From assembly GCF_045679555.1 (NCBI RefSeq), contig NC_092090.1, positions 31,521,288-31,585,287 of the forward strand: a stretch of DNA of 64,000 nucleotides, written 5' to 3'. Of the stretch, positions 1 to 64,000 are shown piece after piece. A program made the translations under genes and the position numbers. This DNA is from Salvelinus alpinus. Lineage: Eukaryota; Chordata; Actinopteri; Salmoniformes; Salmonidae. The number at the start of each line of letters is the position of its first letter. Position 1 is the stretch's first letter. The notes under the pieces are model-generated. The model made no database searches. It was not told where the DNA came from and saw only the letters and a list, made by a program, of their open reading frames with translations.

Positions 1-45
1 TAAGTGTCCAACATGACATCTCCCATGTTGGATGTTTAAGGCATA

Positions 46-1620
46 CAGTACCGGTCAAAAGTTTGCACACACCTACTCATTCAAGGGTTTTTCTTTATTT
101 GGACTATTTTCTACATTGTAGAATAATAGTGAAGACATCAAAACTATGAAATAACACATATGGAATCATGCAGTAACCACAGCAGTGTTAAAAAAAATCT
201 AAATATATTTTATATTCCAGATTCTATAAAGTAGTCACCATTTGGCTTGATGACAGCTTTGCACACGCTTGACATTTTCTCAACCAGCTTCATAAGGTCA
301 CCTGGAATGCATTTCAATTAACAGTTGTGCTTTGTTAAAGTTAATTTGTCTAATTTTTTTCCTTCTTAATGCATTTGAGTCAATCAGTTGTGTTATGACA
401 AGGTAAGGGTGGTATACATAAGATAGCCCTATTTAGAAAAGACCAGGTCCATATAGCAGCAAGAACAGCTCAAATAAGCAAAGAGAAACGACAGTCCATC
501 ATTACTTTAAAACATGAAGTTCAGTCAATCAGGAACATTTCAAGAACTTTGAAAGTTTCTTCAAGTGCAGTCGCAAACACCATCAAGCACTATGATGAAA
601 CTGGCTCTCATGGTGACTGCCACAGGAATGGAAGACGCAGAGTTACCTCTACTGCAGACAATAAGTTCAATCGAGTCACCAGCCAAAATAAATGGTTCAC
701 AGAGTTCAAGTAACACAGATCTCAACATCAATTGTTCAGATGAGACAGCGTGAATCAGGCCTTGATGGTTGAATTGCTGCAAAGAAAGCACTACTGAAGG
801 ACACCAATAAGAAGAAAATACTTGCTGGGGCCAAGAAACATGAGCAATGGACATTAGACCGGTGGAAATGTGTCTTTTGGTCTGATAAATCCAAATTTTT
901 GATTTTTGGTTCCAATCGCCGTGAGATGCAGAGAAGGTGAACGGATGATCTCCGCATGTGTGGTTCCCACCGTGAAGCATGGCGGAGGAGGTGTGATGGT
1001 GTGGGGGTGCTTTGCTGGTGACACTGTCAGTGATGTATTTAGAATTCAAGGCACACTTAACCAGCATGGCTACCACAGCATTCCGCAGCGATACGCCATC
1101 CCTTCTGGTTTCCGCTTAGTGGGACTATGATTTGTTTTTTAACAGGACAATGACCCAACACACCTCCAGGCTGTGTAAGGGCTATTTGACCAAGAAGGAG
1201 ACTGATGAAGGGCTGCATCAGGTAACCTGGCCTCCACAATCACCCGACCTCAACCCAATTGAGATGGTTTGGGATGAGTTGAACCGCAGAGTGAAGTAAA
1301 AGCAGTCAACAAGTGCTCAGCATATGTGGGAACTCCTTCAAGACTGTTAGAAAAGTATTCCAGGTGAAGCTGGTTGAGAGAATGCCAAGAGTGTGCGACG
1401 CTGTCATCAAGGCAAATGGTGACTACTTTGAAGAATCTAAAATCGAAATAATAATTTCATTTGTTTTAAACATATTTAGATTTTTTGGGTTACTGCATGA
1501 TTCCATATGTGTTATTTCATAGTTTTGATGTCTTCATTTCTATTCTACAACGTAGAAAATAGTAAAAATAAAGAAAAACCATTGAATGAGTAGGTGTGTC
1601 CAAACATTTGACTGGTACTG
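46..1620 (+). mobile_element. Tc1/mariner-type DNA transposon, full length but inactive
   Basis: Two terminal inverted repeats of about 133 bp (46-178 and 1488-1620) match closely when one is reverse complemented, and TA dinucleotides flank both ends (44-45, 1621-1622), the target duplication expected of Tc1/mariner. The 1,575-bp length fits the family. A decayed transposase lies between the ends on the plus strand. Both ends and the duplication are preserved, so this is one insertion rather than a fragment. Seen: repeats, TA flanks and transposase remnants. Inferred: salmonid Tc1-like subfamily. Confidence 0.93.
470..1440 (+). pseudogene. Tc1-like DDE transposase pseudogene
   Basis: Transposase-like sequence is scattered over all three plus-strand frames with several stops and frameshifts. 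A helix-turn-helix-like N-terminal part lies near 490-610. A WSDKSKF segment near 870-900 carries the probable first catalytic Asp. The motif [12 protein letters not shown] lies at 978-1015, a QDNDP segment near 1143 and a DLNPIEMVWDEL segment near 1247-1280. The order Asp, Asp, Glu fits the DDE superfamily. No open frame spans the gene, so it cannot make an active enzyme. The short ORFs on either strand here are by-products. Confidence 0.9.
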
Positions 1621-1622
1621 TA

Positions 1623-2253
1623 TCAAAGAACACCCTCTGCTACAACTTATTGCAATGTAACACTTTTCTAAGCCAGACCTCTGATCTGTCTGCTGTGTCT
1701 GTCTATTGCCCTCTATCATAGAGGATCAGCCATCTGTGGGGATAGTGAAGTCAGAGCACAGCAGCAATCAGTCCCTCTCATCTTGGCTCCTGCCTCTGGT
1801 GTTCTCCTCTTTCTCTCTCTCCATCGTTCCTCCCCTCTGACCTTCCTCTGATCTCTCTGGCTCTTTTTGAGTCTGTCTTGCCTCTTCTGCTCTGCTGGAT
1901 CTGTAGAGCATCAACCACTGGCTGGAGTAGTGGAGAGAGAGGGAGAGCGCGAGCGAAACAGAGTGAGAAAAAGCAGGGAAAGAGATATAGAGTTAGAGCA
2001 GAAAGAGGACAATAGTAGAGAGGGAAACTGGCAAATCTCATCAGCCCCCCTATTAGGATTAATTTCCTCCACACCTGGCTTTTGGGGATGAATGGGTGTT
2101 ATTAAGTTCTCTGCTCTGTACTCCCTCTCCCGCGCTGACTGATGCTCTTCCTTTTTTTCTCCTTCATTCTCCATCCCTCTCTTTCTCTTCCTCTCTCTCC
2201 CCACTTTCATTCTATCTCTCCCTCTCATTCACTCTCTCTCTGGATTTATTGAT
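1623..2253. other. Intergenic stretch with CT/GA-rich low-complexity tract
   Basis: No gene is supported. From about 1771 to 2245 the plus strand is dominated by TCTC and CCTC runs, with a purine-rich island around 1930-2030. It is a simple polypyrimidine/polypurine mirror-type tract. ORFs read across it encode only biased Arg/Glu or Ser/Leu-rich peptides. Confidence 0.6.
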
Positions 2254-2476
2254 CCTGAGTGGTGCAGCGGTCTAAGACACTTTATCGCAGTGCTAGAGGC
2301 ATCACTACAGACCCGCGTTCAATCCTGGGCTGTATCACAACTGGCCCATAGGGCAGCGCAGAATTGGCCCAGTGTTGGGGGAAGGTTTGGCCGGGGTAGG
2401 CCGTTATTGTAAATAAGAATTTGTTCTTACCTGACTGGCCTAGTTAAATAAAGGTTAAATAAAAGTAAAATAAAAA
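2254..2476 (+). mobile_element. tRNA-derived SINE (salmonid type)
   Basis: The 5' part, GAGTGGTGCAGCGGTCTAAG, resembles box A of a tRNA (closest to tRNA-Leu), and GTTCAATCC near 2319 resembles box B. A tRNA-unrelated body follows, then the tail AATTTGTTCTTACCTGACTG-GCCTAGTTAAATAAAGG and an A-rich end with TAAA repeats. This layout is typical of SINEs whose 3' tail is shared with a partner LINE. A second copy lies at 12988-13200. Confidence 0.85.
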
Positions 2477-2702
2477 TTGCCCATTGTGTCTGTGCTGTTC
2501 AAATGGCCACTGTGAGGTTCTCCAAGCAGCTGTTAGAAAGTGGAGCAGTCAGCAGGATCTGGCCTGCCTCTCTCGATCCCCAGCTTCCATGACTTCTCTT
2601 TCCTCTCTCCCTCCATCTCCTCTTGTACTTTCCTCTTCTCCTCTTTCTTTTCCCTTCTTATTTCCCCCAAACTGATAGATTGCACACTTCTCTCTGTCCC
2701 TG
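2477..2702. other. Short unassigned intergenic sequence
   Basis: No gene or recognisable element. A second C/T-rich patch (about 2590-2690) continues the compositional bias seen before the SINE. Confidence 0.4.
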
Positions 2703-2706
2703 TTAA

Positions 2707-4531
2707 AACTTCTTCTTAATAGGGGGCGCTGTTTTCACTTTGGAAAAAAATCGTGCCCAAATTAAACGTCCTCGTACTCTGTTCTAGATCACACAATATG
2801 CATATTAGTATTACTATTGGATAGAAAACACTCTGAAGTTTCTAAAACTGTTTGAATTATATCTGTGAGTAAAACAGAACTCATTTGGCAGCAAACTTCC
2901 AAACAGGAAGTGAAAATTCTGAAAATGGGGCTCTGTGTCAGGGCCTGCCTATTCAACTGGCTTATATTTATGGATCTGTATGCACTTCATACACCTTCCA
3001 CTAGATGTCAACAGGCAGTAGAAGGTTGAATGGGGTGTCTAGCTTGATGTGAGGCCGAATGAGAGCTTTTGGAGTGACAGGTCCGCTCTTTTGTCAGTTT
3101 TCAACTGCGCACAGGGGAACTCCACATTGTGTTCAGAAATGCGTTACGTATACACAACGAAATGCTCCGGCTCTGATTTTATTGGATACATATGAGAAAA
3201 ACATCATAAAGTAGGATTTTCAACCGAGTTTGACCAGTTTATTCGACGTTTATTTGGGAATTTGGGAATTTTTTGTTCCATGCGCCAAGAGTTCTTGGAC
3301 ATGTGCGCTCCACTTGGCTAGCCAAAGTTGCTAATTCGACAGAAGAAATGGACATTCTAAAACAAAACAACAATTTATTCTGGAACTAGGAGTCCTTGCA
3401 CAACATTCTGATGGAAGATCATCAAAAGTAAGAGAATATTTATGATGTTATTTCGTATTTTTGTGGAATATGTTGGCTCCAACAAGGCGGAGAATAGGTG
3501 AGCGCTGTCTCACAATATTGCATGCTGTATGTTGTACTAAAGTTTTTTTTTAAAAATCTAACACAGCGGTTACAATAAGAACCAGTGTATCTTTCATTTG
3601 CTGCACAACATGTATTTTTTAGTAAAGTTTATGATGAGTTCTTTGGTTAGATTACGTGACTGTCCAAAATATCTCCGGACAATTTGGTGCATCATGGCTA
3701 CATATTCACAATGTAAAACCAGGATTTGTACCTCTAAATATGCACATTTTCGAACAAAACATTAATGTATTGTATAACATGATGTTATAAGACTGTCATC
3801 TGATGAAGATGTCCAAAGGTTAGTGATTCATTTTATCTCTATTTCTGGGTTTTGTGAAAGCTATGTTGGCGGTGAATAAATGGCGTGTGTTTGGCTATTG
3901 TGGTGAGCTAATATAAATATATATTGTGTTTTTGCTGAAAAACACTTAAAAAATCGGAAATATTGGCTGGATTCACAAGATGTTTATCTTTCATTTGCTG
4001 CACACCATGTATTTTTCATAAATGTTTTATGATGAGTATTTATGTATTTCACGTTGCTCTCTGTAACTATTCTGGCTGTTTTGGTGCTATTTGTGATGGT
4101 GGCTGCAACGTAAAACTACGATTTATACCTCAAATATGCACATTTTCGAACAAAACATAAATGTATTGTATAACATGATGTTTTAAGACTGTCATCTGAT
4201 GAAGTTGTTCAAGGTTAGTGATTAATTTTATCTCTATTTGTGGGTTTTGTGAAAGCTACCTATGCGGTGGAAACATGGTGAAAACATGGCGTTGTGTGTT
4301 TGGCTATTGTGGTGAGCTAATATAAATATATATTGTGTTTCCGCTGTAACACATTTTAAAAATCAGAAATGATGGCTGGATTCACAAGATGTTGATCTTT
4401 CATTTGCTGTATTGGACTTGTGATTTCATGAAATTATATTATATGATATCCCTGTCGCGTTAGGCTAGGCTATGCTGGTCAGCTTTTTTGATGAGGAGGA
4501 TCCCGGATCCGGGAGGGTGACTCGTTAGAGG
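2707..4531. mobile_element. TTAA-flanked non-autonomous element (probable)
   Basis: A 1,825-bp block is bounded by TTAA on each side (2703-2706 and 4532-4535). Its ends are only weakly inverted (AACTTCTT on the left, CCTCTAACGAG as the reverse complement of the right). The interior is AT-rich and non-coding and carries an internal tandem duplication described separately. I recognise the right end (GATCCCGGATCCGGGAGGG) as a common salmonid dispersed repeat. TTAA targets are used by piggyBac-type transposons, but no transposase is present, so the class is an inference. Confidence 0.5.
3591..4410. repeat. Internal tandem duplication, about 400-bp unit, two copies plus start of a third
   Basis: The segment starting CTTTCATTTGCTGCACA recurs at 3591, 3988 and, as a short start only, 4397. 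This gives units of 397 and 409 bp. Landmarks repeat in order within each unit: ATATGCACATTTTCGAACAA, ATGATGTT, GACTGTCATCTGATGAAG, TTTTGTGAAAGCTA, GGTGAGCTAATATAAATATA, GGCTGGATTCACAAGATG. Copy 2 has diverged by substitutions and small indels. Confidence 0.85.
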
Positions 4532-4535
4532 TTAA

Positions 4536-4860
4536 AAAGTGTTCTACAGCATTTGGTCCTGCCTTTTCCCAGCATCATAGTCAAGCTTAGATGGAGCACT
4601 GAAAGCTGAGTTTCAGAATTCCACCACTTCACAGTATGAATGGAAAAAAATATCCAGCCTTTACACTCCATAGAGAACAACGGTGCTGTCAATCATTTTC
4701 TTAATGATTCAGTCTCAAGGATACTTGCAGTTTATTTCCTATGTGTTCTCATTAAAAGGTTTCCCTAGGCCCGCTCCACACCTCCAGCTTCCCCTCCTCC
4801 GAATAAATGATTTGTATTTAGAACCTTATGCCACAGGATCTGTGTCCCTAAACCGGGACA
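4536..4860. other. Intergenic, no feature seen
   Basis: AT-leaning single-copy-looking sequence between two mobile elements. Short ORFs give no recognisable protein. Confidence 0.4.
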
Positions 4861-7032
4861 GCTCAAATCAAATCAAATCAAATTTTATTGGTCACATACA
4901 CATGGTTAGCAGATGTTAATGCTAGTGTAGTGAAATGCTTGTGCTTATAGTTCCGACAGTGCAGTAATATCTAACAAGTAATTTAACAATTTCACAACAA
5001 CTACCTTATACACACAAGTGTAAAGGAATGAATAAGAATATGTATATATAAATATATGGATGAGCGAAGGCCGTGCGGCATAGGCAAGATGCAGTAGATG
5101 GTATAGAGTACAATATATACATATGAGATGAGTAATGTAGGGTATGTAAACATTATATAAAGTGGCATTGTTTAAAGTGACTAGTGATACATTTATTACA
5201 TCCAATTTTGTATTACTAAAGTGGCTAGAGATTTGAGTCAGTATGTTGGCAGCAGCCACTCAATGTTAGTGATGGCTGTTCAACAGTCTGATGGCCTTGA
5301 GATAGAAGCTGTTTTTCAGTCTCTCGGTCCCAGCTTTGATGCACCTGTACTGACCTCGCCTTCTGGATGATAACGGGGTGAACAGGCAGTGGCTCGGGTG
5401 GTTGTTGTGCTTGATGATCTTTTTGGCCTTCCTGTGACATCGGGTGGTGTAGGTGTCCTGGAGGGCAGGTAGTTTCCCCCCGCTGATGCGTTGTGCAGAC
5501 CTCACTACCCTCTGGAGAGCCTTACAGTTGTGGGCGGAGCAGTTGCCATACCAGGCGGTGAAACAGCCCGACAGGATGCTCTCGATTGTGCATCTGTAAA
5601 AGTTTGTGAGTATTTTCTGTGACAAGCCACATTTATTCAGCTTCCTGTGGTTGAGTGGGAGGTTATTTTCCTGACACCACACTCCGAGGGGCCTCACCTC
5701 CTCCCTGTAGGCCGTCTCGTCGTTGTTGGTAATCAAGCATACCACTGTAGTGACGTCTGCAAACTTGTTGATTGAGTTGGAGGCGTGCATGGCCACGCAG
5801 TCATGGGTGAACAGGGAGTACAGGATAGGGCTGAGAACGCACCCTTGTGGGGCCCCAGTGTTGAGGATCAGCGGGGTGGAGATGTTATTTCCTACCCTCA
5901 CCACCTGGGGGCAGCCCGTCAGAAAGTCCAGGATCCAGTTGCACAGGGGGGCGGGGGGGGGGGGGGGGGTCGAGACCCAGGGTCGAGTTTGGAGGGTACT
6001 ATAGTGTTAAATGCTTAGCTGTAATAGATGAACAACATTCTTACATAGGTATTCCTCTCGTCCAGATAGGTTAGAGCAGTGTGCAGTGTGATTGCGATTG
6101 CGTCGTCTGTGGACCTATTGGGGTGGTAAGCAAAGTGGGTCTAGGGTGTCAGGTAGGGTGGAGGTGATATGATCCTTGAATAGTCTCTCAAAGCACTTCA
6201 TGACGACGGAAGTGAGTGCTACGGGGCGATAGTCGTTTAGCTCAGTTACCTTAGCTTTCTTGCGAACAGGAACAATGGTGGCCTTCTTGAAGCATGTGGC
6301 AACAGCAGACTGGGATAGGGATTGATTGAATATGTCCGTAAACACACCAGCCAGCTGGTCTGCGCATGTCTGAGGACGCAGCTAGTGATGCCGTCTTGGC
6401 CAGTAGCCTTGCGAGGGTTAACACGTTTAAATGTTTTACTCACGTTAGCTGCAGTGAAGGAGATAGCACATGTTTTGGTAGCGGGGCCTGTCAGTGGCAC
6501 TGTATTGTCCTCAAAGCGAGCAAAGAAGTTGTTTAGTTTGTCTGGGAGCAAGACGTCAGTGTCCACGACGGGGCTCATTTTCTTTTTGTAATCCGTGATT
6601 GACTGTTGACCCTGCCACATACGTCTCGTGTCTGAGCTGTTGAATTGCGACTCTACTTTCTCTCTATACTGATGCTTAGCTTGTTTGATTGCGAATGCTA
6701 CCATCAATCCACGGTTTCTGGTTGGGGAAGGTTTTAATAGTCACCGTGGGTACAACATCACCGATGCACTTGCTAATAAACTCCCTCACCGAATCAGCGT
6801 ATACATCAATGTTGTTGTCTGAGGCTATCTGGAACATATCCCAGTCCACATGACCAAAGCAATCTTGAAGCGTGGAATCAGATTGGTCGGTCCAGCATTG
6901 AACCGGCCTGAGCACGGGTGTCTCCTGTTTAAGTTTCTGTTTATAGGCTGGGAGCAAAAAAATGGAGTCGTGGTCAGATTTTCTAAAAGGATATTGTTGC
7001 TCAATATATAATGTGACTAGAAATGTTGTAAT
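4861..7032 (-). mobile_element. 5'-truncated non-LTR retrotransposon (Rex1/CR1-like LINE)
   Basis: On the minus strand the element starts inside its coding region near 7032 and ends at a 3' tail of AAATC-type pentamer repeats (4865-4885 as read on plus). Coding fragments read reverse transcriptase: [12 protein letters not shown] at about 5825-5862 and the FAD motif at about 5755-5763, then a conserved C-terminal part ending near 5266. Upstream fragments (6115-7035) match the N-terminal fingers and the region before RT. The endonuclease is missing. Family assignment to Rex1-like LINEs is from resemblance and would need a repeat-library search. Confidence 0.85.
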
Positions 7033-7035
7033 CAA
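5266..7035 (-). pseudogene. LINE reverse transcriptase pseudogene
   Basis: At least four minus-strand frame segments (6676-7035, 6246-6707, 6115-6345, 5266-5904) together encode most of a reverse transcriptase, but they are separated by frameshifts. Recognisable pieces are NPRKATGQDGI near 6401-6433, [19 protein letters not shown] near 6180-6240, APQGCVLSP, and the catalytic box at 5752-5763, where the usual FADD reads FADV. A G-run of 17 bases at 5953-5969 sits at one frame break. The element cannot be autonomous. Confidence 0.85.
5946..5969 (+). repeat. Poly-G tract inside LINE relic
   Basis: Six G, one C and then 17 consecutive G residues. It breaks the LINE reading frame on the minus strand (a poly-C there). 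Homopolymer length may be unstable or mis-sequenced. Confidence 0.9.
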
Positions 7036-7912
7036 CAGCCAACTTTCCGGGACTTAGACATGTCTTATATGGGTAGAAAGCTTACATTCTTGTTAATCTA
7101 ACTGCAGTGTCCAATTTACAGTAGCTATTACAGACAAATAATACCATGCTATTGTTTGAGGATAGTGCACAACAACAAAACACTTTTATCACGGCAACTG
7201 GTTTGATACATTCACCTCTGAATGTAAATAATGTACTTACATTCAGGAATCTTGCTCTGATTTGTCATCCTGAGGGTCCCAGTGATAAAATGTAGTGTAG
7301 TTTTGTTTGAAAAAATCTATTTTTATATTCATATGTAGGAACTGGGTTCTACAGTTTGACCACACAGCTGTCTCTGGCTCCACACCCACCCCACCCAGCC
7401 ATTTAGATATGTGAAGGTTAGTGTATTTTCTATAGGGAAGCAAATGATCCATCATGTATGACATTCTTGGGAGTGTGTAAACTTAATTTTTTTATTATCA
7501 TAGAATTTTTATATGTAATTCGGCACATTTGGGCAAACTCCTGGCCGTCTTGATACAAAGTTTAATTATTCACTGGATTGGTCTGAAACTTTGCACACAC
7601 ACTGTTGCCATCTTTTGGACAACATCTAAATTGCCCCTAGGATCATATCTCAATGTATGACCCTTCTTGCATTTCAAAGATGAGATGAAAAATAAATATT
7701 AAACCCATGTTTTTTTGCTTGTATTATCTTTTACCAGATCTAATGTGTTATATTCTCCGAAATTAATTTCACATTTCCACAAACTTGAAAGTGTTTCCTT
7801 TCAAATAGTATCAAGAATATGCATATCCTTGCTTCAGTTCCTGAGCGACAGGCAGTTAGATTTGGGTATGTCATTTTAGGCGAACATTGAAAAAAAGGGT
7901 CTGATCCTTATT
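7036..7912. repeat. Probable dispersed non-coding repeat
   Basis: AT-rich, non-coding, no tRNA or transposase signature. Segments such as AACAGCCAACTTTCCGGGAC at the start and GGTATGTCATTTTAGGCGAA near the end look like a dispersed repeat I associate with salmonid genomes, but I cannot show a second copy in this window. It may be the sequence into which the adjacent LINE inserted. Confidence 0.35.
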
Positions 7913-8114
7913 AAATTGGAAGTGAACACTTTGAAAAAGCTCAAAGCTGTCTTACTAGATCAAAACACACTTCATCACTATGTTGATACACGAACTGAAA
8001 ATAAAACAGCTAATTGTTTTACAAGTTTTAACTTAGGGTTAGGGTTCTGCTGCTTTGCACCACCATCCTTCTCCAATTTTTGGAGGGGAAAGAGTGAGTG
8101 AAAGCCAGAGACCC

Positions 8115-9000
8115 TTATTGAATACATAAATCACTTCCTGGTTGGGAGCTGTGTTGTTTCACTGCTAATGGATCTCTTTCACAACACTGTAAATCAATAC
8201 ATACACACCGAGACACACGATTAGGCTTGGCTGGCAGTCTGCGTTCCAATTCATCCCAAAGGTGTTTGAAGGGGTTTAGGTCATGGCTCTGTGCAGGCCA
8301 GTCATGTACTTCCACATCGATCATGACAAACTATTTCTGTATGGACCTTGCTTTGTGCACTGGGGTATTGTTTTGCTGAAACAAACTGTTGCCACAAAGT
8401 TGGGAGCACAGAATCATCTAGAATGTCATTGTATGCTGTAGCATTAAGATTTCCATTCATTGGAACTAAGGGGCCTAGCCCAAACCATCAAAAACATGCC
8501 CCAGACCCTTATTTCTCCTCCACCAAACTTTACAGTGGGCACTATGCATTTGGGCAGGTAGCATTCTCCTGGCATCCGCCAAACCCATATTCGTCTGTCA
8601 GACTGCCAGATGGTGAAGCGTGTTTCATCACTACAGAGAACGCATTTCCACTGCTCCAGAGCCCAATGGGGGCGAGCTTTACACCACTCCAGCCAACGCT
8701 TGGCATTGCGAATGGTAATCTTAGACTTCTGTGTGGCTGCTTGGCCATGGAAACACATTTCATGAAGCTCCTGATGAACAGTTATTGTGCTGACTTTGCT
8801 TCCAGACGCAGTTTGGGACTAGGTACTGAGTTTGCAACCGAGGACAGACTTCAGCACTCGGCGGTCCCGTTCTCTGAGCTTGTGTAGCCTACCCCTTCGT
8901 GGCTGAGCCGTTGATGCTCCTAGATGTTTCCACTTCACAATAACAGCACTTACAGTTGACCGGGGCAGCTCTAGCAGAGCAGAAATTTAATGAACTGACT
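8115..9000 (-). pseudogene. Tc1-like transposase pseudogene (second subfamily)
   Basis: The longest intact segment, 8444-8758 minus, carries ALEQWKCVLCSDETRFTIW followed by IWVWRMPGE and IVPTVKFGGGE, the order seen in Tc1 DDE transposases: WSDE-type first Asp, then the glycine-rich strand. A downstream frame (8115-8324 minus) carries DWPAQSHDLNPFKHLWDELE, the third catalytic region. Frames are broken between them and upstream, and the usual GGGGIMVWG reads GGGEIRVWG. Not functional. Confidence 0.88.
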
Positions 9001-9196
9001 TTTGGAAAGGTGGCATCCTATGACAGTGCCACGTTGAAAGTCACTGATTTCTTCAGTACAGGCCATTCTACTGCCAATGTTTGTCTATGGAGATTGCATG
9101 GCACGTTGCTCAATTTCATACACCTATCAGCAATAGCCTAATCCACTAATTTGAAGTGGTGTCCACATAATTTTGCTGATGTAATGTATACTGTAT
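8150..9196 (-). mobile_element. Tc1-like transposon relic, 3' end missing
   Basis: Read on the minus strand the element begins near 9196 with a terminal-repeat-like AT-rich end (…TTATGTGGACACCACTTC…) and continues through a decayed transposase to about 8150. No matching right-hand terminal repeat is visible, so the distal end is truncated. The subfamily differs from the elements at 46-1620 and 12501-13910. Confidence 0.8.
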
Positions 9197-9454
9197 ATGG
9201 ACATAGTTTAGTGCCTAAAATAAGGGGATAAATACATGTAAAAAAAATATATACTGTATATAGTTTATTTCTTATGTATCTCAGGTATAGGACAGACACT
9301 TTAGAACAAACTTCCTTTGGATTTTTTTGGGATCTGTTGTTCCATGTTTCATCCCATAATTTTTGTATAGATTTTTTTTCGTACCTTAAGGGGTCTTAAA
9401 ATTAAAAATCAAATAGCTAAATGATCCTTGGTATGGCGATCTTAAAAATGTTTT

Positions 9455-10017
9455 GTCACCAAAGCCCCATATACTACCCACCACTGCAACCTGTATGCTC
9501 TCGTTGGCTGTCCCTCGCTTCATACTCGTCGACAAACCCACTGGCTCCAGGTCATCTACAAGTCTCTGCTAGGTAAAGCCCTGCCTTATCTCAGCTCACT
9601 GGTCACCATAGCAGCACCCACCCGTAGCACGCACTCCAGCAGGTATATCTCACTGGTCACCCCCAAAGCCGAATCTTCCTTTGGCCGCCTCTCCTTCCAG
9701 TTCTCTGCTGCCAGTGATTGGAACGAACTGCAAACATCTCATGCCAGCAGCATACCACCCTGCATAGCACTGCTGGCTTGCTTCTGAAGCTAAGCAGGGT
9801 TGGTCCTGGTCAGTCCCTGGATGGGAGACCAGATGCTGCTGGAAGTGGTGTTGGAGGGCCAGTAGGAGGCACTCTTTCCTCTGGTCTAAACAATATCCCA
9901 ATGCCCCAGGGCAGTGATTGGGGACACTGTCCTGTATAGGGTGCCGTCTTTCGGGTGGGACGTTAAACGGGTGTCCTGACTCTCTGAGGTCATTAAAGAT
10001 CCCATGGCACTTATCGT

Positions 10018-10051
<34 letters not shown>

Positions 10052-10697
10052 AATTCCCAATCTGGCCCTCAAACCATCATGGTCACCTAATAATCCCCAG
10101 TTTACAATTGGCTCATTCATCCCCCTCCTCTCCCCTGTAACTATTCCCCAGGTCGTTGCTGCAAATGAGAATGTGTTCTCAGTCAACTTACCTGGTAAAA
10201 TAACGGTAAAATAAAATAAAAATCTCTGAAGCTGGAGACTCTTACTACCCTCACTAGCTTTAAGCACTAGCTGTCAGAGCAGCTCCCAGATCACTGCACC
10301 TGTATATAGCTCATCTGTAAATAGCCCATCCAATCTACCTCATCCCCATACTGTATTAATTTATTTATCTTGCTCCTTTGCACCCCAGTATCTCTAATTG
10401 CACATTCATCTTCTGCACACCCTACCATTCCAGTGTTTAATTGCTATATTGTAATTACTTCGCCCCCATGGCCTATTAATTGCCTTACCTCAGTTATCCT
10501 ACCTCATTTGCACATGCTGTATATAGATTTTTCTACGGTATTATTGATTGTATGTTTGTTTATTCCATGTGTAACTCTGTGTTGTTGTATGTGTCGAACT
10601 GCTTTACTTTATACGGGCCAGGTCGCAGTTGCAAATGAGAACTTGTTCTCAACTAGCCTACCTGGTTAAATAAAGGTGAAATAAAATAAATAAATAC
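9455..10697 (+). mobile_element. L2-type LINE 3' portion, interrupted by a SINE
   Basis: Plus-strand translation of 9470-9735 gives the C-terminal end of an L2-like ORF2, including WLQVIYKSLLGKALPYLSSL and SFGRLSFQFSAASDWNELQ. The sequence is broken at 9740 by a 5S-type SINE and resumes at 10221 with CTCTGAAGCTGGAGACTCTT. It then runs through a 3' UTR to the tail TTGTTCTCAACTAGCCTACC-TGGTTAAATAAAGGTGAAAT. The 5' part is absent. The reading frame carries mutations. Confidence 0.8.
9741..10217 (+). mobile_element. 5S-rRNA-derived SINE nested in L2-type LINE
   Basis: The head carries 5S rRNA internal sequence: CATACCACCCTG at 9751, GAAGCTAAGCAGGGTTGG at 9786 and a TGGATGGGAGACC block near 9820. 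These are the internal control region of 5S genes. A long unrelated body follows, then a tail (CAAATGAGAATGTGTTCTCA, CTTACCTGGTAAAATAACGG) that is a variant of the host LINE's own 3' tail. Imperfect flanking copies of about 9 bp (AAACATCTC at 9732, AAAAATCTC at 10218) fit a target duplication. This is the SINE3-like class. It is not a functional 5S gene. Confidence 0.85.
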
Positions 10698-11650
10698 AAT
10701 TCCATATGACAGGGTTGGACTCTAGTGGGTTAACTAGTTCACGTTAGAAGCCTGAGTTACTTATGGATTTGTTTAGATCAAATGTTTTGACACATTTTGA
10801 AGTGAACACTGTAAATAATATGAATGTAAATAAATCTTATGGGAAATTATACCATTGTAATCAAATACCTAACAGTGCCTCAGCAGGTTCCACACAGAGA
10901 AACATTGGGATGAATCCTTAGAAATGAAAGGGAGCAGGTCACTGGAAACTAGCAGTGTCTAAATGTATTTTTTACTGTAAATAACACAAAAGCATTTGCT
11001 ACATTGGTTCTTTAATGAATAGTTTTGAGTCTACACAGCAGTGCATTCAGGTAGATTGTGGTATAATACAATAAATGATGTCACCACAGGGGGAAGTTAG
11101 AACGCTGATTATGCTTTTGGGTTGTAAAGCAGTGTAAAGCTTTGGAACCCAGGCGCTAATGGTTTTTTCTCCTCACTGAAGGAATGACGTGAATTGATGA
11201 ACGTGTGATAGAAACCACATAGAAACTGACAATTGTGCACTTGACTTCAATTGAATTAACGGAATGATGAGGATGAAAAAGAGGTTGATTGAATTTAGAA
11301 TAATAGCGGAAGAATTGATCTTCCTCTGTCCCGTGCGCACACCTGGAAAAGACACCTCTTTTTTGTTTCTACTTTCTCAGAAGAAGCTGTATCTGAACTG
11401 TGGTCTATTACTTGCTATAACTGTTGTTACTCTGAAATGTTTTAATTCTAAGAGATATTAAGATGTTCTGTTATATTCCATTATATTCCTAAAATATATG
11501 GGTTGACTGAATATACGCAAGTGATGTCTGCTAAATTAACAAGTAGCCTCGGCAACTGAGCACAGATAAATAGAATAAAATAAAAAGGTTTCACATATTT
11601 ACAAGACCTGCACTATTTAATTGATTTGTTTTATTCATTACATTTACATG
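10698..11650. other. Intergenic, no feature seen
   Basis: AT-rich sequence without a convincing ORF, RNA gene or repeat signature. Confidence 0.4.
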
Positions 11651-11654
11651 TGGA

Positions 11655-12160
11655 ATGTCACCAATTATACAACGGGTGGGTTTAATGCTGATTGGTTAAA
11701 AGCACATTCCAGCCGGTGTCTTCCACAAGTAACCACCGGATAAATCTATGACATTAAAATGCCAATTTACTCTGTTCCATCTGACTGCGCAATACACTGT
11801 CATCAGCCCAGCCAGGCAAGTTATAAACTTGATCGCCACAATAAAAAGTATATAGACATTGTCTAACATTTCTTTTAGATGAACATTTCGTTTTCAACAG
11901 CTGAGATTTGTAAAAACATTGCTGGATGTCTCGCCAACATTTGCTACATTGTTTCAATATTCAAATTCGATCTCCAGCTGTCTTATAGTAATGAACGTGT
12001 AGGGGTCGGGAGTCGGGACGAGACAGACAGGCAGGCCAGTTGTATAAAAGTTATAATGCCCTTGAAGCCGGTGTTTGGAGGATATATTGGCATGGTCGCC
12101 CAACACCCGTGCCAAAATATCCCCCAAACACCAGGTTCAAGGGCATTATCACTTAAATAG
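11655..12160. repeat. Probable dispersed repeat ending in a 39-bp hairpin
   Basis: The block from the ATTATACAACGGGTGGG motif (about 11664) to 12160 has the look of a salmonid interspersed repeat. Its right end contains a strong inverted repeat: left arm 12053-12091, right arm 12111-12149, each 39 bp with about four mismatches and a 19-bp loop. No coding capacity. Boundaries are uncertain. Confidence 0.5.
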
Positions 12161-12498
12161 TTAACAACAATAGAATTAAGTATCTGGTGTCATGGAAGGA
12201 GAGGCACGTGGAGAACGGAGTGAATGTGAACTGTAAGCACGCTAAAAAGCCGTAGTCTAGGTGTAAATGGTTTGGTAGCCTTTCCAATAAATTGGAATAC
12301 AAAAGAAGCCATCCACCCTTGATGGGCTATTAGCAGGACAATAGACTCTTGCGGAGTTTAGGGACTTGAAATGTATTAACGGTTGTTTTAGGTAGGCTAT
12401 ACTATATAGGCTATGTGGGCTGTGAAATGCATGCTCTTAGGCCTACAGAACAATGGTGGTTATACAAGGCTAATTGTCTACTAAGCCTACTAATGATG
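12161..12498. other. Intergenic, no feature seen
   Basis: No ORF or repeat recognised. Confidence 0.4.
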
Positions 12499-12500
12499 TA

Positions 12501-13910
12501 CAGTGCCTTCAGAAAGCATTCACACCACCTGACCTTTTACGCATTCTGTTGTGTCACAGCATGAATGAAACATTTATTATTTTTGGATTTTGGGGTCAGT
12601 GGCCCATAATACCCCATAATGTCAAAGAGGAATTATGTTTTTAGAAATGTTTACAAATTTAAAAAAAAATGAAAAGCTGAAATCTCAATAAGTATTGAAT
12701 CCCTTTGTTATGGCAAGCCTAAATAAGTTCAGGAGTAAAAATGTGCTTATCAAGTCACATAATAAGTTGCATGCAATAATAGTGTTTTACATGATTTTTG
12801 AATGGCTACCTCATCTCTGTACCTCACACAAACAAGTATCTGTAAGGTACCTCAGTAGAGCAGTGAATTTCAAACACTGATTCAACCATGCCTCACAAAG
12901 AAGGGCACCTATTGGTAGACGGGTAAAAAAAACAAGCAGAGAATGAATATTAGTACGAAGATACAGGCGCCCTTCCTAACTCAGTTTGGGCTCCTGAGTG
13001 GCGCAGCGATATAAGGCACTGCATCTCAGTGCAAGAGGCATCACTGCAGTCCCTGGTTTGAATCCAGACTGTATCACATCCGGCCATGAATGGGAGTCCC
13101 ATAGGGTGGTGCACAATTGGCCCAGCGTCGTAAATAATAATTTGTTCTTAACTGACTTGCCTAGTTAAATAAAGGTTTAAAAAATCTAATAACAATAAAA
13201 AATATTACAAAAAACTCCCAGGGATTTCACCATGAGGCAGTTGCAAAGTTTAATAGATGGGATAGGAAAAAACTGAGGATCGATTAACAACCTTGTAGTT
13301 ACGACATAATGCTAACCTAATTGACAGAGAGAAAAGAGGGTAGCCTTTACCGAATAAAAATATTCTAAAACATGCATCCTGTTTGCAGCAAGGCACTAAA
13401 GTAATACCGCAATAATGTTTGGGGAAAATCCAATACAACACATTACTGAATACCACTCTCCTTGTTTTCTAGCATAGTGTTATGGGTATGCTTGTAATTA
13501 TCAAGGACTGGGGATCAGGATAAGAAATGGGATGGAGCTAAGCGCAGGCAAATCCTAGAGGAAAAACCTGATTCAGTCTGATGGGAGATGAATTCACCTC
13601 AGCAGGACAATAACCTTAAACGTAAGGCCAAATCTACACTGGAGATGCTTACCAAGAAAACAGTGAATGTTCCTGAGTGGCCGAGTTACAGTTTTGACTT
13701 ATATCTACTTGAAAATGTCAAGACCTGGAAATGGTTGTCTAGCAATAATAAACAACCCAAAAAATGTTTTAATAATAATGGGCAAATGTTGCACAATCCA
13801 GGTGTGAAAAGCTCTTAGAGACTTACCCAGAAAGACTCATAGCTGTAATCACTGCCAAAGGTGATTCTAACATGTATTGACTCAGGGGGTTGAGTACTGT
13901 ATCTAGTCAA
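12501..13910 (+). mobile_element. Tc1-like transposon relic (third subfamily), interrupted by a SINE
   Basis: The left end CAGTGCCTTCAGAAAGCATT directly follows TA (12499-12500) and resembles a Tc1-like terminal repeat. The interior is a strongly decayed transposase with internal deletions: DEFTSAGQ/QQDNNLKRKAKSTLEML near 13580-13640 and VPEWPSYSFDLYLLENVKTW near 13668-13730 are the second and third catalytic regions. The right terminal repeat is gone; recognisable sequence stops near 13910. A tRNA-type SINE inserted at 12988-13200. Confidence 0.75.
12988..13200 (+). mobile_element. tRNA-derived SINE, second copy
   Basis: Same family as 2254-2476. The head is GAGTGGCGCAGCGATATAAG, the box-B-like part is GGTTTGAATCC near 13057, and the tail is AATTTGTTCTTAACTGACTT-GCCTAGTTAAATAAAGG followed by A-rich sequence. 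A stretch present in copy 1 between GCCCAGCG and GTAAATAA is deleted here. Confidence 0.85.
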
Positions 13911-14023
13911 GATATATTAGTGCTTTATTTGTAATTTTTTCAAAATTCCACACATTTCAAATCACAATAAGTAGTTTTCCGTGTTCAACACAAACTATAA
14001 TGTCCCATGTCCAATATGACTTG

Positions 14024-14415
14024 TGTAATGGCTTTTGTCCTCTTCGCCTGAGGAGGAGTAGCAAGGATCGGACCAATACGCAGTGTGGTAAGTGTCCATA
14101 ATGATATATTTAATCAATCAAACAGAACACTGAACGAAATAACAAAAGTAGAAAACAAACAACCCGAAACAGTCCCGTATGGTGAAAACACTAACACAGG
14201 ATACAACCACCCACAAAACCCAAAGGAAAACAGGCTACCTAAATATGTCTCCCAATCAGAGACAACGACTGACACCTACCTCTGATTGGGAACCATGCTA
14301 GGCCAAACACAGAAATAGGCAACCTAGACATACAACATAGAATGCCCACCCACATCACACCCTGTCCAAACAAAACATAGAAACATACAAAGCAAACTAT
14401 GGTCAGGGCGTGACA
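14024..14415 (-). repeat. LTR (3' LTR in element orientation)
   Basis: 392 bp, TG…CA ends, preceded by the ACTTG duplication. Paired with 15817-16208. Confidence 0.93.
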
Positions 14416-14601
14416 GTACCCCCCCCCAAAGGTGCGGACTCCGGACGCAAAACCTGAACCTATAGGGGAGGGTCTGGGTGGGCATCTGTCCGCGGTGGCG
14501 ACTCTGGCGCTGGACGTGGACCCCACTCCACCATAGTCTTAGCCCGCTTAAGTGGCGTCTTTGGCGCGGCGACCTTCGCCGCCGACCTTGGACTAGGAAC
14601 A

Positions 14602-15910
14602 CTAATAAAGGGCACCACTGGACTGAGGGGCGCCTCTGGACTGAGGGGCAGCTCTGGACTGAGGGGCAGCTCTGGACTGAGGGGCAGCTCCGGACTGAGG
14701 GGCAGCTCTGGACTGGAGGGAGACTCTGGCAGATCCGGACTGGAGGGAGACTCTGGCAGATCCGGAATTGGAGGGCGGCTCAGGCGGATCCAGACTGACG
14801 GGCGGCTCAGGCGGCTCCTGACTGACGGGCGGCCCAGGCGGCTCCTGACTGACGGGCGGCTCAGGCGGCTCCTGACTGACGGGCGGCTGCGGCTTCAGGA
14901 CAGACGGGCGGCTCAGGCGGCTCAGGATAGACGGGCGGCTCAGGACAGACGGAAGCACCTGTAGGGAGGAGACGGAGAGACAGCCTGGTGCGTGGGGCTG
15001 CCACAGGACCCACCAGGCTGGGGAGACCTACATAAGGCCTGGTGCTTGGAGGAGGCACCGGAAGGACCGGGCTGTGGGGGAGCACTGGAGCTCTGGTGCG
15101 CAGCCTTGGCACCACTCCCCCAGGCTGGATGACTACTCTAGCCCGGACCCTCCAGAGTGCAGGCACAGGTTGAACCGGGGTGTGGGTGAGCACTGGAGAT
15201 CTGGTGCATACTACGCGCACCTCCCCCTTAGGCTCAATACCCACATTCGCCCGGCACGAGCTGAGCGCAGGCATAGGACGCACTGCACCCTCCCAGCGCC
15301 CCGGAGACACAGCACGCAGAGCCGGCGCAGGATACCCTGGACAGAAACAGCGTACCGGAGACCAGACACACTGAGCAGGCACAATACGCCCTGGCTGGAT
15401 GCCCACACTCGCATGACACTTTCGGGGGGCTGTCCTGTAGCGCACCGGGCTATGGACGCGCACTGGTGACACCGTGCGCTTAACCGCATAACACGGTGCC
15501 TGACCAGTAACGCGCTGCTTATAATAAGCACGAGGAGTGGGCTCAGGTCTCCAACCTGACTCTGCCACACTCCCCATGTGCCTCCCCCCCACAATTTTGG
15601 GGGGAGGCTGCCTCTCGTACCTGTCGCGCTGCCGTGCTGCCTCCTCATATCGCCGCCGCTCAGCTTTCGCTGCCTCCAGCTATGCCTTGGGGCGGCGATA
15701 TTCCCCAGCCTGTGACCAGGGTCTTTTACTGTCCAAAATCTCCTCCCATGTCCAGGAGTCCAGAACTCGCTGCTGCCCGATACCACGCTGCTTGGTCCTT
15801 TTTTGGTGGGTGGTTCTGTAACGGGTTTCGTCCTCTTCGTCTGAGGAGGAGTAGCAAGGATCGGACCAATACACAGCGTGGTAAGTGTCCATAATGATAT
15901 ATTTAATCAA
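14602..15910 (-). pseudogene. Proline-rich ORF of the LTR element, broken
   Basis: On the minus strand a long proline/arginine-rich reading frame starts in the 5' LTR (15910) and contains RVLDSWTWEEILDSKRPWSQ. It meets a TAG at 15680-15682, continues in the same frame from about 15679 to 14861, and shifts frame around 14870-14955 into a repeat-rich segment ending at 14602. That segment has PPVSQEPPEPP- and AAPQSR-type repeats. The N-terminal part could derive from a gag-like protein, but no capsid or zinc-knuckle motif is visible. Only one nonsense change and one apparent frameshift separate it from an open frame, which suggests the ancestor was coding. Function unknown. Confidence 0.6.
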
Positions 15911-16208
15911 TCAAACAGAACACTGAACGAAATAACAAAAGTACAAAACAAACAACCCAAAACAGTCCCGTATGGTGAAAACATTAACACAGGATACAAC
16001 CACCCACAAAACCCAAAGGAAAACAGGGTACCTAAATATGGCTCCCAATCAGAGACAACGACTGACACCTGCCTCTGATTGGGAACCGTGCTAGGCCAAA
16101 CACAGAAATAGACAACCTAGACATACAACATAGAATGCCCACCCACATCACACCCTGACCAAACAAAACATAGAAACATACAAAGCAAACTATGGTCAGG
16201 GCGTGACA
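15817..16208 (-). repeat. LTR (5' LTR in element orientation)
   Basis: 392 bp, about 96% identical to 14024-14415, followed by ACTTG at 16209-16213. Confidence 0.93.
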
Positions 16209-16213
16209 ACTTG

Positions 16214-18090
16214 GTTGAAGGAGTTTATCATTGTTTGGTAATGCTGTAACCTGATGTTGTCCCAACTGAGCTTGAGAAAGAAAAGCATGACGTAAATTCC
16301 ACATATCAAGATAGAAAAGGGCTAATTGTAGCAATGAATCATATTTGACGTTCTCTTTACAACATTAGACTGTTGTTCTACCGTACATACGTAAATGCAG
16401 CCACATACACTTGAGGCAGAGAGGTTTTGATTCTCATTATCTGAGGTCTACATGACCCTTGCCCCTGACTTCCAGATTGCTCTAGGGTTGGGGGTGGGAT
16501 CTGTCTGTCAGTCGGTCTATATGTCTGTGCATTTGTTACAACCTAGGTACATGTTATACATTTTAAGATAATGCTAGACTGTAATTTTGGCAAAGTGGTT
16601 GTATGCTAATATTAGCGTGAGAAAGACTAGCAGGTTTTTTGGTTGCTTACCAATGTGTAACTTGGATGGCACCAATGGTTTACAAATATTTGCAGAAGGG
16701 CTGACAAATATTGAAGTATGGGCACCCAGCAAGGACTGTGTAATTGCATACGCAAACAGAAGCATATGTTAAGTCCCTGTGTTTCACCACATAAGGTCTT
16801 TCCGTCCAGAACTTTTTTCACAAATCCGAGTCACTACTTCCTGACACTCCCTGTGGGCAGCCGCTCCACCTGTGTATCTAGAGGTGGGTAGGGCTTTTGA
16901 ACCAGTACCTTGTCAATGGGGATAGAACCCACAGTATGAACTGATGCTGGAACATTCCACAATTCATCAAACACTTTTTTGAGGTTTCTGAATTCTTTAT
17001 AGCTACATGTATGTATAGAAAAACTCTTCAAAAAACATTTGAAGGATATTGTTAGTTTGAGAAATTAACCAAGCCTTGCATAGTATTATTAATGAATTTG
17101 CTCAGAACTAATATAGATAACAGAATTAAGATATCAAGTGGGAATGAAAAGCTTCCACTTGTAAAGTTAATATATGCAAACAGAATTTTGCTTGACATAC
17201 AAACTAAATAACTAAAAACATTTATTTTGGAATATTTTTTTGATGTTGTCTGCATCATAACATCACACCAAATGTAGAGTATACAGTATGTAGTTACCCC
17301 ACTTTGTTTAGCTATGTTTACGTATTGTTTTGTCTGCTTGGTTACAATAAAGACGTAGACTAACGCCCAGGTTTGTTTGGCTCTCAGTGACACACCATGT
17401 ACATTGACAATCTCCTCCCAGAAAGAAATCCACACTCCACCCATGGAGTTCTAACCACAGACCTATGGGTTGCAACTGTAAAATTAAAATCTCTGAGTGT
17501 AAAATATTGACACGGTGTGGAGAGAGGGACACGTTACTGATCAGGGTTTTCACTTAGCAAATGTTGTATTAGGCTGAATTTATACTCCCCTAGACACACT
17601 CAGTAGAGGCTTTGTGACATCACCATGCACTACACAGAGGGCTAAGTACAGAGATGTTGTTGCATGCTGAATGTTACAGCTTTAAGTGCTGGTGTTTTGC
17701 TACGGTGAATGTTTGGTGGAGTATAAACCCAGCCTTAGCTAGACATCATCCTCAGTGGCATGGGCTGTGCATTTCCCCTTTGGACTAAATAGCCCTGTCA
17801 CAGATATGAAATGAGACATTTCCAAATCAGGAAGGAGGAAGTGATAGTGATTTTTGGTAGGTATTGTTTGATGCATGTATATTTACTTCTTCTAAATGGA
17901 GTCGGCGATTATAAATCAGTTTATGGTTTAACAAAATAAATACTTTTCGCTCTGATGTTGCATCTTTACATTTTCTGGGATTTTGCATCTTTGGGACCTA
18001 AGTTACCAATGTTGTTTTTGACTTGAATAAGTCTAAAACAACATATATACAGAGACTTAAGAAACGTTGAATCCCATGCAGTTATGTATG
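16214..18090. other. Intergenic, no feature seen
   Basis: AT-rich sequence. Only short ORFs on both strands, none with recognisable domains. Confidence 0.4.
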
Positions 18091-18092
18091 TA

Positions 18093-18249
18093 CTCTCCCC
18101 TACATATTTATTTGGACAGTGAAGCTAAAACATTTAGCTCTATACTCCAGCATTGTGGATGTGAGATCAAATGTATTATATGAGGCAACAGTACAGAATG
18201 TCACCATGTCACCACAGCTTCACTGTCCAAATAAATTCGAAGGGGAGTG
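18093..18249. mobile_element. 157-bp MITE with TA target duplication
   Basis: Terminal inverted repeats of about 35 bp share the core ATTTATTTGGACAGTGAAGC. TA dinucleotides flank it at 18091-18092 and 18250-18251. No coding capacity. Fits a Tc1/mariner-derived miniature element. Confidence 0.8.
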
Positions 18250-18251
18250 TA

Positions 18252-19160
18252 TGTATAGCAGGATTGTTTGCAGGATTGATTGAATAGCTAAGTACCTGTG
18301 AGACTGCCAGAGTGATACTCCTTTGAGCTACGCTTGAGAAATTGTTGTTCTGATATAACTCATGGGTAAATGTAAGGCCTGCTGACCTCTCAGGGAGGTC
18401 CCCCATCAAATGATTAGTTTCAAATCATAATTATATGATAATTCTATCACGTCAAGGACATCAAATACAGCTTTATTACTTTTTAAATGGGTGCATATCC
18501 ATGAGTGCCGGGATCCAGATCCTAATCTTGAAAGTGTAATGCTGACTAATTTTGGCAGTGCAACCATTTGGTGATTCTAAGGAGTGGCATTGAATGAATT
18601 GGGAATGACCAATCAATGGTACATTTTTCTGGTGATTAATGAACTATGGAATGATTCAATTGTCACACCTTCAACCCTTAGCCTACAATTTCTGTGCCCC
18701 CACAGAAATCAAATTAAGGTAATAAAAAAATACCCATCAAAATGCGTCTGTTTAAGTGAAGAGGTTGAGGCATCAGTGCAGAGTCCATTTTCTCTTGTGT
18801 TATATGGCTAGACGGGCTGACATTTCTTCCTAATTTCAAGATGAATTGAAAGCTGCTATACAGTACATACAGCAAGACATAAAGCAAAACAGGCTTTGTT
18901 AAAGGGGAAGTTCAGGATTTTACAACTTGTTGTTAGATGGTTCCTCATCCTAAAAGTAGTCTGTGGGCCAGGAAAACCTGTTATCCATTCACTGAACAGC
19001 CACTACAAAAGCTAGCCACTGCTAGCTAAAAATCTATGGAAGTTATGGGGGCATGTGTGCAATTGTCAAAATGTCAAATAAACTGAAATCAACTTCATAT
19101 TTGGTTTGATGTTACTAAAAGGTGATTAAGATTTTTTTTTAAACATGCACATGTGAAGGA
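18252..19160. other. Intergenic, no feature seen
   Basis: No gene, RNA or repeat signature recognised. Confidence 0.4.
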
Positions 19161-19265
19161 CGTCACTCTGCTTAGCGAGTGCCACCTCCTGATTTGGCTC
19201 ACACCGAGACTCAAACCCAGGACCTCTGCCTTGGTAGTACGCGTGACTACCCTACCATTTGACCC
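19160..19265 (-). mobile_element. Possible tRNA-derived SINE head
   Basis: The minus strand reads AATGGTAGGGTAGTCACGCG and GTCCTGGGTTTGAGTCTCGG, with spacing and box-B-like sequence (GGTTTGAGTCT) of a tRNA-derived promoter. No clover-leaf gene can be drawn with confidence, so I call it a SINE fragment. Confidence 0.45.
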
Positions 19266-19413
19266 AGGTCTGGTATTTTTCTTGCTTCAACTATGACCCA
19301 ACTAATTTTGATGTATGGTATATGTACAGTCCTGGATATCTGTACCGATGACCCAAAAGTATTATTAAGTTCATTATTTGCCATAGGGATACACGGCATA
19401 GAGCTGCATAGGT

Positions 19414-19472
19414 TGGTTGTTGTGTCCAGGTGTGGTTGTTGTGTCCAGGTGTGGTTGTTGTGTCCAGGTGTG
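19414..19472 (+). repeat. Minisatellite, 19-bp unit, three copies
   Basis: The unit GTTGTTGTGTCCAGGTGTG is repeated three times with no interruptions. Confidence 0.9.
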
Positions 19473-19612
19473 TATGGCCCTTCTAGTGTGTAGTCTCCAT
19501 GGAACTGTGTGCTAATGACTAAAACCAATTATTTTGCAACATGTTATGGGGTAATTACGTATTATTCTTCTTGTGTTGTTAAACATGAATACTTGTATAA
19601 TATACAAACTGA

Positions 19613-20200
19613 TTTATTTGGTAACACTTTACTTTAAGGTAGGCTACACATACAGTATAAACCACTTGTTTTTAGTTTACAAGTGTGTATATAAGTAGCT
19701 AAAATGCCTTTATTGTGTCTTATTAGCCATATATTAGGCCGTGTTTAAGTGTTTTCCTATTCACACATTATAAGTCATGTGTTAGCCATAATAAAGACAA
19801 TAATATTTAATAAAGAGAAAGTTACACAAGAAACATACTCTTAGTAGCTGTCTCAATGTGGAACTAATAAAGACAGTGTGTTATTTGCAGAAATAGCAGC
19901 AAGTGCTAATACATAGTTGCCTTTCATATTTAAAGATACTTGCAGAGACATTGTCCAGAAATGACCTCATTTGACACATTCAATTCATATGGAGAGCATC
20001 ACTGTCCAAATTCACATGGAGACCACTGTACAGTATACTAGCAGCAAGTGATAATACATAGTGGTCATTCTAATTGAAAGATTCTATGGAAAGAAGTTTA
20101 GTTCCTAATTGTTATTAGATACTTATGTACTGTACATGCTTATGAACTACACATTAGTGGCTAATATGTGTGCCAAAATATAAAATGTTACCATTTATTT
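19613..20200. mobile_element. Possible terminal-inverted-repeat element
   Basis: The left end TTATTTGGTAACACTTTAC pairs with the right end TAAAATGTTACCATTTATT as an imperfect inverted repeat. The interior is AT-rich and non-coding with two internally similar segments around AGCAAGTG(C/A)TAATACATAG (19888, 20040). GGTAACACTTTA ends are common in teleost non-autonomous DNA elements. Confidence 0.45.
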
Positions 20201-20253
20201 ACTTTCAAGGATATGACTATATGTTTAAATCACAATATGGTATCAATATCATT

Positions 20254-20288
20254 GTTCTCAACTAGCCTACCTGGTTAAAAAAAGGTGA
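20254..20288 (+). repeat. Orphan LINE/SINE 3' tail
   Basis: TTCTCAACTAGCCTACCTGG and the following GTTAAAAAAAGGTGA match the tail at 10640-10680. No body is attached. Confidence 0.7.
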
Positions 20289-20436
20289 CATTTTCTAATC
20301 TCAAGTCAAGTGATGCTTTGCAAATGGAACACAGCTTTCAACAATACATTCTATTAATTCACAGTTTTAATGGGCATATTTTGAAGCCAAAAAGGTGTTT
20401 ACATGCCCAAACACTCTCGTTTTGAACCTTAGTTCT

Positions 20437-21274
20437 GGGTCGTTCCATTTGATTTCAATCAGTTTTTGACTGCACCCCTTTTGATTTGAACAAAACATTC
20501 CATACCTATTTGCTGTGGTAGAAGTGGTCAGAAACATTTATGAGATAGAAGTTCTCAAAGTTGACCCATGTTGCATAGCCCACCCTACCATGAGACATCC
20601 ATGTCTTCAGCACTGGAAAATATAAACGGTTTCATTTTAAATCATTTAAAAACTTACAAACAGGGTTGTCAAACAATTTGAAAGAATCTTGAAAATACAT
20701 TTTTAAATAAAACTAGATTTTTTTTTATCCACAAAGAAGGCTTCCGGTCCACACACTGTCGAACATCAACTTAAATAGGAATGGCTATTCAATTATCTAT
20801 ATTTTTATGATTTCAATAGGTTTTGTGTGGAAGATTGACAGCATAATGTAAAACAACTGATATTCCCATTCATGTCAACATTCTCTGATGTGTGGACCTC
20901 CAACCATTTAAAAAAGTTTTACTTTTAAAACCTTTAAAAGTTAAAATGTTGATTTCATCAGCCAAAACATTACACACAACCTGTATTCAAGAGCATGCTG
21001 TGTCTAAACCGATGTCAAGCACAACACAAAAACTGCAGATGATGTTAAATAGGGTCTAAGCTACAACATATGCAAAAACATATTTTTTGAATCAGTTCAT
21101 GCATTTTGGGATAATTGATGTTAAAGGTAAAAACATTTTCAGGTTACTGGCCCAACGCTTTAACCACTAGGCTACCTGCTAACTACCTCTATGATGGGCA
21201 AAAATGTCTCGAAAGTTTTGTTCTAGTTAAAAGGTGAGCAGTCAAAAAGTTATCGAAATCAAATGGAACGACCC
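20437..21274. mobile_element. 838-bp element with 40-bp terminal inverted repeats
   Basis: Left end GGGTCGTTCCATTTGATTTC, continuing AATCAGTTTTTGACTGCAC; the right end is its inverted copy, ending GAAATCAAATGGAACGACCC. Flanking TTCT occurs on both sides (20433-20436, 21275-21278). No transposase. An inverted head fragment of a tRNA-Lys-type SINE lies inside at 21142-21180. The superfamily cannot be set from the ends alone. Confidence 0.8.
21142..21180 (-). repeat. HpaI-type (tRNA-Lys-derived) SINE head fragment
   Basis: The minus strand reads GCAGGTAGCCTAGTGGTTAA followed by AGCGTTGGGCCAGTAACC, the box-A-containing head of the salmonid HpaI/SmaI SINE group. The rest of the SINE is missing. 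Confidence 0.7.
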
Positions 21275-21278
21275 TTCT

Positions 21279-22050
21279 ACAAGAATATTGACATAAGGAC
21301 ATGAGATGGTGGAGCTAAATTACACATTACCACATAACCACATTGTGCATTGCAACAATACTAATGGCATTTTGAAAATGTTTCGTGTTTATAAAACAAT
21401 TAATTAGTAAAGTAAACAAGGGTTTTCCTTCATATCAAGTCATGAGCAATATTGCCATTGTGTGTAAAAACTCTTTGTGACAGGAGAAACAATAAGACAT
21501 TTCAGCCTCAGTGTACGGACAATAGATTGAATCAGTAATCACTCTTATCATAGGAACACACCTGCATTGTGTTATGTTGGTCTATTAAATGAGTCATAAG
21601 AGATAAACAAATGAACACAAACACTTCATGACCTGTTTTGGTGTTTTATTTAGTCCATATATATATATATGAATTAATAAATACAATTAATCTAATAGAT
21701 TAACTAATGCAATAATCTAACTAATGCAATAATAATGGTTATGAACATTGTCTATGGACACTGTGTCTCCGGAATGATGGGTCAGGGCTATATCCTCCTG
21801 GCTCAACTCAAGACTAGGTTGACATATACGTTTGGTTTATTTGGTTGGTCACGATACATTTTGGAACTTGGTCAGAATGTAAACAAATCTAGGAACCACT
21901 TGTTTATTACACCTTTTTCTGTGCATTGAGAAAATGGGGTTTAAACCTCTCATATTGGCATGAGATGGTCATGAAATGCTTGGAACGGAGCCAGCCCTTC
22001 TGCCACACCTTCACGTCCAGAAAAACCAAGGACCTTCCCTTCACTCAGGT
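21279..22050. other. Upstream flank of mucin gene 1
   Basis: No coding sequence. A short (AT)n run lies at 21658-21670 and a direct repeat CTAACTAATGCAATAAT lies around 21704 and 21719. It presumably contains distal regulatory DNA, but no site can be named with confidence. Confidence 0.4.
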
Positions 22051-22052
22051 GG

Positions 22053-22059
22053 TATAAAG
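22053..22059 (+). promoter_or_regulatory. TATA box of mucin gene 1
   Basis: TATAAAG lies 66 bp upstream of the preferred ATG. The surrounding block (CAGGTGGTATAAA … CTCATACCACCTGTG … GTTCACTACCCA) is conserved at the corresponding place before gene 2 (57820-57900), which supports it as core promoter. Transcription would start near 22080-22090. Confidence 0.75.
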
Positions 22060-22118
22060 CTAAGATCCAAGCAAGTACCTTTCTCATACCACCTGTGTTC
22101 ACTACCCAGAGGATGACC

Positions 22119-25100
22119 ATGGGGACAACACAGACACCCACATGGGTGTTAATATGGATGGCTCTGGCGATTGGTTTAACTGCCTCTCAAAGTGGTAGGT
22201 AGAATCCATGATTGTGTTTTACATGAAACCTTGTAATTTAGTGTTGACAGGGCTAAACTGTATGTTACTGTATGTCATAGCACTCTCACAATAGCGGCAA
22301 TGTTTATCTCATTGGACAGCCAAACAATGAGGGAATATTTGTCAATGCTAAGTCCTGCTTTTATGTGCTTTTAAGCATGAGTTATGATTGATGAATAGGT
22401 AAATGTAGGATCGGCAAGAGAACTACATAACAGAGCCTGAAATACACAGGATTCCACAATGATTTACAGTAAAACTTCATATAACTTATTAACATACACT
22501 TTGATTTCAGAGGATACATCAAAGGCCACAGTTAACATCATCCCCTCAATGTCAAGGATGCCTGAGATTGCAGGTAAGCTTCATAATACATGTGCTATAC
22601 AGATGTGTGAGCCCTGAGGATGATGACAATGATTAACACTGCAGCCTTACATATCCACAGACAATGGTGAAAGGACAATAACCATGATGGAGACAGTCAT
22701 AGCAAGTTGTGCAACAGGTTTTGTGGATTAGCTGTATTTGAAAAGCATGAAGTCGCCTAAATAATTCAGTTTATAAACATGATAGCGATTGGATGTACTT
22801 TGAAAATTCTTGGTTTTTAGTTGATCAAATATTGAATTTGGCCATAGAAACGCCTTGAATAACACGTTCATAAATGCCAAAAAAATGTATCCTAAGGAAT
22901 AAGGTTTTGAAATGTCTGGAGATATAAGAAAGCTTAGGATATGTTTGTGTTTTTTTACACATATTTACCCTTTTTTTTGTTGGCACAAAACTACCGCCAT
23001 GCTTCCATTCAGTGACACTTGTGGGGGTCGTAGACCAAACGGTTCGGACGCTACAGACAGAGGTTGGCACATCGGTGGTACTGACATCAGACGAGTCCCG
23101 TGACACTTGTGGGGGTCGTAGACCAAACGGTTCGGACGCTACAGACAGAGGTTGGCACATCGGTGGTACTGACATCAGACGAGTCCCGTGACACTTATGG
23201 GGGTCGTAGACCAAACGGTTCTGACGCTACAGACAGAGGTTGGCACATCGGTGGTACTGACATCAGACGAGTCCCGTGACACTTATGGGGGTCGTAGACC
23301 AAACGGTTCTGACGCTACAGACAGAGGTTGGCACATCGGTGGTACTGACATCAGACGAGTCCCGTGACACTTGTGGGGGTCGTAGACCAAACGGTTCGGA
23401 CGCTACAGACAGAGAGCCCATGCAAAAAAACAGATCTTTAGCTTAAACTGACAGATTTTGATGAGGATGTTTTCATGATGTTAATGAGATTGACACACGG
23501 GTGCGTCAGTAGACTCTTATGGTGAGTGAGTGAGGCCAATCTTGCAGTCAACCAATGGACAACTAGTTAAAAGCAAGATCTTACAGGGGGCAAAAGTTTG
23601 AAATAATTCTGCTCCCCGTTGACTACTCATTTCTTTCTCTGTATCTAAAGATAAAACCTGCTGAATTGTATGCTATCATAGCTGAATTGGTTATCCGTTT
23701 CCTCAGGAGTGAGTCCTATACATAATGGCCAGGTCTGCAGCACATGGGGTAACTACCACTTCAAGACCTTTGACGGAGACATCTTTCAGCTCCCCTCCAC
23801 CTGCAACTATGTTGTGACCTCACTGTGCCATAGCAGTTATGAGGATTTCAACATCCAGATGAGGCGGCAGGTGGTGGACCACCAGCCCACCATTAGCAGG
23901 ATCACCATGAAGCTGGATGGCGCAGTGGTGGAGCTATCCAAGGGTTCCGTTGTTGTTAATGGGAAGAAGTAAGTTCGTCAAGAATTTCTCATGTAGCTGT
24001 ATTTCTCAATCAGTGCTCAAGTAGTTGGATGTCATATTGTTGTCCCAGTCACTTTGACTTCAAAGATTAGACGCAACTTTATACTGTGTAATTATGCTCC
24101 AGCACATTTTTACAGTGATTGAGATGAGATTCCTGTTTTTATACTACTAATGAAAATGTCTTAAAATGAAGTCAATTGAGCTAATGTAAAATTGGTTGGT
24201 CTGACTAAGTTCTAGTTAAATCTAATGCTTTGTCTTCCTCTTCCTCCAGTGCCACCTTACCATTCAGCCAGTCTGGTATTCTCATTGAAGAGAATCCCTC
24301 CTACATCAAGATCAAAGCAAAACTGGGATTGGTAGCCATATGGAACCAGGAGGATTCCTTCTTGGTAGTACAACAATTATGCATTTATGAATATTTCTGT
24401 TGTGGAGTTAGGTTTTTGCAGTGTGGTTAATGTATACATTTGAAGGCCTGTGCTGTGTGGGCACTTGGAATGAATGTAGGCATTTGGAATGACTATAGGT
24501 AGTACTAATCTAAAGTTATTTTAAGTAATAGGTTATCACTGCGGTTAAATGTTCGTTTTGTTCCAGTCATTTCCCGTTTTTGTCGAGTGTTATGCGGTTA
24601 TGGAGGTAAACTGTCGCCCTAAAATGTTTAATGGTTTTCTACTTCAGGTGGAGATGGACATCAAATTCAGAAACAAGACCTGTGGTCTATGTGGAGATTT
24701 TAATGGAGTTCAACAATTTGATGAGTTCTATAGCCATGGTACATTTTCACTGACACTATCAACACATCAACCATTGCCTATTATTTGGAATACAGTTGAC
24801 ATTCAACAATAATTTGATTTATTTTTATGCCAAAGGTATGAAATTGTCCCCTGTCGACTTCGGAAACTTCTGGAAATTGGATGGTCCAACTGAAAGCTGT
24901 ACTGAAAATACACTACCTTCGAATCATAAATGCCCTAATCTGGTAGGTTAAACTTTATCGCTTATGATAAGAATAGGGATATTGGCTAGGCTGCTGTGTA
25001 CTTAACAACATGTGGGGTCCGAAATGACTGACTCCCTTGATAAAGATTAGCAAAAATGACTATACTGTATACTGCTACAGTATATATGCTCCATTTCTTT

Positions 25101-28100
25101 GAAAAATATATTATTTTATACTAATACAATTGCTCTGAGAAAGAGATTTTGTTTAAAAGTCATATTTTCTTTCTCTCCGGTCAGGGGTCAAAATGAATGA
25201 CACCCCTGTTTTCAATACCTTTCAATACCTTGAGAGAATAATAGGACTGAGCCTTTTTCTAAAATGTTTTATGAGTTGGAGAACATATTGGGAGGGATTT
25301 TAGACCATTCCTCCATACAGAATCCTTCCAAATCCTTGATATCCTTTGTCTGTGCTTATGGACTGCCCTTCAATTCAAACCACAGATTTTCAATGGGTGT
25401 CAAGTTCGGAGACTGCAAAATAGCCCCTTTTTGCAATGGCCATCTCAGTCTCTCTTTGAAACCCACTGAAAATCTGTGGTTTGAATTAAAGGCCGTCCAT
25501 AAGAACAGACGATGATTATCAAGGATCCTAATCAGTGGAGGCTGCTGAGGTAAAGACGGCTCGTAATAATAGCTGGAACGGAGTGTTTGATGCCATAATG
25601 GAGATGGCATCAAACACATGGAGAACATGTGTTTGATGTATTTGATATCGTTCCACTAATTCCGCTCTAGCCATTACCACAAACCCGTCCTCCCCAATCA
25701 AGTTCCCACCAACCTCCTGTGCTCCTAATGTGTTCTTCAACTCATAAAACATTTTAAAAAAGGATTATTGCAGTTTTCCTTGCAAGGTGAGGTATTGAAA
25801 GATAGTGAAAAGAACGATGTCAATAATTTTGACCCCTACCTTTTAGAGATTTTTTTGTATTACTTTTTAGACAAAATCTCTTTCTAGAAGCAATTGTATT
25901 AATATAAAATTGAAAAAAATCCAAAATTTGTTTTGCGTACAATATCGTTACATTTTTGAATTATTTATTTTATACAGTCCTTTCTACTCATTTTTATCAA
26001 GGGTGTCAATAATTTCAGACTCCACTGTATATGTCCTAATTATAACATCTCTCTGTTTTTGTTTGATAGAAACCAATTTGTGAGCAGTTGCTCTCCGGTC
26101 CTGCCTTCAGCAGCTGTAAGGACTTGTTGGCCATCGACTCATTTGTTGAGGCCTGTGTATCTGACCTGTGCCACTGTGATAACAGCACCAACTCCTTCTG
26201 CCTGTGCAACACCATCTCAGAGTACTCCCGTCAGTGTGTTCACGCAGGGGGGAAGCCAAAACAATGGAGGACTGAACAGTTCTGCTGTAAGCATGCCATT
26301 ACCCCCCATATCAAAAATCTAATCGCACATTGGTTAGTTGCAACAGTATACTAATATTTTGAAATAACCTTATTTTTGCAGATAAGACATGCCCCTTCAA
26401 CATGGAGTACCAGGAGTGTGGAAACCCCTGTGTTGACACCTGCTCCAACCCTGAGAGAGGCCAGCTGTGTGAGGAACACTGCTCAGATGGCTGCTTTTGT
26501 CCTCCAGGTGGGCAGACATATTTAAACATTCTCTGCACATCCTCTTCTTCAAAGAGATGTGATAAAATGCATTGGAATGTAGCAGACTGTATACTGATAG
26601 AATGCAAAGCAATTGATTGCATATTGTGGACCGGACTACGTTGCGTTACAAAGGCAACTACACATTTGGTCAAAAATCTTTGATCTGTTGTAATGGCCAG
26701 GTATATTATCTGATTCATGTAGTATTTAGTTTCCTGACACAAACAAGCCAGAGTGTCAGAAATTATTGTCTGTCTAGACAGAAAAATACTTTGAATTCAG
26801 ATTTTAGTTACTAGGTGTTGTAACTAGTAACATAGTTACTAGGTGTTGCCTATGTAGGGCAGTATGTTGGAATGGAGACATAATAAACACATGTATGCTC
26901 TCACCCAAAGGAACCGTTTTTGATGACGTCAACAAGAATGGTTGTATCTCCTTGAGTCAATGCTCCTGCCGCCACAATGGAAAAACCTACGCACCCGGAG
27001 AGTCTTATTCAAGCACTTGTAAAGATTGGTAAGAAAACCAGGCTAAGAATTTTGACTTGAGTCTAAAATTTATTCCAGCAGTGACAATTTGTAAGTTCCA
27101 TTGAATAATTGATATGTTGCCCTTAGCTCCTGTGCTGGTGGTCAGTGGAAGTGTGTGGACAAGGACTGTCCTGGCACCTGTGCTGTGGAGGGAGGATCCC
27201 ACATCAACACCTATGATGGAAAAGCCTACACCTTCCATGGGGACTGCTCTTATGTTCTGACCAAGGTCAATATGCAGTTTCCTCACCAAAGATCTGTGTG
27301 CATCAATCTCATCCACATAAGACATCTTACAACTTGTCAACTTTTTTGTAGTTATTATGTCTGTATTACAGCTTTGTCTCCAGCTTCTTTACTTTTCTTC
27401 TAACAAATCCAGGTTTATGATGAACATTGTAATCAAACTATATAGAACAGGGCTCTCCAACCATGTTCCTGGAGTGCTACCGTCCTGTAGGTTTTCACGC
27501 CAACCCTAATTTAGGGCACCTGATTCTACTAATTAGCTGGTTGATGAGCTGAATCAGGTTAGTTACAACTGGGGATGGAACAAAAACCTACAGGAGAGTA
27601 GCTCTCCAGGAACAGAGTTGGGACAATACTATTCATCCTGCATTCATACGTTTATCTATGGAGAAATCTGAGTTGTTCATGTCTACTCTGTCTCTTGTTT
27701 TACACTGAGATATTGATTTTTCCTTTTATTAAGGCAAATATTTGTAACAACTTATTCATGTTTTTTTCAGGACTGTGATGGGATGCAATTCACTGTACTG
27801 GGTGATCTGGTGCAGTGTGGGCTTTCTGACAGTGAGACTTGTCTAAAGGCTGTTACCCTGTCCCTCTCAGAAGGAGCCACTGTAAGTATTCTTTGACTGA
27901 CATGCTCTCAGCCTTTGACTGCATTAGATGTTTTTCCCCTAATGTTGTTAGGTTTTAGACTTGAATGTATAATTTGAATATCATGAATAAGACTATGGAT
28001 ACACAATGCCCCTCTACGCAGGTGATCAACATACAACCCAATGGAAAAGCCTTTGTAAATGGAATCTATTCTCAGCTGCCCTTTTCTGTTGGTAAGTTAG

Positions 28101-31100
28101 AGTTGCACAATAAACATACCGTAATGTCAATGTAGTCGTGACTAGGCATATATGAAACTTGTGTCCTACAGGTAAGCACATCATTGTATTGGGAATACAT
28201 TATGATAAATCGGAATGTCGTGATGGCGATGTAGCTTTATCATTCAACACTGACACATATTTTACTTAACATCATAATGCTGAATCTTACTCCTTCCTCT
28301 TCCCACTTTGTTCCTTATAGCTGGAGTAACTATTTTCAGAGCCTCCTCATTTTTCATCATCGTCCAGACCACCTTTGGCCTCCAGTTGGAAATCCAACTC
28401 TCACCAATCATGCAGGTCTATATTGCTGCAAGCACCGTTTGGCAGCAGAGAACTTGTGGTATGTCTCATCATCCGTTGACCAACCACCACAGTCCACTGA
28501 GGTGTTCATGTTCTGGGAATGATTTCTTTTCCCTGTACATAAATACATGTTCACCCTACAGGTCTTTGTGGAAACTTCAACAACAACCAAGGAGATGATT
28601 TCAAGGTCCTGAGTGGAGTGACTGAGGGCACAGCAATTGGTTTTGCAAACACCTGGAAAACACGAGCCAGCTGCCCAGACATCAAGAGTAGCTTTGAAAG
28701 CCCCTGCAGTTTAAGTCTTGACAATGGTAGCTGCATGGTTAATCCCCTTCCCATGTCTGTTTTAATTGTTATGGAGAATGGTGCAAGTGTTTCTTAAAGT
28801 TGCCCTAACTAATTCATGTGGTTTATTTTTTCACTATTTCAGAGAAGTATGCCCAGTACTGGTGCTCTCAGCTGGCTGATCCTAAAGGGTTGTTTGCTCC
28901 ATGCCACACAGCAATAAGCCCAGACATGTACAAAGACGTGAGACCCCATCCCCATACTATTCATTTCTGAATATTTCATGAGCATATCTAATACACAAAT
29001 GTATGTATGTATCATGTGATTACAGTTGTTCTGGGGCAATTGAGAATAATTTTGCTTGCTGTTAAATATTGTTTTCTGCACAGTGTTTGTGCATATTATG
29101 CACACACAACTAATTGAAAATATTTTACAGTATAATATGGATGCTGTTCTGACTGTGGTTTTCTATTCAGAACTGCATGTATGACAGCTGTAACTGTGAG
29201 AAGAGTGAGGACTGCATGTGTGCTGCCGTCTCCTCTTATGTCCACGCGTGTGCTGCCGAGGGTATCCAGCTCAGCGGCTGGAGAGACACTATCTGCAGTG
29301 AGTGACAGTCACACCATAATACCTAAGAAGATGTGTCAATTGTGGGAGAATAAGATACAAATACGATAAATATTTACATCTAACAGTAATTGTTGCCATC
29401 CACAGACAAATACTCCACCTCGTGCCCTAGCACCATGGTCTACAGCTACAGCATAAAAAACAGTGATCGCTCCTGCCGTTGCTACAGCGACTCTGACTTT
29501 ACCTGTTCAATCACCTTCGAGTCTGTGGATGGGTGTGTCTGTTCTGAGGGAACCTACCTGGATGATGAGGGCAAGTGTGTTGCACCAGCCAGCTGCCCTT
29601 GTTATTACAAGGGCTTAGTGGTATCCCCTGGAGAGGTCATCAGCAAGGATGGAACCATGTGGTATGGACCGAGTTATTTACCTACCTATACTCAAACTGC
29701 ATTACAATGTAATTCACAACACATTTTATTTTAAAGACATATTTTTGGGACTTTATGAACCAAGGGCCTTGGGCCTTGCTTTCCTGCAGTGAGCATAGGG
29801 ACATTCAAGTACCATTAACATCATTTTATTTCAGCACCTGCAAGGAGGGCAAACTCCATTGTATTGGAGATTCACCTGATCATCCATGTAAGTTTATGTA
29901 TATACATTGTCAAAACATCTCACAATTTTGAGATATTGTACTGTGCCAGGCAACAATGAATTTGAAATAAGTCTATTCTTTTAATGGCACTCTGTCAAAT
30001 CCTATATACACATGTGGTGTGTGGTAGTAGTATGCTATTGGCAACAGAACCAGGCTATGTGCATGTTGAATTATCATCTCTCCATCCTAGTACACACTTT
30101 ACAGAGCATATTGATTTTGTGAAAGACACAACATAGTCATGATACATGAATTCCCTTTATTTCCACAGCATGTGTTGCACCAATGGTTTTCATCAACTGC
30201 TCCAATGCAAGCCCAGGAGTGAGAGGGTTGGAGTGTCAGAAGAGCTGCAATATTCTGGATATGGCCTGTGTAAGTCCCCTATTTACTTCGTCTCCAGGCC
30301 ATTTCACACAGCGGATATAAACCTGTGTACAAAATATTAAGAACACTTTCCTAATATTGATATGAATACACAATCCGTCTCAATTGTCTAATGGCTTGAA
30401 AATCCTTCTTCAAACTGTCTCCTCCTCTTCATCTACACTTATTGAAGTGGATTTAACAATTGACATCAATAAGGGATCAATGCTTTCAGCTGGATTCCCC
30501 TGGTCAGTCTATGTAATTGAAAGAGCAGGTGTTCGTATTGTTTCTACACTCAGTGTATCTAATGGCCAAAGGATTGTGAATAAAAATCAAGTGTAAAATA
30601 TAAACTTTCAGTTTTTTATATATTGGTAAATTTAACATAGTCTCCTAGCTATTGTGCACAGCGTATATAAGCCTGGTACATTAACGATTCCATTTTGTCC
30701 TTAGTGGGAGTGATCATATAGTTCTATGGGAGTTTCCTTATTGAGTAAAGTATTTGCCATCATCTAATTTTAGCGAATCACACGACTGCGAGGCGTGGCT
30801 CTGTGCTTGTGATGTGCTAGTGTATGGGGGAAGGTTATTGGGAAGGTTTTGTGGGAGATGATTGTTTGGTAGATTAAGCCGAATAAGCCAATACCTATGT
30901 GCTGGGAGTTTCTCCTGGTCTCTCTGTATTGACTAATGGCTAACAAAGGCCAAGTTTGACCTTTTGGTCCACCAGAATCTTCACGCATTTGGGCGGAACT
31001 TTCTGGGAACCAGATTAACTTATAGTTTACACCATTTTTACACAACAGATTTTCAAATCAATAATTTTCACTTTACAGATCAGCACAGAGTGCATTTCAG

Positions 31101-34100
31101 GCTGTATGTGTCCCTCTGGACTGGTATCCGATGGAAAAGGAGGCTGCATCATGCCAGACCTTTGTCCTTGTTCTCACAATGCAGCTATTTACCAACCAGG
31201 AGACAGAATCAAGGTCGACTGCAATACCTGGTAAGTTCATCTTGCCTCATTTGGGGTTTTAAACCAATTAAGACTTCAGTTTAATATCTGTTTTTGCCAC
31301 TTTCAGCACTTGTAAAGAAAGAAAATGGCAGTGCACAACTAACCTGTGCCATGGAACCTGTGCCATTTATGGAGATGGACACTACATTACGTTTGACGGG
31401 AAACGATTCACTTTCGAAGGAGACTGTGAATACACTCTTACAAAGGTATGCTTGCAGGGTAACGTGATAGTCTAAGTGATCAACACCAATATTATTTGTT
31501 TTATTGGTTAAGTATTAATACATGATGACCAATAAGGGTTTGTGTTCATTTTTAAAGGTATATACTGTAGGTGTTTCTGGGGAGTCTTAAAAGCAATATT
31601 TGAAACTGTTTGGACATTATCTGCTGTTGCTTTGTGAATGCTACTGTAGCATTCCCAACGAGATGAACCATTTCATTATTTCAATGATTGACTTACCAAG
31701 TGTGGTTGGAGATAATGTACCATCCACCATAATACTGTGTTGGCTGTTGTTACATTTATGACTGAAATTGAGTCTACCTTAAACAGGACTACTGTGGAAA
31801 CAACAATGCCAATGGCAGCTTCAGAGTCATCACTGAGAACATTCCCTGTGGAACAACAGGCACCACCTGCTCCAAGGCCATCAAGCTCTTCCTGGGGGTA
31901 ACTAGATTCCTGCTTCCTGCCTGGCACATACCATTACTGAAGCCAAGACTACTACTTTTCAGTCAATCATACATACATACATATATGCATGCATACATAC
32001 ATACATAAAAACATACATAATATAAAGCAGACATTACAAAATACACACATCAAAGCTTCATGAGGCTAGGCAAAAAAAAACACATTATAGCATACATTAT
32101 AACATAATCAGTAATTAGATACATTTATATTTAAAAAAAATCTCTTTCAGAACAATGAATTAATCCTGACAGAAGGGAACTACCAAGTCGTTGAGAGAAA
32201 TACAGGGGAGGCGGTTCCTTACCAGATTCGCACAATGGGCATCTACCTTGTGATTGAAGCCAATAATGGTTTGATTCTCATGTGGGACAGGAAAACAAGC
32301 ATGTTCATCAAACTTAACCCACAGTTCAAGGTACATTTCAACTTTGATTGGATGACAAATTATATATTAAAATATGGTTCTAGTATTCCATTAACCGATA
32401 TTCACAAGTCTGTTATGACTCCTTTTTATCATTCAACTGAATCTAATGCTATGTCCTCTTCAGGGACATGTCTGTGGTCTGTGTGGAAACTATGATGGCA
32501 ACGCGAACAATGACTTCACTACCAGGAGCCAGGCAGTGGTTGTCAATCCTCTAGACTTTGGAAACAGCTGGAAAGTCTCTGCAAGCTGCCCCGATGCAAA
32601 GAGCAAAAGGAGCCCCTGTACTGCCAACCCTTACAGGCAGTCCTGGTCACAGAAGCAGTGCAGCATCATACAGAGCAAAGTTTTCGCAGACTGCCATTCT
32701 AAAGTAGGTTTAGACTTTAGTCGTTCACTGAATGTTTTGGAATTTTATATGATCATGTTGACTAAATTATGTTCTCCAATTAGGTGGACCCCTCTTCTTT
32801 CTATGATGCTTGTGTGACAGACTCATGTGCTTGCGACAGTGGTGGAGACTGTGAGTGCTTCTGTACCGCTGTGGCAGCTTATGCAGAGGCCTGTAATGAG
32901 GCTGGAGCCTGCATAGCCTGGAGAAGCCCACAAATCTGCCGTGAGTTTCGAAATGTTCAATTCATTTAAGTGCTGACATAAAAATATGCTTAATCCACTC
33001 AGTTTAAACCAAATTGAAGATAATACTTACAGAGAGCTTTTGTCCATCACATACAGCACTGTTCTGTGATTACTACAACCCCACTGGAGAATGTGAGTGG
33101 CACTACAAGGCATGTGGAGCTCAGTGTATGAAGACCTGCAGGAATCCTTCCGGGAGCTGCTCCACTCAGATACCACCTCTTGAAGGTACAGTAGACATTA
33201 AATTAGAATCTACTTTGGGCAACAACAATTTTCCATAACATGTACTTAATATTTATTTAACGTTAAAGCTAGAGTCCTTAAATGAAACAGTAACAAAGTC
33301 GCCACCCCGCCTCTGTTTCGGTAAAAAGCTGAGAGATGGCCCAGGAAAATTGTGACCACTCTCAAATTCATACAGGGCTATGGATGCAAGGGCTGACCAT
33401 TCATGATATAAAAATTATTGTTTTAAGCATGTTTTGAGGCTACACAATGTTTGACTTAATTTGTATTGTTTACAAACATTGTGGTAAAACAAACATGTAT
33501 TTTGGGTTCTTATGGGGTACGACAGTTGAACTAAGCTCAGGAGGCATTTATAAGTTATATTCTTCAAGAATGAATGGGTATATATTATTCATTTATAGGT
33601 CAAAAAATGGCTGTAGCAACAAAATATTCTAGCTTTAAATTACCTCTATCAATCAATTACTTTTTGATCATTAATATTTGAATATTTTTCTTCTTCTTTA
33701 GGTTGCTATCCAAAATGTCCTCCTGCTCAACCTTTCTTTGATGAAGATATAATGAAGTGTGTGGAGAAGGAGCAGTGTGGCTGCTATGGCAGAGATGGAA
33801 AACACTACAATAATGGAGAAAAAGTACCGACCACAGAAAACTGCCAGACATGGTATGTCTTTAGTAATACAGAGAATCCTGGTCTTGGCTAAAATTGTGA
33901 ACACTGTAACTTTGTTTGAATGTCAAAAATGAAACTAAGTAGAATTGTAAATGTTTCTTTTTCCAAAGCTATTGTAATTCCGTGACAGTGGACTGCAAAT
34001 ACGATGAACAAGGTATGAATGCATCCCTGAACAAAAACAAAAACACATTAATAATGTTTTCAACATTCCAGTACCCTAAAATATATCTTATCATTTCAGC

Positions 34101-37100
34101 TTGCACTTGCACCTACAATGGGAACAAATACCCCTATGGGCATATCATATACGATACAACAGATGGACATAGCAGCTGTATGACAGCAGTTTGTGGGAAG
34201 AATGGAACCATTCACAGGGACATGTACCCATGTTCAACTACAACTCCAACAACTTCTATTCCATCTCATCCAACTCCATTTACGAATGTTCCTACCTCTA
34301 CATCATTCTCTACAGTAACAACAAATGTTTTCACTTTCTCAACACCAACGCCAACTGGTGGGTAACTGAAACTGATGCTTGAGTGACTAGTGACTAGTAT
34401 GACTTGGTTATATATCAGAGTAGGCGGATGAGGGGAGGACGGCTCATAATAATGAGTGGGAAAGAGTAAATGGAATGGTGTCAAACACAAGGAAATCAGG
34501 TGTTTGTGTTTGAGACCATTCCATTTATTCCATTCCAGTTATTACTATGAGCCCGTCCTCTCTGTTTAAAATTCCACCGGCCACCATTGTTGCATATGAA
34601 GTGTGAACACTACAGCAAGTATCTCTTATGATCAAAATGGCTGAAGACATTACTAACTAGGCACCTTCCTTAGATTGTGTTACATTACCACCAATCTAAA
34701 AGAAGAAAAGGTATTTTTATATTTTTGTATTTAACTGACTAACTGTAATGTATACTCTGATTCTATAGAGCCAGCCACATCTTCAACAGAGACAACAGCG
34801 TCTCCAACAACCTTCACTACTACATGTGGATATCCATGTGTGTGGTCACAATGGTTTGATACCACATTCCCTACACTTGGAACTCCAGGAGGAGACTCTG
34901 AAACCTACAACAACATAAGAGCAGAGGGACATGATATATGTGAGAAGCCAAGCAAGATCCAATGCAGAGCCCAGAAGTACCCAAATGTTAGCATAAGCCA
35001 AGTGGGCCAAGTGGTGCAGTGTAATGTAGCAGAAGGGTTGACTTGCAGAAATGAAGACCAGTCAGGCCCATTCCCACTGTGCTTTAACTACCAAGTTCGA
35101 GTCCTCTGCTGTGATGAAAATCTTTGCACATCTAAGCCTACAACCATTTCACCAACAACTACAAGACCACCTGTTACGAAGACAACAACAACTACAACAG
35201 CAACCACCTCCACTTTATCAACAACCACGTTGACTACAAAAACCCCGAACTGCACAGTTTGTGAGTGGTCACCTTGGTATAATGTGGACTATCCTCAATT
35301 TGGTCCTGGGGGTGGCGACAATGAATCAATAAAAAAGATTATAGAATCTGGGAAAGATATTTGTGAAAAACCAGTGGATGTCATATGCCAAGCAGTGCGA
35401 TATCCAGGGGTCCCATTGTCTGAATTAGGACAGAAGGTAGAATGTAATACGAAGGTTGGATTAATATGCCAGAACAAAGATCAAGGTATTCCTCCAATAT
35501 GCCTTGACTATGAAATTAAGGTCAAATGTTGTAAGACTGTGAAATGTCACACTACAACACAAGAAACTACACCTACTGTCACAACTACAACAATGTCAAC
35601 ATCCACTTTAACTACAATAACAAGTAAACCAATGACAATCACTACTCCTCCAACCTCAACTCAACCTCTGACCACAACTACAACTCCTACCACCACTACA
35701 ACACCCACTACTACAATGTTGACATCGACTGCTCCAGCTACCATATCAACAACAGTTCCATCGGCCACTACTCCTACACCAACTACTACAATCTTAACTC
35801 CGACAGCTCCATCTACAACAAAAACAACAACTCTGCCTTCCACCACTACTGCACCTCCAACCTCTACTCCTACATCAACCTCAACAGGAGTATCAACTAC
35901 CCCCTGCAGTGGTGAAGAAAGTTGTGTGTGGTCAGACTGGATCAACCTTGGTCAGCCAACCTCTGGCTCTGAAGGTGGAGATAATGAATCCATTAAGAAC
36001 ATCATTGCTAGTGGTTATCACATTTGCTCAGCTCCAGAGGCAGTTGAATGTAGAGCAAAACAATACCCTGGACTTCAGATCTCTCAGCTTGGCCAAGACG
36101 TGACTTGCAATCCATCCGTTGGACTGATTTGTCAAAACAATAAGCAAGGTCTTCAGCAAAAGTGCTTCGATTACGAGATACGAGTGAAATGTTGTCAATG
36201 TGCACCAACAACACACATCCCGACAACAACAACAACAACAACAACAACAGTTCCTTCTACCACTACTCCTACACCCACTACTACAATCTTAACTCCGACA
36301 GCTCCATCTACAACAAAAACAACAACTCTGCCTTCCACCACTACTGCACCTCCAACCTCTACTCCTACATCAACCTCAACAGGAGTATCAACTACCCCCT
36401 GCAGTGGTGAAGAAAGTTGTGTGTGGTCAGACTGGATCAACCTTGGTCAGCCAACCTCTGGCTCTGAAGGTGGAGATAATGAATCCATTAAGAACATCAT
36501 TGCTAGTGGTTATCACATTTGCTCAGCTCCAGAGGCAGTTGAATGTAGAGCAAAACAATACCCTGGACTTCAGATCTCTCAGCTTGGCCAAGACGTGACT
36601 TGCAATCCATCCGTTGGACTGATTTGTCAAAACAATAAGCAAGGTCTTCAGCAAAAGTGCTTCGATTACGAGATACGAGTGAAATGTTGTCAATGTGCAC
36701 CAACAACACACATCCCGACAACAACAACAACAACAACAGTTCCTTCTACCACTACTCCTACACCCACTACTACAATCCTAACTTCGAGAGCTCCATCTAC
36801 AACAAAAACAACAACTCTGCCTTCCACCACTACTGCACCTCCAACCTCTACTCCTACATCAACCTCAACAGGAGTATCAACTACCCCCTGCAGTGGTGAA
36901 GAAAGTTGTGTGTGGTCAGACTGGATCAACCTTGGTCAGCCAACCTCTGGCTCTGAAGGTGGAGATAATGAATCCATTAAGAACATCATTGCTAGTGGTT
37001 ATCACATTTGCTCAGCTCCAGAGGCAGTTGAATGTAGAGCAAAACAATACCCTGGACTTCAGATCTCTCAGCTTGGCCAAGACGTGACTTGCAATCCATC

Positions 37101-40100
37101 CGTTGGACTGATTTGTCAAAACAATAAGCAAGGTCTTCAGCAAAAGTGCTTCGATTACGAGATACGAGTGAAATGTTGTCAATGTGCACCAACAACACAC
37201 ATCCCGACAACAACAACAACAACAGTTCCTTCTACCACTACTCCTACACCCACTACTACAATCCTAACTTCGAGAGCTCCATCTACAACAAAAACAACAA
37301 CTCTGCCTTCCACCACTACTGCACCTCCAACCTCTACTCCTACATCAACCTCAACAGGAGTATCAACTACCCCCTGCAATGGTGAAGAAAATTGTGTGTG
37401 GTCAGACTGGATCAACCTTGGTCAGCCAACCTCTGGCTCTGAAGGTGGAGATAATGAATCCATTAAGAACATCATTGCTAGTGGTTATCACATTTGCTCA
37501 GCTCCAGAGGCAGTTGAATGTAGAGCAAAACAATACCCTGGACTTCAGATCTCTCAGCTTGGCCAAGACGTGACTTGCAATCCATCCGTTGGACTGATTT
37601 GTCAAAACAATAAGCAAGGTCTTCAGCAAAAGTGCTTCGATTACGAGATACGAGTGAAATGTTGTCAATGTGCACCAACAACACACATCCCGACAACAAC
37701 AACAACAACAACAACAGTTCCTTCTACCACTACTCCTACACCCACTACTACAATCCTAACTTCGAGAGCTCCATCTACAACAAAAACAACAACTCTGCCT
37801 TCCACCACTACTGCACCTCCAACCTCTACTCCTACATCAACCTCAACAGGAGTATCAACTACCCCCTGCAGTGGTGAAGAAAGTTGTGTGTGGTCAGACT
37901 GGATCAACCTTGGTCAGCCAACCTCTGGCTCTGAAGGTGGAGATAATGAATCCATTAAGAACATCATTGCTAGTGGTTATCACATTTGCTCAGCTCCAGA
38001 GGCAGTTGAATGTAGAGCAAAACAATACCCTGGACTTCAGATCTCTCAGCTTGGCCAAGACGTGACTTGCAATCCATCCGTTGGACTGATTTGTCAAAAC
38101 AATAAGCAAGGTCTTCAGCAAAAGTGCTTCGATTACGAGATACGAGTGAAATGTTGTCAATGTGCACCAACAACACACATCCCGACAACAACAACAACAA
38201 CAACAACAACAGTTCCTTCTACCACTACTCCTACACCCACTACTACAATCCTAACTTCGAGAGCTCCATCTACAACAAAAACAACAACTCTGCCTTCCAC
38301 CACTACTGCACCTCCAACCTCTACTCCTACATCAACCTCAACAGGAGTATCAACTACCCCCTGCAATGGTGAAGAAAATTGTGTGTGGTCAGACTGGATC
38401 AACCTTGGTCAGCCAACCTCTGGCTCTGAAGGTGGAGATAATGAATCCATTAAGAACATCATTGCTAGTGGTTATCACATTTGCTCAGCTCCAGACGCAG
38501 TTGAATGTAGAGCAAAACAATACCCTGGACTTCAGATCTCTCAGCTTGGCCAAGACGTGACTTGCAATCCATCCGTTGGACTGATTTGTCAAAACAATAA
38601 GCAAGGTCTTCAGCAAAAGTGCTTCGATTACGAGATACGAGTGAAATGTTGTCAATGTGCACCAACAACACACATCCCGACAACAACAACAACAACAACA
38701 GTTCCTTCTACCACTACTCCTACACCCACTACTACAATCCTAACTTCGAGAGCTCCATCTACAACAAAAACAACAACTCTGCCTTCCACCACTACTGCAC
38801 CTCCAACCTCTACTCCTACATCAACCTCAACAGGAGTATCAACTACCCCCTGCAGTGGTGAAGAAAGTTGTGTGTGGTCAGACTGGATCAACCTTGGTCA
38901 GCCAACCTCTGGCTCTGAAGGTGGAGATAATGAATCCATTAAGAACATCATTGCTAGTGGTTATCACATTTGCTCAGCTCCAGAGGCAGTTGAATGTAGA
39001 GCAAAACAATACCCTGGACTTCAGATCTCTCAGCTTGGCCAAGACGTGACTTGCAATCCATCCGTTGGACTGATTTGTCAAAACAATAAGCAAGGTCTTC
39101 AGCAAAAGTGCTTCGATTACGAGATACGAGTGAAATGTTGTCAATGTGCACCAACAACACACATCCCGACAACAACAACAACAACAACAGTTCCTTCTAC
39201 CACTACTCCTACACCCACTACTACAATCCTAACTTCGAGAGCTCCATCTACAACAAAAACAACAACTCTGCCTTCCACCACTACTGCACCTCCAACCTCT
39301 ACTCCTACATCAACCTCAACAGGAGTATCAACTACCCCCTGCAATGGTGAAGAAAATTGTGTGTGGTCAGACTGGATCAACCTTGGTCAGCCAACCTCTG
39401 GCTCTGAAGGTGGAGATAATGAATCCATTAAGAACATCATTGCTAGTGGTTATCACATTTGCTCAGCTCCAGAGGCAGTTGAATGTAGAGCAAAACAATA
39501 CCCTGGACTTCAGATCTCTCAGCTTGGCCAAGACGTGACTTGCAATCCATCCGTTGGACTGATTTGTCAAAACAATAAGCAAGGTCTTCAGCAAAAGTGC
39601 TTCGATTACGAGATACGAGTGAAATGTTGTCAATGTGCACCAACAACACACATCCCGACAACAACAACAACAACAACAACAACAACAGTTCCTTCTACCA
39701 CTACTCCTACACCCACTACTACAATCCTAACTTCGAGAGCTCCATCTACAACAAAAACAACAACTCTGCCTTCCACCACTACTGCACCTCCAACCTCTAC
39801 TCCTACATCAACCTCAACAGGAGTATCAACTACCCCCTGCAATGGTGAAGAAAATTGTGTGTGGTCAGACTGGATCAACCTTGGTCAGCCAACCTCTGGC
39901 TCTGAAGGTGGAGATAATGAATCCATTAAGAACATCATTGCTAGTGGTTATCACATTTGCTCAGCTCCAGAGGCAGTTGAATGTAGAGCAAAACAATACC
40001 CTGGACTTCAGATCTCTCAGCTTGGCCAAGACGTGACTTGCAATCCATCCGTTGGACTGATTTGTCAAAACAATAAGCAAGGTCTTCAGCAAAAGTGCTT

Positions 40101-43100
40101 CGATTACGAGATACGAGTGAAATGTTGTCAATGTGCACCAACAACACACATCCCGACAACAACAACAACAACAACAGTTCCTTCTACCACTACTCCTACA
40201 CCCACTACTACAATCCTAACTTCGAGAGCTCCATCTACAACAAAAACAACAACTCTGCCTTCCACCACTACTGCACCTCCAACCTCTACTCCTACATCAA
40301 CCTCAACAGGAGTATCAACTACCCCCTGCAGTGGTGAAGAAAGTTGTGTGTGGTCAGACTGGATCAACCTTGGTCAGCCAACCTCTGGCTCTGAAGGTGG
40401 AGATAATGAATCCATTAAGAACATCATTGCTAGTGGTTATCACATTTGCTCAGCTCCAGAGGCAGTTGAATGTAGAGCAGAACAATACCCTGGACTTCAG
40501 ATCTCTCAGCTTGGCCAAGACGTGAATTGCAATCCATCCGTTGGACTGATTTGTCAAAACAATAAGCAAGGTCTTCAGCAAAAGTGCTTCGATTACGAGA
40601 TACGAGTGAAATGTTGTCAATGTGCACCAACAACACACATCCCGACAACAACAACAACAACAACAACAACAACAGTTCCTTCTACCACTACTCCTACACC
40701 CACTACTACAATCCTAACTTCGAGAGCTCCATCTACAACAAAAACAACAACTCTGCCTTCCACCACTACTGCACCTCCAACCTCTACTCCTACATCAACC
40801 TCAACAGGAGTATCAACTACCCCCTGCAGTGGTGAAGAAAGTTGTGTGTGGTCAGACTGGATCAACCTTGGTCAGCCAACCTCTGGCTCTGAAGGTGGAG
40901 ATAATGAATCCATTAAGAACATCATTGCTAGTGGTTATCACATTTGCTCAGCTCCAGAGGCAGTTGAATGTAGAGCAAAACAATACCCTGGACTTCAGAT
41001 CTCTCAGCTTGGCCAAGACGTGACTTGCAATCCATCCGTTGGACTGATTTGTCAAAACAATAAGCAAGGTCTTCAGCAAAAGTGCTTCGATTACGAGATA
41101 CGAGTGAAATGTTGTCAATGTGCACCAACAACACACATCCCGACAACAACAACAACAACAGTTCCTTCTACCACTACTCCTACACCCACTACTACAATCC
41201 TAACTTCGAGAGCTCCATCTACAACAAAAACAACAACTCTGCCTTCCACCACTACTGCACCTCCAACCTCTACTCCTACATCAACCTCAACAGGAGTATC
41301 AACTACCCCCTGCAATGGTGAAGAAAATTGTGTGTGGTCAGACTGGATCAACCTTGGTCAGCCAACCTCTGGCTCTGAAGGTGGAGATAATGAATCCATT
41401 AAGAACATCATTGCTAGTGGTTATCACATTTGCTCAGCTCCAGAGGCAGTTGAATGTAGAGCAAAACAATACCCTGGACTTCAGATCTCTCAGCTTGGCC
41501 AAGACGTGACTTGCAATCCATCCGTTGGACTGATTTGTCAAAACAATAAGCAAGGTCTTCAGCAAAAGTGCTTCGATTACGAGATACGAGTGAAATGTTG
41601 TCAATGTGCACCAACAACACACATCCCGACAACAACAACAACAACAACAACAACAGTTCCTTCTACCACTACTCCTACACCCACTACTACAATCCTAACT
41701 TCGAGAGCTCCATCTACAACAACAACAACAACTCTGCCTTCCACCACTACTGCACCTCCAACCTCTACTCCTACATCAACCTCAACAGGAGTATCAACTA
41801 CCCCCTGCAGTGGTGAAGAAAGTTGTGTGTGGTCAGACTGGATCAACCTTGGTCAGCCAACCTCTGGCTCTGAAGGTGGAGATAATGAATCCATTAAGAA
41901 CATCATTGCTAGTGGTTATCACATTTGCTCAGCTCCAGAGGCAGTTGAATGTAGAGCAAAACAATACCCTGGACTTCAGATCTCTCAGCTTGGCCAAGAC
42001 GTGACTTGCAATCCATCCGTTGGACTGATTTGTCAAAACAATAAGCAAGGTCTTCAGCAAAAGTGCTTCGATTACGAGATACGAGTGAAATGTTGTCAAT
42101 GTGCACCAACAACACACATCCCGACAACAACAACAACAACAACAACAACAACAGTTCCTTCTACCACTACTCCTACACCCACTACTACAATCCTAACTTC
42201 GAGAGCTCCATCTACAACAAAAACAACAACTCTGCCTTCCACCACTACTGCACCTCCAACCTCTACTCCTACATCAACCTCAACAGGAGTATCAACTACC
42301 CCCTGCAATGGTGAAGAAAATTGTGTGTGGTCAGACTGGATCAACCTTGGTCAGCCAACCTCTGGCTCTGAAGGTGGAGATAATGAATCCATTAAGAACA
42401 TCATTGCTAGTGGTTATCACATTTGCTCAGCTCCAGAGGCAGTTGAATGTAGAGCAAAACAATACCCTGGACTTCAGATCTCTCAGCTTGGCCAAGACGT
42501 GACTTGCAATCCATCCGTTGGACTGATTTGTCAAAACAATAAGCAAGGTCTTCAGCAAAAGTGCTTCGATTACGAGATACGAGTGAAATGTTGTCAATGT
42601 GCACCAACAACACACATCCCGACAACAACAACAACAACAACAACAACAGTTCCTTCTACCACTACTCCTACACCCACTACTACAATCCTAACTTCGAGAG
42701 CTCCATCTACAACAAAAACAACAACTCTGCCTTCCACCACTACTGCACCTCCAACCTCTACTCCTACATCAACCTCAACAGGAGTATCAACTACCCCCTG
42801 CAATGGTGAAGAAAATTGTGTGTGGTCAGACTGGATCAACCTTGGTCAGCCAACCTCTGGCTCTGAAGGTGGAGATAATGAATCCATTAAGAACATCATT
42901 GCTAGTGGTTATCACATTTGCTCAGCTCCAGAGGCAGTTGAATGTAGAGCAAAACAATACCCTGGACTTCAGATCTCTCAGCTTGGCCAAGACGTGACTT
43001 GCAATCCATCCGTTGGACTGATTTGTCAAAACAATAAGCAAGGTCTTCAGCAAAAGTGCTTCGATTACGAGATACGAGTGAAATGTTGTCAATGTGCACC

Positions 43101-46100
43101 AACAACACACATCCCGACAACAACAACAACAACAACAACAACAACAGTTCCTTCTACCACTACTCCTACACCCACTACTACAATCCTAACTTCGAGAGCT
43201 CCATCTACAACAAAAACAACAACTCTGCCTTCCACCACTACTGCACCTCCAACCTCTACTCCTACATCAACCTCAACAGGAGTATCAACTACCCCCTGCA
43301 ATGGTGAAGAAAATTGTGTGTGGTCAGACTGGATCAACCTTGGTCAGCCAACCTCTGGCTCTGAAGGTGGAGATAATGAATCCATTAAGAACATCATTGC
43401 TAGTGGTTATCACATTTGCTCAGCTCCAGAGGCAGTTGAATGTAGAGCAAAACAATACCCTGGACTTCAGATCTCTCAGCTTGGCCAAGACGTGACTTGC
43501 AATCCATCCGTTGGACTGATTTGTCAAAACAATAAACAAGGTCTTCAGCAAAAGTGCTTCGATTACGAGATACGAGTGAAATGTTGTCAATGTGCACCAA
43601 CAACACACATCCCGACAACAACAACAACAACAACAGTTCCTTCTACCACTACTCCTACACCCACTACTACAATCCTAACTTCGAGAGCTCCATCTACAAC
43701 AAAAACAACAACTCTGCCTTCCACCACTACTGCACCTCCAACCTCTACTCCTACATCAACCTCAACAGGAGTATCAACTACCCCCTGCAGTGGTGAAGAA
43801 AGTTGTGTGTGGTCAGACTGGATCAACCTTGGTCAGCCAACCTCTGGCTCTGAAGGTGGAGATAATGAATCCATTAAGAACATCATTGCTAGTGGTTATC
43901 ACATTTGCTCAGCTCCAGAGGCAGTTGAATGTAGAGCAAAACAATACCCTGGACTTCAGATCTCTCAGCTTGGCCAAGACGTGACTTGCAATCCATCCGT
44001 TGGACTGATTTGTCAAAACAATAAGCAAGGTCTTCAGCAAAAGTGCTTCGATTACGAGATACGAGTGAAATGTTGTCAATGTGCACCAACAACACACATC
44101 CCGACAACAACAACAACAACAGTTCCTTCTACCACTACTCCTACACCCACTACTACAATCCTAACTTCGAGAGCTCCATCTACAACAAAAACAACAACTC
44201 TGCCTTCCACCACTACTGCACCTCCAACCTCTACTCCTACATCAACCTCAACAGGAGTATCAACTACCCCCTGCAATGGTGAAGAAAATTGTGTGTGGTC
44301 AGACTGGATCAACCTTGGTCAGCCAACCTCTGGCTCTGAAGGTGGAGATAATGAATCCATTAAGAACATCATTGCTAGTGGTTATCACATTTGCTCAGCT
44401 CCAGAGGCAGTTGAATGTAGAGCAAAACAATACCCTGGACTTCAGATCTCTCAGCTTGGCCAAGACGTGACTTGCAATCCATCCGTTGGACTGATTTGTC
44501 AAAACAATAAGCAAGGTCTTCAGCAAAAGTGCTTCGATTACGAGATACGAGTGAAATGTTGTCAATGTGCACCAACAACACACATCCCGACAACAACAAC
44601 AACAACAACAGTTCCTTCTACCACTACTCCTACACCCACTACTACAATCCTAACTTCGAGAGCTCCATCTACAACAAAAACAACAACTCTGCCTTCCACC
44701 ACTACTGCACCTCCAACCTCTACTCCTACATCAACCTCAACAGGAGTATCAACTACCCCCTGCAGTGGTGAAGAAAGTTGTGTGTGGTCAGACTGGATCA
44801 ACCTTGGTCAGCCAACCTCTGGCTCTGAAGGTGGAGATAATGAATCCATTAAGAACATCATTGCTAGTGGTTATCACATTTGCTCAGCTCCAGAGGCAGT
44901 TGAATGTAGAGCAAAACAATACCCTGGACTTCAGATCTCTCAGCTTGGCCAAGACGTGACTTGCAATCCATCCGTTGGACTGATTTGTCAAAACAATAAG
45001 CAAGGTCTTCAGCAAAAGTGCTTCGATTACGAGATACGAGTGAAATGTTGTCAATGTGCACCAACAACACACATCCCGACAACAACAACAACAACAGTTC
45101 CTTCTACCACTACTCCTACACCCACTACTACAATCCTAACTTCGAGAGCTCCATCTACAACAAAAACAACAACTCTGCCTTCCACCACTACTGCACCTCC
45201 AACCTCTACTCCTACATCAACCTCAACAGGAGTATCAACTACCCCCTGCAATGGTGAAGAAAATTGTGTGTGGTCAGACTGGATCAACCTTGGTCAGCCA
45301 ACCTCTGGCTCTGAAGGTGGAGATAATGAATCCATTAAGAACATCATTGCTAGTGGTTATCACATTTGCTCAGCTCCAGAGGCAGTTGAATGTAGAGCAA
45401 AACAATACCCTGGACTTCAGATCTCTCAGCTTGGCCAAGACGTGACTTGCAATCCATCCGTTGGACTGATTTGTCAAAACAATAAGCAAGGTCTTCAGCA
45501 AAAGTGCTTCGATTACGAGATACGAGTGAAATGTTGTCAATGTGCACCAACAACACACATCCCGACAACAACAACAACAACAACAGTTCCTTCTACCACT
45601 ACTCCTACACCCACTACTACAATCCTAACTTCGAGAGCTCCATCTACAACAAAAACAACAACTCTGCCTTCCACCACTACTGCACCTCCAACCTCTACTC
45701 CTACATCAACCTCAACAGGAGTATCAACTACCCCCTGCAATGGTGAAGAAAATTGTGTGTGGTCAGACTGGATCAACCTTGGTCAGCCAACCTCTGGCTC
45801 TGAAGGTGGAGATAATGAATCCATTAAGAACATCATTGCTAGTGGTTATCACATTTGCTCAGCTCCAGAGGCAGTTGAATGTAGAGCAAAACAATACCCT
45901 GGACTTCAGATCTCTCAGCTTGGCCAAGACGTGACTTGCAATCCATCCGTTGGACTGATTTGTCAAAACAATAAGCAAGGTCTTCAGCAAAAGTGCTTCG
46001 ATTACGAGATACGAGTGAAATGTTGTCAATGTGCACCAACAACACACATCCCGACAACAACAACAACAACAGTTCCTTCTACCACTACTCCTACACCCAC

Positions 46101-49100
46101 TACTACAATCCTAACTTCGAGAGCTCCATCTACAACAAAAACAACAACTCTGCCTTCCACCACTACTGCACCTCCAACCTCTACTCCTACATCAACCTCA
46201 ACAGGAGTATCAACTACCCCCTGCAATGGTGAAGAAAATTGTGTGTGGTCAGACTGGATCAACCTTGGTCAGCCAACCTCTGGCTCTGAAGGTGGAGATA
46301 ATGAATCCATTAAGAACATCATTGCTAGTGGTTATCACATTTGCTCAGCTCCAGAGGCAGTTGAATGTAGAGCAAAACAATACCCTGGACTTCAGATCTC
46401 TCAGCTTGGCCAAGACGTGACTTGCAATCCATCCGTTGGACTGATTTGTCAAAACAATAAGCAAGGTCTTCAGCAAAAGTGCTTCGATTACGAGATACGA
46501 GTGAAATGTTGTCAATGTGCACCAACAACACACATCCCGACAACAACAACAACAACAACAACAACAACAGTTCCTTCTACCACTACTCCTACACCCACTA
46601 CTACAATCCTAACTTCGAGAGCTCCATCTACAACAAAAACAACAACTCTGCCTTCCACCACTACTGCACCTCCAACCTCTACTCCTACATCAACCTCAAC
46701 AGGAGTATCAACTACCCCCTGCAATGGTGAAGAAAATTGTGTGTGGTCAGACTGGATCAACCTTGGTCAGCCAACCTCTGGCTCTGAAGGTGGAGATAAT
46801 GAATCCATTAAGAACATCATTGCTAGTGGTTATCACATTTGCTCAGCTCCAGAGGCAGTTGAATGTAGAGCAAAACAATACCCTGGACTTCAGATCTCTC
46901 AGCTTGGCCAAGACGTGACTTGCAATCCATCCGTTGGACTGATTTGTCAAAACAATAAGCAAGGTCTTCAGCAAAAGTGCTTCGATTACGAGATACGAGT
47001 GAAATGTTGTCAATGTGCACCAACAACACACATCCCGACAACAACAACAACAACAGTTCCTTCTACCACTACTCCTACACCCACTACTACAATCCTAACT
47101 TCGAGAGCTCCATCTACAACAAAAACAACAACTCTGCCTTCCACCACTACTGCACCTCCAACCTCTACTCCTACATCAACCTCAACAGGAGTATCAACTA
47201 CCCCCTGCAATGGTGAAGAAAATTGTGTGTGGTCAGACTGGATCAACCTTGGTCAGCCAACCTCTGGCTCTGAAGGTGGAGATAATGAATCCATTAAGAA
47301 CATCATTGCTAGTGGTTATCACATTTGCTCAGCTCCAGAGGCAGTTGAATGTAGAGCAAAACAATACCCTGGACTTCAGATCTCTCAGCTTGGCCAAGAC
47401 GTGACTTGCAATCCATCCGTTGGACTGATTTGTCAAAACAATAAGCAAGGTCTTCAGCAAAAGTGCTTCGATTACGAGATACGAGTGAAATGTTGTCAAT
47501 GTGCGCCAACAACACACATCCCGATCACCACAGAATTGGTTCCCATGACAACAACAACAACAACAACTCAGCCACCCATAACTAGTACTTTTCCTACAAT
47601 CTCATTTCCTGTAATAACTGGTGAAACAAAAACACCAACAATTCCATCCACTGGAAACATTGTATGTTTTTGCTATTTCAATCATCGTGATTTCTCCGTT
47701 GGTAAGTTTTTTTTCTCTCCACCTTTTCACATTTGAAACCTTTTCTATATTACCATTAGTTCAGCCATTCGAATGTTCAATTTATATTGAATTATACATG
47801 TTAAATTGTACAAAATGTAATACTCTTCTAAATACTTTCAGGCTCAATTGTTTACAATGTCTCTGACCATGATGGATGGTGCTACATTGGTCTCTGCAAC
47901 AAGACTTGCAAAGTAGAAACCCGTTCTGTCAGATGTGATGTACCAACTACCCCAGTTACCACTACTTCACCCACCACTACACTGCTCCCAACAACAACAA
48001 TACCACATACAACAGAAAGACCAACCACCACCCCAAAATATCCCATTGAGAACCACTGTCCCCATGAACATCCTCCAAAGCAGGTCTTTTCTCTTCTATA
48101 TCTAACCTTTTTGGAAACATTCCATTGGAATTATTATTTACAAAAGGGTGATTAATAAAAAATATACAAAAATATGATTTTGTAGACATTTCCTGTATGC
48201 CTAATACTTTTCTGTGTTTGTAGAATGGTGACAGTTGGATACATAACCAGTGCAGTAACGGAACATGTGCCAACGGGAAAATTATCTATGACCATGTACA
48301 TTGTGAGACTCCGAAGCCTATAGCATGTGAAAATAACTATCCTCCAATCAAAGTGTATGACGAATCTGGATGCTGTTTCCACTATGTGTGTCAATGTAAG
48401 TTCACAACAAATTTAAAAATAAGTTTAGTCTTTGTTTTACAAAATGCACTTTAGCAATTGATTTTAGTTCAAAATCTGAAACATAATCCTTACTCTTGAC
48501 TGGTTTAGAGTTATCTTATAGTTAATAGCAGTAAATGTACATGAATGTCTCACATTGGAAACATTTCAGCACCACACTATTCATTTAGCATAAAACTACC
48601 ATATCCGTGTCCTTCTAAATGCTAATTGTTTTCTTCTTACAAAGGTATCTGCTATGGTTGGGGAGATCCTCACTATGTCACCTTTGATGGAACATACTAT
48701 GGCTTCCAAGGAAATTGTTCTTACGTCTTGGTCAAAGAAATCCTGCCAAAGTACAACTTCAGTGTTGTAATCGACAATTACTATTGTGATGCCCCAGATG
48801 GACTTTCCTGCCCTCAGTCTCTGACAATTTATTACCAATCTTACAAGATATTCATGACCACGAAGGATGTTGATGGAGTGTTCACAAGTCTGGTAACTAA
48901 AATATCTCAAATACTGTATGTTCAAGACCTTTTCCTATAATAGAGATTAGATTTTCGATTAGCTTAAATATTTATTAGCTTTCATTTAAGATGGATATAC
49001 ATCCTCTATGTATTAGATATAGGAGATATTGGGTATACAAATTATTGTAACCATTTTGTCCATCTCTTAATATTTTTGTACTAGATTTATGTAAACCAGC

Positions 49101-52100
49101 AACGCATCATCCCAGCATATGAGACCAAGGACTTCCGCATCACAGACAACGGAATTGAGACCCTTTTAGTCATACCAGCAATTAATGCCAAGGTGTCTTT
49201 CACTGGTCTTATGTTTAGCATATACCTGCCCTGGGACAAGTTCAGTGGCAACACTGAGGGACAGTGTGGTGAGTACAGGTGTTTTATGGTCACTCTGTTA
49301 CCATGATTACCCCATGATGTCTCATTGTCTAACGATGGTTTTCAATCTTATTCAGGTACATGTGACAATAACCGGACAGATGACTGCCGCTTGCCAAATG
49401 GGACTATCGATTCATCTTGTCCAGACATGGCACACCAATGGCATGTTTCTGACCACAATAACAGTCAGTGCACACCACCACCACCACCAGAGCAGGCACC
49501 AACACAACCAACAGGCTGCGATCCACCCATTTGTCATCTCATTCAAAGCAAGTACGTAGCAATTAGTATTCACAATAAATCTACTCTGTAGTATCGATAA
49601 CCTCTCAATCAGAATAATCTCAGTGCGAACAATAACTTGACATACTAAAACACGGCAATCATTTGACAAAGCCTGATGACAAAACAAAGTGAATTATCAT
49701 ATTTAAGTATCTACTCTAACTGAAGCATAACCTCTTTTCAAGGGTCTTTGAGAGTTGCCATAAGATAATCCCCTACGAGCCATTCCTTGTGGCATGTATC
49801 TTTGATGTGTGTTATATGGATGATGTTACCATTGGCTGCACCAGCTTGCAGACCTATGCTGACGCATGTGCACAAGCAGGAGTCTGTATTGAGTGGAGAA
49901 ATTATACAAATGGACAATGTGGTAAGTAGGTCACTCCTCAAGACCATAAAGCTCAGATAGCCTCTCTATGATGTAACTTATTGGTTATTTACCTTTTTAT
50001 CTCCTGCTACAGACTTCACATGCGAAAAACCCAAGGTTTATAATGCCTGCGGCCCACAAGTTGAACCAACCTGTAATGCCTGGTATGTATAATGCTGTTC
50101 TTGTTCAGTGGATGGGTATAATGATTGGGAAAAGTCTCTCAGCTATTGATTTTTTTTGAATATCTCTGCAGGTACAATTTCAAATTTATCCAGACTCAAA
50201 ATGAGTTCAGCGTCATGGGAGATATACAATTGGAGGGATGCTATTGCCCCCCTGGTACCACTTTGATGAGTTCCAGTTCAAACTACTGTATCCCCAGCTG
50301 TGGTAAGAATGGTCAAATAATAGCATTGTATATTGAGGGTGTGGTGACTTACAGTATTGTGTTGTAATAGGAGCTACATCCTGCTGACCTTCACTTTGGG
50401 AAGAACAAAGTGTTAATTGTTCATTGCTACTGTAATTGTCTTTTGAAAGCTGGTTTAGCTTTTTGTAAAAAAAAAAAAAATGTCCACAGCATTTTTCAGA
50501 TACTTCAATGGTGTGGGGTTTGGTTTATTTTGATTGATATTGATTTATCAAGTGATTTCGGTACATACAGTACATTATCAAAACTAAGTAGTGTAATGGA
50601 CTTCAATGACTTCGTTTTTTAATGTATTTTTTTCTCTTTGGTTAATCAGATATTTGCCCGTTGCCAAATGGAGAATGGAAAGAGGTAAAATTGTGTTTGA
50701 ATTTCACTCACGGGTTTTAGGAGGACAGATAAACTATTCATTTCTGATATACACGCTAACATCATGTGGGTAGTTCACTTTTGACAATCATGTACAAGAA
50801 TGTATGCAATAATAACAACTACAATAATAATAATAATAATGTATTGCATTTCTATAGTGCTTTTCATAGAACAAAGCGCTTCAGTAATTTAGGATTCCAC
50901 ACACTGAATGATTGAACTTTGTACTGGTAGTGTCCATACAAACCTTGATATGCTTAAAATGTTCCTCATTGCAGGCTAATGAGACCTGGGTGAGCAACTG
51001 CCAGGATTGTGTTTGTGACCCGTACAGTCTGGAAATCCAGTGCCAGCCTGTGGCATGCCAACATCAGCCTCCTCTCACCTGTGGTCAGGAGGGCCAAGTT
51101 AAGGTCGTAGAAACCGTTGACTGTTGTCAAAAGGACAAATGCGGTGAGTGACTTCTTTGGATAATATGCTCTTTATGGAGGCTTTGGAACAACTCAGTAA
51201 AAACATTTACATTTTTGGTGATTACCTAATATATGCAACCAATGTGGCCATTTGCATATTTCTTTTTACAATATTTTTTTCTTTCCAAACAGAGTGTGAT
51301 GTCACACTATGCTCTGCTTCCAAGATAACTTGTCCAGTCGGATTCGAGACAGAGGCAACTATGGGAGTCTGCTGCCCAACTTATCAATGTCGTGAGTATG
51401 CGTTTGCATGTGCTTGAGTGTGTGTGTACAGTATTTGTGCATATCCTAGAAATCCCAACATGTTAGTTGCAGTATTGAATGATTTTCCATGTTCTTTGCC
51501 CCACAGTACCAAATGATGTCTGTGTGATTAACAACACTGAATATCAGGTGCGGATGCATTCTATGCTATGTTATTTGGCCAGTCCCACCACTTATATGAT
51601 CAACACTTTTGAATGTAACTTAATAAAAGAGGACAATGTTATTTTACTTGCATACATTAATAAAAAAATAAGTTCAACTAAACAAATACCTTCATTAAGC
51701 TATCAGGGTGCAACAATATTTTTTGGTCAATCCATCCATCCACATTAGATAGGACAAAAAAAGCATCTCAATTCATAGATTTTCCATTGAAATATTGTAT
51801 TTTCTCATTCCAGCCTGGTGCCAATGTTCCTGGGGACAAGTGTAAGAATTGTGTGTGTGGTGACAGGGTGGATGCCCAAACCCATCTACATATCATTGAG
51901 TGTCAACCTACTGAATGTGACACTCACTGCCAGCAGGTAAGTGATCTCCATTGACACATCGACACCCTTTGGCCTCATTATGTAATTCAACAATCTTAGT
52001 GTAATGTCAGTCCTTATCCATGTCAAAATATTATAATAACCCTGATTCCTATGTGTCCATCATTGGGCTACTACTGGATAAGTGTAATTACTTGTGAGTT

Positions 52101-53739
52101 ACCAGGATCACACATTGGTATAAGAGAGATCATAAAGGTTTTCTCCTCTCTGGTCTGTCTTCTTCCTTTCAGGGCTATGATCATCAAGCCGTTCCTGGGC
52201 AGTGTTGTGGGAAGTGTGTACAGACAAGCTGTGTGGTTATGCTGCCAGATAATACCACACACACTATTCAGGTAAAATAGCATCAGGCAGCATTATTTAT
52301 CTCTCACACAGATTCGCAAATTGCATTTTGTTTTATACAATTCATAAAACATATCAGTCCTATTTTAGCCTGATTATTTAAAAAGAGCAACATGTAATTG
52401 TAATCTAGCACTCAAGTGTTACGCAAAATAACTATCTTAGCAATGATATAGTATATCTTATCTTTTATCATTTGAAGAATCTCCTGTTGATATATTTCAC
52501 ATTCTCACCTCTACAGCCTGGTTCTGTCTGGATACCATCTGGAGACAAGTGTCTCAAGTTTGAGTGTGCAAAGATTATGGACCAATTCATCCCAATTGAG
52601 GCTAAGACTGTGTGCCCTGACTTCTACCCAGAAGACTGCATACCCGTAAGTTACAATAACCATCTGGCAAATTATCTGGGTCCGGGAAACTGGCCCATTT
52701 AAAAACAACTGGACAATGTGAAAAATCATACTTGTGAATTACAGTTTAAACATGCCCAGTCACTCAGACTAAGGCTTAATATAGTATACCTACTGTGTAT
52801 TTATGTGAGGTTATTGACACCTGCTGCTTAAGGTGAACAATGCAAGAACACTGCACTGAAAAACATGTGGAGTGAGTTTTGTAAACGCTACGTCAGTGAC
52901 TTAAAATTTTTCTTGTTTTTTCTTCCATTTTCTTGTTTTTAAGGGAACTGAAGTCATTGCTCCAGATGGTTGCTGCCATGTCTGTGAGTGTCTTTTTAAC
53001 ACCATCCTTTTTGATAGACATTTGTAAATCATTCTTGCCCTTTATCATGCATTGAAAAAACGATTTTAGCTTTTGAAATTGACACTTTTGTGTGCAGGTA
53101 TTAAAATAACTAAGCCATGCAACGTGACAAACAGCAAAGTGTACCTGGACAGCAATGGCTGCAAGTCTGCAAACGAGGTGGAAGTGACAACATGTGGTGG
53201 ATCCTGTGGCACCTATGCCATGTGAGTATTTTGATCATTACTGAAATATTTCAGGAACACTAACACATTAATCCTCCCAATTTAACAGAATTGGGCTGCC
53301 TGTCTAAATGCAAACTACAAATTATATTTTCACTATGTTAGGTTACAGTGGCTGTGTTTACAAAGGCAGCCATATGCTGATATTCTGCCCAATTATTGTC
53401 AAAAGAGCTCATCTGATTGGTCAAAACATCAGAATTCGGCTGCCTGTTTAAACACAGCTAATGTTATATAATTACAACTGCTACCATCATTACTTCCACT
53501 TAATAACATCACCTCTCCTTTCTGTTTTCAGGTATTCTCTTGAGGCCAACATGATGGAGCGCTCTTGTGCCTGCTGTCGGGAAGTATCCACCACCAAGAA
53601 GGAAGTGGAGATGATCTGCCCAGACGGGTCAAAGTTCAACCACTCCTACATCCACATCAATAAATGTGGCTGCCAGAGGACAGAGTGCGTGACCCCAGAG
53701 GCGACCCAGGTCACAAGGTCACGACGCAGGAGAAGATGA
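22119..53739 (+). CDS. muc5ac-like: Mucin gene 1: giant gel-forming mucin, MUC5AC/MUC5B-like
   Basis: Secreted polymeric mucin, read as 48 coding exons (listed in the block entries) totalling 19,413 nt, 6,470 codons plus TGA. Every junction is GT/AG and every phase is compatible. Order: signal peptide, three VWD-C8-TIL assemblies, one 12.9-kb exon with 26 CysD domains, VWD4-C8-TIL, VWC modules, C-terminal cystine knot. The segment after the third D assembly ([20 protein letters not shown] … CGKNGTI) and the CysD domains point to the MUC5AC/MUC5B branch rather than MUC2; exact orthology is not settled. The ATG at 22119 is preferred over the in-frame ATG at 22113: it has the better context (ACCATGG) and only it is conserved in gene 2. 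Expected role: disulfide-linked mucus of skin, gill or gut goblet cells. Confidence 0.93.
23012..23414 (+). repeat. Intronic minisatellite, 88-bp unit, about 4.6 copies
   Basis: Units start GTGACACTT at 23012, 23100, 23188, 23276 and 23364, each exactly 88 bp, and the array stops in the fifth unit near 23414. Units differ at only a few positions (TTGTGG/TTATGG, TTCGGA/TTCTGA). It lies in intron 2 of mucin gene 1. Confidence 0.95.
25011..26029. mobile_element. Long-TIR Tc1-like relic filling intron 6 of mucin gene 1
   Basis: The left end (25011-25233) and right end (25780-26029) are imperfect inverted copies over roughly 220 bp, with landmarks GACTCCCTTGATAAAG / CTTTATCAAGGGTGTC-type ends and GGGGTCAAAATGAATGACA / TGTCAATAATTTTGACCCC. 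Between them is a transposase remnant in pieces, with an internal inverted duplication around AAAATCTGTGGTTTGAATT (about 25365-25400 versus 25465-25490) and a nested MITE. It accounts for about 1.0 kb of the 1.13-kb intron. Confidence 0.75.
25533..25721. mobile_element. 189-bp palindromic MITE (hAT-like target duplication)
   Basis: Starts CAGTGGAGGCTGCTGAGG and ends CCACCAACCTCCTGTG, an imperfect terminal inverted repeat. The whole element is nearly palindromic around GGCATCAAACACATGGAGAA. Flanked by ATCCTAAT (25525-25532) and CTCCTAAT (25722-25729), an 8-bp duplication with one mismatch. A related copy lies at 34418-34586. Confidence 0.8.
27449..27623. mobile_element. Palindromic MITE in intron 10
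   Basis: The left GGGCTCTCCAACCATGTTCC-TGGAG… pairs with the right …CTCTCCAGGAACAGAGTTGGGA as an inverted repeat, and inner arms TGTAGGTTTT and AAAACCTACA pair too. This is a well-known type of teleost palindromic repeat. Confidence 0.75.
30324..30560. repeat. Dispersed repeat fragment in intron 19
   Basis: Begins GTACAAAATATTAAGAACAC and ends TTTCTACACTCAGTGTATC; contains TGGATTTAACAATTGACATC. It resembles the ends of a common salmonid DNA-transposon-derived repeat, with most of the interior deleted. Confidence 0.55.
31307..34357 (+). other. muc5ac-like: Gene 1 exons 21-29: D3 assembly and first PTS sequence
   Basis: Exons: 31307-31445, 31787-31897, 32151-32330, 32464-32703, 32784-32940, 33057-33185, 33702-33852, 33969-34012, 34100-34357. 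VWD3 (about residues 865-1080) starts [20 protein letters not shown] and has [10 protein letters not shown]8 ([19 protein letters not shown]) and TIL ([16 protein letters not shown] … [15 protein letters not shown]) follow, then the MUC5-type CTYNG/CGKNGTI segment. Exon 29 ends in a Thr/Ser/Pro-rich stretch. D3 assemblies form the N-terminal interchain disulfides in gel-forming mucins. Confidence 0.93.
31968..32021 (+). repeat. Interrupted (CATA)n microsatellite, intron 22
   Basis: Runs of CATA/CATG tetranucleotides with a few interruptions. Confidence 0.8.
34418..34586. mobile_element. Palindromic MITE copy in intron 29
   Basis: Same family as 25533-25721: GGGGAGGACGGCTCATAATA near 34432 is mirrored by TATGAGCCCGTCCTC near 34545. 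The ends are eroded. Confidence 0.65.
34769..47701 (+). other. muc5ac-like: Gene 1 exon 30: 12.9-kb central mucin exon
   Basis: One uninterrupted exon of 12,933 nt (acceptor TTCTATAG, donor GTAAGT). It encodes CysD1 (from about 34823, CVWSQW) and CysD2 (from about 35250, CEWSPW), both divergent, each followed by a Thr/Ser/Pro linker. The 24-unit near-identical CysD array follows (35905-47505), then a short Thr-rich exit linker and the start of the C-terminal region ([12 protein letters not shown]). The linkers are rich in ACA/ACT Thr codons and are the expected O-glycan carriers. Initiation inside this exon is unlikely, because splice and phase tie it to exons 29 and 31. Confidence 0.95.
35905..47505 (+). 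repeat. Coding tandem array: 24 CysD-linker units of 486-498 bp
   Basis: Units begin (first Cys codon) at 35905 and recur at spacings of 495, 489, 486, 492, 495, 489, 489, 498, 489, 498, 486, 495, 498, 495, 498, 489, 486, 489, 486, 489, 486, 498 and 486 bp. All spacings are multiples of three, so the frame is kept. Each unit encodes a CysD domain with ten cysteines, a WSDW (WxxW) motif, an NES sequon and a Thr/Ser/Pro linker of about 70 residues. Units are almost identical. Length varies through an (ACA)n run after HIP. Two paired codons distinguish SGEES (10 units) from NGEEN (14 units) versions. Linkers before units 1-2 read LTPTAPS and the others LTSRAPS. Confidence 0.97.
47842..50302 (+). 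other. muc5ac-like: Gene 1 exons 31-38: D4 assembly
   Basis: Exons: 47842-48083, 48224-48395, 48645-48892, 49085-49268, 49356-49551, 49743-49921, 50013-50082, 50172-50302. After a cysteine-rich segment and a short Thr/Pro linker, VWD4 (from about residue 5780) opens with [20 protein letters not shown]. The GDPH at 48662-48673 is the motif at which MUC2 and MUC5AC can self-cleave between Asp and Pro. C8-4 is in exon 36 ([13 protein letters not shown]) and a TIL-like region in exons 37-38. No CGLCG in VWD4; the equivalent reads CGTC. Confidence 0.92.
50842..50895. repeat. Short dispersed repeat fragment in intron 39
   Basis: An (AAT)n run is followed by GCATTTCTATAGTGCTTTTC and AACAAAGCGCTT, a motif pair often found in teleost repeats. 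Too short to assign. Confidence 0.35.
53349..53459. mobile_element. MITE in intron 47
   Basis: The left TGGCTGTGTTTACAAAGGCAGCC and right GGCTGCCTGTTTAAACACAGCTA are inverted copies with few mismatches. The interior (CTGATTGGTCAAAA) resembles a known salmonid palindromic repeat. Confidence 0.7.
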
Positions 53740-53891
53740 ATGACTCTCCACTACCATCCCTTTACTGCTTAGATTAGTTCTCTATTTACGTTCAACTTGT
53801 TCACTTTCCTGCAAAGTAATCTGCTAAACGTAAGAGAAATAGTTTCAGCTTCTTATTCAGTTTGTTTTATTTTAGCCATTCAAAACACATA

Positions 53892-53897
53892 AATAAA
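53892..53897 (+). terminator. Polyadenylation signal of mucin gene 1
   Basis: AATAAA lies 153 bp after the stop codon, followed by GT-containing sequence. Expected 3' end near 53910-53920. Confidence 0.75.
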
Positions 53898-53919
53898 GTT
53901 GCCAATAGGCTATGCATAT

Positions 53920-56110
53920 ATACCACGTTCTTGTTTTCATTGCTTTAGAAATTCAGTTGGGAAATATTTGATTGCAGACACACAATGCTTTATCCTCTTC
54001 CAGACAAACAACCACAATTCAAAGTGTCAAACACTTATTTCAATTTGAGATGGTGTTAGTTTAGAGAAACGGATCAGAAATCTAAAGGTTGCTGGGTTCA
54101 GATCCCTGGCACCACTTCCTACTGTTGTCCTTGAGAAACTTACTTAGCTAACCTCTAGACTGTCTAGACTCAGCACTGTGGCTGACCCTGTGCTCCTCCC
54201 TATACAGTACTAAAGACACATTTTCATTTTAGAGGAATAATAAAGTAATAAAGTATTATGCACTTAAACGATTTCTTTCAAATATTTTTGATAGTGTTTG
54301 TCAAACTGTGTGAACAGAAATGGAAGGTTCCCACCTTAGTTGGAGGAAATTATAGACCTCTTTTGCTATTATAACCAGTCCACTGTTACAGATGACTTAC
54401 CTTACTGATGTTGTAGCCTCACAACAATCAGACAAAATGTGAAATAGACTTGATTCAAATCAAAACTAATATTGCAGAAAAGAGCACTGTACCTGCTTTA
54501 TAACATGATCATGTTGTACTGACTTGTCTACAACTGGCATAACAAGTGTTGGTGTCCAAAAGGACATTTTGCTGACATCTTTTAGTTAGTTGAGGCTTAA
54601 GAGGCTGTTTAAAAGTTTTTTTGAAGACCCTAACCTGAAAGAGAATGATTTTCAAAAACATACAATTGATTTAAATAAAAGTCAGTGTGGTGCCAAGTGC
54701 TATGGGCAGGATAGACAGATTTTTTTAGTAGATTATGCCTTGAGGTGGAGTGGATTAGATACACATTTCAATGCTAATTGTATTGACGCTGAATCAACAT
54801 TGAAAGTCCCACCTATGTAGGCAAACAACATTTCTGTGAGATTAAAAGTATGCAGTAGAACAGGTAGGGTCAACTTAATAGGGACCCCATTGCCCAAAGG
54901 CCATAATACTAGGACTGTTTATTAGTTTTACCCAGCTCCAGGCACTGTATACTTGCTGCCAAGTCATCAAAAAGGAACTCTGAGCTCACAGGAAGTGGGT
55001 CATACGTATAACATAATTAGACCAGGCACAGTAAAATACCCATGAAATAATATAATAATTAAGCAATATATATATATTTTTTATGTAAACATTTCTCAAA
55101 CATAGTGTTGTAGAGAACTTCTCTTTACTAGCCTATATAGCCAATAAACAGTAAACATATGTTGCTCAACTGTGTGCTCCACCCTGGATAGTTAATCCTG
55201 AGTCATTTCTCCCACCTTATTCAACATGTTTTAATATTACACTTACTTTTACATAAAGGTTCCTGTATCAACCTATCTCAATCTAACCTTTAGTTACACT
55301 TAACATTAAGCTGTCACCCATAAATCATCACAGTTTGTTTGAGTTATTCAGAGTGCTCATCAACTTGCTCTGTATAATATTACTTCTGTATGCTGAATTG
55401 AGTTTACTCTCAACCTCAATCTATTTACCCAGAGCTTGTGTAATAATGGTTCTATACAAAAACCAAGTATAGCTATGACGATAGAGCAGCCAAATACGCA
55501 ACCCAGAGCTGCTAAACTCATCAAACATTGTTGAAACCTTTGGGTAAGGTGGAGCCGCACACAGCCTCTGGCAAGACCTAGGTGGGGATTGGTGGGGAAG
55601 GATGGATAGGCTATTCAGTGAAGGCTTTGTTAGGAAAGAAACCACCTGGGGTGTAGACACAAGGGCATATGCCATAGCCTAGGCGGTGTGAAAGACATTT
55701 AAAGGCTGGGTCAATTATCAGTCATAAATCAGTCATTAGCATTTTGGATGAGTGCCCTAGGTACGGTAGTGAGGTTTGAGCTCTGTATGAATTCCAGACT
55801 GACCACTATGAATATTCCATTGTCCAATGTAAAGATGGGTCAGATACAAAAAGGATTAACCTGCAAACCTGCAAACCTGCAACAGATTCTACCCTATAGC
55901 AGATGAATGTAGACATGATCATATACAGATATGATCCTTTCACACATAGGTCGGCTCTGTCAGCAATGGATGATAAAAAAAAGTTAGATGATTGACCTCA
56001 TAAAAAAAGGCAACTCTTCCAAAAATGTTGATCACCTGACGGTACAATATTTAATGTGTTACATTCATGGCAGGAAAATCACTAAAACCAAACAGGATTT
56101 GGCTTGACAG
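53920..56110. other. Intergenic between the two mucin genes, first part
   Basis: No coding sequence or assignable repeat. AT-rich with short runs of TA (55066-55080). Short ORFs (for example 54590-54820) have no supporting domain. Confidence 0.4.
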
Positions 56111-56447
<337 letters not shown>

Positions 56448-57375
56448 ACATATACATCGGTGGTAGAATAAGTTAGTATCAATGTAAAATGAAATGTAGA
56501 AAGCCATGCAGGTATAGCAAACTTGTGTAATGGGTTTTAAGTCAAATGTGTACTTTCTGGTCGTTTAGTGTGATATTTTACATGTGGCACATATTTATGT
56601 TGAGACACGTAACATATTGACATTTTTAAAATGTATGCTTAAAGTGAGGGTTTGAAGGTATGTCTAATCTTACCAATAACCATAAGCCTTAAAATGACAA
56701 CCATCAATTGAACTTTTTTTTGACAAAAAAGTAAAAAAAGTAACATTTTCAAACATGAATTTGGAAAACATAGATATGCTATGAAACATAAAAAATGCTA
56801 ATATGTTACTAAAGCTAAGTTCATTTTGCAACAGCATGGGCTGTATGTGCTATATACAAACTAGTTATTCCTGTTGAGTTTAAAAACACCCCAACAATAA
56901 TAGCTTGATACTGTTGATAGACTTAGTGGCCATATGAGAAAGCTGAAGTGATTAACGTTATAATAGTTGTGAAATAATACTTACAATAGTTGTGCAAAAA
57001 TGCACATTAGTGTGTTAAAATAATTTTTGAATTATTTTCAATTTAATATATATATATTTTTAATCAGGATGCAGTTCCTGGATCAGCTCGGTGAGTCACA
57101 CTAGTCCATGAATACTAACTATGAATACAATTAGCCTGATCGCTCCTTTGAGCAACAGCAGCGAGACAAATGTTTGCATTTGGACAATGTGTGCTCAAGA
57201 TACTGAGCCAATAGAGTGGATTAATGTATTATTAATCCGCTATACATTGGCTGAGTTTTTGATGGCTGTGGAGATACACTTTTTTGTTCTATCAAACCTC
57301 ACTACTTATTTATTATGAATGTATCTGTAATTACACATTCAAATTTACATTACATAAAGAAAAAAACATGTATTG
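56448..57375. other. Intergenic, no feature seen
   Basis: AT-rich with no gene or clear repeat. Confidence 0.4.
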
Positions 57376-57377
57376 TG

Positions 57378-57450
57378 TTGTGGACACCAGGAGTAGTATA
57401 TGCTGCATTTTGGATAATGGGGATCCTAATACAATACCAAATACCAAAAG
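57378..57450 (+). repeat. Orphan LINE/SINE tail fragment
   Basis: GTGGACACCAGGAGTAGTATATGCTGC followed by AATGGGGATCCTAATACAAT resembles the common fish repeat tail ending AATGGGGATCC-ATAATAAA. No body is attached. Confidence 0.45.
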
Positions 57451-57830
57451 CTTAAACCACTGGAGTGGAGATGCTGCCTGAGATAGATACTGAATGAGGA
57501 AGGAAGACACCTCTCCTTGTAAAAATGGAATCACATAAGACTATTAAGTAACTTCTCTTGTGCAATATAGATGTGTAGGTCTATAATAAAGGACATTATG
57601 AACCCCCTGAGTTTATAATAACAATAGGGGTACACAACTAATCCCAATAATCGAATACTTAATGAAAATAGCTAAATCTGTATAAAAATGCTCATGCTTA
57701 ATTTACTGTTAATGTACTGAAAAACCTCATAGACAGAACATTGAAGTCTTAAAGTCGTCATTGAGCCATGTTTAACCTTTGGCCCCACCTTTGTGTTAAC
57801 CTTTAAGGTCCCTCCTCAAATACAGGTGGT

Positions 57831-57838
57831 TATAAAAA
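57831..57838 (+). promoter_or_regulatory. TATA box of mucin gene 2
   Basis: TATAAAAA lies 76 bp before the ATG. The flanking block (CAGGTGGTTATAAA … CTCATATCACCTGTG … GTTCACTACCCA) parallels the gene 1 promoter. The 10-bp spacing difference comes mostly from TAGGACCT-type extra bases before GTTCACTACC. Confidence 0.75.
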
Positions 57839-57906
57839 CCAGATCCATCCTAAGCACCTCTCTCATATCACCTGTGTAGGACCTGTTCACTACCCACAGG
57901 ATCACC

Positions 57907-60900
57907 ATGGGGACAACCAAGGATACACCGATATGGAGGCTGATATGCCTGGCACTACTGATCAAATCAACACAAACAGGTTGGTAGAATATTTATTAAT
58001 TTGCCTGAATCAGAAACTATTCTTATTATTACTATAATATAATTATTCTACATTTTTAAAAGTCTGACAAATCTGTAAAATCTACATATTATTTCATAAA
58101 TCAGACTGATTGTTAATTACAAATAGTAAATATTCAGGACAACGCCAAATGATTACGATTATTGACACTCAGCAGGTCGATAGGTTTTAAAAGCTGTAAC
58201 CACAAGTGTAGTATGATTAGGTCACTTTCAGATTTGATAACATACACTATATATTTTATGTAAAATCTCATTATGTAAAAAAAAAAAAATGCATTAGCTA
58301 TTCAGAAATGTACCAACACACAGAAAAGTGATTACATGAATTATACATGCATTTTAAACAATTTGACAGTAGGCATACAGTAGCAGTCATATGATCATAT
58401 GATTACATTATTAATTTAAATGTTCACCCTATTTCTGTTCCTTATACACATTTGTTTATGAGATTGTTTCTGTCTAAATTTGAAAATGTTACACATTTGT
58501 GGTGAAAAATCAGAAACTTTGCAGAAATCGTTATAATTTGTGATTGTTATCATGAGTGGTTGTAGCATAGTTTATAGTGATATAAATACATAAAGCACTC
58601 CCCACAATGGGTGTGTTCAATAAAAATGTTGATTGGGAATGAAAACAAGAACAGAATACAGACAAAAACTCAAATGTATATCGTTAAAATATCAGTTGTG
58701 GTAAGTATGTCTGATATTACTCAAATAATACTGACAGGAAACATTTGATGCCTAAATATGTAAACTAGGAACTGAACTGTCATCGGAATTCACTGTGTTT
58801 AGTTTAGACAGCAGATGACACTTGATTGAGGAATCTTCAGGCCTGTTGCATGTGTCGGATGACCTGTCAGCCAGGGCTGACTATTCCAAATGTTTTGACC
58901 CCACCTACGCAATTCATAGAACATCAAAGTAGTTCAGGCACAGAAGACCCTGAAACATTGATTTTACAATTGTTATCCCCTTGCAGCTGTTTGAATCAAT
59001 TGTCAAGTGAAATTAAGTGCCACATTAACCATGCAGCTTTTGGTAAACTAGGGGCTCGATTCAATCCCTATTGTCGTACTTGAAATTTGAAGGTAATTTC
59101 CGATTGCGCTGACATATGCAGTGTTTACCATGAACGCAAACTCTGCGAACGCAGGAACATTCCCATTAAAATGCCATTGCATGATAGGGCTTAACTTTGG
59201 CGATACGGATTTAATGGAGCCTTAGGTTCGCCATAAATATTGAATGGGTCACATCATGCCTCAAATGTCCCTTCGTCTGGACATACTGCTGTGCAAATCA
59301 AATACACTTCTAAAAGTGCAATGCAACAATCTAAATCTGCAATTATTGAATTCTATCTGGAATGTTCATATAATATTGTAAAATACTCATGAATTGCTTT
59401 TATTTCAGTGAGCCCCACAACAAGTGTAACAATCATCCCGACAATGATCACAACGATACCCACACTTTCAGGTAAATGACTGACAGAATGCACAATGAAT
59501 AAATGACTGGGTATCCATCAATAAGCTAAGAAGGAACTGACATTTGTTTTTCTTGTCCCTCAGGAGTGAATGCCTCACACAATGACCAGGTCTGCAGCAC
59601 ATGGGGTAACTACCATTTCAAGACCTTCGACGGGGACTTTTTCCAGCTCCCCTCCACCTGCAACCATGTTGTGACCTCACTGTGTAAGAGCAGCTATGAG
59701 GCTTTCAACATCCAGATGAGGCGGCAGGTGGTGGACAACCAGCCCACCATTAGCAAGATCACCATGAAGCTGGATGGTGTAGTGGTGGAGCTATCCAAGG
59801 GAGTTGTTGTGGTCAATGGGCAGACGTGAGTTTCCCTGTCATTTGACTGATTCGCCATTCTGCAAGCACCTCTCTTGAGGATTTTGTGCTACATTCTGGA
59901 ATTTAATAAACATTACAATCATAATGTATAGGATGACCTTTAAACATCTTCTTCCTCCTGAAGGGTGACCCTGCCGTTCAGCTTGTCTGGAGTCAGCATC
60001 GTGAAGACTACATCCAATGTGAAGGTCGTAGCCAAACTGGGGCTGGTTGCTGTTTGGAACAAGGATGACTCCCTAATGGTAAAATACCTGCTTCTCAAAT
60101 TTTACTCTTCAATGGTTGATTAGTTAATAATGTTACATTTGTCTGTAGATTAAAAGCATAGCATCTTTGCCTTCAATGGCAATGATCAGCAGTTGATCGT
60201 GATGGGGGAGACACCTGTTTTTTGCTGCACCTTGTTGGCTGAAGCACTGTCTACTCCCCTCCTAAAATATTAACATTGAAAGGCAGAATTACCTGAAGAA
60301 CGAGGATGAATTAAACAGGATATGGGAAGATGTATACGCTATACACACACAGGCTAATGTTCCAATGTTTATTTGATGAAGTGTTTGCAAATATTTGTAG
60401 ATTTGAATTACATTTTCTGTCACTCCCCAATACAAAGACTTTCATAAGAAGACTTTAATACAAAGAATTTAATACAAATAAAGAGTATTAACATGGAGGA
60501 TAGCCAAGACTGAACATGTGAATGGTGCTGAACAGGATGAGATTTTGTGAACAAAACAAATTGTATCTGGTCATTCTGCAGATTGAAATGAACGAGAAGT
60601 ACAGAAACCAGACCTGCGGACTGTGTGGTGACTTCAATGAAGTCCAAACATACAACGAGTTCATCATCAATGGTAAAATAATTTCTGAAAATGCCAAAAC
60701 TGAAATGTAACTACATTACATACTGTAGGTGGAAAATCTAATTGTCAATGTTTGTGCTGTTGCAGGTGGGGAACTCTCTAGCTCTGACTATGGAAACCTC
60801 TGGAAACTGGATGGCCCGCTGGAAGTCTGTGAGGAGCCTATGCTAACTTCTGTGGAGAGTTGTGGAGATGAGGTATTCCAATTCAAACCACAGAAGAAGA

Positions 60901-63900
60901 ATACGAAACAATGTTAATAGAAGTTAGAAATAGCAATTAATCCATGTGATCCAACAAATGTTTTCTATATGGTAACCTTTTGTGGTTTGTCTCTATTTGT
61001 AGGAATTTTGTCAGCAGCTACTCTCCAGTGCAGCTTTCAGTAGCTGCGCTAATTATTTGGACATGGACTCCTTCATCAAGACCTGCCTTGCAGACCTGTG
61101 CCACTGTGATAACAGCACCAACTCCTTCTGCCTGTGCAACACCATCTCAGAGTACTCCCGTCAGTGTGTTCACGCAGGGGGGAAGCCCCAGCAATGGAGG
61201 ACTGAACAGTTCTGCTGTAAGCATGCATATACTCTTCAACATGACCAGCAAACACTAAACGATCATGTTCACAATCTATTTTAAGGAAACAGTTAATCAC
61301 AATGTTTATTTTCTCAGATAAGACATGCCCCTACAACATGGAGTACCAGGAGTGTGGAAGCCCCTGTGTTGACACCTGCTCCAACCCAGAGGCCAGACAG
61401 TTGTGTGAAGACCACTGTACAGACGGCTGCTTCTGTCCTCTAGGTACCACATAGGTTCAACTCTGTTGTACAAGTTAACCTTAAGCACATCATGAAAACA
61501 CCACACCTTTTACCCATTATGCCTTTTATGTCAACGTGTGCAGAAGTCTTTGATAATGAAATAAGTAAATATTGGATGTTTCTCTCAGTTACTTTCTCGA
61601 GTCAGTGAAGTTCTCTGTGTAAAGAACATTAGAATAATTTAAATCTACTGAATTCTGCCTGATCTCTCACCAAATAGGTACTGTTTTTGATGATGTCAGC
61701 AACAGTGGCTGTATTCCATTGAGCGAATGCCTTTGTGTCCACAATGGACAAGTATACAAATCTGGAGAATCTTACACCAGCAACTGTAAAGAATGGTAGG
61801 CCAAGTACATCATCTGATTTAAACATCACATATCCCATGCCTCATTTCCATGAATCATGCAAAAATCTACATTGTGATTATAGAAACTATATCATAAATA
61901 TTTATAAAATACTGTATGAATGCAGTTGTGATATGAGCCTGTAAATGTTCCCTTTAGCAAATGTGCTGGTGGTCAGTGGGCCTGTACAGACAAAGACTGT
62001 CCTGGGACCTGCTCTGTGGAGGGAGGATCCCACATCAACACCTATGATGGGAAAGCCTACACCTTCCATGGGGACTGCTCTTACATTCTGACCAAGGTCA
62101 GTTCATGTGGTGCAGTATAGCAAAGCAATAGATGCAAGTAGAAACTCTTGATACGTTTACAGTGCAAACTAAGGTGAAAAGGTGAGGTAAAATAGCTTTT
62201 CCTGAAGCCATATGTTGACATAGAAATGGGTCCAAACGAGTCACTCTCGTTACATGTTTTTGCCTTCAAACTCATGCTCGTTTTCTTTCAGCAATGCAAT
62301 GGAACTGAATTCACCGTGCTGGGAGACATTGTGAAATGTGGGTTGACTGACACTCAGACCTGTATGAGGGCTGTTACCCTAGCCCTCTCCAGCAGATCCA
62401 CTGTAAGACAACTCTCCAAATATGTTTCAGAGAAAATAACAGAATGACCTGTCAACCTTTTTCCAAACCAAATCACTTCTTGAAGATAATTATACTGGCT
62501 TGCAAATAAATGTCCCTAAAACTTTTTGACTACACACACAATAAACTTCTTAAAATTGCCCTGATTTGGCAAATATTGCCAGGCTGTTTGCAATCTTTTA
62601 AAATGCTCATGCATGGTAATGTTTGTGTCTCGAGGGGATTGTTCAATAAACATATATGAACCAATTAGATTTTTTTTGAATCCATTATCTTATCTAATTC
62701 ACAGGTGATCCGAGTCCAGTCATGTGGAAGTGTTTTTGTAAATCAGATTCTTTCTCAGCTCCCACTCAATACAGGTGAGACAATCCATTGGAATGCCAAA
62801 TTAAATTGTAGTGTGGATCAGTGTATGAACTCCATATCATTTATATTCACTAGATGAAGCCTTAATGATGTCCATCTATTTATTTCATGGATTGCAGCTG
62901 AAGTGACCGTCTTCAAGCCCTCCTCATTCTACATTGTTATACAGACAACTCTTGGAGTTCAACTTCAGATCCAGCTTTCACCAGTTATGCAGATCTACAT
63001 AACTGCCATCTCATCCTACAAAGGAACAACCTGTGGTATGCTTCAGATTCATCCATCAGTTTCATACCTTTTTCTTCGGTATCTCTATTCATAAACATCT
63101 AATAACATCATATGGCTTCAATTATATTCCACAGGCCTTTGCGGAAACTACAATGACGTTCAGGCAGATGAGTTCAGAGTCATCAGTGGATTGGTGGAGG
63201 GCACAGCTGTAGCTTTTGCCAACACATGGAAAACCATGGCCAGCTGTCCTGATGTCAAGACTAGCTTTGAAAACCCCTGCAGTTTGAGCATCGAAAATGG
63301 TACATATTTATTAAGCCTACGGATTAATCACTATTTGAATGATTATAACAAAGTTATATAAGATAGTATATGCTTATGTTGATATTATGATTGTCTTTTT
63401 CACAGAGAAATATGCCCAGCACTGGTGTTCCATGTTATCGGATCCTAAAGGAGTGTTCTCCCCTTGCCATTCTGAAATAAGACCAGACACCTACAAAACC
63501 GTAAGTTAGTTAAGAAGGATACAATCATAAAGTAAAACCATTAAACTGTTATGTGATGAGTTTATAGTCTTGACACACTTTGACTCTTTTTCCAACAGAA
63601 CTGCATGTATGACAGCTGTAACTGTGAGAAGAGTGAGGACTGCATGTGTGCTGCCGTCTCCTCTTATGTCCACGCGTGTGCTGCCAAGGGTATCCAGCTC
63701 AGTGGCTGGAGAGACACTATCTGCAGTGAGTAGACAGCACGGCACCATGGAGACCTCTCGCAATGTGTCATTATAATGAGTGCTGAAAATTGATTAGAAT
63801 AGAATGATTTTACTGAAACAACAACAGTAGTTACTAAATACAAATAACCTGAAAACTGCACAAATACAAAGATATAAGGAAATCAATATCTTGCTAATAC

Positions 63901-64000
63901 TACTCATATCTAATGACTTTTCTCAGATAAATTCGCCACCTGTCCCAGTCAAACAGTTTATACCTACAACATGACCAGCTGTGGACGCAGCTGCCGCTCA
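57907..64000 (+). CDS. muc5ac-like: Mucin gene 2: paralogous gel-forming mucin, truncated by window end
   Basis: Exons: 57907-57979, 59409-59471, 59564-59825, 59964-60078, 60582-60672, 60766-60872, 61003-61216, 61318-61443, 61678-61795, 61958-62096, 62292-62402, 62705-62774, 62898-63035, 63135-63299, 63406-63500, 63599-63725, 63927 onward. It encodes a signal peptide ([15 protein letters not shown]), D1 ([24 protein letters not shown]), C8, TIL, D2 ([29 protein letters not shown]), C8 and the start of the second TIL. Exon lengths and phases equal those of gene 1 except one codon fewer in exons 1 and 7, so the genes arose by tandem duplication. The central mucin exon and C-terminus lie beyond the window. 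All exons read here are open, with no sign of pseudogenisation. Confidence 0.92.
59051..59223. mobile_element. Palindromic MITE in intron 1 of mucin gene 2
   Basis: The left GGGGCTCGATTCAATCCCTA and the right GGCGATACGGATTTAATGGA (then GCCTTA) are imperfect inverted copies. The middle contains GCATATGTC-type and GCGTTCGC-type motifs in inverted arrangement. Family type common in salmonids. Confidence 0.7.

Follow-up and report, generated by a model that had tools for sequence, protein, structure and literature searches.

A 24-unit array of near-identical CysD domains in the central exon of a MUC5-type mucin gene of Salvelinus alpinus, with a duplicated locus and a CysD-free neighbour

Does a gel-forming mucin of Salvelinus alpinus carry two dozen nearly identical CysD domains in a single exon, how are these domains kept alike, and what might such a chain do to mucus? 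These questions are raised by a window of 64 kb (C5:31521288-31585287 of the 2.37-Gb assembly), in which a first-pass annotation had described a mucin gene with 26 CysDs, 24 of them in a near-perfect tandem array. This gene, located on the + strand, is referred to here as gene 1.

The central exon of gene 1 (34769..47701, + strand) was delimited using its open frame, its splice signals and a draft gene model. A single open frame extends from 34735 to 47733 on the + strand (4,333 codons); with an AG at 34767-34768 and GTAAGT from 47702, the exon measures 12,933 bp or 4,311 codons. WxxW motifs open 26 domains, at 34843, at 35266 and at 24 array positions from 35929 to 47230. Comparison with the array CysD revealed that CysD1 (34843..35115, + strand) and CysD2 (35266..35538, + strand) are divergent, with 46% and 56% identity, respectively. 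The 24 other domains, together with 23 linkers, form the array (35902..47502, + strand), which was defined by TRF, WxxW motifs and unit comparison. Pfam family PF13330 matched 26 stretches of the exon frame (2,070.5 bits, cut-off 22.4), and a second CysD profile built in this analysis likewise detected 26 domains. TRF reported a period of 489 with 24.0 copies, 98% matches, 1% indels and a score of 22,530, which is far above chance. Open frame, motifs, profile and repeat analysis thus confirm both the total of 26 CysDs and the 24 near-identical ones in one exon. The previously reported unit length of 486-498 bp was recovered from the 23 full units (162-166 codons). The linkers, given earlier as about 70 residues long, measured only 62-66 aa; they consist of 80% Pro/Thr/Ser, so that the central exon is PTS-rich, albeit in short stretches. 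This supports the proposal that short PTS linkers stand in place of long PTS repeats. At 100 aa each, the 26 CysDs account for 60% of the central exon, and 24 units of ~164 aa would account for ~60% of a protein of ~6,500 aa. Two other Pfam families, PEP_hydrolase and GULLO2-like, passed whole-protein cut-offs, but no single stretch was significant and we regard these matches as repeat artefacts.

The exons on both sides of the central exon have matches among the genome's other mucin genes, and paralogue matches, the draft model and Pfam together place the two ends of the gene. Upstream, at approximate limits, lie the N-terminal exons (23682..34357, + strand), for which Pfam reported three VWD, three C8 and VWC-like stretches as well as one TIL stretch on the draft-model pieces; the 241-aa piece adjoining the array on this side matched no Pfam family. 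The threefold N-terminal VWD-C8-TIL arrangement of secreted gel-forming mucins is therefore found on the draft model, though with only one TIL stretch. The C-terminal exons (47842..53829, + strand) comprise one VWD, one C8 and a cysteine-rich tail. VWC and cystine knot were not called by Pfam in this downstream part, where the last exons of the draft model are unreliable. Both mucin ends are thus present in outline. The draft model encodes 6,513 aa (6,470 in the first-pass annotation); one of its junctions is wrong, and neither its first nor its last exon is reliable. Compared by sequence with solved structures, the array CysD was closest to MUC5AC chains (5.5e-27), with MUC2 at 5.1e-22. Structure prediction for a single array CysD gave a poor model (mean pLDDT 63, three sequences); a Foldseek search with it placed eight CysD-bearing mucin structures on top, at query TM-scores of only 0.42-0.54. 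Because of the poor prediction and the low TM-scores, the fold assignment rests on sequence. A reverse-transcriptase match was also observed in the window (5269-6006, - strand).

A search of the whole 2.37-Gb assembly with PF13330, in which 80 of 80 scored candidates matched and all counts are lower bounds, yielded at least 80 matches. Gene 1 accounts for 26 and a C33 locus at 22.05-22.07 Mb for 35; among the remaining matches listed, at least eight belong to a cluster on C9, at least four to C6 and at least seven to other places. The C33 locus is collinear with gene 1, and its 35 CysDs divide into two plus an array of 33. Over both loci the linkers measure 62-68 aa. One extra base in a linker, near C33 22,062,600 (c33rc about 37.4 kb), splits the C33 CysDs into two frames of 7 and 28. 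This base could stem from an assembly error or reflect a genuine break, so the C33 copy may not be intact. Per 1,000 residues of open frame, the gene 1 pair contains 6.03 and 6.05 CysDs, a muc2-like pair 0.9-1.3, and four frames of the C9 cluster, which were counted as frames and not as delimited genes, 1.1-4.5. Four single-CysD frames of 114-133 aa were observed on C16, on C15, at C5:33.96 Mb and at C33:15.25 Mb, which presumably represent cartilage intermediate layer protein genes. An 88-bp tandem repeat (window 23012-23414, 4.6 copies at 98%) directly precedes the N-terminal exons of gene 1, and several of its copies align to one single stretch of C33.

Downstream of gene 1 and on the same strand, paralogue, primer and profile matches identify the 5' portion of another gel-forming mucin gene arranged in tandem, gene 2 (57807..64000, + strand), which starts near 57.8 kb; a perfect (CA)75 run (56173-56323) lies between the two genes. 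The central frame of gene 2 is located beyond the window, at 69,006-84,647 in extended window coordinates (5,214 codons). Its central exon on C5 consists of 64% Thr/Ser/Pro, with 237-bp repeats (42 copies in one stretch) and two cysteines in the frame. In the C33 duplicate of gene 2, the PTS exon has about half the C5 length and is split over frames of 2,216 and 289 codons, with 27 repeat copies. Retroelement-like frames, recognised by eye, occur between the two mucin genes of C33 at 22,035,900-22,037,600 and 22,015,000-22,017,000 and have no C5 counterpart. The central frame of gene 2 contains no WxxW motif on either C5 or C33. CysDs around the gene were sought by motif and with a profile built from 12 CysDs, which recovered 26/26, 35/35, 3, 4 and 2 domains in positive controls. 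It detected 0 domains in 48 kb around gene 2 on C5 and none above 30 bits in 50 kb on C33, where one weak match of 10.9 bits was seen; the CysD density of the gene 2 pair is accordingly 0 and 0 per 1,000 residues.

Atlantic salmon has the same kind of cluster; its muc5ac.1, muc5b and muc5ac.3 are assigned to chromosomes 11 and 26, with muc5ac.3 and muc5b both on chromosome 26 (PMC5728529). The salmon muc5ac.1 and muc5b primers fit gene 2 on C5 and C33 and not gene 1 (PMC5728529). On C5, the muc5ac.1 primers match gene 2 with one mismatch (F) and none (R); on C33, they match without mismatch, and the muc5b primers match with three mismatches (F) and none (R). An identification of gene 1 as muc5b was rejected, since of the two primers the reverse one alone matched, with one mismatch and in a conserved exon, and since gene 2 fits both the muc5ac.1 and the muc5b primers better. 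Gene 1 may correspond to muc5ac.3, which is expressed in pyloric caeca, but this is a guess. We take Atlantic salmon chromosomes 11 and 26 to be duplication partners, and because primers of genes on both chromosomes match here, the C5/C33 pair is taken as a product of the salmonid whole-genome duplication. The VWD/C8 ends, the MUC5AC-like CysDs and the primer matches of the neighbour together support the earlier classification of gene 1 as a MUC5-type gel-forming mucin. Judged from their sequences, the two genes suggest that a cross-linker-dense MUC5-type mucin stands beside a cross-linker-free one, two opposite designs of mucus polymer side by side.

The duplicated locus allowed the units to be compared within and between arrays. 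The 300-nt CysD units differ by 0.45% within C5, by 1.36% within C33 and by 3.8% between the loci, and five codons are fixed differently between the array CysDs of C5 and C33. When the 55 full units (23 from C5 and 32 from C33; the last unit of each array has no full linker and was left out) were placed in a tree, each locus formed one side of a branch with support of 100/100. Between the loci, the array CysDs showed a dS of 0.092 and a dN of 0.0148 (792 unit pairs, which are not independent). The flanking exons gave a dS of 0.080 upstream (1,223 codons) and 0.101 downstream (727 codons). The outermost exons of the model were excluded from these pools and some exons with weak support were kept; individual flanking exons scatter widely, from 0 to 0.38. 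Since dS between the arrays is similar to the flanking values, the arrays parted together with their genes and each was homogenised later in its own exon. Exchange of units between C5 and C33 is unsupported, given the five codons fixed differently and the dS close to the flanks. Within the arrays, dS is 0.0015 in C5 and 0.044 in C33; homogenisation is strong in C5, while the C33 figure is lower than the one between the loci by a factor of only about two. A mild edge effect is seen at the start of each array, where the first linker shares 84-89% identity with an internal one. Unequal exchange or gene conversion inside the exon would keep the units alike and let the copy number shift. Going by the title of a 2009 paper by Desseyn, CYS domains reportedly evolve in concert.

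The array CysDs are constrained at the same time. Between the loci their dN/dS is 0.16, and linkers differ by 11.4% compared to 3.0% for CysDs, which points to purifying selection on the CysD while the linker changes faster. The corresponding dN/dS is 0.53 for CysD1 and 0.08 for CysD2; within the C5 array it is 0.8, on very few changes. Ten cysteines occupy identical positions in all 57 array CysDs of both loci. Such a pattern agrees with the five disulfides described within the CysD fold (PMC11912381), so that disulfide cross-linking by CysDs, one of two modes proposed in the first-pass annotation, is not favoured and junctions are more likely non-covalent. Furthermore, each array CysD carries one NES N-glycosylation sequon (57/57), which is also present in CysD2 and is absent at that place from CysD1 and from the C9 CysDs examined. 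If used, this site could mask a CysD contact face, which would count against a role of the domains as junctions.

We favour, at a probability of roughly 60%, the reading that the product of gene 1 is a secreted MUC5-type mucin, polymerised through disulfides, whose closely spaced junctions are non-covalent contacts between CysDs. Such contacts would recur every ~165 residues, and many identical sticky domains would give a stiff, fine-meshed gel, to which the CysD-free neighbour gene would contribute a hydrated, brush-like polymer. The denser, finer mesh is what we infer from the sequence features described above. It speaks against contacts of this kind that CysD1 of MUC5AC is not seen docked in MUC5AC filaments (PMC11912381). 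The dN/dS values within the C5 array and of CysD1, the wide scatter of dS among individual flanking exons, the frameshift of the C33 copy and the lack of a cystine-knot call in the draft model likewise weigh against the favoured reading.

It is also conceivable, and a less probable explanation that nevertheless deserves weight, that unequal exchange alone enlarged the array and keeps it uniform, in which case copy number would be mechanically irrelevant provided that the frame is preserved. The different copy numbers of the duplicates (24 versus 33) and the presence of only 11 distinct units among the 23 of C5 are in line with such neutral repeat turnover, as is the variation in cys-domain copy number reported for human MUC5AC (PMC10983947). 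However, the constraint on CysDs between loci and the faster change of linkers argue against it, as do the absence of CysDs from the neighbour gene in both duplicates and the equal CysD density of the gene 1 pair, although the latter is entailed by a fixed unit length. Rather improbable is a use of the CysDs for covalent cross-linking by transglutaminase, or for binding another ligand such as a lipid or lectin, instead of one another. TGM3 is reported to form isopeptide cross-links in MUC2 (PMC8752817), and the array CysD contains several Gln and Lys; the one cross-link located in the text consulted, however, joins VWC2 to the cystine knot and does not involve a CysD (PMC8752817). The first-pass annotation had also allowed for the array being an assembly expansion, with a much shorter true array. 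Units that are 98% identical are hard to assemble, and the C33 duplicate shows the frameshift as well as two 100-base assembly gaps near, but outside, its array. Yet the window contains no N, exact repeats in the C5 array reach at most 1,297 bp, and the order of its units is irregular. Because the C33 duplicate has its own, different array of 33 units with separate unit sequences, the long array is unlikely to be a one-off assembly error, and we consider this explanation very improbable.

The favoured reading, a mucin with closely spaced non-covalent junctions, can be set beside known systems. Human MUC5AC and MUC5B share the VWD-C8 ends and a single large central exon that combines CysD with PTS; their CysDs, too, are nearly identical, and their cys domains vary in copy number (PMC9712336, PMC10983947). 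They are described with nine and seven CysDs, respectively, most of them separated by PTS repeats (PMC6861317, PMC11912381), whereas the fish pair has 26 and 35 with linkers of 62-68 aa. The fish lateral-line 'Mucin-5AC' (zebrafish si:dkey-205h13.2) is likewise a secreted chain, of 2-27 CysDs (27 in little skate, 19 in catshark), and its loss shortens the zebrafish cupula (PMC11765562). It is described as lacking the VWD/VWC ends of human MUC5AC (PMC11765562), whereas gene 1 has four VWD matches; as these flank the array on both sides, membership of gene 1 in that family was rejected. Consecutive identical CYS domains also occur in the recombinant rCYSx12, whose 12 domains are reported to stiffen mucus and lower its permeability (PMC6861317), in support of the favoured reading. 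That protein is designed, while the chain of gene 1 is natural, longer and part of a gel-forming mucin. The earlier suggestion of an under-described system stands in part: a large CysD number alone is not new, given the 27 of little skate (PMC11765562), but the array inside a gel-forming mucin appears to be. The duplicate, the separate homogenisation and the CysD-free neighbour had escaped the first-pass annotation. Among open-licence papers we found none on a salmonid CysD array. As far as this literature shows, the array inside a gel-forming mucin, the 35 CysDs of the duplicate and the CysD-free sister gene alongside in both duplicates are new.

With the flanking exons as a time reference, the two loci illustrate cleanly the concerted evolution of a folded domain inside a single exon. 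More speculatively, and doubtfully at present, the adjacent genes could encode complementary polymers, one rich in junctions and one free of them, that were kept after duplication, with the mesh set by their mixing ratio and by CysD copy number as a length-variable genetic dial. Natural polymers with 26, 35 and 0 CysDs on related mucin frames in one genome would allow the proposed role of CysDs as non-covalent junctions of mucus to be addressed directly through a comparison of their gels.
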